A stretch of 64,000 nucleotides of DNA from assembly GCA_035235625.1 (NCBI GenBank), contig CP141145.1:3720001-3784000 (forward strand). Direction: 5' to 3'. The notes below the pieces were generated by a model that saw nothing but the letters and a program-made list of their open reading frames with translations, ran no database searches and was not told the origin of the DNA. This document shows, piece after piece, positions 1 to 64,000 of this stretch (its first letter is position 1; the number at the start of each line of letters is the position of its first letter). The translations under genes and the position numbers were made by a program. This stretch comes from Saururus chinensis. Taxonomy: Eukaryota; Streptophyta; Magnoliopsida; Piperales; Saururaceae.

Positions 1-550
1 TGATGGCTAAGCCATCCTTCCCACTTGTATGAGTAGGGGGAAGATGATCTCAGCAACACAAAACAGTTTATGTGCAAAGGGGCTCCACTCTAAGCTTTAT
101 TGCTACAATCTGTTGTAACAATGGTAGGGTGAGGCTGGCTGAAAATCCAAGTGGTTGGCCTACCTGACGCCCCTCCCTTTATATAGACTCAGCCAATGCT
201 AAGTCTGATTACAACTAGGAATTACAAGTCCCACCCATACAAGGCATTCCCTCCCTCTCCAACTCTTCCCCCTGAGTTCTGTGGTTGAAGGGAAGTTGCT
301 ACCATGTCTCCTACTAGAGCTAGGAAACTGCCGAATCTGAATGGATGAGTGTTGCCTCTCGTAGGAGTTTGTCCCCATATGGTAGCAGCTACCACTTAAG
401 TCCTACTCACGCTATTACTTGTCTCAGCATGCTCCGTTATGTTGTCCAATGCACCAAGTAATGCTTCAACGTATCCAACATTGTTGCTCAAGTGCTCAAG
501 GGCATCCCCATTACCAAGGGGTGTTGGTTGTCCATCACCAAGTCTTAGGG
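1..550 (-). repeat. Probable 3' LTR and tail of the first chromovirus
   Basis: No coding is seen here. On the minus strand a TATATAAAGG-like promoter box lies near 178-186, as expected inside an LTR, and the chromodomain end of pol lies just above about 600. The LTR start is not clear and the other end is outside the window, so the boundaries are approximate. Confidence 0.5.
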
Positions 551-3500
551 GTTGTCGGCCCCTTTGGCTATGCAATGGGTTGAGGGGCTAACAGGCCTCC
601 CCCAACCATTCCACTCAACGTCCTCATTGAGGCTAAGTACTCGCTTTGTCTTTGAACTACCACAATGCGACATCTCGCTCCCAGCTATTCTCTGAAGCAG
701 GAATATCCTTCCACTTAACCAAGTAGAAGACTCTTCGATTCTTCTTGCTCATCCCCTTAACCCTTTAGTCTAGGATGGCTTCAACATCCTTCTCAAAAGA
801 GGTTCTAATCATAGGTGATTCTTGCTTAGAGGTGTTTCTATTGGAATCATCTAAATCCACATGAAAAGGCTTCAAAAGGCTTACATGAAAAATGGGTGAA
901 TCTTAAACCACTCCAGCAGATTGACTTGGTATGCTAGCTGGCCTACTTTGCACTTCACCTCAAAGGGTCTGTCATAAATCTGGATGAGCCCATTGTGCAC
1001 TATGTTCCTTCGCAATTTCTTTTAAAGTTGTGGAGTTAGCTTTAGCATAACTCTATTCCTAACCTAGAACTCAAGCGGCCTGCAATCTCCATATGCATGT
1101 TTCTTTATCTGCTTGACTACATAGGTCAAGTAGCCTTGCGTCACATCCATCCTCTCTATCTGCTATAAAGCAACATCTGTTGGCATGTGAGGTTGTTGGC
1201 CCGGTTCCAAATTGAAAGGACTACTCCTTGTCACTGAGTTTTTGTGCAAGTTCAGAATTAGGCAATTTCTAGTAAGTCGACCCAATTTTTCTGGTTAGCT
1301 ATTACATAGTGCCTCATGTACTTCTCTAGAATGGCATTCACTGTCTTCGTCTGTCCATTCGTCTAAGGATGATTGCTGGTTGAAAAGTTGAGCTGAGTGC
1401 CCAACAACTCAAATAGTTGTATCTATCTCGGTTGCTCACAATATCCGCTAGTCTGCCACTATCTCTGCGTAGCAAATTTTAGGGACTACTATGAATGTGT
1501 CATACTTTGAGAAGCAATCCACCACGATCATGATAGATTTATAACTCTGCACCATAGGCAAACTAGTGATAAGGTCGATGGATAGACTTACTCATGGTCC
1601 ATCTAGAATGGGAAGGGCTAAAGCATGCCCACTTTGTTTTGTATCTTCGTCTTATCGTGTGGAATACCATGCATGTTCTCACGTACTACTCCACATTTTA
1701 CAACACCTATGACTAGAAGTAATTCTAGGCCAAGAGTGTGTGAGTCTGCTTCTTGTCTTGGATGACTCGCCCATCGGAGTCATGAGTTTTCTTCAACAAC
1801 TGATGCCTCAAACCATCAGCCAAAGGGGATGTAAGGGCATCTGTCCTTCACATACAACACCCCCTCCTCCAAATTGCAAAGTAGACCTGTCCTTCACAAC
1901 TTGGATTAGCCTAAGGTAGGCTTGATCCTTCACTATTGCATCTCATATTTGATCTAGCATATCCCCTGGTACTTGCACTAACCCCACCATCGTTGCCTCC
2001 AAGTCCGTTCATTAGCTATGGGCATCAGCAACCACATTTGCTTTGCCTGGCATACACTACAAACCAAAGTCAAACTCAGTAAGGAACTCTTGCCACCTTG
2101 CTTGCTTTGGCAAAAGTTTTTTCTACGTAGAGAAGAGCTCGTGGATATGTTATCAGTCGTGACTAGAAACTTACTACCCAGCAATTAGTGCCTCCACGCC
2201 CTAAGGCAATGGACGATTGCCATCATCTCCTTCTCATGGACTAAGTACATCTCCTCAATTTCGTTAAGCTTGATGCTTTCGTATGCAACAGGATGACCTA
2301 ACTGGATTAAGAGACCTCCAATCACCTTATCATAAGCATTGGTTTGCACCTCAAAAGGCGCTCAAATGCTATTTGGCATGCCTCAGCTCAGCACAAGGCT
2401 TGTCCTTCTTCAAGAGATCAATCAACACAATAACTTTCTTAGAGTAAGTTCTTAATGAATCGTCTGTAATAGTTGGGACCCATGAACAATCTTAGCTTAG
2501 TGACCTTCGTTGGTGCTGGCCATTCCGCAATAGTCCTAACCTTCTTTCTTCCATTTGTACCCTTCCTTTACAAATGCAATGCCCAAGGAACATTACTTTT
2601 GTCTGGGTGAAGCTGCACTTCTCAAGCTTCAAAAACAGGCACAATCCTTAGATGTATGATGTGTTCATTCAAGGATCTATTGTACACCACAATATCATCC
2701 AATTAGACAACCACAAACCGATCTAGGTATGACCGAAATACATTGTTCATCAACGTGCAAAATGTGGCTGGGACATTTGTCAACCCAAAGGGCCTAACAA
2801 GGAACTCGAATAGCCCATACCAAGTTATCATCGTTATCTTTGCCTCGTTGCCAGCAGCAATGCATGCATGTAAATAGCCTGACCTAAGATCAAGTTAGAA
2901 AAGAAGGAAGCTTTTCCCATTCTATTGAACAAGTTAGACATCAAGGGGGCTAGGTACTTGTTCTTCACTGTAATTTGGTTTAAAGCTTTGTAATCCATGC
3001 ACAATTGAAGGGATTCATCCTGCTTCCTCTAAAATAGGATTGGTTCTCCATAGGGAGCTTTTGATTGCCTAATGAATCCCACCTTAAGCAACTACTCCAA
3101 TTGTTTTCTGAGTTCTACTAACTCTGGTGGAGCCATATGGTGATCCTGGGCTAAAAGGCAAGCTCCTGGTACCAACTCAATAGTATGGTTAATTGTACAT
3201 TGTGGGGGGAAGGGATTGTGGTAGTTCAGGTGGCATCACATCCGTGTACTCCTTCAACAAGGTCCCCACCTTAGGGACAACACCCGCTGTCTCATCATCC
3301 ACCTCCACCATAGAGACCAAATAGGTCTTATGGCCTTGCTCGAGGTCCTTCATTAGCTATAGGGCATACACAACTTGCACCTCCATGTCCCCTTTGTTTT
3401 CAGCAACAAAGCAGGGGATCTTCTCGTCACCAATCCACACCAGCAAATCATTGACAACACCAAGAACAAGGGTTGCTGCTAAATTGACAGCCTTTATCTG

Positions 3501-4002
3501 GGCTTGGGTCTTCATCACCTTAAGGCCCCATCAACCATCACCCGCATCGATTGCTTGTCAAGTATGGCCTCCACATACATTAAACCCTTGAAATCCACCT
3601 TCTCCTTGTGGATGGCACTAACAAGCAGCAAGGGGTTCATGAGTGTTGTGATCTCCTCCCTATTCGAAGAGGGCTCACCCTCATCCACTATCGCATTCAG
3701 CTTCTCCCTCTTTGGGCACTTTTTGGTGCAGTGATGACCATGATAGATGAAGCAAGACAAATCCTTTTTTTTGTTAGAACCAGCCTACTCACCTTTCTTG
3801 CCTTTGTAACCATTCTTCCATGTTACTGCCCTTAGAGGAAGTGGCTTTGTCCTTCTTCTCCCTAGTGGAGTTGGTCTTGTAGTCCACCAAGTGTTCAACT
3901 ACTGTAATGGCTGCACATTCTACCTATGTAGCTCATTTTGTACCAGGCCTTGGAGTCTAGTAAGTAATGTTAAGAATTTTTCCTCCTCTATTATGTGCAT
4001 AA
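1..4002 (-). mobile_element. Decayed Ty3/gypsy chromovirus, truncated at both ends
   Basis: Read on the minus strand, the gag-pol parts appear in the usual chromovirus order. A CCHC zinc knuckle lies near 3700-3760 (followed by CPKREKLNAI). The protease region is about 3350-3600. Reverse transcriptase is about 2500-3200, with an LDDIVVY-type active-site motif near 2690-2720. RNase H is about 2000-2450, with the HEKEMMAIV motif near 2220-2260. The integrase core is about 1480-1850, and a chromodomain (FYLVKWKDIP) lies near 690-760. A TATA-like stretch near 178-186 and the lack of coding below about 550 suggest that the 3' LTR begins there and runs off the window. The reading frame is heavily broken, with many lesions, so this is an old fossil. 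The N-terminal part of gag is missing where the LTR at 4003 begins. The chromovirus assignment is firm; the exact clade is not. Confidence 0.85.
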
Positions 4003-5098
4003 TGTCATGCCCCGACACATGCCATGCCCGAGCTGAACCCGGTTCAAGGAGGAAGCGGCACGCAGCGTGATAAGGTGGAGTTAAATTGCAAAAGACTTAA
4101 CTCATCCTTGGGTAGAACACACTACGGAGTTGAGCACACATACTTTGTACAAAAGCAAAATTAGCAAAGAAATGACTACTAATTAAAGCATTAGTCCACT
4201 CATAACCACATACTAGTTATAATCAATCCCACACATGGCTAAAATAAGAGTCTACGCTAATAGTGGCAACAAAGTCTAAGCCAACAATGGCAAAAGAAAG
4301 TGTAAAGTAGGGTCAAGTGTATATATATCTCTCAACATGACATAAACAAGCTAGCATAAAACTCCACATCTCTATGAATCCCCTCTCAATGATCGGCGCC
4401 ATCCACATGCTCAACATAGAGCCCGGCCGAATAACCTGCATGGCACGACATGCAACCCCAAAACAAAACACAAAACAAAGAGGGCTGAGCCAAAGCTCAG
4501 CAATGGTCAATAATAACACAAGCGAAAGACAACATTCAAGTGTTGTGCTATCTTGTTTGAGAAGACATCATATTGTGTAATAACTGCCCATTTCTGGATA
4601 ATATAATAATGATAATATTCAACATACATAATTAATATGTATGTAATCGGACATGACGACCGTTAATGCAAAATAACCAAACATTTTTCTTTTCTTATCA
4701 TCTTATACTCATTGTAAAATATGTTGGAGTAATAGCCCAGCCAAAAATATTAAAAGAAAATAATTACAAAAGTTTATAACGTAAGATTAATATGCATTCC
4801 AAGGATTATTGAACATAGAGCTAGTAGGTACACAAATATATAATTATTCAGCACATCGTGCCTTTACACATCAGTCATATATATAATTACATTTTTTTTT
4901 ACATGGCCATCACACAATTATTTAAAAAAAAAATCCTCATTCACTTCATCCATCGTTGCATCACTTGCAAAGTCTGGGGGTGCGTGAGTATATTTACAGT
5001 AGGTTTGTTTAAAATGTAAAAGAAATGCTAAGCAAAACATCTTTAAAATCAAGTCAAAATAAATTCACAAATCCGATCAAATCCACAAGACGTGATAC

Positions 5099-6530
5099 TA
5101 ATCGTTTATAATTAAACCATTTGCAAGTGTACAAGGTAATTGTACTAGGATGAGTATTTAAGGGTTGTCGAACCTTAGGGACGGATGGATTATCACTAAA
5201 TCTAAAGAGAAATTTGTTGATTAAAAACTAAAAATAACTTAAACTTAAATTAAGCAAAAGAAAGAAATCAACTAGTTTAAAAGCAAGAGATTAATTTGAT
5301 GGAATTTACTTAGGAAATCGAATCCACTATAGAACCATAACAATTCCTTAACTTTTAATCTAAATCTAGTGTGAATATGAACAAGTATTCTCAGCTACAA
5401 GCTAGAATTACTTTAGAAATAATCATTGATTAAATTCCATGGCATGAACTATCTTCGACAATAGCACGAATCATCTACACTAAACTAGCTATAGGCATGA
5501 CCTGTCTTATCTTAGTATAACTCATCCAAGTCTTTAATTATCTGAACATTAAAACTATTGTATGACCATCTCATCTAAATCACAGAAATTATAATTGATG
5601 TAAATATCAAAACCATATCAATTTATCATCTACAAGACAATAAATCAACATCGATTTGAATAAACATTAAAAGCTCTTTCATTAAAAAGGAAATCGATAT
5701 CATACAATTGTCATCATTCACAACTGAGATCTAAATTAAAAAGAAAAGAAACTGAAATTTATCTATAGCTTCATCAACTCCTAAGTAAAAGAAAAGTCTA
5801 GCCTTCCATTGTAGAAGAAAGCACTTGAATCTCCATTGAAAGCTTTGAGTTCTCTTCCATCTTCTTCTTCCTTTTTCTCTTCATAAAATCTACTGGAATC
5901 CTCCAATTTTAAGCCAAATATGTCTTTTTATAGGCATAAGTTCCGTAGGAAGAAGTTCAATATGAAAAGGATTTAAATTTGGGTCGAACAAGGAAACTGT
6001 GCGTTATGCCGTTCGAACGCCCTGCATGCCCGTTCGAACGCTTATACTGAGTTTTTCTTCAAAATTACGTTATCCCGTTCTAACGCCCTGGATGCCTGTT
6101 CGAATGGCTACAGTGTTTCTGCAATTTGGACAGTTTTTCTGGATAGTCCATATTCTGTTCATTAAGCTTTTCTTCATGTCCATATTAATTTCCAACTTGT
6201 TTATAACTCTAAAAAGTTGTCCAAATCACTTTAAAGCATGTTAAGACTATTTTGAACTATTCTAAACATCGTCCAAGTACTTCGATAAGTGCACTTTTCC
6301 TACAAAACATAAAATATCATCCTTTAGACATGTAGAAAGTAACTAAAATGCCAACATGATTTAAATACATGTCTAAACTACTAATATCTACAAAATTATT
6401 AATAATTAAACTAAAATACTAATATCTATCTTAATCTAAATAAACCATAACTAACTCTTAATTAACCTAATCTATACTAGCAAATAAGGTAAAAATGCAT
6501 ATAAAATAGATATATATTTTATACTTATCA
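5099..6530 (-). repeat. 3' LTR of the Athila/Tat-like element
   Basis: It is nearly identical to 11162-12592 and has the same length. A minus-strand TATAAAAAG box lies near 5925-5934. A cluster of GTTCGAACG palindromes sits at about 6008-6105, upstream of the promoter in the element's sense. Confidence 0.93.
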
Positions 6531-6545
6531 AATACCCCCAAACCT
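6531..6545 (-). other. Polypurine tract of the Athila/Tat-like element
   Basis: On the minus strand GGTTTGGGGGTATT lies immediately before the 3' LTR, where second-strand synthesis is primed. Confidence 0.7.
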
Positions 6546-8289
6546 ATATTTTGCTAGTCCTCGAGCAAAACAAAAACAAAATAAAACAACTAAACTAGAA
6601 AAATAAATAAAAGCCACTTTCGTAGGGAATCACGATTGTATTTAGCGTATGCAACAAGCCTTTAAACCCCTAGGTGTCCCTAGTTGGACGAGTTGTGTCT
6701 CGTGAGGGTTTGCAGTAATGATACCCACAAATATCAAAACCTAAGAAAAATAAAACAAACAAACAAGAAAACAAAAATTTGAAAAACAATCTTCTCTTAA
6801 AAACACATAACTATTTTTAAAAAGAACCAACCACAAATACTTGAAACAAGCAAACAATTAAGATTTGATCACTTTTAAGTAAGGAATAATCCATTCTATA
6901 ACCTCATCTTAGAAATAATTGTGCAACTACATATATACATTTCAAAAGCATAAAGTGTAGAAACTTTGTAGTCATAGAATTTCATTCGTTATTAACAAGC
7001 ATATCTTATGTGACCCATTAACCAAACTCATTAAAGTTCACTAACTAAAAAATATAACAATGACAATCTTTCATCCTTAATATCTCATAATAAACCCTCA
7101 TGTAATAGCCTTCAAATTTTAATTAAATTCAGGGAATAAGAGTATAATATATATCAAAATATGACTTGTGCAATACTTAGTTCTATTAAGCTTTCTAAAT
7201 AGTCCATGTAACAAGCGTTAAGCCAGTGTCCCTAATCTAGTTGGCTCAAGGCACTAAGTGTTGAAACACCCCTCAGGCTTAATAACTCGAACTATAAATG
7301 CTACAGAACCAAGCAAGTCATAAAAGAATTTATCTCAACTTTTCACCTTTTGACGCGATCCCTTATACTTGCCTAGGCACAAGGTCCGGTTACTCAGTAA
7401 AAAGAGGAACAAACCTTTACTTTTTTTTTCATTATCAATTTTTTTTTCAACAACTTTTCTTTTCATTCTTTTTTTCTATACACACTTATCCCATTTTTTT
7501 CAAATAAAAGCTAAGCATAAAGATCTATCAAAAAATATTGAAAATTACTCAATTGCCAAGTTTTCAAAAATATATGCTCAGTTAAAGATATCCCACTAAG
7601 ATTACAAGTAATAAATCATAAAATTATATTCCTACAAGTTTCATGTGTGTGAAATGTGATTTAAAAATATAAGCATAATTATCCAAGATAAAGAAAATAA
7701 AATAGAAATTACTCACTCAATCGCTTTCATCACTTAATTAATTACTTGAACTTTCTTCATGAAATTGATCTTTTTAAAAGCAGACATATACTTTTAAAAG
7801 AAAATAAGCGATAAAACCCACTTAAAAGTAAAGAAAACAAAACAAATAATGAAAAAAATACTCTAAAACATCATAAAAGAAAAATAAGAAATAAAAATAT
7901 CTTTCTACACCCCTAAACCTAAATTGAACATTGTCCTCAATGTTAAAGAAAATATATACTACAATGACAAGAATAAGTAAGAGAGGGAAAGAAAGATATC
8001 ACCTGAAAGCATAACTAATCCACTAATATGAAAAGTGAAGTACATAGGATTGAGAAAACATGAGAAATAAATATAAGTGATGAGCATTTCCCCAAACCTA
8101 AAGTATTATATCCCATAAAAGAAGAAAAACTATAATGAGAAAAAAAACTGAGAAAATAAGTAAATAAAGCCTAAATGAAGCAAAGAAAATAAACAAAAGG
8201 AAAAGAAATATATCAAAAACATGGGTTGCCTCCCAAGAAGCGCTAAGTTTATTGTCTTTAGTCAGGCGTTGCCAATATTCTCAAATATA
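6546..8289 (-). other. AT-rich non-coding 3' interior of the Athila/Tat-like element
   Basis: About 1.7 kb lies between the protease end and the polypurine tract. It is AT-rich, has long A and T runs, and shows no convincing coding in either direction. An autonomous relative would have reverse transcriptase, RNase H and integrase here. The stretch may hold RNA signals or be filler. Confidence 0.7.
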
Positions 8290-10863
8290 TTAGGGCGGCT
8301 GGTAGATATTAGCATTAGCTCTTCTCTTAAGTCTCCAAAAAGATGATGCAGAAAAATTAGAAGGCATGACTTTATTATGGGCTGATGCTACAAAAGATGG
8401 ACCTCTATCATAAGCATCAAATCTAAAATTGTCTACCATAAAATATTCAGCATTAAAAGTTGCAGGCAAATGGTTAGACACATCAAAAACATTTAGTTGC
8501 ACTTTCATGTTCCCAAAGGTCATCTCCATTACCCCCGTCCTACAATTTATGCATGCATTAGCTGTGGCAAGGAATGGATGACCTAGAATGATAGGAATCT
8601 GATATGTGGAGTTGGCACCGGTTTCCATATCTAAGACAATAAAATCAACAGGGAAAAAGAACCGGTCAACCTTCACTAAGACATCGTTAATGACTCCCCG
8701 AGGCTTACGCACAGAATGATCGGCTAGCTGCAAGGTAACTGATGTAGGCTGCAATTCTCCTAACCCTAGTTGCTCATACACTGAGTAAGGGAGTAGATTG
8801 ACACTCGCACCAAGGTCAAGGAGGGCTCTATGGATGGAGTGATCACCTATGACACAAGAAATAGTGGGTACTCCAGGGTCCTTATAGTTAGGTGGGGTGT
8901 CAAACTTCAAAAGAGAGCTAACTTGTTCGGTGAGAAAGATCTTCTTAGACACATGGGTCTTGGATTTACGCTTATGAGTGCATAGGTCTTTGAAGAACTT
9001 AGCATAAGCAGGGACTTGCTTAATGGCTTCAATGAGGAGGAGATTAATTTTGACTTGTTTGAAAGTCTCAAGAATCTCATCAGTCCTAGCTGTGCTCTTT
9101 CTAAATGGTGGAGTCATGTCAAGACACTGAGGAAAAGGTGCCCTAGGGATATAAGATCCCTTGGAAGTGGTCTTAGACTGTGGCTCTGAGGAAGGGGAAG
9201 GAGATACAAACTCTTTCTCATGTGGTGCACTAACTTCTACTTGAGGTTCATTAGGGGCTGCCCCTTTTAACTCCTCACTCCAATCATCTGTTACTGGTGT
9301 CCCCCCAACACTTTTGTCAACAATCCTCCCACTCCTAAGGGTCATTATGGAATTAACTTGTTCATTAGAGGGAGGAGTTCCCTCTACCTGAAATTGACCT
9401 TTAGGGTTTGGTAGGGGTTGACTTGGCAACGTCCCCATCTCTCTCTTGTTAATAACATTAGCTAGTTGTCTAATTTGAGCTTTTAACTTTGCTATAGATT
9501 GTGTGTGAGAGTGGAGGAGTTGAGATTGAGATTGAATGCCTTGCAGGGCACTCAAAACCTTTTCTTCAAAACTTGGACTCCTATTGGGTTGGACATATGG
9601 GGGCTGCACTTGAGGTTGGTGGATAGGGGCTGGTGAGACTTGGAATGAGTGCCTAGGGTTGGTTACCCATAACCCCTTCATTTGTGTCTGCCAAGAAAAG
9701 TTAGGATGATTCCTCCACCCAGGGTTATATGTATTTGAAAATGGATTATTCTCAGCCCTAAGGAAGGATTGGGTGGCATTCACATGGTCTTGGACAAGAT
9801 CAGGAAATTGAGAGGCAGAGGGGCACTCAATGATAGTATGGGCTAGGCTAAGGCATATTGTGCATGCATCTTGAGTGAAGGGAGTGGGCTGATGGGTTGA
9901 AGTCATAAGGAGGTCCAACTTCCTACTCAAAGTATCAACTTTAGAGGATATGTCTAATGGGTTTTTGACTTCATACAAGCCACCCCTAGAGGGGGCATTG
10001 TTCAAGGTAGATAATCCACTCTCATTTCTATTCAACGTAGCATGTTGAAGAGAATTTTCACTCAAGTCCTCAAAAAGTTTCCATGCCTCATTTTCATTTT
10101 TTAACAAGAAGGTACCCCCACAACTTGCATCAACAAGATGTCGGTTTTGTTCAGTAAGACCCTCATAAAAACGTTGCACTAATTGCCACTTAGGGACAAC
10201 ATGATGAGGACACCCCCTAAGAAGGTCCTTAAATCTATCCCAACTCTCATGGAACTGTTCAGTGGGAAGTTGGGCAAAAGTGGTTATGGCCTTTCTCATT
10301 TAGTTGGTCTTACCTATGGGGAAATACTTTTTAAGGAACTCTTGTTGCATTTGGGCCCATGTTGTGATAATGTTTGGCTCTAATGAGTGAAGTCATTCCT
10401 TAGCCTTATCTTTCAATGTGAAAGGAAAAAGGCAAAGTTTAACAGCCTCATCGGTTAAATTTGACAGCTTAAAAGTTGTGCATAGTTCTAAGAAGTCATC
10501 TAGGTGCCTATACGGGTTTTCATTATTAAGCCCATAAAAGGATGGAAGCATTTGAATGAGATTGGGCTTAATTTCATAATTTTGAGCAGCGACTGCTGGC
10601 AACTTAATGCATGAAGGGGAGGTGTACTCATTGGGAGTGTAATACTCCCTTAGAGCTTTAAGTGGTGCATCTACTAACTGATGTTCAGCCATGATGAGGG
10701 AAGAAGTAATGTGGGTTGAGGAATTGGTGGGAGAGTTTGGGGGTGTAGGGATGTAGGTCAAGGGCAACTCAGCTCTCCTAGATGTTCGCTCAGGGTTAGG
10801 GTCAAATGGTACTAATCGGGGGAGTAAGGAGCGACGACCACGCATACACCACAAACACACCAC
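8290..10863 (-). CDS. Gag-protease coding region of the Athila/Tat-like element
   Basis: The N-terminal part contains the Gag signature of Athila/Tat elements: NPYRHLDDFLELC and LFPFTLKDKAKE, then ESWDRFKDLLRGCPHH. A proline- and glutamine-rich middle follows. The C-terminal third is a retropepsin-like protease with LLDLGASVNLLP near 8815-8850, where DLGAS serves as the catalytic Asp motif as in relatives, and ends with an ILGHPFLATANA motif near 8570-8600. The zinc knuckle is weak: a CTICLSLAHTIIECP stretch near 9800-9860 fits its place. The frame is broken in about one place and otherwise well kept, in line with the young LTRs. No polymerase follows in any frame. The protein would form particles and process itself, while reverse transcription and integration must come from elsewhere. 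Confidence 0.88.
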
Positions 10864-11137
10864 ACAATTTTAAATGTAAAAAGGGGAATAACAAGCAAAA
10901 ACTAACTAAAAATAAATCAAAATAAAGAGAGAAAAGGATCTTGCAAACCGAAGAGAAGCGCTATGCTTGTCGATGTCCACTTGTGGCCACAAGTGTAGAG
11001 AGCACGATCTTCAACTCAGCCTACAAGATCAAATTAAAAGAAGGTAAGAAATTAAGAATTAACCTAAAAATTAAAGTAAACTGAATCTAAATTAGATAGA
11101 ATTATCCTAATACTAATTTAGTAACAAATCAACACCG

Positions 11138-11154
11138 TCCTCGGCAACGGCGCC
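11138..11154 (-). other. Primer binding site, tRNA-Asp type
   Basis: On the minus strand TGGCGCCGTTGCCGAGGA begins a few bases after the 5' LTR end. This is the classic Athila/Tat primer site complementary to tRNA-Asp, with one visible difference from TGGCGCCGTTGCCGGGGA. Confidence 0.88.
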
Positions 11155-11161
11155 AAAAACT

Positions 11162-12593
11162 TGATCGTTTATAATTAAACCATTTGCAAGTGTACAAGGT
11201 AATTGTATTAGGATGAGTATTTAAGGGTTGTCGAACCTCAGGGACGGATGGATTATCACTAAATCTAAAGAGAAATTTGTTGATTAAAAACTAAAAACAA
11301 CTTAAACTTAAATTAAGCAAAAGAAAGAAATCAACTAGTTTAAAAGCAAGAGATTAATTTGATGGAATTTACTTAGGAAATCGAATCCACTATAGAACCA
11401 TAACAATTCCTTAACTTTTAATCTAAATCTAGTGTGAATATGAACAAGTATTCTCAGCTACAAGCTAGAATTACTTTAGAAATAATCATTGATTAAATTC
11501 CATGGCATGAACTATCTTCGACAATAGCACGAATCATCTACACTAAACTAGCTATAGGCATGACCTGTCTTATCTTAGTATAACTCATCCAAGTCCTTAA
11601 TTATCTGAACATTAAAACTATTGTATGACCATCTCATCTAAATCACAGAAATTATAATTGATGTAAATATCAAAACCATATCAATTTGTCATCTACAAGA
11701 CAATAAATCAACATCGATTTGAATAAACATTAAAAGCTCTTTCATTAAAAAGGAAATCGATATCATACAATTGTCATCATTCACAACTGAGATCTAAATT
11801 AAAAAGAAAAGAAACTGAAATTTATCTATAGCTTCATCAACTCCTAAGTAAAAGAAAAGTCTAGCCTTCCATTGTAGAAGAAAGCACTTGAATCTCCATT
11901 GAAAGCTTTGAGTTCTCTTCCATCTTCTTCTTCCTTTTTCTCTTCATAAAATCTACTGGAATCCTCCAATTTTAAGCCAAATATGTCTTTTTATAGGCAT
12001 AAGTTCCGTAGGAAGAAGTTCAATATGAAAAGGATTGAAATTTGGGTCGAACAAGGAAACTGCGCGTTATGCCGTTCGAACGCCCTGCATGCCCGTTCGA
12101 ACGCTTATACTAAGTTTTTCTTCAAAATTACGTTATCCTGTTCTAATGCCCTGAATGCCCGTTCAAACGGCTACAGTGTTTCTGCAGTCTGGACAGTTTT
12201 TCTGGATAGTCCATATTCTGTTCATTAAGCTTTTCTTCATGTCCATATTAATTTCCAACTTGTTTATAACTCTGAAAAGTTGTCCAAATCACTTTTAAAC
12301 ATGTCAAGACTATTTTGAACTATTCAAAACATCGTCCAAGTACTTCAATAAGAGCACTTTACCTACAAAACATAAAATATCATCCTTTAGACATGTAGAA
12401 AGTAACTAAAATTCCAACTTGATTTAAATACATGTCTAAACTACTAATAACTACAAAATCATTAATAATTAAACTAAAATACTAATATCTATCTTAATCT
12501 AAATAAACCATAACTAACTCTTAATTAACCTAATCTATACTAGCAAATAAGGTAAAAATACATATAAAATAGATATATATTTCATACTTATCA
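11162..12593 (-). repeat. 5' LTR of the Athila/Tat-like element
   Basis: The partner LTR. It ends at the duplicated target GATAC (12594-12598). A minus-strand TATA box lies near 11990, and TTCGAA palindromes lie near 12070-12170. Confidence 0.93.
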
Positions 12594-13743
12594 GATACCC
12601 AACGGCCTACCCCCGTGCTCATGGGACAACGGAGGCCACTAAGGGAAGGAGTTTCCCCATGATGCTCCACCTTGTGCATGCCACTGGCCGATTATTTTTC
12701 TCAGCGGGCATCAAAATAGTGTACAAAACCACTACACTAAGTGGTGCGTATGAAATCAATTCACATCGATATATGTAGCAAAATGATCACATAATTCAAC
12801 CAAAAATCCATTCATCGATTAAACCAACGTCATATTCATATTTAAATCAAATACTTCAAGAGAAACTGACTCTGATGAGCAAAGCAGTTATTTAGAGTTT
12901 AAAACACCCTACCCTAACCTTGGGTATAAGATTCATAAATATAGAAGCTTCAGATGATAAAAATAACCCCCCACCATAGCGTTTAGCACGATCAATTTAG
13001 TAGAGAATGTCTTTTGAACAACTACAATTGGACTTGAAATGACCCAGAAATAGTATAAATAAGATATGGAGAAAACGAGAAGAAAGATAAGGTTTTCTCG
13101 GTCTTAGAGATGTCGGTTTAAGAAAGTAACCCTTCCACTGTGAAGAACACCCTTGATTTGTAGGAAACGTTTTTTGAACGGGTTAAAACGGACGTAGTAT
13201 GGCTTAGAAGTAGAGAAAACAAGAAGAAAGTGAGAAATTGGGGGTGAAAACCAATTTTCACCCCGTCCCCCTTAAATAGCCCGGACGGTGGTGCCGCGCT
13301 ACCAATTTTGGCAGCACCGCCAAAAAAGGCGGCACGAATGTGCCAGCGCATTTGTCACGCGTGCGCATTTTTTATTTTTTGTTTTTTTAACATTAAGATT
13401 CAAACCTTCGTATCTTTTTATCTCGATCTCCGATTTGCGCATTCTTAGTACCATTGGACTCATATTAACGAGCCCTAAGAAACCAAAACACTTATGAATA
13501 CATTAGTCCATACTTTACATGTAGGTCTCACTCGTAAGTTATTCTTTTCTAGGTCGTATCTTTTACTCCGGATCTCTTTTTCAAATGTTTTTCGACTCAT
13601 TACGATTGTTTCCTCGTGCTCTACCATAATCTTATAACATATTACCACATAAAAGATCTTTAACTAAAGAAAAATTATTAAAAACTCCAAAATCATATTT
13701 ATTAAAGACTAAAAATTTTACTGTGAATTTTAGAGTCATTACA

Positions 13744-13900
13744 TATTGTGTATCTGATAACACGATATATGAACTTAGCATATATAAGCACGTTAGTTAC
13801 AAAATGTGAATCAATGTGACTCTTGATTTTTGTCATGACCCATTATTGATATACATACATACATATATATATATATATATCATATTTTGTAGACAAAAAG
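13744..13900 (+). other. Intron-like or leader sequence with (AT)n microsatellite
   Basis: AT-rich DNA with a short ATAC/AT microsatellite near 13852-13880. It precedes the first coding-like piece of the DUF1985-type gene. No promoter can be assigned. Confidence 0.4.
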
Positions 13901-14422
13901 CTATAAGAATACAGGCAAATGGTGGAATCAGTGAAGGCATCAAAAGAGAAGAAGAGAATCTATGGGACGAGATTGGGTTTGGGAACAAACAGTTTCCCTG
14001 CTGGACTTCGACTTTCAAAAGACCTCATTGAATTGAGGCAGGGATGCAAGGCAATCTTGGAAGAGACTGGGTTCTACCTAATATATGATTCTGAGCCAAT
14101 CCTGATCTCTAGGCTACTCCTAACGTTTTAATAGGTGAGTGCTGGGATGACTCACAAGAGGTGTTCAAAATTAGGGGTAAAATATTACCCCTTACGGTGG
14201 AAGAAGTCGCACTCATAATGGGTTTGAGTGCTAAAGGGAACCTGTTGAAGTTGGAAAGTGGTGAGGGAAAGGCTTCCCAAGGCAAGGGGCAATATTTCAA
14301 GAAGTTCTTCCCAGGAAATGATCAGAGAAGAATCTGATTGAAGACAACTTGAAAGAAGTGGCTGACAACAAGCAGACTATCTCCGATGAGGACTTAGCAT
14401 GGTTGGCCATCATGCACATGGG
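13901..14422 (+). pseudogene. DUF1985/PMD-like gene, first piece (N-terminal region)
   Basis: A plus-strand frame reads ECWDDSQEVFKIRGKILPL and then TVEEVALIMGLSAKG. This matches the plant mobile domain/DUF1985 pattern (FKIRG...LT.EEV..I.GL) that often sits ahead of an Ulp1-like C48 peptidase in transposon-borne plant genes. The last readable residues before the 14423 insertion are LAWLAIMHMG. The frame resumes exactly after the insertion at 32991, because ATGGG is the duplicated target. In-frame stops between the blocks show that the gene is decayed. It could instead be a host PMD gene; the many split pieces and CACTA/MULE-like surroundings favour a transposon-borne copy. Function inferred only from family resemblance. 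Confidence 0.6.
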
Positions 14423-14753
14423 TGTTGTGCACGTGCACTTGATTCATCACTTATCTTTATTTCAGTACATTAGACTATCACTTATGTTTATTTCAGTACA
14501 TTAGGCTAGTTTTCCTTATGTTAGTGGCCGATTGACATATGTATTTAGTTATGAACCTGTGATAGGCACGCTAGTGGACCACGGGATAGCCAGGCCTACT
14601 AGTGGCACGACTCCCAATGTTGGAGGGCATGACTCCCTCCTTGGTTCGGCATGCTATTGAATTCCAATTTACTCTTTTTGTTATTTTCTTACTTCTTCCC
14701 CTTTCCCTACGTAGAACTCATGTGTACCAATTGTGCCAACATTGGGCACATCA
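14423..14753 (+). repeat. 5' LTR of the Reina-like element
   Basis: It begins TGTTGTGCACGTGCAC and ends GGGCACATCA, and is homologous throughout to 32642-32990. An internal direct repeat, TTATTTCAGTACATTAG, occurs twice near 14458-14505. Confidence 0.92.
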
Positions 14754-14766
14754 TTGGTATCAAAGC
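14754..14766 (+). other. Primer binding site, initiator-Met type
   Basis: TTGGTATCAAAGC lies directly after the 5' LTR. It differs from the standard TGGTATCAGAGC by one base. Confidence 0.85.
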
Positions 14767-14782
14767 TCTATCGATCCCCAGC

Positions 14783-15590
14783 CATGGCCAGAGGCAAGCA
14801 GGTTGTTGCCACCCTAGAAATGCAGCCCATGAAGGAGACTGAAGTTTCAGCAGACAGCCCCTTCGCCGCTACCACGGCCGCTTCGGCTGCCACGGATGGT
14901 CCCACACTGGTGCAGCTCTTTGCCATGATGGAATTATTGGCTGTAGATGTTGCACATATAAAGGCAGCACAATCAGCGCCCACAGCGTCCATCCTCTCCG
15001 GATCCCAGGATGCAACTATGGAACTTAGGGACTCGTCTCAGGGACCCGACAGGCGCACCCCTGGTCCCTCAGCCACAACAGACAAGGAGACACGTCAGTC
15101 CCCCGTTCCCCTACTCGTTGGACCGGTTGACTTGCCTGCTAAAGGAGGACGCCAAGCCTGGGCTTCGCAATGCCCGCCAGGTGTTTGGGTGAATGCCCCT
15201 ATGATGCCGCCATTTGTTCTTGGTCTTCTAGCCATGGCATACAGGGAGGCACATCAGCCTCACGCCCCCCTATGCACTGGACAAGCTGCCTTTCCTGCTA
15301 AAGGGGGACGTCAAGCCTAGCCACCGCGATGCGCGCCAGGTGTTCAGATGAATGCCCCAATGATGTATCCCCCTAGGAACTTGCTTTAGGAGATGGATGA
15401 TGACTGGGACGAATACCCTGGCCCTCGCGGTGGTCCTCGAGGAGTGTTTGGCCTACCTATAGTTCCCACATTACAATGGAGAGACGACCCAGTGGAGTGG
15501 CGATACAAGGCTGAAAATTTTTTCGCATATCAAGGCACACAGTCAGAGGCTGAACAACTGTGCATCGCTGCATTCCATCTGGACGGGGAT
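14783..15590 (+). CDS. Gag, first part, of the Reina-like element
   Basis: It starts at MARGKQVVATLEMQ. A long low-complexity region rich in Ala, Pro and Ser follows, and then the Gag core motif with DPVEWRYKAENFF and EQLCIAAFHLDGD near 15490-15590. The coding is interrupted at 15590 by the nested Tekay-like element and resumes at 28643. This is a fossil, with breaks inside the segment. Confidence 0.8.
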
Positions 15591-16199
15591 TGTCACGCCC
15601 CGGCGATGCCCGACCCGAGCCAAACCCGGTCCAGGGGCCGGTCAAGCGCGCGGGGGCGACGAAGGAAGATTGAGAAACGATCTAGCGGAAGACTTAACCC
15701 TAACCACAGGCGATTAACAGAATTACGGAGTACACACAATCTTTTGAGCAAGAGTAAATAAAAAGGAAAGAAAGAGTGTTACTTATCACAAAGTAAACAA
15801 CAATTCTCAAACCCACAAGCTTAGTTTAAGTAAAGCCCACACCGGCTCAAAATAAGTCATAAGCATCACAACTGTAAAGTATGACATAAATCTAAAACAA
15901 GAACCCTACACAAAAGTTCTAAACATAAGCATGAAACAAAAGAAGGTAAGTCACACAACGATCTCCAAGATCACATCCAAGCCATTTCCGACCTTTCCTC
16001 AAAGAGGAGATCCTGTCCGTCTCTGTGTCGCACCACGCAGCCCCAAAACAAAACACAAGAAAGAGGGGTGAGTTTAACAAACTCAGCAATGGTTTTAATA
16101 TCACTACCAACATCGAAAATACGATAGCATAGTAATAAGATCATTTAGATCAAAGATTTACATGGTGCATCATTTTCTAATCACATATACATATCACCA

Positions 16200-16605
16200 A
16201 ACACTGCATCATAGTGCATAATCAACCTGCATGGATGTATCTCTATCATACATATTCCCACATGCATCATATCAAAATCAAACTGCATTGATGTATCTCT
16301 AACATACCTATTCCCACATACATTATATCGTAATCAACCTACATGGATGTATCTCTAACATACATATTCCCACATGCATCATATCATCACAACCTGCATG
16401 GATGTATCTCTAACATACATATTCCCACATGCATCATATCAAAATCAACCTGCATGAATGTATCTCTAACATACATATTTCCACATGCATTATATCATAA
16501 TCAACCTGCATGGATGTATCTCTAACATACATATTCCCACATGCATCATATCATCACAACCTGCATGGATGTATCTCTAACATACATATTCCCACATGCA
16601 TCAAC
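16200..16605. repeat. 56-bp tandem repeat, about seven units
   Basis: Units contain CCTGCATGGATGTATCTC, then TAACATACATATTCCCACAT and GCATCATATCAT. The partner LTR has only about three units at 25755-25920. The LTR length difference of 224 bp equals four 56 bp units. Confidence 0.88.
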
Positions 16606-16689
16606 ATTCTCATTCATCATGCATGTATACGTGTCACACACGCACACTAGTCTGACATGCAAGACCGTACCCATAGAGAATAAACCTGC

Positions 16690-17095
16690 TCTTCAAGGCC
16701 GGAGCCCTCGAGCAAATACTTATCAAATAGACATGCTCCTCAAGGCCAAAGCCTTTGAGCAAACACTTATCAAATAGACACTTATCAAATAGACATGCTC
16801 CTCAAGGCCAAAGCCTTCGAGCAACCCCTGCTTACCAAGACACGAAGTCTCAAGCAACTCCTGCTTACCAAGACACGAAGCCTCAAGCAACTCCTGCTCC
16901 TCAAGGCCAACGCGTTTGAGCAACTCTTACTCCTCAAAGCCAATGCCTTTGAGCAACTCCTGCTCCTCAAGGCCAATGCCTTCGAGCAACTCCTACTCTT
17001 CAAGGCCAACACCTTTGAGCAACGCCTACCCATCAAGTCTAAACTCCCGGGCAACCCTGCTTGTCAAGACTGAAGTCCCAAGCAACAACACCTAG
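16690..17095. repeat. 33-bp tandem repeat block
   Basis: The unit is close to CAACTCCTGCTCCTCAAGG followed by CCAATGCCTTTGAG. The unit length is a multiple of three, so it yields open frames on both strands that repeat an 11-residue pattern (LLLLKANAFEQ). These are by-products, not genes. The right LTR carries the same block at about 25985-26390. Confidence 0.85.
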
Positions 17096-19324
17096 CAAGC
17101 CAGTGCACTCAAGCAAAACAGTTGGATTCTCAGGGTCCAGTGAATCATACATAATTTAAATCCACAAGACAAGTACACAACACATCCCTACTTAACTCCA
17201 TTTAACTAAACTCAACCCGGGGAGTGCATTCGTTCCACACAGGAACTCAAATTAAAACATGTCCTTTCGGACCAATCAACTTACGATTAATCCACGACCG
17301 ATCAATCCGACACACAATTTCACCACATTGCATCCAATCGGTCAAATTCGATTAACCTCGATGAAGCCTCAATTGGAAATTCATTTTCATGATGCATGCA
17401 GCATGGTACATACATGGGCAAAGCATACATGAATCCTAATCCATGATAAGTGTTCTCATCAGCCCCTAATGCATTATTCATAATCACAATATCAAGCTTC
17501 AGCATCATCATTTAACCCGCACATGTGTGTGTGTGTAACTAGTAGAAGCATTTTATATAATGCATGTCAACATGCTTGAAATTAAACTCACTACCACACT
17601 ACACATGTGAATTTCCATCTAAACATGAATTCCAGCGGAAATCATAGAAGAAGAATCGTTTAAATCGTATCCCAATTCAAATCTCAACCACAAAGGCTAA
17701 TCACATATACAATCACCCATTTCATCATTTTGTCATGGCATTTACTAACATCCACACACAACTAACCACAATCTATCATGACAAATCAGTCCAATAATAG
17801 GTTGTAGTCCTACTGAAAATATGCTTAACCAAAGGGAATCAACCATTCATAATTTCAAGATAACAATTCCAACATCATGCCACAAAACATAAGTCATTCC
17901 ACAAATTTTTAAGCATATATCTCAATTCCATAACCTCAATAGTATGCCTTTCCCGTAGCATAACAGAGCTTAAAACACACCACATTTATATGAAATTGGC
18001 AAGCTAAAGTGGAATCATCAAAATAAACTTCATGCATTAGAAAACCGATCTGCTGTGTAGTCGTTCGAACGCCCTTCAGGCCGTTCAATCGGTTATGCAT
18101 AAAATTTTGAAACTTACAGTTCGGCCGTTCGAACGCCTAGCAGGCCGTTCGATCAGCTGAATTGGAAAACTTTCGTTTCGACAGTGTTGCCATTCGAATG
18201 CCCAGAAGGGCCATTCGAACGCCAACAAGGCAGAACAGTCCATCTTCTTCCTTTCGCAAATTCAAACCGAAACACCATTAATAACACTTCAAATCCACAT
18301 CTAACACCCTAATCATCATCAAAAGTCCTTCTTGACTTCCAGAACATCAAACCATATCATAATAATGCAAAGCCCTAAGAAATCGGGATTAAATAACTCT
18401 ATTTTCTAATCTTACCATTAACACACCAAATCAAGCAACTCATTTCGAAATAAGCCAAAAATGAAGAGTTTTACCATGGATAAACAGAGATTTTGAAGAC
18501 CCATTACCTCAGCACTTGATTAAGATGGGATTGAAGAGTCACCCTTCTTGAAATCCTTGAAAACACAATGAGTTTGAATTAAACTCTAATAGAAATCGAT
18601 TTACCCAAGAAATCCCTAATTAAATCTTAGATCTAGGGCTTGTTGGTAGTGAAAATCGAATTTTGAGTGTTAGGGCTTGTAGTAAAACACAAATCAGTAG
18701 CTTTTGATGCCCAAAAACGAATTGAATCAAGGGGGAAATGGTAGATTTGGAAGAAATTAAGAAAAAAGCCATGAATTAGTGCTTAATTAGAGTAAACTTA
18801 CCTTAATCGGCTTCTAATTCGTGCCTAAGTGGGGATTAGGCCAGCCCTCCCTCCTTAGCCTATTCCCAAAAATGGAAATGGCTCAGGTCTACCCTTTTAT
18901 AGTAAGGGTTGGGGTATGCATAGGTAAGTTTTGGGTTGTAAATAGGAAAAGTAGGCTAAAAATGGGTATTTCACAAATTTAAGCACTAATTAAGTCTAGA
19001 AAAATTCTAAAAATTTTTGTGTGACCTTAAGTAGATGTCTAGGTCTATTTGACCCAAAAATAAAATTTTCGACGGTGGGGCCCACTGGGGTCCCGCCAAA
19101 ACCCTAATTTTTGGGAAAATAGTAAAAATTCCGAAAAATCCCAAAAATTCACATTTGGTTTAAAATCACTTAAAACCACTAATATTGAAGTTGATTTTGG
19201 TTAAAACTATCACAAATACTATTTATTTTACGAAATCACCGAACACGATCAGAAAAGATGTTAATCTCTCGATAACCAATAATTAAAGAAAACCATAAAC
19301 CGGTTTAAGATTAGGGATCTTACA

Positions 19325-19340
19325 TCCTCCCCCACTTAGG
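19325..19340 (-). other. Polypurine tract of the Tekay-like element
   Basis: On the minus strand CCTAAGTGGGGGAGGA abuts the TGTAAGATCCC start of the 3' LTR, the standard arrangement in this clade. Confidence 0.88.
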
Positions 19341-19984
19341 AATTTTGGTCCTCCAAAATTTGCTAAAGGTCAATGCAGTTCTTCTTCCAACTCTACGCCG
19401 TTTGCAATTCCTCCCACGCTGCATGAGTACACAACTCAAGCCACAAATTGAAACGTCACTCTAAACTACGTAACTACCACTCCCGTCAGGAAAGGTTAGA
19501 ACCGGAACTAAAGTCAATCCCTTCTTCACCTCTTGTCCGAAATAAAATTGACAAGGCATCCAATCTCCTTAGTGGAATGAAATTATGACGAGTCGTTCGT
19601 CAACTCATTCCCAACTCCAACGCCATTAAATGGATTTCAAGAGGAGGTAGTTCAACACTCATCATCGAGATGCTTATAAGAAGACTACACACCCTCTATT
19701 AGTCCACTTCCTAGCCTTAGTGAAAGACACCGAAAAGTTTCCACTAGAGCACTTAACACCCTTGAAGATGAAAGGTTCAACATCGGGTAAAGTGAACACC
19801 GCTTTCTCTCCCGACAACCCACATGTGCATGATGCTATAAACATCACATCCATGTCGCAAATCATATCAAAAACGATCACAGACAAGAAAATCAAATTAA
19901 CATGCATCTCATTCAACATTCAAGCTCACGAGCGAAACGAGGAGAGATTAAAGAATGAGAATGATCAGCATTACGTAGTACCTT
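19341..19984 (-). other. Interior remnant between protease and polypurine tract (Tekay-like)
   Basis: Minus-strand matches to the post-protease region appear at about 19690-19910 (ILG-like region, then DVEPFIFKGVK). Below 19670 there is a short stretch resembling the far 3' end of pol. The polymerase and integrase that should lie between are absent, which indicates a large internal deletion. Confidence 0.6.
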
Positions 19985-21095
19985 AACATAGTGAGAGGCA
20001 ATGAGGGTCATACCTTCCACCACACCTGAGGAGTTAGCCGCCTCATGTGCCGACATAGCATACACTTTCCCATCGGCAACCGGCTTCTTCCCCTTAGCAT
20101 TCTGTTGCCCGGTGAATGTCCTAGCCTGGGACCCTTGGTTTTGTGCAACCGGTTGTTGCTTCGTTGCACCACCCTGAGCTCGTCGAGGGCATTGTTTCTT
20201 GGTGTGCCCCCTTTGCCCACAGAAATAACAAGCAAAGCCTGCACGGTCATTGTATGGGCCATGATTTGGTAAAACGAACTGCTGCCCCGGTGCATCTTCA
20301 TGAATCCTCTTGTAACACTCCCTTTTATAATGCCCATTTTTCCTGCATAAATAGCAAGTGATGTGAGCACGGTGACTAGTGTGGTCCAGCTGTGCATCAT
20401 GGGTGTGGTTCCTCCCTAGGTCATCACCCTGACGCTTATGGCTCCAACGGACATGGGTATCCTCGTGTCTCGACCCCTCGAGCTATTGCTCCTTCTTCCT
20501 CATATACTCCTCCGAGTTCCGCTCCACTACGATGGCGGTCTCGAGTACTTCTGCTAGGGTTTTGTGTCGGAATGGGACAACTTGGCCTTTGATGAAAGGC
20601 TTAAGACCGTCCTCAAACATATATGCTCGCTCATACTCATCGTTGAAGAAGCGAGGAGCAAAGTGCTCAAGCTCCACAAAATGGGTCTCATAAGCCAAGA
20701 CCGTCATAGAACCCTACTGCAGGCTGAGAAACTCCTTTTTTTCTCCTCTCGGACATGAAGAGTGAAGTACTTGTCATTAAAGACAGACAAGAACTCCTCC
20801 CAAGGAATGTCCACTCGGCCATGAAACCTCTGACACTCCATCGATAACCACCACCTCTGAGCCTCACCCTCGAACATGAAGACTGCAAGTCTAGTCTTCT
20901 CCTCATCCGAGCAACGTCGAGCACTAAAGATCTTCTTCATATGAAGCCTCCAATCATCCGCCTCAGAGGTATCCAATTCATCCTTGAAACTAGGGGGATT
21001 AAGCTTATTGAATCCCTCGAGTGAGAGAGACTCAGAGCCGCTACTACTCACATGCTTAGCCTGGAACACCTGTGTCAACCTTTCAATGGCGGTTA
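19985..21095 (-). CDS. Gag and start of protease of the Tekay-like element
   Basis: On the minus strand gag reads LNPPSFKDELDTSEADDWR and EAQRWWLSMECQRFH, with WEEFLSVFNDKYF at 20750-21000. This is the retrotransposon Gag core. A PVVPFRHKTLAEVLETAI-like stretch follows, then two zinc-knuckle-like segments in 20150-20360, and the start of the protease region near 20000-20060. The reading frame is broken in several places. The N-terminal end stops at 21095, where the nested LTR element begins. The gag leader continues on its far side at 24875. Confidence 0.8.
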
Positions 21096-21417
21096 TGATA
21101 TGCACGTTTTAGGGTGACCACTAGGGGGCGACCACTAGGGGCTAAGTATTAGGGTAACAAGGGTTTTAATATAATAAGAGTATTAGGGTAATTAGTAAAT
21201 TAGTATTTTGTTTTAATTATGTTAACAGGCCTTAGGCATCTATTAGAGAGCCCATTAGTTTGTTTATTTAAATGTAAGGGCTACGCCCTAAGTAAATTAA
21301 TGAATGATTAATTGTCTGTGCTTCTTCTATTTCTTCTATATTTCTCCCATTTGTGTCTGATGGCTGTGTCATCCACTCTCTCCTTTCACTCTCTCCTTTC
21401 CCGGTCTCCCTGCACCA
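21096..21417 (+). repeat. 5' LTR of the gene-capturing element
   Basis: It matches 24565-24874 over its whole length except for a ~12 bp duplication near its 3' end (ACTCTCTCCTTT repeated) and scattered substitutions. A TATTTAAATG promoter-like box lies near 21264-21273. Confidence 0.92.
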
Positions 21418-21435
21418 CTTTATCGGAGTTACGTT
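21418..21435 (+). other. Degenerate Met-type primer binding site
   Basis: CTTTATCGGAGTTACGTT starts directly after the LTR CA end and agrees with TGGTATCAGAGCCAGGTT at about 12 of 18 positions. The placement supports the LTR boundary. Confidence 0.55.
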
Positions 21436-21497
21436 CCCCAACCTTGGTTCCGATCTCAGTAACCGCGGACAGCTCGAAGGCGGATCCTGTAACAGCC

Positions 21498-21735
21498 ATG
21501 GAACTCAACCTCGATAAAATCTTGGCTGCATTGGAAGTCCTAAAGGCGATTATGGCGCACGCAGGAAACGGCGCGGCGACGGCACACACAGTGCCACTTC
21601 TACCGGGGTCGCCCCCTGCTGTCCTCGTGCACGAGTCACCAGATCCCCCACCGCAGTTACCCGCTGTCCAGCGAGGTGATGATCAGCCACCATTCGACGG
21701 CAGCGGCGGAGGACGGGGAGGCGTTGCAGCCTGAA
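21498..21735 (+). pseudogene. Residual gag start of the gene-capturing element
   Basis: It begins MELNLDKILAALEVLKAIM and continues into a Pro/Ala-rich stretch, resembling the variable N-terminus of chromovirus Gag ahead of the conserved core. The conserved core itself is absent, and the sequence then passes into captured host DNA. Assignment is by position and composition only. Confidence 0.45.
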
Positions 21736-21789
21736 CGTCCAAGCCTCCCGCCGCGCCACCATTAGACGGCAGCGGGTTATCTGACCTGC

Positions 21790-22140
21790 ATTGCGCGCAG
21801 CAGCGGCCACTCCCACACTCGCAGCCGGGGCCTCGAATCCTCCCTGGAGTCCCGCACCACGTCCGAGGGACTGGTCGGCCAGCTTTCCGCCAGCGAGGCC
21901 GCCGGCGTCATCCTTCAGATGATCCGCGAAGGTCGTATCCGCAGACGCGTTGTCATCCTGGCCGGTCAACCTGGTACCGGCAAGACCATCATCGCCATGG
22001 GGCTCGCCAAGCCCCTCGGCACAGAGACCCTCTTCGCCATCGATGGGAAGGCGGTGGAGGTCCAGATCGATGGCCCAGCCATTTCTGGCGTTGCGGCCAA
22101 GACAGGGAGGCCGCCCCTCGCTGCCGACACCGGCTCAAAG
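21790..22140 (+). pseudogene. RUVBL2-like fragment: Captured RuvB-like 2 (Reptin-type) AAA+ ATPase fragment
   Basis: One plus-strand frame reads [32 protein letters not shown] and [20 protein letters not shown]. The last holds an intact Walker A motif (GQPGTGKT), and the order matches the N-terminal part of eukaryotic RuvB-like 2. The frame then jumps from ETLFA to [11 protein letters not shown] and AAKTGR. About 50 residues that normally lie between (around SLEMSKTEALTQAFRK) are missing, as if an exon or segment had been dropped. Family knowledge: Pontin/Reptin hexamers work in INO80/SWR1 remodelling and box C/D snoRNP assembly. Walker B and the rest of the protein are absent, so no ATPase function is possible. 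GC content is higher than in the surrounding retroelement, in line with capture of a host coding sequence. Confidence 0.85.
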
Positions 22141-22660
22141 CAGGGAATTTCGTCGCATTCTATCGCTGTGGAAGAAGGGAATTGGTCCTGCGGCTTGCCC
22201 AAGCATCCGGCTGCGACGGAGGCAGCGGCCTGCTGGGTGTCTCCGGTGGACGCCGTGGAACGAGATCAGATTCGCCGGAAGCTGAGAACGGAAAACCAGA
22301 TCTTTCGGAAGATGGCCTGCGGATGCAAGATTTTCTTTCCTGTTGGGGTCTGTCAGCGTGCTTCGGAAGATTCGGGGCAGAGAGGCAGGTGGGTCTGGCT
22401 CTTAGTTGGAGGGCCCTCGTACCTTGGCAACCTTCCCTGCAGAACGGCCATTCCGTAATTTCTGTGACCCAAGATCTACGTCCTGCACCGTGCGAACCAC
22501 ATTTTGGGCTGGGCTGTGCAGCGTACCAGATTTTTCAGTGGTGGTTGTTAATCACGGGAGGGTCCCTAAGTTTTCTCCACTGCCAGCTCCTCTTTGCTAC
22601 CGCGAACAGCATCGGAGTTGAGTTCTGCATCACCGTGGAGCCAGTTGTTGCACTGGAGAG
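22141..22660 (+). other. Unassigned captured or filler sequence
   Basis: GC-rich DNA between the RuvB-like and PPR pieces. It is open in more than one plus frame, including the start of the long 22182-24398 frame. No protein family is recognised. It may be UTR or coding sequence of a further captured transcript. Confidence 0.5.
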
Positions 22661-24398
22661 CAGCTTGGATTTTTTTGTGGGTATACTCTGGACTGATGTC
22701 TATGACAAATCTGGAATGTTGGGTGATGCATGCCGGCTGTTTGATAGAATTCCTGAGCCAGATGTGGTTGCCATTTGCTTCCCACTCCCATTGTTGCGGT
22801 GGGAGCCCCAGCTGATCCAAGCCAAATCGCTGATGGCCTCTCTTCTCCTCTCTAAGCTCTCCCACTCCATGACTCTAGCTTCTTCCCAGTCCACGGCTCT
22901 GCATTCCACTCTTGTTAAGCCATCAAATGGTGCACACCTCCTATCCCGAAGATGGACGGTTGTTGCAAGAGCATTCAGCTCAAAACCTGCTGGAGGAGAG
23001 TTTATTGGGATTGACCTCGGTACCACCAATTCATGTGTTTCAGTGATGGAGGGAAAGACCCCTAACCTTATTGAGAATGCGGACGGTGCTAGAACTACGC
23101 CCTCTGTTGTTGTTTTCAATCAGAAAGGGGACCTTTTGGTGGGTATGCCTGCGAAGCGCCAAGCAGTAACTAATCCTATAATCACTTCGTTTGGCACCAA
23201 GCGTTTGATTGGACAAAGAATTGCTGATGCACAAACTCAAAAAGACATGCAAATGGTTCACTACCAAACTGTCAAAGTCACAAATGGGGATGCTTGGGTT
23301 GAAATGAATGGGCAGCAGTACTCTTCTAGTGAAATTGGTGCACATGTTCTTACCAAAATGAAGGAGACTGCAGCATCTTATTTTGGCAAATCTGTTTCGG
23401 AAGCTGTAATCACAGTTCTGTCCCATTTTAATGATGCACACAGACATGCGACAAAGGCTGTTGGACGGATGGCTGGACTTGCTGTGCTTCGCATAATCAA
23501 AGAGCCTCCTACAGCAGCTCTTTCCTATGGGATGAACATTAAGGAGGGTTTGAGAGCTGTTTCTAACTTGGGTGGTGGCACTTTTGCTTTTTCTATTCTT
23601 GAGCTCTCTAATGGCGTTTTTGAGGTTACAGCTATCCATGGGGATACCATCCTCGGTGGAGAGGACTTCGATAAGGCATTGGTTGCATATCTCGTGCAAG
23701 AGTTCCAGCGGATGGACACCATAGACCTTACTCAAGACAAGCTGACCCTCCAGAGGCTAAGCGCAGCAGCAGCGAAAGCAACGGTGGAGCTCTCATCAAC
23801 AATGCACACTGAGATAAATCTCCCTTTCATTACTGCTGATGCCACAGTGGTCAACCATTTCAACAGTACACTGACTCGCTCAAGGTTTGAGGCTTTAGTA
23901 AATGCTCTCAATTTTGCCCAGACTAATTTTGATCATGAGATGGCAAGGAATTATATTATGAAGGTTGTATGTGAGGCTGTTGTGTCTAAGGAGCCAGAGA
24001 TCAGGCAAGCAGCATTTGAGTGTCTTGTTTCAATTGCCTCCACTTATTATGCAAAGTTGGTGCTGTATATGCAAACTCTGTTTGAACTTACAGGCAATGC
24101 GGTGATGGGGGATGGAGAGCCAGTTGCTTTCCAGGCACTTGAATTTTGGGGTTCCATCTGTGATGAAGAACTTGCACTTCACGATCTTGATACTGGGGAT
24201 TCCAATGGGCCTTATTATGGAATCATAGACCAAGCTCTTCCCTTGTTGGTTCCTATGCTGCTTGAGTCATTGCTCACACCGGAGGAGGACCAGGATCAGG
24301 ATGATGCGGTCTGGATTTTGTCAAGGGCTGGTGGGACCTGTTTAGGACTTGTTGCAAGGGCTGGAGGCTCTCTGGACTTACCACTGCTTGGAGTTTGA
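22182..24398 (+). CDS. 738-codon chimeric ORF: PPR + mtHsp70 + importin beta
   Basis: One uninterrupted plus-strand frame covers about 2.2 kb. The first ~160 residues are unassigned. Residues about 165-205 match a PPR protein, about 218-575 match mitochondrial Hsp70 from its presequence through most of the ATPase domain, and about 576-730 match importin beta HEAT repeats. The two last joins keep the frame. No promoter other than the 5' LTR is visible. The ATG at 22182 is only the first in frame; the ATG at 22833 is the natural mtHsp70 start. Persistence of a frame this long suggests recent formation or chance preservation; it is not proof of a protein. It could also be read-through of captured exons never translated from this start. 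Confidence 0.75.
22661..22800 (+). pseudogene. Captured pentatricopeptide-repeat (PPR) fragment
   Basis: The stretch [19 protein letters not shown] followed by PEPDVV matches the plant PPR consensus (LVDMYSKCG.L.DA.RLFD.MPE.DVV). One repeat is covered. PPR proteins bind organelle RNA. This fragment is too short to identify the gene or function, and it is embedded in the longer chimeric frame. Confidence 0.7.
22833..23905 (+). pseudogene. mtHSP70-like fragment: Captured mitochondrial Hsp70 fragment (presequence and ATPase domain)
   Basis: The frame starts [19 protein letters not shown], a Ser/Leu/Arg-rich mitochondrial presequence. It passes through [20 protein letters not shown], the presequence/phosphate-1 junction typical of plant mtHsp70, and ends at [13 protein letters not shown]. 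It covers about 355 residues of a ~680-residue family with no introns. Known role: matrix import motor and folding chaperone, DnaK family. The phosphate-1 loop ([11 protein letters not shown]) is intact. Phosphate-2 reads [13 protein letters not shown] instead of the family's DLGGGTFDVS, and [12 protein letters not shown] replaces AYFNDAQRQATK, so catalysis would be impaired. The substrate-binding domain is missing. The absence of introns implies capture from spliced mRNA. Confidence 0.93.
23906..24370 (+). pseudogene. KPNB1-like fragment: Captured importin subunit beta-1 fragment
   Basis: It joins directly to the Hsp70 piece in the same frame. Diagnostic stretches are [35 protein letters not shown] and [13 protein letters not shown], then [15 protein letters not shown] and [14 protein letters not shown]. 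These match consecutive HEAT repeats in the N-terminal/middle part of plant importin beta-1, the nuclear import receptor. About 155 of ~870 residues are present, without introns. The start and end of the protein are missing, so it cannot act as an import receptor. The frame closes shortly after at 24398. Confidence 0.92.
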
Positions 24399-24564
24399 GT
24401 AGAATTTTTGAGATTTTACACTCTTCTGTAAGTGGGCCTTCTATTATAACTACAGAAATGGCTTCGCTGTTTCAGACTGGCTGCTCCAAGCGGAGTTGTG
24501 GTGGGCCCATGGGTGCGAGTTTAAGATCACCTCGAGGACGAGGTGATGCGGAAGCGGGGTGGAA
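24399..24564 (+). other. 3' tail and polypurine tract of the gene-capturing element
   Basis: A short unassigned segment is followed by a remnant of the carrier's own pol end (TCGAGGACGAGGTGATGCGG) and the purine tract GAAGCGGGGTGGAA abutting the 3' LTR at 24565. The same arrangement occurs at 32605-32641 in the Reina-like element. Confidence 0.7.
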
Positions 24565-24874
24565 TGATGTGCACGTTTTAGGGTGACCACTAGGGGGGCG
24601 ACCACTAGGGGCTAAGTATTAGGGTAACAAGGGTTTTAATATAATAAGAGTATTAGGGTAATTAGTTAATTAGTATTTTGTTTTAATTATGTTAACAGGC
24701 CTTAGGCATATGTTAGAGAGCTCATTAGCTTGCTTATTTAAATGTAAGGGTTACGCCCTAAGTGAATTAATGAATGATTAATTGTCTGTGCTTCTCCCAT
24801 TTCTTCTGTATTTCTCCCATTTCTGTCTGATGGTCATGCCATCCACTCTCTCCTTTCCCGGTCTCCCTGCACCA
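24565..24874 (+). repeat. 3' LTR of the gene-capturing element
   Basis: Homologous to 21096-21417 with the same TG start and CACCA end. Just beyond it, Tekay-like leader sequence resumes (CTTGTGGATAATCATCC). Confidence 0.92.
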
Positions 24875-25127
24875 CTCTATACTTGTGGATAATCATCCAC
24901 AACAGGTCAACACATCGTCCACCCTTGGGTCACGAGCACCGCGATGGTTATTAGCGCCTCCATGATTAGGACCAGCCATCTACACAACGACCAGACATTA
25001 ATCGTATAGCCAAATAACACGAAAGCACACAGCCAAACAAGCAGAAAACACACATACAAGCAAGAAAGACTTGTCACACAAACCCTATTTACTCTTGGAC
25101 AAAGATGTGCTCTGATACCAAAAATTT
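24875..25127 (-). other. Leader of the Tekay-like element with Met-type primer site
   Basis: On the minus strand TGGTATCAGAGC lies at 25109-25120, seven bases after the LTR end. It is the exact tRNA-iMet primer sequence. The rest is the untranslated leader up to the point where the gene-capturing element is inserted. Confidence 0.88.
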
Positions 25128-28100
25128 TGTCACGCCCTGGTGATGCCCGACCCGAGCCGAACCCGGTCCAGGGGCCGGTCAAGCGCACGGGGGCGACGAA
25201 GGAAGATTGAAAAACGATCTAGCGGAAGACTTAACCCTAACCACGGGCGATTAACAGAATTATGGAGCACGCACAATCCTTTGAGCAAGAGTAAATAAAA
25301 AGGAAAGAAAGAGTGTTGTTTATCACAAAGTAAACAACAATTCTCAAACCCACAAGCTTAGTTTAAGTAATGCCCACACCGGCTCAAAATAAGTCATAAG
25401 TATCACAACTGTAAAGTATGACATAAATCTAAAACAAGAACCCTACACAAAAGTTTTAAACATAAGCATGAAACAAAAGAAGGTAAGTCACATAACGATC
25501 TCCAAGATCACATCCAAGCCATCTCCGACCTTTCCTCAAAGAGGAGATCCTGTCCGTCTGCGTGTCGCACCACGCAACCCCAAAACAAAACACAAGAAAG
25601 AGGGGTGAGTTTAACAAACTCAGCAATGGTTTTAATATCACTATCAACATCGAAAATACGATAGCATAGTAATAAGATCATTCAGATAAAAGATTTACAT
25701 GGTGCATCATTTTCTGATCACATATACATATCACCTAACACTGCATCATAGTGCATAATCAACCTGCATGGATGTATCTCTATCATACATATTTTCACAT
25801 GCATTATATCATAATCAACCTGCATGGATGTATCTCTAACATACATATTCCCACATGCATCATATCATCACAACCTGCATGGATGTATCTCTAACATACA
25901 TATTCCCACATGCATCAACATTCTCATTCATCATGCATGTATAAGTGTCACACACGCACACTAGTCTGACATGCAAGACCGTACCTATAGAGAATAAACA
26001 TGCTCTTCAAGGCCGGAGCCCTCAAGCAAATACTTATCAAATAGACATGCTCCTCAAGGCCAAAGCCTTTGAGCAAACACTTATCAAATAGACACTTATC
26101 AAATAGACACTTATCAAATAACATGCTCTCAAGGCCAAAGCCTTCGAGCAATCCCTGCTTACTAAGACACGAAGTCTCAAGCAACTCCTGCTTACCAAGA
26201 CACGAATTCTCAAGCAACTCCTGCTCCTCAAGGCCAACGCCGTCGAGCAACTCCTACTCCTCAAAGCCAATGCCTTTGAGCAACTCCTACTCCTCATGGC
26301 CAACACCTTCGAGCAACTCCTGCCCATCAAGTCTAAACTCCCGGGCAACCCTGCTTGTCAAGAATAAAGTCCCAAGCAACAACACCTAGCAAGCCAGTGC
26401 ACTCAAGCAAAACAGTTGGATTCTCAGGGTCCAGCGAATCATACATAATTTAAATCCACAAGACAAGTACACAACTCATCCTTACTTAACTCCATTTAAC
26501 TAAACTCAACCCGGGGAGTGCATTCATTCCACACAGGAACTCAAATTAAAACATGTCCTTTCGGACCAATCAACTTACGATTAATCCACGACCGATCAAT
26601 CCGGCACACAATTTCACCACATTGTATCCAATCGGTCAAATTCGATTAACCTCGATGAAGCCTCAATTGGAAATTCATTTTCATGATGTATGCAGCATGG
26701 TACATACGTGGGCAAGGCATACATGAATCCTAATCCATGATAAGTGCTCTCATCAGCCCCTAATGCATCATTCATAATCACAATATGAAGCTTCAACATC
26801 ATCATTTAACCCCCACATGTGTGTGTGTGTAACTAGTAGAAGCATTTCATATAATGCATGTCAACATGTTTGAAATTAAACTCACTACCACACTACACAT
26901 GTGAATTTCCATCTAAACATGAATTCCAGCGGAAATCATAAAAGAAGAATCGTTGAAATCGTATCTCAATTCAAATCTCAACCACAAAGGCTAATCACAT
27001 ATACAATCCCCCATTTCATCATTGAGTCATGACATTTACTAACATCCACACACAACTAACCACAATCTATCATGACAAATCAGTCCAATAATAGGTTGTA
27101 GTCCTACTGAAAATATGTTTAACCAAAGGGAATCAACCATTCATAATTTCAAGATAATGATTCCAACATCATGCCACAAAACATAAGTCATTCCACAAAT
27201 TTCTAAGCATATATCTCAATTCCATAACCTCAATAGCATGCATTTCCCGTAGCATGACATAGCTTAAAACACACCACATTTATATGAAATTGGCAAGCTA
27301 AAGTGGAATCATCAAAATAAACATCATGCATTAGAAAACCAATCTGCGTGTAGCCGTTCGAATGCCCTTCAGGCCTTTCAATCGGTTAAACGTAAAATTA
27401 TGAAACTTATAGCTCGGTTGTTCGAACGCTTAGAAGGCCGTTCGATCGGCTAAACTGGAAACTTTCATTTCGACAGTGTTGCCGTTTGAACGCCCAGAAG
27501 GGCCGATTGAACGCCCAGAAGGGCCGTTCGAACGCCAACAAGGCGAAACAGTCCATCTTCTTCCTTTTGCAAATTCAAACCGAAACACCATTGATAACAC
27601 TTCAAATCCACATTTAACACCCTAATCATCATCAAAAGTCCTTCTTGACTTCCAGAACATCAAACCATATCATAATAATGCAAAGCCCTAAGAAATCGGG
27701 ATTAAATAACTCCATTTTCTAATCTTACCATTAACACACCAAATCAAGCAACTCATTTCGAAATAAGCCAAAAATGAAGAGTTTTACCATGGATAAATAG
27801 AGATTTTGAAGACCCATTACCTCAGCACTTGATTAAGATGGGATTGAAGAGTCACCCTTCTTGAAATCCTTGAAAACACAATGAGTTTGAATTAAACTCT
27901 AATAGAAATCGATTTACCCAAGAAATCCCTAATTAAATCTTAGATCTAGGGCTTGTTGGTAGTAAAAATTGAATTTTGAGTGTTAGGGCTTGTAGTAAAA
28001 CACAAATTAGTAGCTTTTGATGCCCAAACATGAATTGAATCAAGGGGGAAATGGTAGATTTGGAAGAAATTAAGAAGAAAGTCATGGATTAGTGCTTAAT

Positions 28101-28637
28101 TAGAGTAAGCTTACCTTAATCGGCTTCTAATTCGGGCCTAAGTGGGGATTAGGCCAGCCCTCCCTCCTTAGCCTATTCCCAAAAATGGAAATGGCTCAGG
28201 TCTGCCCTTTTATAGTAAGGGTTGGGGTATGCATAGGTAAGTTTTGGAGTGTAAATATGAAAAGTAGGCTAAAAATGGGTATTTCATAAATTTAAGCACT
28301 AATTAAGTCTATAAAAATTCTAAAAATTTTTGTGTGACTTTAAGTAGATGTCTAGGTCTATTTGACCCAAAAATAAAATTTTCGACGGTGGGGCCCACTG
28401 GGGTCCTGCCAAAACCCTCATTTTTGGGAAAATAGTAAAAATTCTGAAAAATCCCAAAAATTCACATTTGGTTTAAAATCACTTAAAACCACTAATATTG
28501 AAGTTGATTTTGGTTAAAACCATCACAAACATATTTATTTTTTCGAAATCGCCGAATAAGATGAGAAAATACGTTAATCTCACGATAACCAATAATTAAA
28601 GAAAACCATAAACCGGTTTAAGATCAGGGATCTTACA
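25128..28637 (-). repeat. 5' LTR of the Tekay-like element (3510 bp)
   Basis: Partner of 15591-19324. It carries about three 56 bp units at 25755-25920, the 33 bp block at 25985-26390, and TTCGAA-type palindromes at 27350-27545. A minus-strand TATAAAAG box lies near 28206-28216. It ends at the GGGAT duplication. Confidence 0.93.
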
Positions 28638-28642
28638 GGGAT

Positions 28643-31600
28643 GCTTCTGTATGGTTTCAGAGCTTTGAGAAGGAGGTCCGCTACCCCTCTTGGGCCATCT
28701 TCTATGATGAACTGTGTATTCAGTTTGGGTTGAATGAATTTCAGGACTTTAACAAGATGCTCTCCACCCTGTGTCAAACCACCGCTATCCGCACCTATTA
28801 CACGGAGTTTATGAAGGTGGCCAACCGCCTTCCTGACTGGCCGGTGGTTGCCTTGGTGGGCACCTTCAAGCGTGGCCTCAAGACCGAGATTTTGGAAGAG
28901 ATACGACATTTTCCTTGTGCTAACATGAGGGACATAGTGCGCCATGCTCGCATTGAAGAGGAGAAGGAAGCTAGGCAACACAGGGGCGGCGGCTTGGGCC
29001 TTTGCCTTGGTCTACTCTCAGCGCCAACCCCTTGGCCACGCCTACCAGTAGCTTGGTACTTGGCAGCCCCAGCAGGTCCTATTGTTCGTCGCCTCTTACC
29101 GGCTCAGATGGAGGAATGCCGTTCTAAGGGGCTATGTTTTCGCTGCGACGAGAAATTCGTCCCTGGGCACCGTTGTTTTGTCAAGGGCAGTCTTTTAGTG
29201 GAAGAGATCAACGAGGAGAGAGAGGTGGCGGACGGGTCTGATTCGTTTCACTATGATGACATGTTGCCGGAGATTTCTGTCCATGCCTTCTCAGGGGCAT
29301 TCACTCCACGCACAATGAGAGTACAGGGCTACCTCAAGCGACAACAAGTGGCTATTTTGATCGACAGTGGGTTTATCCACAACTTCATTAACGACAAAGT
29401 AGCCCAATGGCTAGGCTGCTTCGTGTTTGATTCGAAGCCCTTTGATGTGTTGATTGGCGATGGGAAGCACCTCCGGAGCTCAGGGGTCTGTGCCCAGGCA
29501 GCACTCTCCATTCAGGGACACACATTTGTTACAGATCTCTTTTTGCTACCTACAAAGGGGGTGGACATGGTGTTAGGGGTGCAATGGCTCCAAGAGCTCG
29601 GGGACGTGTTATGGAACTTTAAGGACATGGTGATGGATTTTGCAGTACGAGCTTAGCGGGTGTGACTCCAAGGGTCTCAACCAGGCACCCTCCTTTTTGC
29701 TCAACCGACGGGTTCATTATTTTGGTTTGCCTCTCAAGGGCTACTCCTTCAATAGTGGGCATCGGTGAACATCCTTTAGGATCAGTTGCCGCAGGATCTC
29801 CTTGATTTATTGATGGAGCATAGTGCGGTGTTTGCGAAACCGCAGGGTCTTCCTCCGGTGCGGTCTCACGATCACTTTATCGCGATTCTACCAGGGGCTT
29901 CCCCGGCCAATGTCTGACCATACCGCTACCCATACATTTAGAAGGCAAAAATAGAACATCTTGTTGCTGACATGCTTCACTCCGGTATCATTCGCTCGAC
30001 CACGAGCTCCTTCTCTTCCCCAGTGTTGCTAGTTAGCAAGAAGGATGGTACTCGGCATTTCTGTGTTGATTACCGGGCACTGAATGCTATCACAGTCAAG
30101 GACAAATACTCTATTCCAGTGGTTGAAGAGCTTCTCGATGAGCTGGCTGGCGCTACTGTCTTCAGCAAACTTGACCTCCAGTCGGCTTACTATCAGATCA
30201 GGGTGCAACCCATCGATGTGCACAAGACCACCTTCCGAACTCATGACGAACACTTCAAGTTCCTTGTTATGTTGTTCTATCTGACGAATGCCCCCTCCAC
30301 ATTTCAAAGCATCATGAATGATCTCTTCAAGCCGTTCCTCCGCCACTTCATCCTAGTTTTCTTCGACGATATCCTTGTCTGTATCAAGTCATGGGGGGAA
30401 CACTTGGAGCATCTCAGGCCTATCTTTGCTATTCTGAAAGATAATTCCTTATTCCTTAAACATTCGAAGTGTTCGTTTGGCAGTTCACAGGTGGAATATT
30501 TGGGCCATATTATCTCTCGTGATGGCGTCACCACTGACCCCTCAAAGGTGGCCGCCATGTTGTCTTGGCCGGATCCTACTTGCGTCAGGGCGCTTCGGGG
30601 CTTTCTCGGCCTGACTGGCTACTATCGGAGATTCATTAACTGCTATGGTGAGATTGCTCACCCTCTTACTCAGCTGTTGTAGAAGGGGGCTTTTAGATGG
30701 TCCGAGGCTGCCCAAGTGGCCTTTGACGAACTGAAGAGAGCTATGGTGACCGCCCCTATTTTGATCCTTCCTGATTTCAGCCGACCCTTTGTGGTGGAGA
30801 CCGATGCTTCTGATGCCGGCCTAGGAGCGGTACTACTTCAGGAGGAGCATCCCATTGCTTATTTCAGCAAATCTTTGGCTGACCGCTCCCTATCCCTATC
30901 CATATATGAGAAAGAGATGTTGGCCATCGTCCTCGCGGTCGACAAGTGGCATCCTTATTTGCTTGGCAGCCAGTTTCTCATTCGCACTGACCACCAACCA
31001 CTCAAGTATTTCCTCGAACAGCTGGTGTCCACTCCAACATAGCAGCGGTGGGTTAGCAAGCTTCTTGGCTATGATTGTGAGGTTGTGTACAAGAAAGGAT
31101 CCGACAACACCGTGGCTGACACCCTTTCTCGCCGTACCCCTCTAGGTTCATGTTTGGCTATTTCTGGTCCGGCTTGTCCATTCCTTGTTGAGTTGAAACA
31201 GGCGTACCAGGATGATTCCCTAATCTGCACCTTGATTGCATCCCTCCAGTCTGACCCAACGGCGCGGCTATTCTTTGCATGGAAGGATGGCCTTATCTTC
31301 TGGAAGGACCGCCTATGGGTCCCTGAGATTGCTGATCTTCGGTGGCGTATCATCTCCCACTTCCATGACTCTCCCCTGGCTAGTCATGAGGGTGCACTCT
31401 GCACTTATAAGTGGGTCAGTCAGAGCTTCCTGTGGTAGGGCATTCGCCAGGCTGTTACTGCATATGTGGCCGCTTGTGATGTCTATCAACAAGCTAAGTC
31501 CGCCACGGCATCTCCCGCGGGTTTCCTTCAGCCATTGCCCATTCTAGATAAAGTACGGGAGGATGTTTCTATGGACTTTGTGGAGTCCTTGCTGTTGGTA

Positions 31601-32620
31601 CATGGTAAGTCGGTGATTATGGTGGTGGTGGACCGGTTGTCCAAGTAGGCTTATTTTTGTGCTCTGGAACACCCCTTCACCACCAAGTCAGTGGCGGAAC
31701 TCTATGTTTGGGAGGTGGCCAAAATGCATGGTATGCCTCGCACTATTGTATCTGATCACGACCAGGTTTTCATCTCTCAGTTTTGGTAGGAGCTCTTCAC
31801 TTTACAGGGCACCTCTCTGCACATGAGCACCGCTTTTCACCCATAGACGGATGGTTAGACCAAGGTGGTGAATAGGTGTTTAGAGCAGTACCTGCGCTGT
31901 TTTACTATGTCTCATCCCCGTCGATGGTTTCAGCTTCTTCCGTGGGTGGAGTGGTCTTATAACACTGCTTGCCACACTCATGCTGGTTTCACTCCTTTTG
32001 AGGTGCTATATGGGAGACTGCCCCCGACAATGTTATTGTATGTTCCCCATCGATCGTCGGTGGCTGAGGTTGATTATATGCTCCAGACACAGGACGAGGT
32101 TCTTCGACAGCTTAAGGAGAACTTGTCTTCGGCTCAGAACAAGATGAAGCAGATCTATGATCATCATCACACTGATAGGGAGTTCGCGGTGGGTGACTTG
32201 GTTTATGTCTCTGTTCTCCCATAGCACCAGGTCTCCTTGTTTCAGCCCAAGTACGCCAAAACTCGCCCCCCATTTCCATGGGCCCTATGCTATCGAGGAG
32301 CGTATTGGTCCGGTCGCTTACTGCCTGGTTCTATCGCCGGGTTCGATGGTCCACCATATCTTTCATGTCTCCAGGCTGCGTTGTTGCATAGGTGACACGT
32401 CTTTGGCCACTAATATTCAACCACCTCCCTTGATGGGCCCAGTTGTTTCTTCCGACCTGGTTCCTGCAGCGATGCTCGATAAGTGTCGTGTTGGCCGCTC
32501 TGGTCGTATTATTACGAAGGTTTTGGTTTCGTGGCAAGGACAGTCACTTGAGGATGTACATGGCTGTCTGAGGATGAGTTTTTGTCTCGATACCCATCTT
32601 GGTCGCCTTGAGGACAAGGC
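28643..32620 (+). CDS. Gag (rest) and Pol of the Reina-like element
   Basis: This continues the frame cut at 15590. Gag has WFQSFEKEVRYPSWAIFYDE and a CFRCDEKFVPGHRC zinc knuckle near 29140-29185. Protease has AILIDSGFIHNFI near 29350-29390 and GVQWLQELG. Reverse transcriptase covers about 29970-30560, with DYRALNAITVKDKY and FFDDILV. RNase H is about 30710-31130, with VETDASDAGLGAVL and EKEMLAIVLAVDKW. Integrase is about 31200-32220, with VVVDRLSK and PFEVLYGRLPP. A chromodomain (KVLVSWQGQSLED) lies near 32510-32560. All catalytic domains are recognisable but the frame is broken roughly ten times, so this copy is inactive. The chromodomain places it among chromoviruses. Confidence 0.9.
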
Positions 32621-32641
32621 GTTTACGGAAGCGTGGTGGAG

Positions 32642-32990
32642 TGTTGTGCATGTGCACTTGATTCATCACTTATCTTTATTTCAATACATTAGACTATCAC
32701 TTATGTTTATTTCAGTACATTAGGCTAGTTTTCCTTATGTTAGTGGCCGATAGGCATATGTATTTAGTTATGAACTTGTGATAGGCACACTAGTGGACCG
32801 CGGGATAGCTAGGCCCACTAGTGGCACAATTCCCAATGTGGGAGGGTGAGACTCCCCATAAAGGGTCATCTCCCTCCTTGGTTCAGCATGCTATTGAATT
32901 CCAATTTACTCTTTTATTTATTTTCCTACTTCTTCCCCTTTCCCTGCGTAGAACTCCTATGTACCGATTGTGCCCACATCGGGCACATCA
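32642..32990 (+). repeat. 3' LTR of the Reina-like element
   Basis: Matches 14423-14753 with the same ends and carries an extra ~18 bp near 32856-32876. It is followed by the ATGGG target duplication. Confidence 0.92.
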
Positions 32991-34234
32991 ATGGGGGTCC
33001 ACGTTTTATTCACACAAAGCAACATATCTATATCCCCATATCTATGTGATTTCATAGATGACCTAACAGTTGTGGGGAGGTACAATTGGGCCTGGGCCGT
33101 TCATGATATGTTGATTTGAGGCATACCATCAGCCCACCCAAACACCAGGAGCATACAAGATGAGCTCTCCACCATTGCCGGAATTCTCTTTGGGGCTTCA
33201 TTTGTACTCCAGATAAATCTCGTCTTATCAATAACATGATGTGATCAATTAGTGTAGTACAAATAACACAATATGATAATCACACATTATGTATATCATC
33301 AAATGAATCACACGATAGCATGTGTATCGTGTGTACGAAAACATGATGTGTAACACACAAGTATACTTCTTGTGTTATCGGTATGACAATTTAGTACTAT
33401 ATCATGTATACGAAATTACACAACATTAGACTAGTGTGTAATCGATCACATGATGAGGTGGATAAACATGTTGTCCATGACATGACATACATGACATTTG
33501 TACACGATCAGATTGTTTTGCCTTGTCCATTAGGTGTGGTTTTTTTAGTATACCTCTATATGGGCTCCAAGTGGTCCTCCATGTAGCCCGAGGTGGCCCG
33601 CATTTACACTATTGACCGACATGGAGAAGGCCTAAAAAATTGACATGGCCGATGAAAAGGCAAGGAAGAAGCTGTTGGCTCATCACCGGATGAGGAAGTG
33701 GTATGAGGAGGTATTCATATGTCTCAAGCCAAATTCACAAGTTCTTATCAAAATAACTCCAATTGCCGAAGAGGCCCACTTGACTGATGGACAAAGGGCG
33801 GCCTCGAAGGTGAAGAAAGTGGGCACGCAAGCCACGATACATAGGACAAGACATTAGGGCAATTCCAGTCCAACCAAGATGTCATTGAGTCCATTGTCAT
33901 GCTAGTAAATGTCATGACTGGGATTTATGATGTGGTTTTGGACAAGGCAGTTAGTTCTATATGGGGAGTGGGTTCGGAGCACTTGTGCAAGTTGCAGTCC
34001 AACGAGTTATAAATGATATGGAGGTGGCAACAAGCCTAATAGAATAAATGCAACCCCCACCTTAACCGGAGATAGAGAGGCCGCATGAACCCCCTCAATT
34101 GGAAGTCTGGCATGCAACAACCCCTATGCCAATCCCTGTAGGAGTGAAATCAATTAGGGTTTAGCCTAGAGCATCCAAATAGAGAGAAGATGTTCACCAA
34201 TCTGCTCTTGAAGAGCAAAGATTACCTGTCCCTC
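32991..34234 (+). pseudogene. DUF1985/PMD-like gene, second piece
   Basis: The frame that stops at 14422 resumes here as MGVHVLFTQSN and continues to LCDFIDDLTVVGRYNWAWAV, matching the conserved block of DUF1985/PMD proteins (YNWA..V...L). It decays after HDMLI near 33117, and a further coding-like stretch runs to about 33200. AT-rich, intron-like DNA (33235-33590) with CGTGT/ACACG motifs follows. A lysine-rich coding-like segment near 33645-33855 (DEKARKKLLAHHRMRKWYEE) could be a linker exon. Remaining sequence to 34234 has no clear coding. Cut on the right by the CCCTC-flanked LTR. Confidence 0.55.
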
Positions 34235-35704
34235 TGTAATGTCCCTGATTTTTCTACGATTTCTATGTTTTTTCTACTATTTTTATGGTCTTTTTTGGCA
34301 TGAAAATGTAATGCTTTAGCATATTTATATTTGTATATTTACCCCATTATTTCAACTTGTAAAGTTGGGTGTAGGGCTTAGTCATAGGTCATAGGCCTCG
34401 CTGCACGCTTTCGACAGAAATTTTGGACCTGTAACTCGTAAACAATAAGCTAACACGTGTTGGTGACATAGATGGAAAATTAAAAAAGAGTATAAAATTT
34501 GAAATCCATCAATAGGATTCTAGAAGATTTTAACATCTAGAAGTTTCGACGTCCAGTAACTTTGTGAGAAAACCTAAGTGCATTTTTGGTTGCTCCATTG
34601 TCCCTCCTCCATCGTCGGATTCTGCCTGTTCTTGCTGGGATCCACTTCACCTTCCCACCACGAGTCCGTAGGTACCCGCTATGACCACCGCCATGTCCTT
34701 TTTTCTCCTCCATGCAGTACTGGTCTTTTCTTCGGTTTCTCTCACCTCTTAAATTTATTTTTTGGCCATAGGTGGGCAATTTTGAAGCTGTTTGTGCCGC
34801 CCTCAACTAGACTCATCTTCGTTTGGCTACTAGGAACCCATAGGCGCTAACCAGGGCTGCTACCATGCTCTCCTTGCTTCTCTATGAGTTGTTGGTACTT
34901 TGTTCGGTTTTTGTTCTTGTTTTCATTTCACTATCAGTGATATTTTTTTACTCCAGTGTTTTTGGTCATCGTCCAGCCACCGGACGGACTCTGGTCGGAC
35001 TCTGTCCCACCTACCCTGACCCAGTGTCGGTTGGGGGTTGCCATTTCCAACCCTGTTTTGCCGCTATTGGCATGCCCCGCCCTTATGCCTTGATTTGGGT
35101 CTTACCGGTATGATCCTTCTTGGCTGTTTTACCATTTTAACGCCTCTGGTCACTGATTGGCCTCCGGCTAGCCTTGGGGTTGGCCCTGTTTAACCATGGA
35201 CTTTGCCCAGTCACTGCTCAACCTTGAGTCACCCTTCGCCCTTCTATGTGTGAGATGCACAACCACCCACACCACTGGTTTTTGTTGTGGGTGGCTATCA
35301 ACGATGTCATTACCATTTCGGTCAGCCACCACCTCCTAGCCCTAGCTCAGTTTCCGTTTTGTGGGCCTTGGGCCACCACCGTCCGACCCACCTCCCCCTA
35401 GAGTGACCTTTGGCTGCATGTTCAAGTAGTCGAATGTACAATTTAGGGTTTAGGCATTGTATTTGTGCCACCTAACCATTGGATGGCTCTACCACCTACT
35501 GGAGTTGACATCAGAGTCCTCCTCCACCTCTCCTTTGTCCTAGAGCGTCACCCCATGCCCTCCGCCCTTATGCTAGCCTTTGTGATGTGAAATCGACGCC
35601 GTTGGGTGCTGTCCACGGTTGATTTCAATGTCTTATGACTGGCCGAGTACTTCGTAGCCACTTGTCGACCTTCTGTGAGTACACCTCGACTGTTGGTCGC
35701 ATGT

Positions 35705-37049
35705 TGTTACGTCTAAGCTAATACTATGATGTAGTCTAGTTCAGATTTCTTTTTTTACTTGTCAACTATAGTAAACAAGGTCGATCCACAGGGAAAGCTT
35801 TGTGTGACACAGAAAGCTATTACGAAGAGAATAGAATAGAGAAGGAAAGTGAAATAGATAATAAGAGACAATCAAAGAGAAAGTGTTAAGGCATCGAAAA
35901 TCCACTTGCAATAAATCTCTAACGTATACTTCATTCAAATGATAACTCAGTTAAGATCAAATGAAAATTTGTCTCAATCAGAAAATTTATCTTTTAAAGA
36001 ACTTTGAAATAGAATAATAGTAATTGATTGTTTATTACGTGAAAGTATTAAGTGTATAATCACAGGGAAGTATAAGCATTTAGCATGCCTTTCGTCAACG
36101 TTGAATCAATTTAAAATGATAAAGAACTTACTTGAATCAAAGTATCCATTAAACATCAAGTACAAGCTTCATTCCTAGCCTTAGCTTGAGAGTTTTAGAA
36201 AGCCATTACAATAAAACTAAAAACAAAGATACAAAATGAGAGAAGAAAATAGGAGAAGAGAGCTCCAAAGAGGATAGAATGATCCATCTATCACGTCCAC
36301 CCCTCTATTTATAGGAATAAAAGGGGTTGCTTCAAAGGGGAAAGTCAAATCATATCTCCAGATTGCATCCTGATTGATTGCTTGATTGGTTGCTTCTTTG
36401 GCAATGATTAGATTCTAAATAAATCACATAAATCAATGATTTATTTAGCAAATAAGTATCTTTGAATCTTCCTTTAGATATCCAATCAGCGTCTTTGCCT
36501 TTCCTTATGTGTATCAATCATAATCAATGAAAATATTCTCCATGTGTTGGCCTCGAGTTAGTTTACTAGCTGTCTGATTGCATGCCGGATTCGACCCATA
36601 TATCTTCAGAATTTAGAATTTCTTCTTGACATAACACTTGTCGCCACGTAAGTCTTCTTTCCAATGCCACCAGAATAGTATCAATCCAAATTATACAAAG
36701 AAAGATATTTTCAAAATACTACGGCTGTGTCAATCTGTCCGAATCAGCTTCTTTCCTAATTTAGTTCTCTTGATGCAAATATCAAATCAAACGGGTCCAC
36801 AAGGTTGTGTTCGACCATTCCATGCATGTTTAGACTATTAAGAGCCCATTATTAACTTTTAAATAGCTTTGGGTAGTTGGGCTTCACTTCATATTCCAGT
36901 TCGATCTTGTTGAAGCCTGTTTAGACAAGTAAACTCAATTAAGGTCCAGCTAACCTATTCAAAACATAAATAGCCCAAATAAGCAATGACTTAACACAAA
37001 ATAGGATTGCAATTTAAAATTTGAAAATATTTTATTGAACATTATTTCA
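35705..37049 (-). repeat. Probable Tat/Ogre-type solo LTR
   Basis: On the minus strand it starts TGAAATAATG and ends GACGTAACA. It contains the GTCGATCCACAGGGAAAGC box seen in many Tat/Ogre LTRs near 35781-35799, and AT-rich sequence with a TATTTATAG-type box near 36300. No clear target duplication (CATGT and GTGCA). The boundaries are therefore provisional. Confidence 0.45.
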
Positions 37050-37961
37050 GTGCATCATCGCACCGCCACTTATGTTGGCATGACCTTTCTCCCGGCCACC
37101 CTGGTGTGCTGCCGTGGATCGCGGATTTTGCTGCGTTGATTTGTGTCACCCCATTTGGCAGTGATTGCTTCCAGCACTTCCTAAACCCTCCGGACATCAA
37201 CTCTCTCAACTTGGCAATGCTTTTGACTACCAACTCCACCGCCAACGCCACCAGCATCGTGTGTTCACCATCAAATGTCATGATTACACGGTAGGGGAGC
37301 TTTGAACTTGTAATTTGATGGTAGCATGCCTTGAATGTGTAGCAACATGTTAGGATTGTATGAGTCAATGCTTTGGATGTTAAATCATGATTTTTTTGCA
37401 TGATATAAGAGGATAAATTATGCTATGTTGAAATGCATATGACATTCATGTGAGCTCTAAGTATTGTTGATGTATGTGGATTGTGTGTGCTAGTGATGGC
37501 TAGCAAGTATGTTGATAAGCTGCATATATAGATGTGTATGTATGTGCTAGTGATGGATAGCAAGTGTGTTGGTAAGCTATGTGTATGGATGTGCTAGTGA
37601 TGGCTGGCGAGTATATGCATAAGTTATTTATGTGGATTATGTATGTGCTAGTGATGACTATCAAGTATGTTTCTATGCATGTGGATTATGTGTGTGCTAG
37701 TGATGACTAGCGAGTATGTTGATAAGCTATGTATGGAATAGTGGGTGTTGTTATACATATGTGTGATGGACATACGTATGTATGATGGCTATATGCCTAT
37801 TTGATGGATATGTGTATGCGTGTGGGGGGCAAAAATATGGGCGATGGACAATAAGAGGTGACATAGGCTTTCATTTCGATTTGTTGTGGATGTGTAAGCA
37901 TATGACAAAAGACAGAGAAGGTAAGTTTGATGAGCGAGGATTGGAATGGATCAGTTTTGAT

Positions 37962-39897
37962 CAGTGTTTTAAAAACCAGACTGGACCAACCAATCCGACT
38001 GGGTTCAACCGGACCCGTTGTAAAAAATGGGCCAGTTCAACTGGATTCCCGAGTCTGTTTAATCCGGCCAAGTCAGCGTGACCTGGCCAATTAAACCGGT
38101 TAGCTGGTGTTCCGGTCCGGTCCATTTTTTTTTAAAAAAAAACAAATCGCAAATTCGCGATCGGGATTCTGGATTTGAACTAGTGGAGCTTGGAGGGCTG
38201 AGTGATTTGGGGCGATGCCAAATCTGTGAGTGGTGATCTCCTCCGGCAATTCTCTCCACGTCCTGGTGATCTCCTCCAGCGATTCCCTCTCCACGTTCTG
38301 GCGATTCTGTCTGCACGTTTCGTCTCTATTCATTGCCTAAAAGCAGGGAGGAGCTTTGGGCAATTTGGACCTGCGGCTGGCGATTTTCTCCAGCAAAAAT
38401 CCCTCGTCTCTCTTCTTCCCTCGCCACCATCTATTTTTCTACCTAAATTGCTGACTCCTCCCCATCTACTTCGGAGGCACCGTGGGTATGTCCAATGCTG
38501 TGAAGCCTTCTCCAGAGGTGTTCTGTGTTCATTTCTAATTTGCACATGTTTTTCCTACTGTAGATCGCATTGGTGGAAGAAGCCCTCGTCGAGTTGTATT
38601 GAAAGGTGCCATTTTTACTCCAAATGCCTCCATTTCGACTTTGATTTTGATGTTCTTTATAGTTTCTAAGTATGAATGATTTTTTGTGCTTTCGTTGTGT
38701 TTGTTGTTGTTGGGTGGATTCATTTCCGTTTTGATATATTCAGTTGAACATATAACATCTTGCATAGAGTGCATAGACAATATTATTGATTTACAAATAT
38801 AGGTTTAAATTCTCCCCTCTAGGAGCTTGTGCTTCGGCTTTGGCTTTTGGATTTGAAACTGCAAGAAGCAGCAGATGAGAGTGACCGGCCTCTACTCAAA
38901 TGACACCGAATTTCTCCCCTAAACCTTCGTCTAGTTTTTCCTCTGTTGTGCTATTTTTGGTGGCAAATTGTTCTGGGGTATACTGGTTTCTTAGCTGGGA
39001 GCTGGGATTTGGGTTTAGTGTAGGAAATGGGGAAGAAGTGAGATCTGGCAATTCTATGGAGCTGGACTTCATGCTGCTACCAACTTCAAACCTAGAATAC
39101 CCATCTATTTTTCCTTCTATTCTTCCCTGATTGAATGTGTTGAGATAGGATGAATTTATAGGTCTCTTCACAGTTGGGTCTCCTGAAATGCTGAAGAAAT
39201 TCTTTGGTGGTGGTAATTGGTACTTACTCTTTCTGACGAGTAGGTTTTCTTTTCTGGTTCTTTTTTTGTTTGAAGACATGAATTACATGGAGAAGAAGCC
39301 AAGGATTTGGGAATATGTCCAAAATCCAGAAGTGGTACTCTACTTGTTTGAGCTATTGGGGGGATTCTAATTAATTCTAGCTATGCATTTGGACGAAGAA
39401 ACAGAACTAAGAGGAGAAGTATCACGTAATGAGAGTGGATGCTACTTAGTGTGTTTGTATGTATGGTTACCTGAATTTGAAGGAATATCAACGTAAATGG
39501 TTGGCATGTGACACTAGATCGAACAATGGGCATTTAATGTCATCTTGAATGTTTGTTTATGTTTCTAATTATATTAGAAGTATGGCTTTGAAAGAGTAGT
39601 GTAGGTTTAAAATTTGGTATTTATTTGTTTATGTTACTATTTATCTTGTTTTATGTTAATGGGAAATGTGAAATGGGAACTTATTAAAATAGGTTGGAAT
39701 GAACAATATGTTCAATGGTCAAATAGATTCAAGTGAGATTTTGAATAGGATTTGAATAGGTTTAAGTAGATTTTTTTTGTTTTATGGGGAAATTTTTGCA
39801 AATTTTTTTAGGTGATGACATCATCCCCCAGGTCAACTGGGTTAACCCATCCCAGCACTAATCCGGGTAGGGGACTGGGCCAGGTTTTAAAACATTG
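37962..39897. mobile_element. hAT-like non-autonomous DNA transposon
   Basis: Terminal inverted repeats CAGTGTTTTAAAAACC on the left and GGTTTTAAAACATTG on the right, flanked by an 8 bp duplication with one mismatch (GTTTTGAT at 37954-37961, GTTTGGAT at 39898-39905). An 8 bp duplication is the hAT signature. The 1.9 kb interior has repeated GGCGATTYTCTCC-type stretches at 38225-38400 and several short open frames, but no transposase is recognised (no RW/dimerisation motif). It is probably an internally deleted or filler-carrying derivative. Confidence 0.7.
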
Positions 39898-40919
39898 GTT
39901 TGGATTGGAGCGTACATTTGGGAATTGTTAGACAGTAAGAGTGTTTCATAATTGTACAAGCATTATGTATAAATTATGAAGTGAAAAGTAAGTATAATAA
40001 GCAAAGTATAAGTAAGAGGGCGATAACTGGGATTGGCTATGAGGAACTTAGCTTGATGACTGCCGAGTAAGATGTTTTGGCCATAAAGTGGATGACAACA
40101 GAGATTATATAAATATGTAAGTCTTGGTGTATGGTGAGTTATGTTGTAAGATGGATGGGTTAAGTGAAATCTGTTGCCCTCATAAATTAAGGTTTTGGAT
40201 CAGACTCAACTTCGGTGTGATTAGTGGAGCATTGTATGCTTGAGAGTTTTTGTGGCATAATTGTACCACATAACTTAATTCAAACTTGAATTATATGAAA
40301 TTTAATGATAGAGTTGTGAGTTTGAGAATTGAGGGTTCAACGGATTAAGTTCCGTGTTTGAGCTAGCCGATAATGAGTCGGTTGAGCATTTCTCATGTCT
40401 TGCCATGATGTTTATCCTATGAGATGTTGTATGTGTACAGTATTGAGCCACAGATGTCTGATGCTTTGTTAAGAGTGATGCATATTTTTTATTTGGTGTG
40501 TGTGTTGTATAACACCAGATGTTTGATGCTCTATTGAGAGCATTGTATGATTCTGCCCAAGAGTGACACTATATGATTTCTGCCCAATAGTGGCATTGTA
40601 TGATTCTACCCAAGAGTGACACTGTATATTTCTGCCTAAGAGTGGCACTAGCACTATAAGACCCATAATAGTGGGCAATTGTTTGGCCCCTAAAGTGTGG
40701 GCGTTTGTGTTTATGTTTGCACGCTCAGGTAGGTAGTATCATGGACCTGCAATTACCTGATTAATCCTGTGCCCCATGAGCATTGGTGTGCCTTGCCTTC
40801 AAAAAAGTCCATGGTGTCTAGTTACTCCCCGGAGGTTAAGATAATGCCCTAGTGACATTATTTACCATTTGGATGCTGGATCTTATTAGTTGTAATAAGC
40901 TTTAGTAGTTGATAGTATG

Positions 40920-43174
40920 TGTAACGACCCGACCCGAGCCGGGTCCACAAAATCTCACTAATAGAAAATTTTTCTTTTCTTTGAGCCAGGAATCATCGTC
41001 TAAGTGTGAGAGGTACAATGTTCATCTACGCACTACGGAGCTTTAAGGCTTCCTCGTACGTAGACTTAGGTTGTAACGAACACGTACACACAACGAAGCT
41101 TCATAGTTCGTCGCGTGTAAAACAGAATAAAACATATTATTATAATGATTTGGATCGGGCCAACGTTGCCTTGCCGTTGGTTGCCTACATACGTATTGGA
41201 TATTATTCCAACACGATCTGATCCGAATGTAGTTCTGCCTAACGGCTACTACATACAACAATCGTCACAAAATCATATATGTTAAAATACGTATATACTG
41301 ATATTTACAAAAAAAATCGTCATATAACGGAGTCAAGTGGAAGTAAACAAACTAACGTAATTGTACATCTTGCTCTACCACAGAGCGGGATCAAAATCAC
41401 ATTACATGTCTCGCTCTACCCTAGAGCGAGACAACACACATCATGAGCACACATCATGACATATAAGTACATATCATGGCTCATGGCATATGAGTACACA
41501 TCATGGCATATAAGTACACATCATGGCATATGAGCATACATTATGGCATATCAGTACACATCATGGCATATGACCATACATTATGGCATATCAGTACACA
41601 TCATGGCATATGAGCACACATCATGGCATATGAGTACACATCATGGCATATGAGCATACATTATGGCATATCAGTACACATTATGGCATATGAGCACACA
41701 TCATGACATATGAGCACACATCATGGCATATAAGTACACATCATGGCATATAAGTACACATCATGGCATATGAGCATACATTATGGCATATCAGTACACA
41801 TCATGGCATATTGGCACACATCATGGCATATGAGTACACATCATGGCATATGAGCACACATCATGGCATATGAGTACACATAACATGGCATATAGACACA
41901 TAACATGGGATATAGGCACATAGCACAGCAACACATATAAATCGTAGCATAACACACATGCCGTTCTATAATTATAACGGAAGATTAGAAATTCTTTCTT
42001 CCTTCATAACTCGAACGGCATCAGTATCTATGGACAGAACTCTGTCCTGCTCCGGGTCTCTTTTTCTCGTTCCGGTGTTTGAGAATAATGGGCAGGGCCT
42101 CTTCTTGTCTCAAAGCATTTTCTCTTGATACGGTTACCAACTCAGAAAATGGAGCCCTCCATCACATAGAACCTACTCGATTTAGTCAAGAACGCCTCTT
42201 CAATCGACTAAATCGGGGTTAGGATGGTTAGAAACAGAGAAAATGAAGTTGGCCGGTACAGGTAGAACCTCTCCTTGTCTTTGGGTGTTTCCTCTCCATA
42301 CGATTGCCAACTCAGAAAACGGAACCCTCCATCGCGTAGAACATACTCAATTTAGTCAAGAATGGCTCTTGAATCAACTAAATCGGAGTTGGGACGCTCA
42401 AGAACGGAGAAAAGGAAGTTTGTTGGTGTTTGAGGATAACGGGCATAACCTCTCCTTATCTTGGGGCATTCCTCCTTATACGGACTCCGAATCGAAGAAA
42501 GGACCCCTCCATCACGTAGAACACGCTTGATTTAGTAGGAAACAGGTCTTGAATGGCCTTAATCGGCCTCAGAACGGTTAGAAATGGAGGAAAGGAAAAT
42601 CTGCCCGAAAAACAGAATGAATGGGGTTATTATAGACCCCCGGCACGCCGAAACCGTGGCGCCGCGCCACCATTTCTGGCGGCGCCCGCTGAAAATGCGC
42701 GCGGTGCAGTTCGTGCCCGCACATGATGCAGGTCATGCCTGCATAACCGCGGCACGCGCGTCCCACATCCGTCCGCGCCGTGGCGCGCCAGACGAGCGCC
42801 GCCAATTTCTTTTCTTTTTCTTTTTTTATTTAAATCCAAATCTTCAAACGCGCGTATCTTCCTACTTCGGACTCGGATTCGTGCGTTCTAGGTACCGTTG
42901 GACTTGTATCAACGAGCCCTTCGATACAAACCCACTTAATGCAGCAAATCACACTATTTCCAAGTGGGCCTCGCCTATTTTCTACGCTTATCGAGGTCGT
43001 AACTTCTGGTCCCGACCTCCGTTTTGCACGTTCTTCAAATCATTACGCTCGTTATGCCAAGCTCTACCTGGCTATAGGTATTTCATCTAATGAAGACCCT
43101 TAACATTAATCTCAAATTACCGAATTACCCTTAACCCTCCCGAGTTAAGCGTAACCGAACAAGGGGTTGTTACA
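40920..43174 (-). repeat. 3' LTR of the LARD-like element (2255 bp)
   Basis: On the minus strand it starts TGTAACAACCCC at 43174. It holds a 20 bp tandem array at 41430-41930, and a GC-rich block near 42640-42800 upstream of the promoter region. Confidence 0.93.
41430..41930. repeat. 20-bp tandem array in LARD LTR
   Basis: About 24 units of ACATCATGGCATATGAGTAC with small variants, immediately repeated with no spacers. Higher-order patterns (GAGC/GAGT/AAGT variants alternating) indicate expansion of multi-unit blocks. Confidence 0.9.
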
Positions 43175-43190
43175 TTCTTCCCCCCTTAAA

Positions 43191-43574
43191 TGAATTGCGT
43201 CCACGCAATTCGCCCAAACTTACTATTCGAAACACATCTAATTCAAAACAATTATCTAGTAAAATCCGATAATTAATCGGATAAGTAATCGCAAACATAG
43301 TGTAATAGATCATAATCAAATAAATCATATAAAAGGAATTCAATCTTAAAATTGAATAACACATTCGCAAACGTAATCTGATAATTTATGATCAGATGAA
43401 ATATTTTTGAAAGAAATCATACTATAAATATAGAATTGGATAAATCATCGTATTGAAATCAGATATGTCATTCAAAATTATATCATTCCTTTAAAATTCC
43501 ACGAATCGATCGTTCATCAAAAGATCTAATAAATCATTCATAAATGAAATCTGATACTTAATTCAAAATCGGAT
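43191..43574 (-). other. AT-rich interior of the LARD-like element, 3' end
   Basis: Non-coding, with repeated AATCNGATAAATCAT-like phrases. No feature beyond AT-rich composition. Confidence 0.6.
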
Positions 43575-44215
43575 AAATCATTATTCAGAAATTTGAAAAC
43601 ACAATCACAGAATGTCGCTATACTAGACGACTTACACCCGCGCCGATGGGGCGATGCGAGACAGAAATGAAGGGATTTACCCATGACATCCCAGTCCTGT
43701 GCGCGCCAGATGCCAAATTTGGCAATATCCAAAATCATAATAATTCTTAGTTCTGAGGAACCGAGAACTATCCAGACGGCACGATTGCCGAAAACTCAAA
43801 GAAATTTTTGAAAAGAGGAGATGATTTTAAAGTCAGAGCTTTGTTTTCATAAAAGTAGTAGAAAACTTTTAGCAAAACTTTGGCGAGTCAAAATCTTGGT
43901 ATAAATTTTTACTCAGTAGGTCGAACTAAGTTCTAAGAATATGTTTTGTGCACATAAGAAAATATTGTGTCATCTTTCTTTTGAAATCATTCAAAAAATC
44001 TGAAAACACAATCACAGATTGTCGCGATACCAGACGACTTACACCCGCGCCCATGGGGCGACGCGAGACAGCAAGGAAGGGATTTACCCATGACATCCCA
44101 ATCCTGTGCGCACCAAATGCCAAATTTGGCGGTATCCAGAATTGATAGCTTTTGGGCTTTATACCAAATAACTATCCAGACGGTCCGAAGACCCAAATCA
44201 TCGAAAACTTCATTG
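43575..44215 (-). repeat. Duplicated ~220-bp block in LARD interior
   Basis: Two copies (about 43585-43790 and 43990-44210) share GACGACTTACACCCGCGCC, GGGATTTACCCATGACATCC and AACTATCCAGACGG. Each includes the palindrome GCCAAATTTGGC. This GC-richer block stands out in an AT-rich interior and is a candidate for a conserved RNA or packaging signal. That role is only inference. Confidence 0.75.
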
Positions 44216-44284
44216 TCAAATCAAATCCTGAATAAACATTTCTGATTAAATTAGATTTGTAATTGAAATTCATTTTAATATACT

Positions 44285-45104
44285 AGCGGAATCAACTCTG
44301 GAGCAGTCCACTAACACCTCATGTCATATACCACGAGTGTTTGATGGTTTCTTCTTAGCAATTCCACAGGCAATTGAGATAAATTTACTAAATTTCAAAT
44401 CTATTTTCAAATACTGAAGGATTTGAAATCAAAATTCTATATCAAATCCACCAGTAGATTCAACCTTAGATCAATCCACTAATGCCTGATATTTCATATC
44501 GCAGGTGTTTAGTGATTTCTCTTCAGGATTTCTACTGTTTTTCAAAACAGATTTTAAACAAACTTTCAAAATACTCATATTTCGGAAATGAGATTCGTAT
44601 AAATACATTGGTAGAATTTACTGCAAAGTTGTCCACTAACACTCCACCTTATATACCGTGGGTGTTTGCTGGTTACTCTGAGATAGTTCTATCGCCTTTG
44701 AAAAATAATCAAAATATTTTCTAAAACAGACAATTTGAAATCAAAATTCCATTTCAACACCCTGGTAGAATTAATCATAGAGTTTTCCACTAACGCTACA
44801 TGTCTCATACCATGAGCGATTAGCGGTTACCTCTTGGTAATTCTACCGTCTTTGAAAACATATTTCAAATCATATTTTGTTTAAATACCCGAGTAGAATT
44901 AACCGTTGAGTCTTCCACTAGCGCTACATGTCTCATACCATGAGGGGTTAGCGGTTACCTCTTGGTAATTCTACCGTCTTTGAAAACATATTTCAAATCA
45001 TATTTTGTTTAAATACCTGAGTAGAATTAACCGTTGAGTCTTCCACTAGCACTACATGTCTCATACCATGAGCGGTTAGCGGTTACCTCGTGGTAATTCT
45101 ACCA
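44285..45104 (-). repeat. Six hairpin-capable modules in LARD interior
   Basis: Modules of ~85 bp begin near 44285, 44455, 44611, 44763, 44892 and 45019. The last three are nearly identical and spaced 127-129 bp; the first three are more diverged and spaced 152-170 bp. Each is bounded by TAGAATTA-like and TAATTCTA-like arms that are reverse complements. Inside is a second pair (CCACTAACGCT against AGCGATTAGCGG) and a CATG...CATG centre. Both strands could fold into one long stem per module. No protein coding is consistent across modules. Confidence 0.8.
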
Positions 45105-46275
45105 TGGTTTAAAATACATTTAAAATCGAAGTCGTTGAAAATATTTAAAAAGAATCATGTCAAAACAAAATTTTCGATCGAGTCAAATTCAAAATCACAA
45201 TTTATAAAAATAAAGGTTTCCGATTAAATCCAAAATCATACGAGAAAACAAAATTTCAATTCTTTGTCGATTGAAAATTTGAAATTTAGAAAGATCAAAA
45301 TCTGTCTGGAATTCAATGTAATACATGCAAAATGGAATTCTAAATGAATTCTAAATCAAATTATTCAGAAAGAATTTTCATATAACTTACGATTAAAATT
45401 ATAATTCATAAAAATCATACTTCATATAAAATTCAATGTCACACAATGAAAGGTTCAAAAGCAAAGTTCATATTAAATCCAAAAAAATTAAACATGATGC
45501 AACACATTTACACTTAAACTATAAATAATTTTCAGTTGAAAAATGAAAATTATTAAATTAATGTTTACATCAAAACTCATGCAACACACGGCGATAAAAA
45601 TCTCAAATAATTATTCGATTAAATCTCATACTAAATCAGATGTAACATATTCAAAGCAAAATTTTAAATCAATTCTTATATAAAATCGACATCTATAAAG
45701 TCAAAGCATACCATCGGTCATATACACATACATATGATAAAATAAAAATTACTTCTAATTAAACAAATTAGAATTTATTAAAATTAGAGTTCAATGTAAT
45801 TTTAACATTACATAAGCAGAATTACATGTCACAATCAGGCACGATTTATTTATAACAATATTTTCAGATTATTTTTGTTTAAGATTAAAATTCACAAGAT
45901 TTACATTTATAACAAATTCATTGCAAGATATACAAACAGAAATTTCGATACAAAATCCACTTAAAAATCAAATTCTTAAAATTAAAGCCCATATTAATCT
46001 ATAGTCGCACATGTCAAATAGAGAGTTCAAAATAGAAGCTTGTATTAAATCCAATCTTACATGTGTAGAATAGAAATTCAAAATTAAATTAAAATCTAAG
46101 ATCGTACATTAGTAACCGAAAGTTGAAAATCGGGATTTAATTCAAATCAATGATAACATGTATGGAACAGAATTTGTTTTCAAATTAAAAATCAAAAATT
46201 GTTTCAAAACAATCAAAATACATTAAAAACATAAATTAAAAATCAAAATTATTATACTCTAACAGACAGATTGAT
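45105..46275 (-). other. AT-rich non-coding 5' interior of the LARD-like element
   Basis: Low-complexity AT-rich DNA dominated by AAATTCAAAATC-like phrases. No coding, and no structured repeat visible by eye. Confidence 0.6.
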
Positions 46276-46287
46276 GCTCCGATACCA
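46276..46287 (-). other. Primer binding site of the LARD-like element
   Basis: On the minus strand TGGTATCGGAGC lies two bases after the 5' LTR end. It differs from the initiator-Met site TGGTATCAGAGC by one base. Confidence 0.85.
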
Positions 46288-46289
46288 TT

Positions 46290-48713
46290 TGTAACGACTT
46301 GACCCGAGCCGGGTCCACAAAATCTCACTAATAGAAAATTTTTCTTTTCTTTGAGCCAGGAATCATTGTCTGAGTGCGAGAGGTACAACGTTTGTCTACG
46401 CACTATGGAGCTTTAAGGCTTCCTCGTACGTAGACTTAGGTTGTAACGAATACGTACACATAATGAAGCTTCATAGTTCGTTGCGTGTAAAACAGAATAA
46501 AACATATTATTATAATGATTTGAATCATGCCAACGTTGCCTTGCCGTTGGTTGCCTACGTACGTATTGGATATTATTCCAACATGATCGGATCCCAACGT
46601 AGTTCTGCCTAACGGCTACTACATACAACAATCGTCACAAAATCATATATGTTAAAATACGTATATACTGATATTTACAAAAAAAATCGTCATATATCGG
46701 AGTCAAGCGGAAGTAAACAAACTAACGTAATTGTACATCTCGCTCTACCACAGAGCGGGATCAAAATCACATTACATGTCTCGCTCTACCCTAGAGCGAG
46801 ACAACACACATCATGACATATAAGCATACATCATGGCATATAAGTACATATCATGGCATATGAGTACGCATCATGGCATATAAGTACACATCATGGCATA
46901 TGAGCATACATTATGGAATATCAGTACACATCATGGCATATGAGCATACATTATGGCATATCAGTACACATCATGGCATAGGAGCACACATCATGGCATA
47001 TAGTACACATCATGGCATATAAGTACACATCATGGCATATGAGCATACATTATGACATATCAGTACACATTATGGCATATGAGCACACATCATGGCATAT
47101 GAGCACACATCATGACATATGAGTACACATCATGGCATATAAGTACACATCATGGCATATAAGTACACATCATGGCATATGAGCGTACATTATGGCATAT
47201 CAGTACACATCATGGCATATGAGCACACATCATGGCATATGAGCACACATCATGGCATATGAGTACACATCACGGCATATAAGTACACATCATGGCATAT
47301 GAGCATACATCGTGGCATATAAGTACACATCATGGCATATGAGCACGCATCATGACATATAGACACATAACATGGCATATAGACACATAACATGGCATAT
47401 AGGCACATAGCACCGCAACACATATAAATCGTAGCATAACACACATGCTGTTCTATAATTATAACGGAAGATTAGAAATTCTTTCTTCCTTCATAACTCG
47501 AACGGCATCGGTATCTATGGACAGAACTCCGTCCTGCTCCGGGTCTCTTTTTCTCGTTCCGGTGTTTGAGAATAACGGGTAGGGCCTCTTCTTGTCTCAG
47601 AGCATTTTTCTCTTGATACGGTTACCAACTCGGAAAACGGAGCCCTCCATCACGTAGAACCTACTCGATTTAGTCAAGAACGCCTCTTGAATCAATTAAA
47701 TCGGGGTTAGGATGGTCAGAAACAGAGAAAATGAAGTTGGCCGGTATGGGTAGAACCTCTCCTTGTCTTTGGGTTTATCCTCTCCATACGATTGCCAACT
47801 CAGAAAACGGAACCCTCCATCGCGTAGAACATACTCGATTTAGTCAAGAACGGCTCTTGAATCAACTAAATCGGAGTTGGGACGCTCAAGAATGGAGAAA
47901 AGGAAGTTTGTCGGTGTTTGAGGATAACGGGCAGAACCTCTCTTTATCTTGGGGCATTTCCTCCTTATACGGACTCCGAATCGAAGAAAGGACCCCTCCA
48001 TCACGTAGAACACGCTTGATTTAGTAGGAAACGGGTCTTGAATGGCCTTAATCGGCCTCAGAATGGTTAGAAATGGAGGAAAGGAAAATCTGCCCGAAAA
48101 ACAGAATGAATGGGGGTTTTATAGACTCCCGGCGCGCCGAAACCGCGGCGCCGCGCTGCCATTTCTGGCGGCGCCCGCTGAAAACACGCACGGCGCGGTT
48201 CATGCCTGCGCACGATGCGGGTTGCGCCCGCGTAACCGCGGCGCCTGCGGTTCCGCGACGCGCGCGTCCCATGTCCGCCAGCGCCGCGGTGCGCTAGACA
48301 CGTGCCGGTCCGCGCTGCGGCGCGCCAGCCGTGCGCCGCCAATTTCTTTTCTTTTTCTTTTTTTTTATTTAAATCCAAATCTTCAAACACGCGTATCTTC
48401 CTACCTCGGACTTGGATTTGCGCGTTGTAGGTACCGTTGGACTCGTATCGACGAGCCCTTCGATATAAACCCACTTAAAGCAGCAAATCACATTATTTCC
48501 AAGTGGGTTCCGCCTATTTTCTAAGCTTATCGAGGTCGTAACTTTCGGTCCTAACCTCCGTTTCGCACGTTCTTCAAATTGTTACGCTCGTTATGCGAAG
48601 CTCTACCTGGCTACAGGTATTTCATCTAATGAAAACCCTTAACATTAATCTCAAATTACCAAATTACCCTTAACCCTCCCGGGTTAAGCGTAACCGAACA
48701 ACGGGTCGTTACA
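46290..48713 (-). repeat. 5' LTR of the LARD-like element (2424 bp)
   Basis: Partner of 40920-43174. Its 20 bp array at 46800-47410 is longer and differently ordered. A minus-strand TATAAAACCCCC promoter box lies near 48111-48124. It is followed by the GTATG duplication. Confidence 0.93.
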
Positions 48714-49702
48714 GTATGTGTAAGACTGTGAGAGTATGAGTATGAGCACGACTGTAAGAGTTTGAGTAAGAGCATGACTATAAGAGTATGAGTATGAGCA
48801 CGACTGTAAGAGTATGTTTCTGAGTAAGATTGTTAGAGTATGATTGTACAAGTAAGGTCGTACAGGTATGTGTAAGTTGTATGAGTAAGTGTACGATTGT
48901 ACAAGGTTGTATAAGTATGTATAACTTGTATGAGTAAGCATGCATTGTACGAGTAAGTTTGTGAGACTTTAATTAAGAGTGTATGTGTAAGATTGGTTTG
49001 ATGGTATGTACTTGGCATGATGGTATGCGTGATTGTATGCGTATGATCTTCATTATTGTATGCCTGCTTGCTTCATGTTGAGTTGCATGAAAGCATCTAT
49101 GTATGGACTTATTGAGTTCACTGTTTAGATTCTTTAGAAGTCCCCTACTGGGTATTTTCCTACTGTGTATGAAAATACTCATTACCCTATTTTTTAGCCC
49201 CGTTGTTCGGGAGGCTTTTGTAGGTTTGTGGCAGAGAGCTCTTGGAGATGGATGCTCATTTCCATGGTGGATTGTTTCCCTTGGACTCAGGTTTATGTTT
49301 GCCTCACTGCGAGTATTATTTGTGCCACGATTTGATGTATTGTGTGAGATGAGAATTAAGCTGTTTATGTATTCTGGACTTCTAGTTTGGATTAGAGTGT
49401 GGTTTGTTATGGGACTTGAACTCAGGGATGCTTGGGAGAAATTTATATTTAAAGTCTATGATCATAGCAATTGATTTGAATATTCATTTTCAAGTAGTGC
49501 CTGAGGATATTTGGTTAGGCCGTACAATGTTTGAATGCACAAAAATTTGTATGGTAAAAACCAATGTGTGTGTTTTAAATTATAAAAACTGCTTTCACAG
49601 GTTTCATATTCGTCATTTTTCCAATTTATAGCCATTATATTGCAAAAACGTTTCTTGAATTTTAAAGAAAATATGATGAAAAATCTTAGGCGTTACACCC
49701 TC

Positions 49703-49886
49703 AATCTGTCAATGAGGATTTCATTTTGCAAAAGTGCAATTTGAATTACACAACATTTTTCTTAATTGTGTTAGAATGGGGATAATCTTGTAATCGATCA
49801 CACGCAAACACACACAATTGTTAGATTAGAAAATGATATGGTAGTGGTCGTGTGATCAATATCACGACCGTATACATCAACAAATT
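49703..49886 (+). other. Intron-like DNA of the DUF1985-Ulp1 type gene
   Basis: AT-rich sequence between two insertions with paired ATCGATCACACG and CGTGTGATCAATATCACG motifs, similar to those at 33240-33420. This may be subterminal-type repeat sequence of a DNA transposon. No coding. Confidence 0.35.
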
Positions 49887-52800
49887 TATCACGCCCCGGG
49901 GCCCGCCCGACCCAAGCCGAACACGGTCTAGGGGCCGGTCGAAGCACACAAGGGCAACTAAATTGCTTTACGGAAGTCTTAACCCCTCTAGCGGGTGAAT
50001 AACTAACACATACATGGAGTCATGCACCTTTATTCCTTTGTGCAAGAGAAATAAGGTAAAATAAAAGAGGATAACATCTCTAAAATAAATCAACTTAACC
50101 CACATACTTAATATCTAGAGCCTGAACACAGGGCTCGAGTCAGAAAATCTTAGACAAGTCTAGCACAAGATACACATGGGTCTAAAACATGATCATCCAC
50201 AAAAAGTGTTCTATGATCATAATAGCATAAATCAGAATACAAAATAACATCTGGAGGCATCCATGCCTAATCCCACGCATATCCTGATCGTCCCTTATTC
50301 AGATCATGCATAATAAACCATTCTCCTTCATAACATTCAACCTGTATAACACGTATCTCCAACACGTAATCACATAATGCATATTCATATCATTCATCCA
50401 TACATCATTCACCCTGCACGATAAGTGTCTCAAACACATGATACTAAATCATGCATAATAAGTCATATTCACATGTGTCACAGAATCTCAATTATCCCTA
50501 CACAACCTGTGTAACCTGGGCATAAAATTATCTCAACACATGCATCATAAACAAATGGTGAATGTCTCTATCAAGGAGGGGAATAAAATCATGCCACAAA
50601 GGTTGGACATAATCCGATTTCTACGAAGGAAGCCTAAAGTGTTCGGGGTAGTCAACCCCTAAGTCTGCTCGCCCTGGACAGTCCTGGCCAAGGACATCTG
50701 AATCTCACTCAAAGAACCTACAACAATGTGTTCACCCTGGACATCTCTTGCAGCGAAAAGAGTCCGTATTCCCACATAGGGAAACTAGAACACATGGTCA
50801 CCGGTACACGAAGGCATACCACTAGATTCTTTGGGTCCAAATAATTATCTCAAGAAATCTCAACCACAAGATGAGTACACAACTCATCTCCATTCAACTC
50901 AACTCAACATCAATTCAGATTGACTCAACCAGAGGAGTATCCATGTTTCACACAGGAACTCAAATCAAAATCATGTCCTTTCAAACCAACCAATTTCTAA
51001 TAAGCCAACGATTGATTAGTCTGACACACAATCTCACATCATGGTATCCAGTCAATCAACCATGACTAATCTCGATAAAGTATCAATCAAAAATCCGTTT
51101 TATGATGTATGCAACATGGTACATACGTGGGTAATTCATACATGAATCCTAATTCATGATACATGCTCCCATCAGCCCCTCATGCATCATTTATAATCAT
51201 TATGTCAAGCATCAGCTTAATCATCCCTTACATGTGTGTGTACATGGTAGAAATATTTAATTCTAAGCATATGAACATGCCTTGTAAATAATTCATCATC
51301 ATACCACACACATGCATATTAACATCTAATCATGGTTCCTACTGAAATCATGGGCAAAAAGCACCATTCAAATCAAGTGCAACCTCATTCTAAACTTATA
51401 TATGCATATTCATACCACACTTGAAGCTAGACATTGCATCATCATTCACCCATAATTTAATCATGATATGTGAAGGCATATAATTTCATTCTCATGCTAT
51501 ATACTTTTATGGAATCATACTAAAATATAGTAAATCACTCAATCATGGATTCAATACACTAATTTATAACACTGCTCAATCGAATAACATAAAATCCACT
51601 TAACACATAAGCATTCATCATGGCCTTCAACATCAATTTGTACTCTTCCAATAGCTTATTACAACATATATTACTCATTAAAGTCGTAAGAAATTATACC
51701 TAAGAGTAAAAACACTAAAATGAACAAAATTGGAAAAATTACCGAATCTGCAGTGTTGGCGTTTGAAAGCCATATAGGGTTGTTCGAATGCCTGGCTGTT
51801 TGATTGGCCTCTTTGGCCGTTCGAACACCTAGCCATTCAATCAGCTACCAGGCTATTCGATCGCCAGAAAGCCTTTTTCTGGTTTGTCTTCCCCACATCA
51901 AAATCAAAATTGAAACTTCACATACAAATCTTAAACTACCAAATCATACTCCCAAACATCATGATAATCAAATCCATGCTTAGAGAACATCAAATCTAGC
52001 CATTACTAAACAAAAGCCCTAAGAAATTTCATCAAAGATTACACCTTTCTCAAATCATCATTAAAACTCATAACCATGGGAAAACTTTATCAAAACTTAA
52101 ATATGAAATCACAGCAACATTTAAGACAAAAGCACTTACCTTCTAGCAACTTCTTGACTCGAAATAGCTCCTCAAACACCTTCAACACCAACCCAACATA
52201 TGATTTTTATTAATACCTTCATAAATCTGATTTAAAACACCTAATCCTTTAAGAACTAGTAGATCTAGGGTTCAAGAGACTCAAGAACAAAATTTCCATC
52301 ATTAGGTTTTGAAATAGAAACCCAAATCAGTAGTTTTAAGTAAAAATTGAGATTAATCCAAAGCAAAGGAAGAGATTTGAAAGATTTAAGAAAAACCCTA
52401 ATAGAAAAATGAAACATTAAGCAAATCCATACCTTAATCTCATTTCTCTTTTAATAAAATGGGGATTAAGCTCCTATGCTCTAGGTCTAAGACCTTTCCC
52501 AATTGGGAAAGTGGCTAGGCATTTCCTTTTATAGTAAATAGTGGGGTAAACATAATAGGTTTTTGGGGTATAAATAGGGTTTTACACTAAAAATGACAAA
52601 TCTTGCTTATTCAAACCCAAATTGAAGTTTGAAAATTTTAAACTAATTATTTTATGTCTTAGGTTGATGTTAGGGTCATTTGGGACTAATAACCAAAATT
52701 TTGCATGTGGGGCCCATGGTGGGTCCCACCCCCTTACTTTTTTGGAAAAATAGTGAAAAATCCATAAAAATTCTAAGTAACTAAAATTAACTTTAAACCA

Positions 52801-52943
52801 CAAATGTGAAGAAATTTTTGGTTAAAACTTTTGTTGACCACTTTAATTTTGAAAATTGTCAAAACCAATTAGAATTGACATTAAACTACACAATAGCAAT
52901 TTATTAGTGTAAAATAAACTGGTTCAAGTTTAGGGATCTTACA
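49887..52943 (-). repeat. Tekay-like solo LTR (3057 bp)
   Basis: On the minus strand it starts TGTAAGATCCCTAAACTTGAAC and ends CCCCGGGGCGTGATA. It is clearly homologous, but diverged, to the LTRs at 15591-19324 and 25128-28637. Imperfect 5 bp flanks AAATT and ATATT are consistent with an aged target duplication. There is no interior, primer site or purine tract, so it arose by recombination between LTRs. The degenerate terminal dinucleotide and divergence point to an older insertion than the full copy. Confidence 0.82.
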
Positions 52944-52948
52944 ATATT

Positions 52949-53320
52949 TCTTTCCATACGATAGGTGGACACATCGTGCATCAAAATACTCTAGCTTCAT
53001 ATATCATATATTTACTACTACAGTTTTTAACTTCTTATATGCAAAGAAAAGGGTGACAAAAGTTGCCTCCCTAATAAAGAAGGGTTTGAAGGTTGAAAGG
53101 ACCATAATAACAAGATTCCTCCAGAAAATAAACGAAGAAGTTATTCAATCCTGGGTGGTCAAGGAACAATCTTGGGATGAAAAAGAAGATAAAAGTAGAA
53201 ATATGACTAAAAATAAAGAAGAGGTAATTCAGAAGCAAATAAAGCTGACAATAAAGAAGCGGAAAGCTTCAGCCCTATTGCACCCCTCCTACCTACAGTG
53301 CCCAAGAGGATGAGGTACAC
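52949..53320 (+). pseudogene. DUF1985-Ulp1 type gene, linker piece
   Basis: A plus frame from about 53053 reads Lys/Glu-rich sequence (KKGLKVERTIITRFLQ, SWDEKEDKSRNMTKNKEE) typical of the low-complexity linker between DUF1985 and the C48 peptidase domain. It is cut at 53320 by the next solo LTR and continues at 55412. Assignment rests on position and composition. Confidence 0.4.
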
Positions 53321-55406
53321 TATAACGCCCCAACCCGAACTAGGGCCAAGAAAATCTCTTAATAAAAAATTTTCTTTCCTTGAGCTAGGAATCATCATTT
53401 GGGTGTGAGAGGTACAACATTCATCCATGCACTACAGAGATTCAAGGCTTCCTTATACATAGACTCAAGTTGTAATGACCACATACACACAACGAAGCTT
53501 CATGGTTTATCACATGTAAAATAGAATAAAACTTATTATTATAATTAAGTTGGATCGGGCCAATGTTGGCTTGCCATTGGTTGCCTACGTACGTATTGGA
53601 TATTATTCCAATACGATCGGATCTGAACATAGTTCTGCCGAATGGCTATTACATACATCAGGCAACACAACATCATATATGTTAAAATATGTATATGATG
53701 ATTTTAGATTGAAATCATACTGAAATTTGTAATCCATCAGAGTCAAGCGGAAGTTAATAAATCAATGAAATCAAACATCTCGCTCTACCAAAGAGCGAAA
53801 TCAGTCACATTCACATGTCATGCTCTATCACTGAGCTGAGACCGGACACACACAGTACACATCTCGCTCTACCCTAGAGCAAGATGAAACATAAATAGGT
53901 CACATCAAAGCATAGTAGATTAGAACACAAAAGATCAAAGCATGGTATGACACTTCAGATTATATCAGAAAAAGCATAACAAAGTAATTCAATCAGAACA
54001 TATTAAATCATAACAATTCATACATCTTAATTAGTATGTTATTATTACTAATTATGATGTGTAAGTGTATAAATAATTTAACATCCTAAGTTAACTACTT
54101 AGGATGTAAACGAATTCTCATACAGAAGATTAGGTATACTTACCTATAGAAGACGTCGGAAGTGGTAGCATTTAGAGCTATTCATTTCTTCAGAGCATCC
54201 TCCTTTCTTAAGCAGATATGGTAGGTAGAATCTCCATCAAAGTAGGTGGAAGTAGCATCCCTTAACTTGGGGATGTTCCTTACTTCCCATACTCAGAGCT
54301 GACGGATAAGACATCCTCTTTTTGAAAATATCTTTCTCCTTCCGTGCTTGTGAACTATGGGTAGAATCTCCCTTTAGCTTGGGGATGCCTCTCTTACTGG
54401 GTGTTGGAGGATAGAGCCTCCCCAACTCTTGATTGCTCCTCTCGTTGTGACCCAAAAATTGTGGACAAAGCCTTATCTTATTCGTGGCCCATTTTTCTTT
54501 CTTTGGTGCTTGAGGATGATAGATAGGGCCTCTCCTTATTTCAGGGTGTTTCCTCCTCATATGGTCACTAACCCATAGAACAGACCTTCCATTGCATAGA
54601 ACATACTTGATTTAGTCAAGAACGCCTCTTGAATGGGTTAAATCAGAGTTAAGATGGTCAGAAATGGAGAAAAATAAGTTTGTCCGTGCTCGAGGACAAT
54701 GGGCAGGACCTCTCCCTCTCTTGGGGTGTCTCCTTCTTATACGGTCTCCAACTCAAAGAAAAGATTGCTCATTGCATAGAGCACGCACAACTTACTTTAG
54801 AACGCCTCTTGAATGGCCTTATTCGAACTCAAAATGCTCAGAAAGAGGGAGAAGAAGATCTGATTGAAAAACTGAATGAAATGGGATATAAATAGGCCAA
54901 GCCTAGCCAAAATACCTCGGCACCGGCTTTTAAAACACGCTGTGCCATGGTTTTTAACCCACGGTGCCATGCTGCATCAAACCACGGTGCTGCCATAAAC
55001 GGCGGCACCCACGACTGCGACGCATGTCCGACGCCGCGCCTTATTTTCTTTCCTTTTTTAGGAAAAACAAAACTTCAAGTGTGCGCAACTTCCTACCCCG
55101 GATTCGGATTCACACGTTCTTAGTACCGTTGGACTTGTATCAATGAGCCCTTCGATACAAACCCACTTAAAGCAGTATATCGTGCTCTTTCCAAGTGGAT
55201 TCCACCTATTTTGAATGCTTCTTGAGGTCGTAAATTCCGGTCCCGACCTCCATTTCGCCCGTTCTTTGATTCGTTATGCTCATTTCTTCGAGCTCTACTC
55301 ATATACGGAGGTTTCAACCTTTGAAACCCTATAAGACTCATTGAAAGGTTATCTAATTGCCTCTAACCCTGATGGCTAAACGTAATTAGAAAAGCAGGGT
55401 GTTACA
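53321..55406 (-). repeat. Solo LTR of the LARD family (2086 bp)
   Basis: It matches the LARD LTR ends and body (GCCTACGTACGTATTGGAT and CGAAGCTTCAT are shared) but lacks the long 20 bp array. The minus-strand promoter box TATTTATATCCC lies near 54885-54897. The flanks TACAC and TACAT differ at one base. Older than the complete LARD copy, judging by divergence. Confidence 0.85.
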
Positions 55407-55411
55407 TACAT

Positions 55412-56100
55412 AGTCGTTAGTCCACCGGCTAATGTATATAAGGGCGACAAACTAGCCAAGAAGGTGGCTGCTGAGGTCTCGAAGAAGCCAAAGAATTACA
55501 GTAGCTACATTGAAGATAAGATGGTAAAGATAGGAAGCATGGAAAGTAAAGTGCAAAAGGCAAAGCTAGATGATGAAGTTCCATTGGCATCCATCCCTGG
55601 CCTATATAATATCCCTACACCATAGGCAAAGTCTCTGAACCTAGAAATGGTGGGCTCAAAAGCAGCTGACAGTAGTGCAACTATGGCAGATACCTCACCA
55701 GTTGATGAGAAACTACTAGAGAGTGTTTGAAAAGTGATAGACGTGGAAGAGCATGCTGAGAAGTAGAAGAACAAGAAGGAGGTTGCTTTGGTGCCACATG
55801 ACTATCTTGATATAAAGATGGTGTTCAACATGCAGATTCAATGGGATGAAGATCAGGAGACTATCAAGGATTTTCAGGTGCACCCATACAAAGAATGGCC
55901 CATGGTGATGGTTCTCCACATTGACTATGTGTCTCTACTTAGGCAGGAGTGCATAAGAATGAGGCAATATTGTAATATTGAAGATATGTTTTATTACATT
56001 GCATGTTATAATTTACATGATTATTTAAAAGAGGTAAGGGCCACTTCTATTTATCGCATTATTGATAATACAAAATGCTCTAATATCGTTGTATGAAAAA
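55412..56100 (+). pseudogene. DUF1985-Ulp1 type gene, pre-peptidase piece
   Basis: Coding-like plus frames read VYKGDKLAKKVAAEVSKKPK (55436 on) and then VPHDYLDIKMVFNMQIQWDE and VHPYKEWPMVMVLHIDYVSL (55788-55930). In-frame stops separate the blocks. They lie directly ahead of the Ulp1-like catalytic segment and probably represent its upstream exons. No named domain is recognised with confidence. Confidence 0.4.
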
Positions 56101-56299
56101 CATGCTATGTTTCATATGATATTATGTTGTATCATTATCATATCCATGATTAGATGATGTAATTTAAAGTGTGCTATCGGTTACATAAAACATTCATATG
56201 TCATGTTGTGATTGACACGACTTGTCAATCATCGTATTATGACAAACACGATTAGTCTGTTGATGATTCTAGATCATAGAAGTTTTCTGCTAACTTTTG

Positions 56300-56776
56300 G
56301 AGGAGCAAAATACTAGAAATCCCAACTTTTATCCCAATTGTTTTTCAAGAGGTTCGCGATCTAGCACTATTACAACATTGGGATGCAGCATGGCCTGGAG
56401 GATAGGCTCTCCAAAATCATTGGCATCTTGATGTGGAGGCTGGATGTTAACACCGAGAGTAGTTTTATTCCAATCTATGTCACTGGACATATTTTTTGCT
56501 AATTGTCTGTTGCAAGGAGAAGAGGTTTAGGTGGTACAATCCACAAAGGGTGACCACAACTACCACTTTGCAAAGGTGGACCACATTAGAAAACGTGTTG
56601 CCCATGAAATAGAGAGGGTTTTGCGCATAAAGGGAGCAACAAAGTGGCCACTGACAAAGATCAACAAATGCCCATATCAAGAAACCAATGAAGATTATGG
56701 TGTGTTCATCATGTATTATATAGTGAAGCTAGCCACACAATATATAATTTATACACATACAATACACAATTTGTAA
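56300..56776 (+). pseudogene. Ulp1-like (C48) peptidase catalytic fragment
   Basis: The segment SFIPIYVTGHIFC near 56460-56505 fits the F.PI....HW.L block that carries the catalytic His of C48 SUMO-protease-like enzymes. CPYQETNEDYGVFIMYYI near 56671-56724 fits the CPQQ.N..DCGVF.MYY block. In this copy the catalytic Cys position reads Tyr (DYG instead of DCG), and the Trp after His is Ile. In-frame stops occur between the blocks. C48 genes of this type are often carried by plant CACTA and Mutator-like elements. It could not act as a protease as it stands. Confidence 0.65.
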
Positions 56777-58320
56777 ATGCTCAATTTTTACTAACAATAC
56801 ATAGTTTAGTAATACACAATTGTTTTTTTTTATTCCATATTGTGTAATCCTCTATGCTAATTGACCTTAATCGTGTAACTGATAATATGACTTTTGTAAG
56901 TTTCTTGTTTGATTGTTTCACATTGTGTAAGTAGCCCAACTCACATATGTAAGTTGTGTTAGTAATTATATGAAGACATGTTAAGTCGTGAGTCCGATGT
57001 GATGACCTATATTGATAGCATGCTTGTATGCACATGACCGTCACATTAGTCATGTGTCCAATCAGACGACCTATATTAATATTGTGTTGGATTATTACAA
57101 TGTGCTTGTCTTCGATTCCATGACTAGCAAAATATTGCATCACTCATAACTCTAAAAGAATGAGTATACACAAAATAAATACTTGTAGACAATTGTGTAT
57201 GGGGAAAAATATAATTTTTATTAATGTATTTCTTTACACAATAGTAGTCCATTACAATGATACTATTCTTTATAGAACCAAAAAAAATAAATAAATAATC
57301 CCTCAATCCACCACAATATGTGTTTCCCTTCCACGCTTGGTCTATAAGTTTTAGCACTTGTCTCCTGAACATAATCTACCACCACCTGCAAGGGAGTCAT
57401 AAAACAAAGTCAACACAATAGTGGAAAATTAGTGTGAATTTTCTATAGACAATCATACACCAACTATCTCTATGTCCACAGCCTTGTTAACCACAAGATA
57501 AAGTGTGATTGGACAATTGGGAAATTGATATAACACCTGATTTTGAACTGTCAACCCCAAAGGCATATGAGGACTACACGGGTATACTCATCTATCGGAT
57601 ATGAATTCACTAACAAGCGCTATATCAATGTCTATATCGATCCGTTTTTTATCTGGTAGGTTTACTATGTTGTGCACATGGAGACAGATGGTATTCGATC
57701 CTTCCCGAGCATGATCCAGATAGTCTAATTGAAGATCTGGATTTATAATGGCCAATTTGAGTGGTGTCTAGCATGGGTTATTGGAAATGGAAGCATGTTT
57801 AATGCCCTTGAATTGGAAATGGAATGACTATTCGGAAATAGAGTGATGCTTCAGAAATTGAAATGTTCATTTAATATCTTTATCGTGTTAATAGTATTAC
57901 GACATTAAGTCTATCGTGTCATCGGTGACATGAAATGCTAACATGACTCATGTACGTGTTGTTAATGTAGGTTAATCTCATGTAATTTGTGTTCACTGAT
58001 AATGTAATCAACACCAAGATTGTGTAAGCAATAACACATTAGGGGCTATGTCGTGTCATCGTTTACATGAGCTTTATTGACATCATGTAAGTAAACACAC
58101 GCCCAGTGATGTTGTCAAATATTCAATCAGACAACCTATATAAATGTTGTGTCATTGGCTTGTGATTAGCGAGTAATCGAAACCATCATCTAGCTTTTAT
58201 TAATATATTCCTTTACAATACAGTACTCCATTACATCAAAAGTACTCATCTTTTGCTAGATCAGGTTAGGAAAAAGACGATCATCTAGTTGGTCGTGTAA
58301 CCACTTTTTCATTAATATTA
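56777..58320. other. Decayed DNA-transposon-like flank, no clear gene
   Basis: AT-rich DNA with recurring CRTGT/ACATG and RTCAGACRACCTATAT motifs (57062-57080 and 58129-58147). A ~50 bp direct repeat around TTTATTAATGTATT...AGTCCATTACA lies at 57214-57262 and 58193-58240. Short open frames on both strands show no family resemblance. A stretch near 57560-57760 is of higher complexity and may be an old exon, unrecognised. Confidence 0.4.
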
Positions 58321-59210
58321 CTTGAGAGAGAGAGAAGATTGAGAGAGGAGAGGATGTGAGAGAGAGAGCAAGTAGAGAGAAGAGAGAGGGTAGCGAGAGT
58401 CAAGAGAGTGAAGAGAGAGAAGAGAGAGAGGGTAGAGAGAGAGGAGAAAGAGAGGAAGGGTAGAGAGAGGAGAGAGAGTGAAGAGAGAGAAAGTGGAGAG
58501 AGGTAGAAAGGGAAGAAAAAATGTTTAAAAAAATAAGGCTATTAGCGATACTCAGTAGTGCGTCGCTAATAGTACATTAAGTGATGACGCTTATTCTTAA
58601 GTGTCACCACTGATAATATTATTAGTGACGCTCACTATGGAGCCTTGTTAAAAGCCATATTTTTTTTAAAAAAAATTGAACTATTAGCAACGCTCAGCAG
58701 CGAGCATCGCTAACAGTGTAAGTATTTGCGACATTGAATCTTCAACATTGCTAATATTGATGCTATTAGTGACGCTCGCTGTTGTGTCTCTAGTAGCTCA
58801 ATTTTTTTAAAAAAAATATGTCTATCAGCAATGCTTGGTACTGAGCGTCGCTCATAGTATTATTATTGGTGACACTTAAGAATAAGTGTCTCCACTTAAT
58901 GTACTATTACCGACGCTCACTATAGAGCATCGCTAATAGCCTTATTCTTTTAAAAGACTTTTTTCTTCCATCTCTCCTTTCCTCTCTCTTCCCTCCCTCT
59001 GTATTCGCTGTCTCTCTCCTCTTTCCTCCCTCTCTCTCTGCACACTCTCTTCCCTCTCTCCTCTTTCTCACTCTCCCCCTCTCTCTATTCAATCTCTCTC
59101 CTCTTTCCTATTTCCTCTTTCTCCTCTTTTCTCACTCTCCCCTCTCTCTTCACTCTCTCTCCCTCTATGCACTCTCACTCTCCCCTCTTTCCTCTCATTT
59201 CTCTCTCCAC

Positions 59211-59253
<43 letters not shown>

Positions 59254-59260
59254 ATTTTGT
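58321..59260. repeat. Large palindrome with GA/CT-rich outer arms
   Basis: Outer arms are GA-rich (58321-58515) and CT-rich (58960-59255). Middle arms start AATAAGGCTATTAGCGA (58532) and mirror TCGCTAATAGCCTTATT (58930-58946). Inner arms ATTGAACTATTAGCAACGCTC near 58675 mirror GACGCTCGCTGTTGTGTC...CTCAAT near 58773-58803. The arms agree at roughly 80-85% by eye. GCGACGCT/AGCGTCGC motifs recur as in CACTA-type subterminal repeats. It could fold into a ~450 bp stem and is likely a foldback element or the ends of a collapsed CACTA-like element. Confidence 0.8.
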
Positions 59261-59680
59261 ATTTTTTGCAACATGCACAATTGTCACTAATGTGTTACTT
59301 ATTGCGACACTTATAGCATAGTGTCATTATAAATTGAATTTACAACACTTAAGAAGCATCACAAATTTAAATGAAACGGAAGCGAAAGGACCCTCTTTTC
59401 TTCCCACGTTTAGCCGGGAAATTTTTTTGTCCGGCCACCTTTAATCCCCCACCACCCCCTTTGTCCATACACCACCCTCTCCCATTCCTCAGTGTGCCGG
59501 AATCTGGCCCTAGCCTGATTCTGGCTCCCCCTCCTCCCCGGTCACTCCCTCCTTCCCTCACTCCTGTTGGGGGATTTCGGTTGGTTCCCTATGCACAAGA
59601 CAAGAGAAGAGATATGATAATCCCTTCTTTGCAAGAGATAGAGAAGAAACCTTTTTTTTTATGTGGATGACCCTCTCTTG
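59261..59680. other. Transition sequence, unrecognised proline-rich frame
   Basis: It contains a plus-strand open frame at 59371-59670 with a Pro-rich middle (FNPPPPPLSIHHPLPF). No domain, homologue or promoter can be assigned. It may be UTR of the neighbouring retroelement. Confidence 0.3.
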
Positions 59681-59689
59681 GCCAATTGC

Positions 59690-61083
59690 TACTACTCTTT
59701 AAAAATTTGGAATATAGTAGTAGTAATCAACCAATTTTCAAACACTTCGATTAAATGGCAAAAAATAAAGACAAATTAGAAGTAGAGAAAGGAGAAGAAT
59801 ATTAAAATTATCAAAAGATGATTACAAGTATTAAAAAGAAAGAACACAACGAAAATGAAGAAGATCACATATAAGAACTCATCATTTGTATGTCTTCTTA
59901 TCTTTGAACTTGAGAATCCTCTTTCCTTTGCTTTGTGCAACTTCTCCTACTTCAAGCTCCTTGCAAACTCCTTGAGATTGAATCCTTGGAATTGAAAGGA
60001 TGCATTGAGAAAAAGACCTTTGAAGGACTTGGTGGATGAACTTTCTTCTTGGAGTCTTCTTCTCTTCTTGGTGGAGTGTTTTCCTATGGAGAGCTTTAAA
60101 GTTTGTGAAGGCTTCTTAGACTTGACTGCCAAAAAGCCCCTCTCTATGAGAAGAAGGGGGCATTTATAATGTTGGAGTTGTGTCATGGGGTAAAGTAGTG
60201 GGAGAAGGTAGTGAGTTAGTGGGGTAGTTTGTGGGAAGTGGGGAGTGAGTTAGTGAATTAGTGGGGTAGTGGGGAAGACCATTTGCATGTGGTAGTGGTT
60301 TGACTTGGTCTTTGCCCTACTCTTCCATTTCATTCATCCATTCATTTTTTTTTTAACGTGAGTTACCACTCAAAGAAGTTTTGACTTAGTCTTCTCAAAT
60401 ATTTCATTCTTTAAAAAGTGTAGGGGCCCACTATTTATGGGGACTTAATTAATTTTCCTTCCTTGGTTTATCTAGTTCACCATGTATTTTATTTTATTTT
60501 GTAATTATTTTCTTTTGTCTTTTCTGAATTACATAACTAGCCTTTTGGAGGTAGGTCTTAAAATCATCTTTTAGACTTTAGGATTTATTTTAAAGTTTTT
60601 TTTTGTATGAGACTTATATGGGGTCTTTTATTTTAATTTGGCTAATTTGATATGAGACCCATGTGGGTTCCATCTAGTCTTTTAATTTTTTTGATTTGAT
60701 GACTAATTTGATGTGGGACCCATGTGGGTCTGACTTAACCTCTTGTGATTAAATTTAATGGCTAATTTGATGTGGGACCCGTGGGGTCTCACTTAGCCTT
60801 TTGTAACTTTTGATTTGATGACTAATTTGATGTGGGACCCATGTGGGGTCTCACTTAGCCTCTTGAAACTTTTGATTTGATAGCTAATTTGATGTGGGAC
60901 CCGTGGGGTCTCACTTAGCCTTTGTAACTTTTGATTTGATGACTAATTTGATGTGGGACCCATGTGGGGTCTCACTTAGCCCTTTATTATTTTGATTTGA
61001 TGTGAAACCTGTAGGGGTTTACTTAATAAAAATTCGATATAATTTTTTTCTTATTTCTACATGTGTAGAATATGACAATTTCT

Positions 61084-61120
<37 letters not shown>

Positions 61121-61237
61121 TTTGACTTAGTCAGGAAAGACTTTGTCCACTTTGGAGCTAGTCAAGCTCCAAAATTGTGGACTAAGTTTTTTTTTTACTT
61201 CTTTTTTCTCTTTTTTTTTTTATAAAAAAATGTCAAC
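59690..61237 (-). repeat. Probable LTR of a Ty3/gypsy or related element
   Basis: On the minus strand it starts TGTTGACATTTTTTTATAAA at 61237. A TATAAATGCCCCC promoter box lies near 60158-60170, followed by leader-like sequence. It contains a long tandem repeat array (60642-61022) and a CT run (61082-61112). The 3' end is not fixed and no target duplication is seen. Confidence 0.4.
60642..61022. repeat. ~60-bp tandem repeat with GTGGGACCC palindromes
   Basis: Six to seven units of GACTAATTTGATGTGGGACC followed by CATGTGGGGTCTCACTTAGC. Units alternate between a GACTAAT and a GCTAAT start, suggesting a two-unit higher-order repeat of ~125 bp. Confidence 0.88.
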
Positions 61238-61319
61238 AAATAGCCCCTCTGAGGGGTAACAGTGGAGCATTTTTATAAGTGCAACTGTTACACCTCGGAA
61301 AAGAGTATAATTAGAGAGT

Positions 61320-61613
61320 ATGCCTGGCCTTCCATTGAATTCTCGAAATGAGGTACCTACAGCTCAAACTGCTCCATATGGTACTCATCTATATTTTGAC
61401 GGAGTTTCTGAAGTTGTAATAGATAGGGCCGTAGAAAGCATAATGAGAGCTCGTAGAGGTGCTGTTGTAGAGCATTCAAGAGATGTACGACTCCCCAGCT
61501 TTATTCTTGCTCAAGGATATCTTTTTTGTGTTGAAGATCTAGAATGTGGCCGTATTATTTTTCTTGATGATGTAAAAGAAGAATTGATGAGAGAAGGAAT
61601 TCTTCCTTCATAA
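61320..61613 (+). CDS. Unrecognised 97-codon ORF
   Basis: An intact frame from ATG to TAA with ordinary amino-acid composition: GTHLYFDGVSEVVIDRAVES, a basic patch MRARRG, then SRDVRLPSFILAQGYLFCVE and an acidic C-terminus DDVKEELMREGILPS. No signal peptide or membrane segment. I do not recognise the family. A Leu/Ile/Val-rich middle and many charged residues suggest a small folded protein. Codon use is AT-rich. No obvious plant promoter is visible; a TGTTACACCTCGGAAA phrase 30 bases upstream resembles an LTR start. It could be a small host gene, an exon of a decayed gene or a captured piece. Its intactness in a decayed region makes it worth attention. Confidence 0.5.
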   Translation: MPGLPLNSRNEVPTAQTAPYGTHLYFDGVSEVVIDRAVESIMRARRGAVVEHSRDVRLPSFILAQGYLFCVEDLECGRIIFLDDVKEELMREGILPS

Positions 61614-62300
61614 ATTTCTTCATGATCATCCTCTCTCTCTTTTTTTTTTTTTGTTGCTATTAGAGTAATAACCTTGAGAAGGGAACATTGTAACTGGTGG
61701 GAGAAATTTCATCACAAATTTATTTATTTTTATATCTTGCACTATCCAAATTTTAGAGTTTGATAAGTGAGCAGAGGTCTTATGCTATCTCGACTATTAT
61801 GAAAATTTAGTGGTTTGTACTCTCATCGAGAGTTTGAACTGGTCCCACGTTATAATTGTCCAAACTTCTCATACCTCATTATTAGACTCTCTCATTGAGA
61901 GTTTGAACTGGTCCCACGTTATAATTGTCCAAACTTCTCATACCTCATTATTAGACTCTCACTCTCTCATTGGACATACCATGTTATTGAGATTCATTGG
62001 GAGTTTGAATTGGTCCACCGTCATAAGTATCCAAACTTAACGGAATTAGACCTTTATCCCGTATCTTAACAAACAAATTCCAAAACCCAGATTATCTGAC
62101 AGTCTCTAAGAATAGTAAGTGATAAGAGTTATAACTTGCAACAAATTTACAACAACCTATCTGAATACGATTCCTAATCTTCCTCGACATCACCAGTTCT
62201 AATATAAAAATCCCTGCAACACACAACATAATTTTTTCGTTTCTATGGATTGATTGCAGGGTGAGTAGCTCTTCTTCTTCCAAAGTTTCTTTTTTTGTTT
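61614..62300. other. Intergenic DNA with a ~67-bp duplication
   Basis: A CT-rich run at 61632-61652. Then GAGTTTGAACTGGTCCCACG and the following bases are repeated at 61830-61896 and 61897-61961, with a weaker third copy at 61991-62040. The remainder shows no gene. Confidence 0.7.
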
Positions 62301-62449
62301 TTGTTTTGTTTTTATCTGCTTGTGGCCGAGGTGTCGCTTTGCCGTGATGAGGTACTTAGATGACCGGCGGCCGGGAGGGAGAGGCCATGGCGTGTCTTAA
62401 CCGTACTGTTCCTGCGATGGCCAAAGATCAAAAAAGAAAAAGTTTTCTT

Positions 62450-62820
62450 TGTGAGATTGACAGCGTAAGGCGGTGGTGATCTGATGGCCCGAGGGAGAGG
62501 AAGATCGAGCGGCCGATCTGGCCGTGGGGGGCCCGGGCCGGAGGCTGTCCATGATCCAGGGCTCGAGGTCCATGAGGACGGGGTGGGGAATGAACCGGCC
62601 GCCGCTGTTGCAGGTTGGAAGTACCCTGGTAGCGCTTGATTGGGTCGGTGCCGTGATCGATGCAGACCACCTCCCAGAACATCATCCCGATCTGGTTGCC
62701 GCACCGCCCGCCCTGATCCAGCAATTTCTGGAGGAAGATGAGGCGGTGGTGATCTGATGGCCCGCGGGAGAGGAAGATTGAGCGGCCGATCTGGCCGTGG
62801 GGGGCCCAGGCTAGAGAGAT
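62450..62820 (-). pseudogene. TUBB-like fragment: Beta-tubulin exon-1 pseudogene with a duplicated segment
   Basis: On the minus strand [17 protein letters not shown] and [15 protein letters not shown] (62610-62715) match the beta-tubulin N-terminus (QGGQCGNQIG..FWEVVCDEHG). A frame change follows, and a second frame reads [18 protein letters not shown] (62555-62608), matching GRFVPRAVLMDLEPGTMDS; about a dozen residues between them are missing. The next segment, matching RTGPYGQIFRPDNF of tubulin, occurs twice: at 62470-62540 in place, and again at 62748-62815 upstream of the tubulin start. The initiator peptide MREIL (tubulin autoregulation) is not seen. The fragment is dead; rearrangement and not simple decay is indicated. 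Confidence 0.82.
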
Positions 62821-63230
62821 GGTGGCGATCTGGTGAGAGAGGCGGCAGAGAGATGGAAAAGACGTGTTGATTTGTAGGACGGATTGGGGAGGACTGATGG
62901 ATTGAAAACAGTGAGGGAAGAAAGTGGGAAAGGTGGTGGAAATCCAGCAGTAAGGCAGGGAAAAGGGGCTAAATTTGCAGTGTCGATCGGAGGGGAATGG
63001 TAGCGGTCGGCGGTGAGTGGTGTGGGTTGATGAAAGAAGAAGGGGATGGCGGAGATCGGAGGGAGATCGAGACTGAGGGCGGCAGGCGGTCGGTGGTGGT
63101 CCAGACGGAGGAGAGGAGAGCATCGGTGAAGAAAAGGGAGAGAGAAGCTTTGGGCGGCGGAGACTGAAAGCAGAGAGAAATAGTGGTCTGGCCAGAAGAA
63201 GAGTTTAAGAAAATCAACAGTCATAATTAA
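62821..63230 (-). other. GC-rich flank of the tubulin pseudogene
   Basis: Purine-rich on the plus strand, with overlapping minus-strand frames rich in Ser, Pro and Leu. The composition resembles a plant 5' UTR/promoter region on the minus strand. No domain is recognised. Confidence 0.4.
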
Positions 63231-63239
63231 AAATGAACA

Positions 63240-63900
63240 AATGGGCTCCTACTCTAATACAGCTCTCTGCGATCATTTATTCGGCGCCGATCTATTTGTT
63301 GTTTTTTTTTTATTAATGATTACAGCTCTCTGTGTTGATTTATTCAACGCCGATCTGTTTGTTGTTGTTCTTTTTTTTTTTAATATGGCATTTGTCGGTT
63401 TAATCAGCGTCAATCTGTTTGTGTTTGTTGTTCATTTTTCTTTTGTGATTACGGCTATATGCATTGATCTATTTTTTTTTCTTCTAATCTTTATGTTTTT
63501 GTTTTTTTTATTTTGTTTTTTTTAATACGGCTCTCTGCGTCGATTTATTCATTGCCGATCCGTTGGTTTGTGTTATTTGATCCGATTCAAGAGAAAAAAA
63601 ATACTCAGCCTATCTTAATTTGAGTTTGAGTTTGGTTCAATTTTTTTTTTAATACGGCTCTTAGCACCATCTTAACTTGGTGTTTGATCCAGCTCAAGAA
63701 AAGACCAACTTGGCTTAACTTGGGACATACCGGTTCTTAACATTAATTTTGGTATTCAACTCATCTTAATTTGAGTTTAAGCTTGGTTCAATTTCTTTGA
63801 ATACGGCTCTCAGCACCATGTTAACTTGGTGTTTGATCCAGCTCAAGAAAGGACCAGCTTGACTTAACTTGAGGCACTTTAGTTTTGGCACTCAGCGCCC
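63240..63900. repeat. Degenerate tandem repeats with TACGGCTCT motif
   Basis: Units start with TACRGCTCTCTGCGTYGATT and contain GCCGATCTGTTTG (near 63257, 63321, 63390, 63450, 63525). A second unit type, TACGGCTCTYAGCACCATSTTAACTTGGTG..., occurs at 63652 and 63805, about 153 bp apart. Poly-T runs separate them. Confidence 0.75.
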
Positions 63901-64000
63901 TCCCCTTTTTTTTAAAAAATAATATACTTTTTGTATATATTATTATTTTTTTAAAAAAAAAAAAATTTGATTTTGACAAGAATTTTACTTGTTCTTTCTT
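63901..64000. other. AT-rich terminal stretch
   Basis: Long A and T runs, with no feature seen. Confidence 0.5.

Follow-up and report, generated by a model that had tools for sequence, protein, structure and literature searches.

Introduction

Captures of host genes by LTR retrotransposons are known in maize, rice, and sorghum, and the survey texts available give 425 gene-carrying LTR elements from at least 189 captures for maize (PMC2774510, PMC3726574). Maize Bs1, according to a review's description, is an LTR element with a chimeric gene derived from three host genes, encoding a proton ATPase, a xylan endohydrolase, and a beta-1,3-glucanase (PMC13317346). Under the maize survey's own conditions, the accessible part of that paper reports no element in which pieces of two or more standard nuclear genes occur together (PMC2774510); Bs1 itself was evidently left uncounted there. 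In the literature found, as far as its accessible text extends, multi-gene capture by a single LTR element is rare.

Here we describe a locus in a 64-kb stretch of Saururus chinensis DNA (the window). The LTR element beginning at position 21096 (the 21096 element) has no recognizable pol and contains pieces of four unrelated host genes. An earlier note on this DNA had claimed as much, and both the alignment of the LTR pair and database searches that recovered all four pieces bear it out. The note's remark that four sources are unusual was fair, considering the three of Bs1 and the absence of multi-gene elements from the maize survey text available, in which Bs1 evidently went uncounted. Like the captures surveyed in maize, rice, and sorghum, as those papers' accessible parts describe them, the element holds host gene fragments within an intact LTR element, and like Bs1, known to this comparison through the review's description, it combines pieces of unrelated genes. 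It differs, by description, in carrying four other genes where Bs1 has three, and it is known from DNA sequence alone. No element with these four genes was mentioned in the titles and abstracts found among open-licence PMC papers. The 21096 element is a further, richer example of a Bs1-like transducing LTR element, and the process itself is known.

Results and Discussion

Limits and Kinship of the Element

The features of the locus are listed in Table 1. The two LTRs differ over 315 aligned sites by 15 transitions, three transversions, and two indels (K2P 0.060). The element was previously taken to end at 24874; its right end is probably 24945, about 70 bp farther, as judged from a pair of GGTTA sequences and from the gag frame of the surrounding element. 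When the 21096 element is taken out and the flanks are joined at GGTTA, the resulting empty site has a single open gag frame starting from MEALITAIERL. A GGTTA would occur by chance within 24875-25126 with a probability of about 0.22, and 82 of 246 trial joins, made as a control, likewise left some methionine before the gag frame, so that an accidental target duplication has a chance of about 0.07 (0.22 for the 5-mer multiplied by one third for the frame).

The new end would leave a 65-bp tail beyond the 3' LTR, which is unaccounted for by a normal retrotransposition product and counts against the explanation preferred below. A similarity of this tail to the 5' leader was not accepted, its score being reached by 41 of 500 shuffles. 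No inverted repeat of at least 20 nt (12-nt seed) was found in 20500-25500, and the tail palindrome showed a match of 20 nt only under a laxer search. Rfam gave one match in 20900-25200, at 20.2 bits (gathering score, 65), which was dismissed, and a 29-mer of the LTR had no match in viral contigs.

Table 1. Positions of the features in the window
Feature	Position	Strand	Remarks
Element A, Ty3/gypsy, contains B	14423..32990	+	flanked by ATGGG
Element B, LTR element with interrupted gag	15591..28637	-	flanked by GGGAT
Left target site duplication GGTTA (probable)	21091..21095	.	5-mer recurs at 24946
5' LTR	21096..21423	+	part common to 3' LTR; possible extension to about 21444
Possible primer site TGGTTCCG (uncertain)	21445..21452	+	sequence
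78-codon gag-like start (MELNLDKILAALE...)	21498..21734	+	gag-like by position; ended by TGA at 21732
Direct repeat 21686-21706 / 21755-21775	21686..21775	+	20/21 identical; edge of first captured piece
Open frame, stop to stop, 887 codons	21735..24398	+	runs through interior
RuvB-like 2 piece	21781..22119	+	frame 1; 9eq2_D residues 30-117 and 148-178; TIP49
Stretch without match, open in frame 0	22120..22664	+	about 0.5 kb
PPR motif piece	22665..22772	+	frame 0; PDB match
Mitochondrial Hsp70 piece	22833..23909	+	frame 0; matched part 22992-23909
Importin beta piece	23901..24383	+	frame 0; fused in frame to Hsp70 at residues NAL
Gypsy-type 3' internal end with polypurine region	24527..24564	+	homologous to element A
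3' LTR	24565..24880	+	LTR pair alignment
Terminal tail, 65 bp, small palindrome	24881..24945	+	no counterpart after 5' LTR; conditional on 24945 end
Right target site duplication GGTTA (probable)	24946..24950	.	sole GGTTA in 24875-25126

The 21096 element is inserted in the gag of element B, which is in turn inserted in the gag of element A. It has the same polypurine region, 3' internal end, and LTR start as element A: 40 of 51 alignment columns are identical over 24527-24576, and the score of 45 was equalled by none of 1,000 shuffles (maximum, 27). The purine tract pointed out in the earlier note lies next to the 3' LTR and is homologous to that of element A. The two elements differ in LTR body, interior, and primer site. 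The best local alignment of the LTR bodies, taken without a shuffle control, spanned 31 columns with a score of 21. Element A encodes its own gag, protease, RT, and integrase-end domain, whereas the 21096 element has no recognizable pol.

The primer site claimed previously is doubtful. The best match to a tRNA-iMet site in 21380-21520 was seven of 12 nucleotides, compared with 11 of 12 in element A, and the uncertain candidate at 21445-21452, TGGTTCCG, may be tRNA-Glu-like and is not iMet. A tRNA scan across the window returned no gene. The gag-like start matched no family; it has in common with element A a 9-nt context, CAGCCATGG, noted without a control.

Host Gene Pieces in the Interior

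All four host gene pieces (4/4) lie in sense. The RuvB-like 2 piece matched Pfam TIP49 (E value, 1.9e-23) and PDB 9eq2_D (1.5e-32), relative to which a net 36 residues are absent internally. It is followed by a stretch (22120-22664) with no hit in PDB and PHROG. The PPR piece is the weakest identification of the four: its E value of 1.9e-14 to 5iww_D is summed over repeated matches, the best single stretch reached 0.0028 (9kfx_A), and a Pfam scan assigned no family. The third piece corresponds to the N-terminal half of mitochondrial Hsp70 (Pfam, 6.5e-109; human mortalin, 1.9e-108), and the stretch from the ATG at 22833 to the matched part would be the presequence. GDAWV and YSPSQI are described as signatures of mitochondrial Hsp70 in the available text of one study (PMC5028893); the former is present in the piece and the latter is altered. 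The importin beta piece matched 4xri_A (1.4e-30), and the Hsp70 and importin homologies overlap at their junction in the same residues, in frame and gapless.

A Pfam scan of the element's ORFs, covering the short ones in part, found no RT or protease family, and the interior matched none of seven neighboring gag, pol, or leader ORFs at an E value of 1 or better. Elsewhere in the window, the captured pieces gave only weak tblastn matches (best E value, 0.69), and parental loci lying side by side within this window were rejected. Pattern searches with the importin piece yielded eight matches in viral contigs and 49 in genome contigs, and those with the Hsp70 piece yielded 10 in genome contigs; none was confirmed.

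A Long Open Frame Across the Joined Pieces

The interior is spanned by one frame with a single stop, the TGA closing the gag-like start. The 887-codon part downstream is the longest of 12 ORFs of at least 180 aa in the window and was absent from the earlier note. Starting at the Hsp70 ATG, 521 codons run on through importin without a stop, and 21735-22832 likewise contains none, where 9.0 were expected (0 of 2,000 shuffles). The stop-free stretch 22131-22616 had a P of 0.0065 in frame and 0.0175 in any frame. Given the change since insertion, 2.3-8.4 indels of any length would be expected in 2,661 nt, depending on whether LTR or element-B rates are used, and the matched portions of Hsp70 and importin show no frame break.

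This openness may reflect selection, through use of the fused protein or through a need for a long frame (for example, escape from nonsense-mediated decay), which would make the element a Bs1-like nascent gene. We regard this as unlikely; it is compatible with the template switching proposed below. The frame open over the joined pieces, the missing stops in 21735-22832, and the unbroken Hsp70 and importin parts speak for it, as does the P of 0.0035-0.08 for stop-free Hsp70 plus importin under neutral decay. However, post-insertion change alone would leave all 887 codons open with a P of 0.045-0.16, and the leader and RuvB-like 2 parts, taken alone, are unremarkable in openness (P 0.15 and 0.19, respectively). 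The gag-like start is also truncated by its stop, and the RuvB-like 2 piece lies outside the reading phase of the long frame. Selection is further disfavored by the damaged ATPase motif DLGGGTFD, both aspartates of which are gone, and by changes at 35 of the 154 positions at which human mortalin and nine bacterial DnaKs all have the same residue.

Only 7-9 changes at those invariant positions would be expected since insertion, in addition to the parent's own differences, and the missense excess remained (P 0.02 or less) even with a parent differing at 15 positions. Since this load exceeds that expected since insertion, the capture is probably older than the present copy, which suggests at least one earlier chimeric copy as its ancestor. 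The earlier note had proposed that the element may define a family.

Origin of the Chimeric Interior

The element is probably best explained as a non-autonomous Ty3/gypsy derivative, kin of element A, that acquired its cargo by RT template switching onto host mRNAs. Such a derivative would have retained its cis-acting ends, namely the LTRs, the leader in which the gag-like start lies, and the polypurine region at the 3' end, and would have been reverse transcribed in a particle provided in trans. RT may then have jumped among co-packaged host mRNAs, which would have taken the place of gag-pol, in the order importin beta, mitochondrial Hsp70, PPR mRNA, an unassigned RNA, RuvB-like 2, and leader, within one round or across several. 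We infer the mRNA templates, the switching order, the supply in trans, and the descent from an earlier chimeric copy.

Switching onto spliced mRNAs had been proposed in the earlier note; the sense orientation of all four pieces and the 306 uninterrupted codons of the matched Hsp70 part support it indirectly, the latter when set against intron counts in relatives. Mitochondrial Hsp70 genes are described, in the source texts available, as having two introns in moss and proteins near 680 aa (661-684), and those of poplar as having five introns (PMC4373061). With this length, five randomly placed introns would all fall outside the 306 codons with a P of about 0.05, but the moss count of two raises it to 0.30 and weakens the argument, which uses counts from these relatives and random placement. 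Each of the RuvB-like 2, PPR, and importin pieces could derive from a single exon. The weak primer site, the dissimilar LTR bodies of the 21096 element and element A, and the chance that the target duplication is accidental also count against this explanation.

Acquisition of the pieces as DNA, through repair, filler DNA, or serial insertions into an older LTR element, is rather improbable. Three pieces, all of them short, could each be a single exon, and the direct repeat at 21686/21755 and the 65-bp tail may reflect DNA-level changes; the uniform sense orientation, the Hsp70 codons uninterrupted against five poplar introns, and the in-frame Hsp70-importin junction with overlapping homologies all argue against it. 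It is also improbable, and offered as speculation, that a Ty3/gypsy-derived family habitually swaps its interior for strings of host mRNAs, with copies persisting only where such a string reads as a single open frame; in a gene-shuffling element of this kind, selection would act on the frame and not on protein function. Host gene fragments in Pack-MULEs and Helitrons are abundant in plants according to the accessible review text (PMC13317346), but a DNA transposon with gene cargo, or gene debris between LTR-like repeats, is highly implausible here given the direct LTRs, the gypsy 3' end, and the lack of inverted repeats, a Pack-MULE being rejected because its long inverted terminal repeats were not found in 20500-25500 and a Helitron being ruled out by the LTRs.

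The 21096 element adds a second, larger multi-gene case; its ends are recognizable, the nest in which it lies is dated, and its frame is almost unbroken. It provides a concrete locus for asking whether template switching by RT joins several mRNAs into a string and whether an open frame is favored before any protein function, both of which are relevant to how new chimeric genes begin.

Captured Host Gene Pieces

The four host gene pieces reported by the earlier note in the LTR element at 21096 (the inner element) were all recovered by homology, and all lie in sense orientation.

Captured pieces of the inner element and the elements in which it is nested
Feature	Position	Strand or orientation	Support
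RuvB-like 2 piece	21781-22119	sense, frame 1	9eq2_D, 1.5e-32
PPR motif piece	22665-22772	sense	structure-database match
Mitochondrial Hsp70 piece (matched part)	22992-23909	sense	mortalin, 1.9e-108
Importin beta piece	23901-24383	sense	4xri_A, 1.4e-30
Element B	15591-28637	minus	flanks GGGAT; LTR K2P 0.044; inserted in gag of element A
Element A	14423-32990	plus	flanks ATGGG (read by eye); LTR K2P 0.083

The RuvB-like 2 piece aligns to residues 30-117 and, separately, 148-178 of 9eq2_D, leaving a net 36 residues missing. The PPR motif was not recovered by the Pfam scan, and the stretch between these two pieces (22120-22664) had no match in Pfam, PDB, or PHROG searches. An in-frame ATG at 22833 lies upstream of the matched Hsp70 part, and the stretch from it looks like an Hsp70 presequence. 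Of two mitochondrial Hsp70 signatures (PMC5028893), GDAWV is intact and YSPSQI is altered to YSSSEI. The Hsp70 and importin homologies join gaplessly, overlapping at residues NAL. In line with the claimed absence of a polymerase, no pol family was detected among the inner-element ORFs scanned, and the interior matched none of the seven gag/pol/leader ORFs in the neighbourhood.

Boundaries, Nesting, and Kinship

The direct repeats 21096-21423 and 24565-24880, which are LTRs, differ by 18 substitutions and 2 indels over 315 aligned sites (K2P 0.060). The 5' LTR opens with TGATATGC immediately 3' of GGTTA, which recurs within 24875-25126 only at 24946-24950. When the flanks are fused via a single GGTTA, a minus-strand open frame runs from MEALITAIERLTQVFQAKHV through to where element B, the LTR element that hosts the inner element in its gag, matches Retrotrans_gag. 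Joining at 24881, where LTR similarity stops, instead cuts the MEALI start off from the gag frame, with another Met still ahead. Chance would place GGTTA in the stretch searched with P of about 0.22, a Met preceded the gag frame in 82/246 trial joins, and we calculate about 0.07 for GGTTA and a frame-preserving join combined. Weighed against these controls, the recurrence and the gag frame indicate that the inner element probably spans 21096-24945; the start previously proposed (21096-24874) stands, and the end probably lies ~70 bp farther on. Nothing equivalent to the last 65 bp (24881-24945) follows the 5' LTR. This tail, between the LTR-similarity end and the probable target duplication, has a palindrome, TTGTGGAT-AATC-ATCCACAA.

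LTR divergence is nominally higher in the inner element (18/315) than in element B (147/3477), contrary to the nesting order, in a small sample. The LTRs of element B (~3.5-3.7 kb; 15591-19324 and 25127-28637) carry internal 33-nt tandem repeats, and its minus-strand interior has gag, zinc-knuckle, and protease matches.

Element A, a Ty3/gypsy element, has gag, protease, RT, and integrase-end (SH3_Tf2-1) domains. Its polypurine region and LTR start resemble those of the inner element (identity in 40/51 columns; the score of 45 was reached by 0/1000 shuffles, which peaked at 27), whereas the LTR bodies match poorly (best local score 21). In each, a reading frame opens at the shared 9-nt CAGCCATGG just downstream of the primer region, a comparison made without a control. 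We interpret the inner element as non-autonomous and related to element A's lineage.

Elsewhere in the window, 5101-12600 is probably an LTR element: its 1.4-kb repeats share 97.8% identity, and a minus-strand gag-protease ORF of 669 codons lies at 8290-10299. Related blocks occur within 40911-55340 (near 40.9-43.2, 46.3-48.7, and 53.3-55.3 kb), the first two with 20-nt repeat arrays, and 60620-60981 is a six-unit tandem array (unit ~60 nt, TGATGACTAATTTGATGTGGGACCCATGTGGG...).

Open Frame and Probable Mechanism of Capture

Frame 0 contains a single stop over 21418-24395 (TGA at 21732); frames 1 and 2 contain 36 and 49 from 21418 to about 24560. Counted stop to stop, the window has 12 ORFs of at least 180 aa, and the longest is the 887 codons open from 21735. 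Over 21735-22832, 0 stops were found vs 9.0 expected, which 0/2000 dinucleotide shuffles equalled. Stop-free status is unremarkable for the leader (P 0.15) or the RuvB-like 2 part (P 0.19) alone; for 22120-22664 the values are 0.0065 (in frame) and 0.0175 (any frame), and for the PPR part 0.0255 and 0.0745, respectively. Since RuvB-like 2 is read out of its own frame, the open frame belongs to the mosaic itself.

The arrangement fits template switching by reverse transcriptase, because the LTRs and gypsy 3' end are in place, 4/4 pieces are sense, a junction is overlapping and in frame, and the 306 matched Hsp70 codons are uninterrupted. If ATG 22833 is the Hsp70 start, the enzyme would have copied the Hsp70 mRNA nearly to its 5' end and then jumped, as a run-off jump predicts. 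Mitochondrial Hsp70 genes have five introns in poplar (PMC4373061) and two in moss; with these counts from relatives, positions not given, random introns would all miss the matched codons with P 0.05 (five) or 0.30 (two). These observations indirectly support the earlier note's switching onto spliced mRNAs, with precise intron loss a possibility. A direct repeat at 21686/21755 (20/21 identical), at the entry to the first captured piece, may mark a slip there.

Decay and Age of the Chimera

In the Hsp70 piece, 35/154 positions invariant among nine bacterial DnaKs and human mortalin are changed, among them both catalytic aspartates of the DLGGGTFD motif. The same test, leaving one reference out, gave 15/169 for mortalin and 12/166 for E. 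coli; the eight alphaproteobacterial sequences each differed at 2-4 of 156-158 positions. LTR per-lineage rates predict 7-9 new changes since insertion, and at least 35 would have P 0.005-0.02 even with a plant parent assumed different at 15 positions. Therefore, part of the mutation load is probably older than the present insertion, and the chimera likely existed earlier as another copy. From the Hsp70 ATG through importin, 521 codons hold 0 stops vs 2.5-5.7 expected for that load (P 0.0035-0.08, a range set by the parent's assumed prior differences). The 887 codons would stay open under post-insertion change alone with P 0.045-0.16. These values hint at possible selection for the open frame.

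Relation to Known Gene-Capturing Elements

The maize Bs1 chimeric gene has pieces from three host genes, and Veju and BARE elements show abnormal template switching (PMC13317346, a 2026 review). Among 425 intact maize LTR elements with gene fragments (at least 189 captures), multiple standard nuclear genes in a single element were not seen under the survey conditions (PMC2774510), which evidently miss some cases, since Bs1 is from maize. Captured genes number 672 in rice and 1343 in sorghum (PMC3726574). Transduced genes are usually in sense (PMC7264820, a review), as are the pieces here. Among the titles and abstracts listed by searches of the open-licence PMC literature, none describes an element with RuvB-like 2, PPR, Hsp70, and importin beta. 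The inner element is an unusually rich case of the already known gene-capturing LTR elements.
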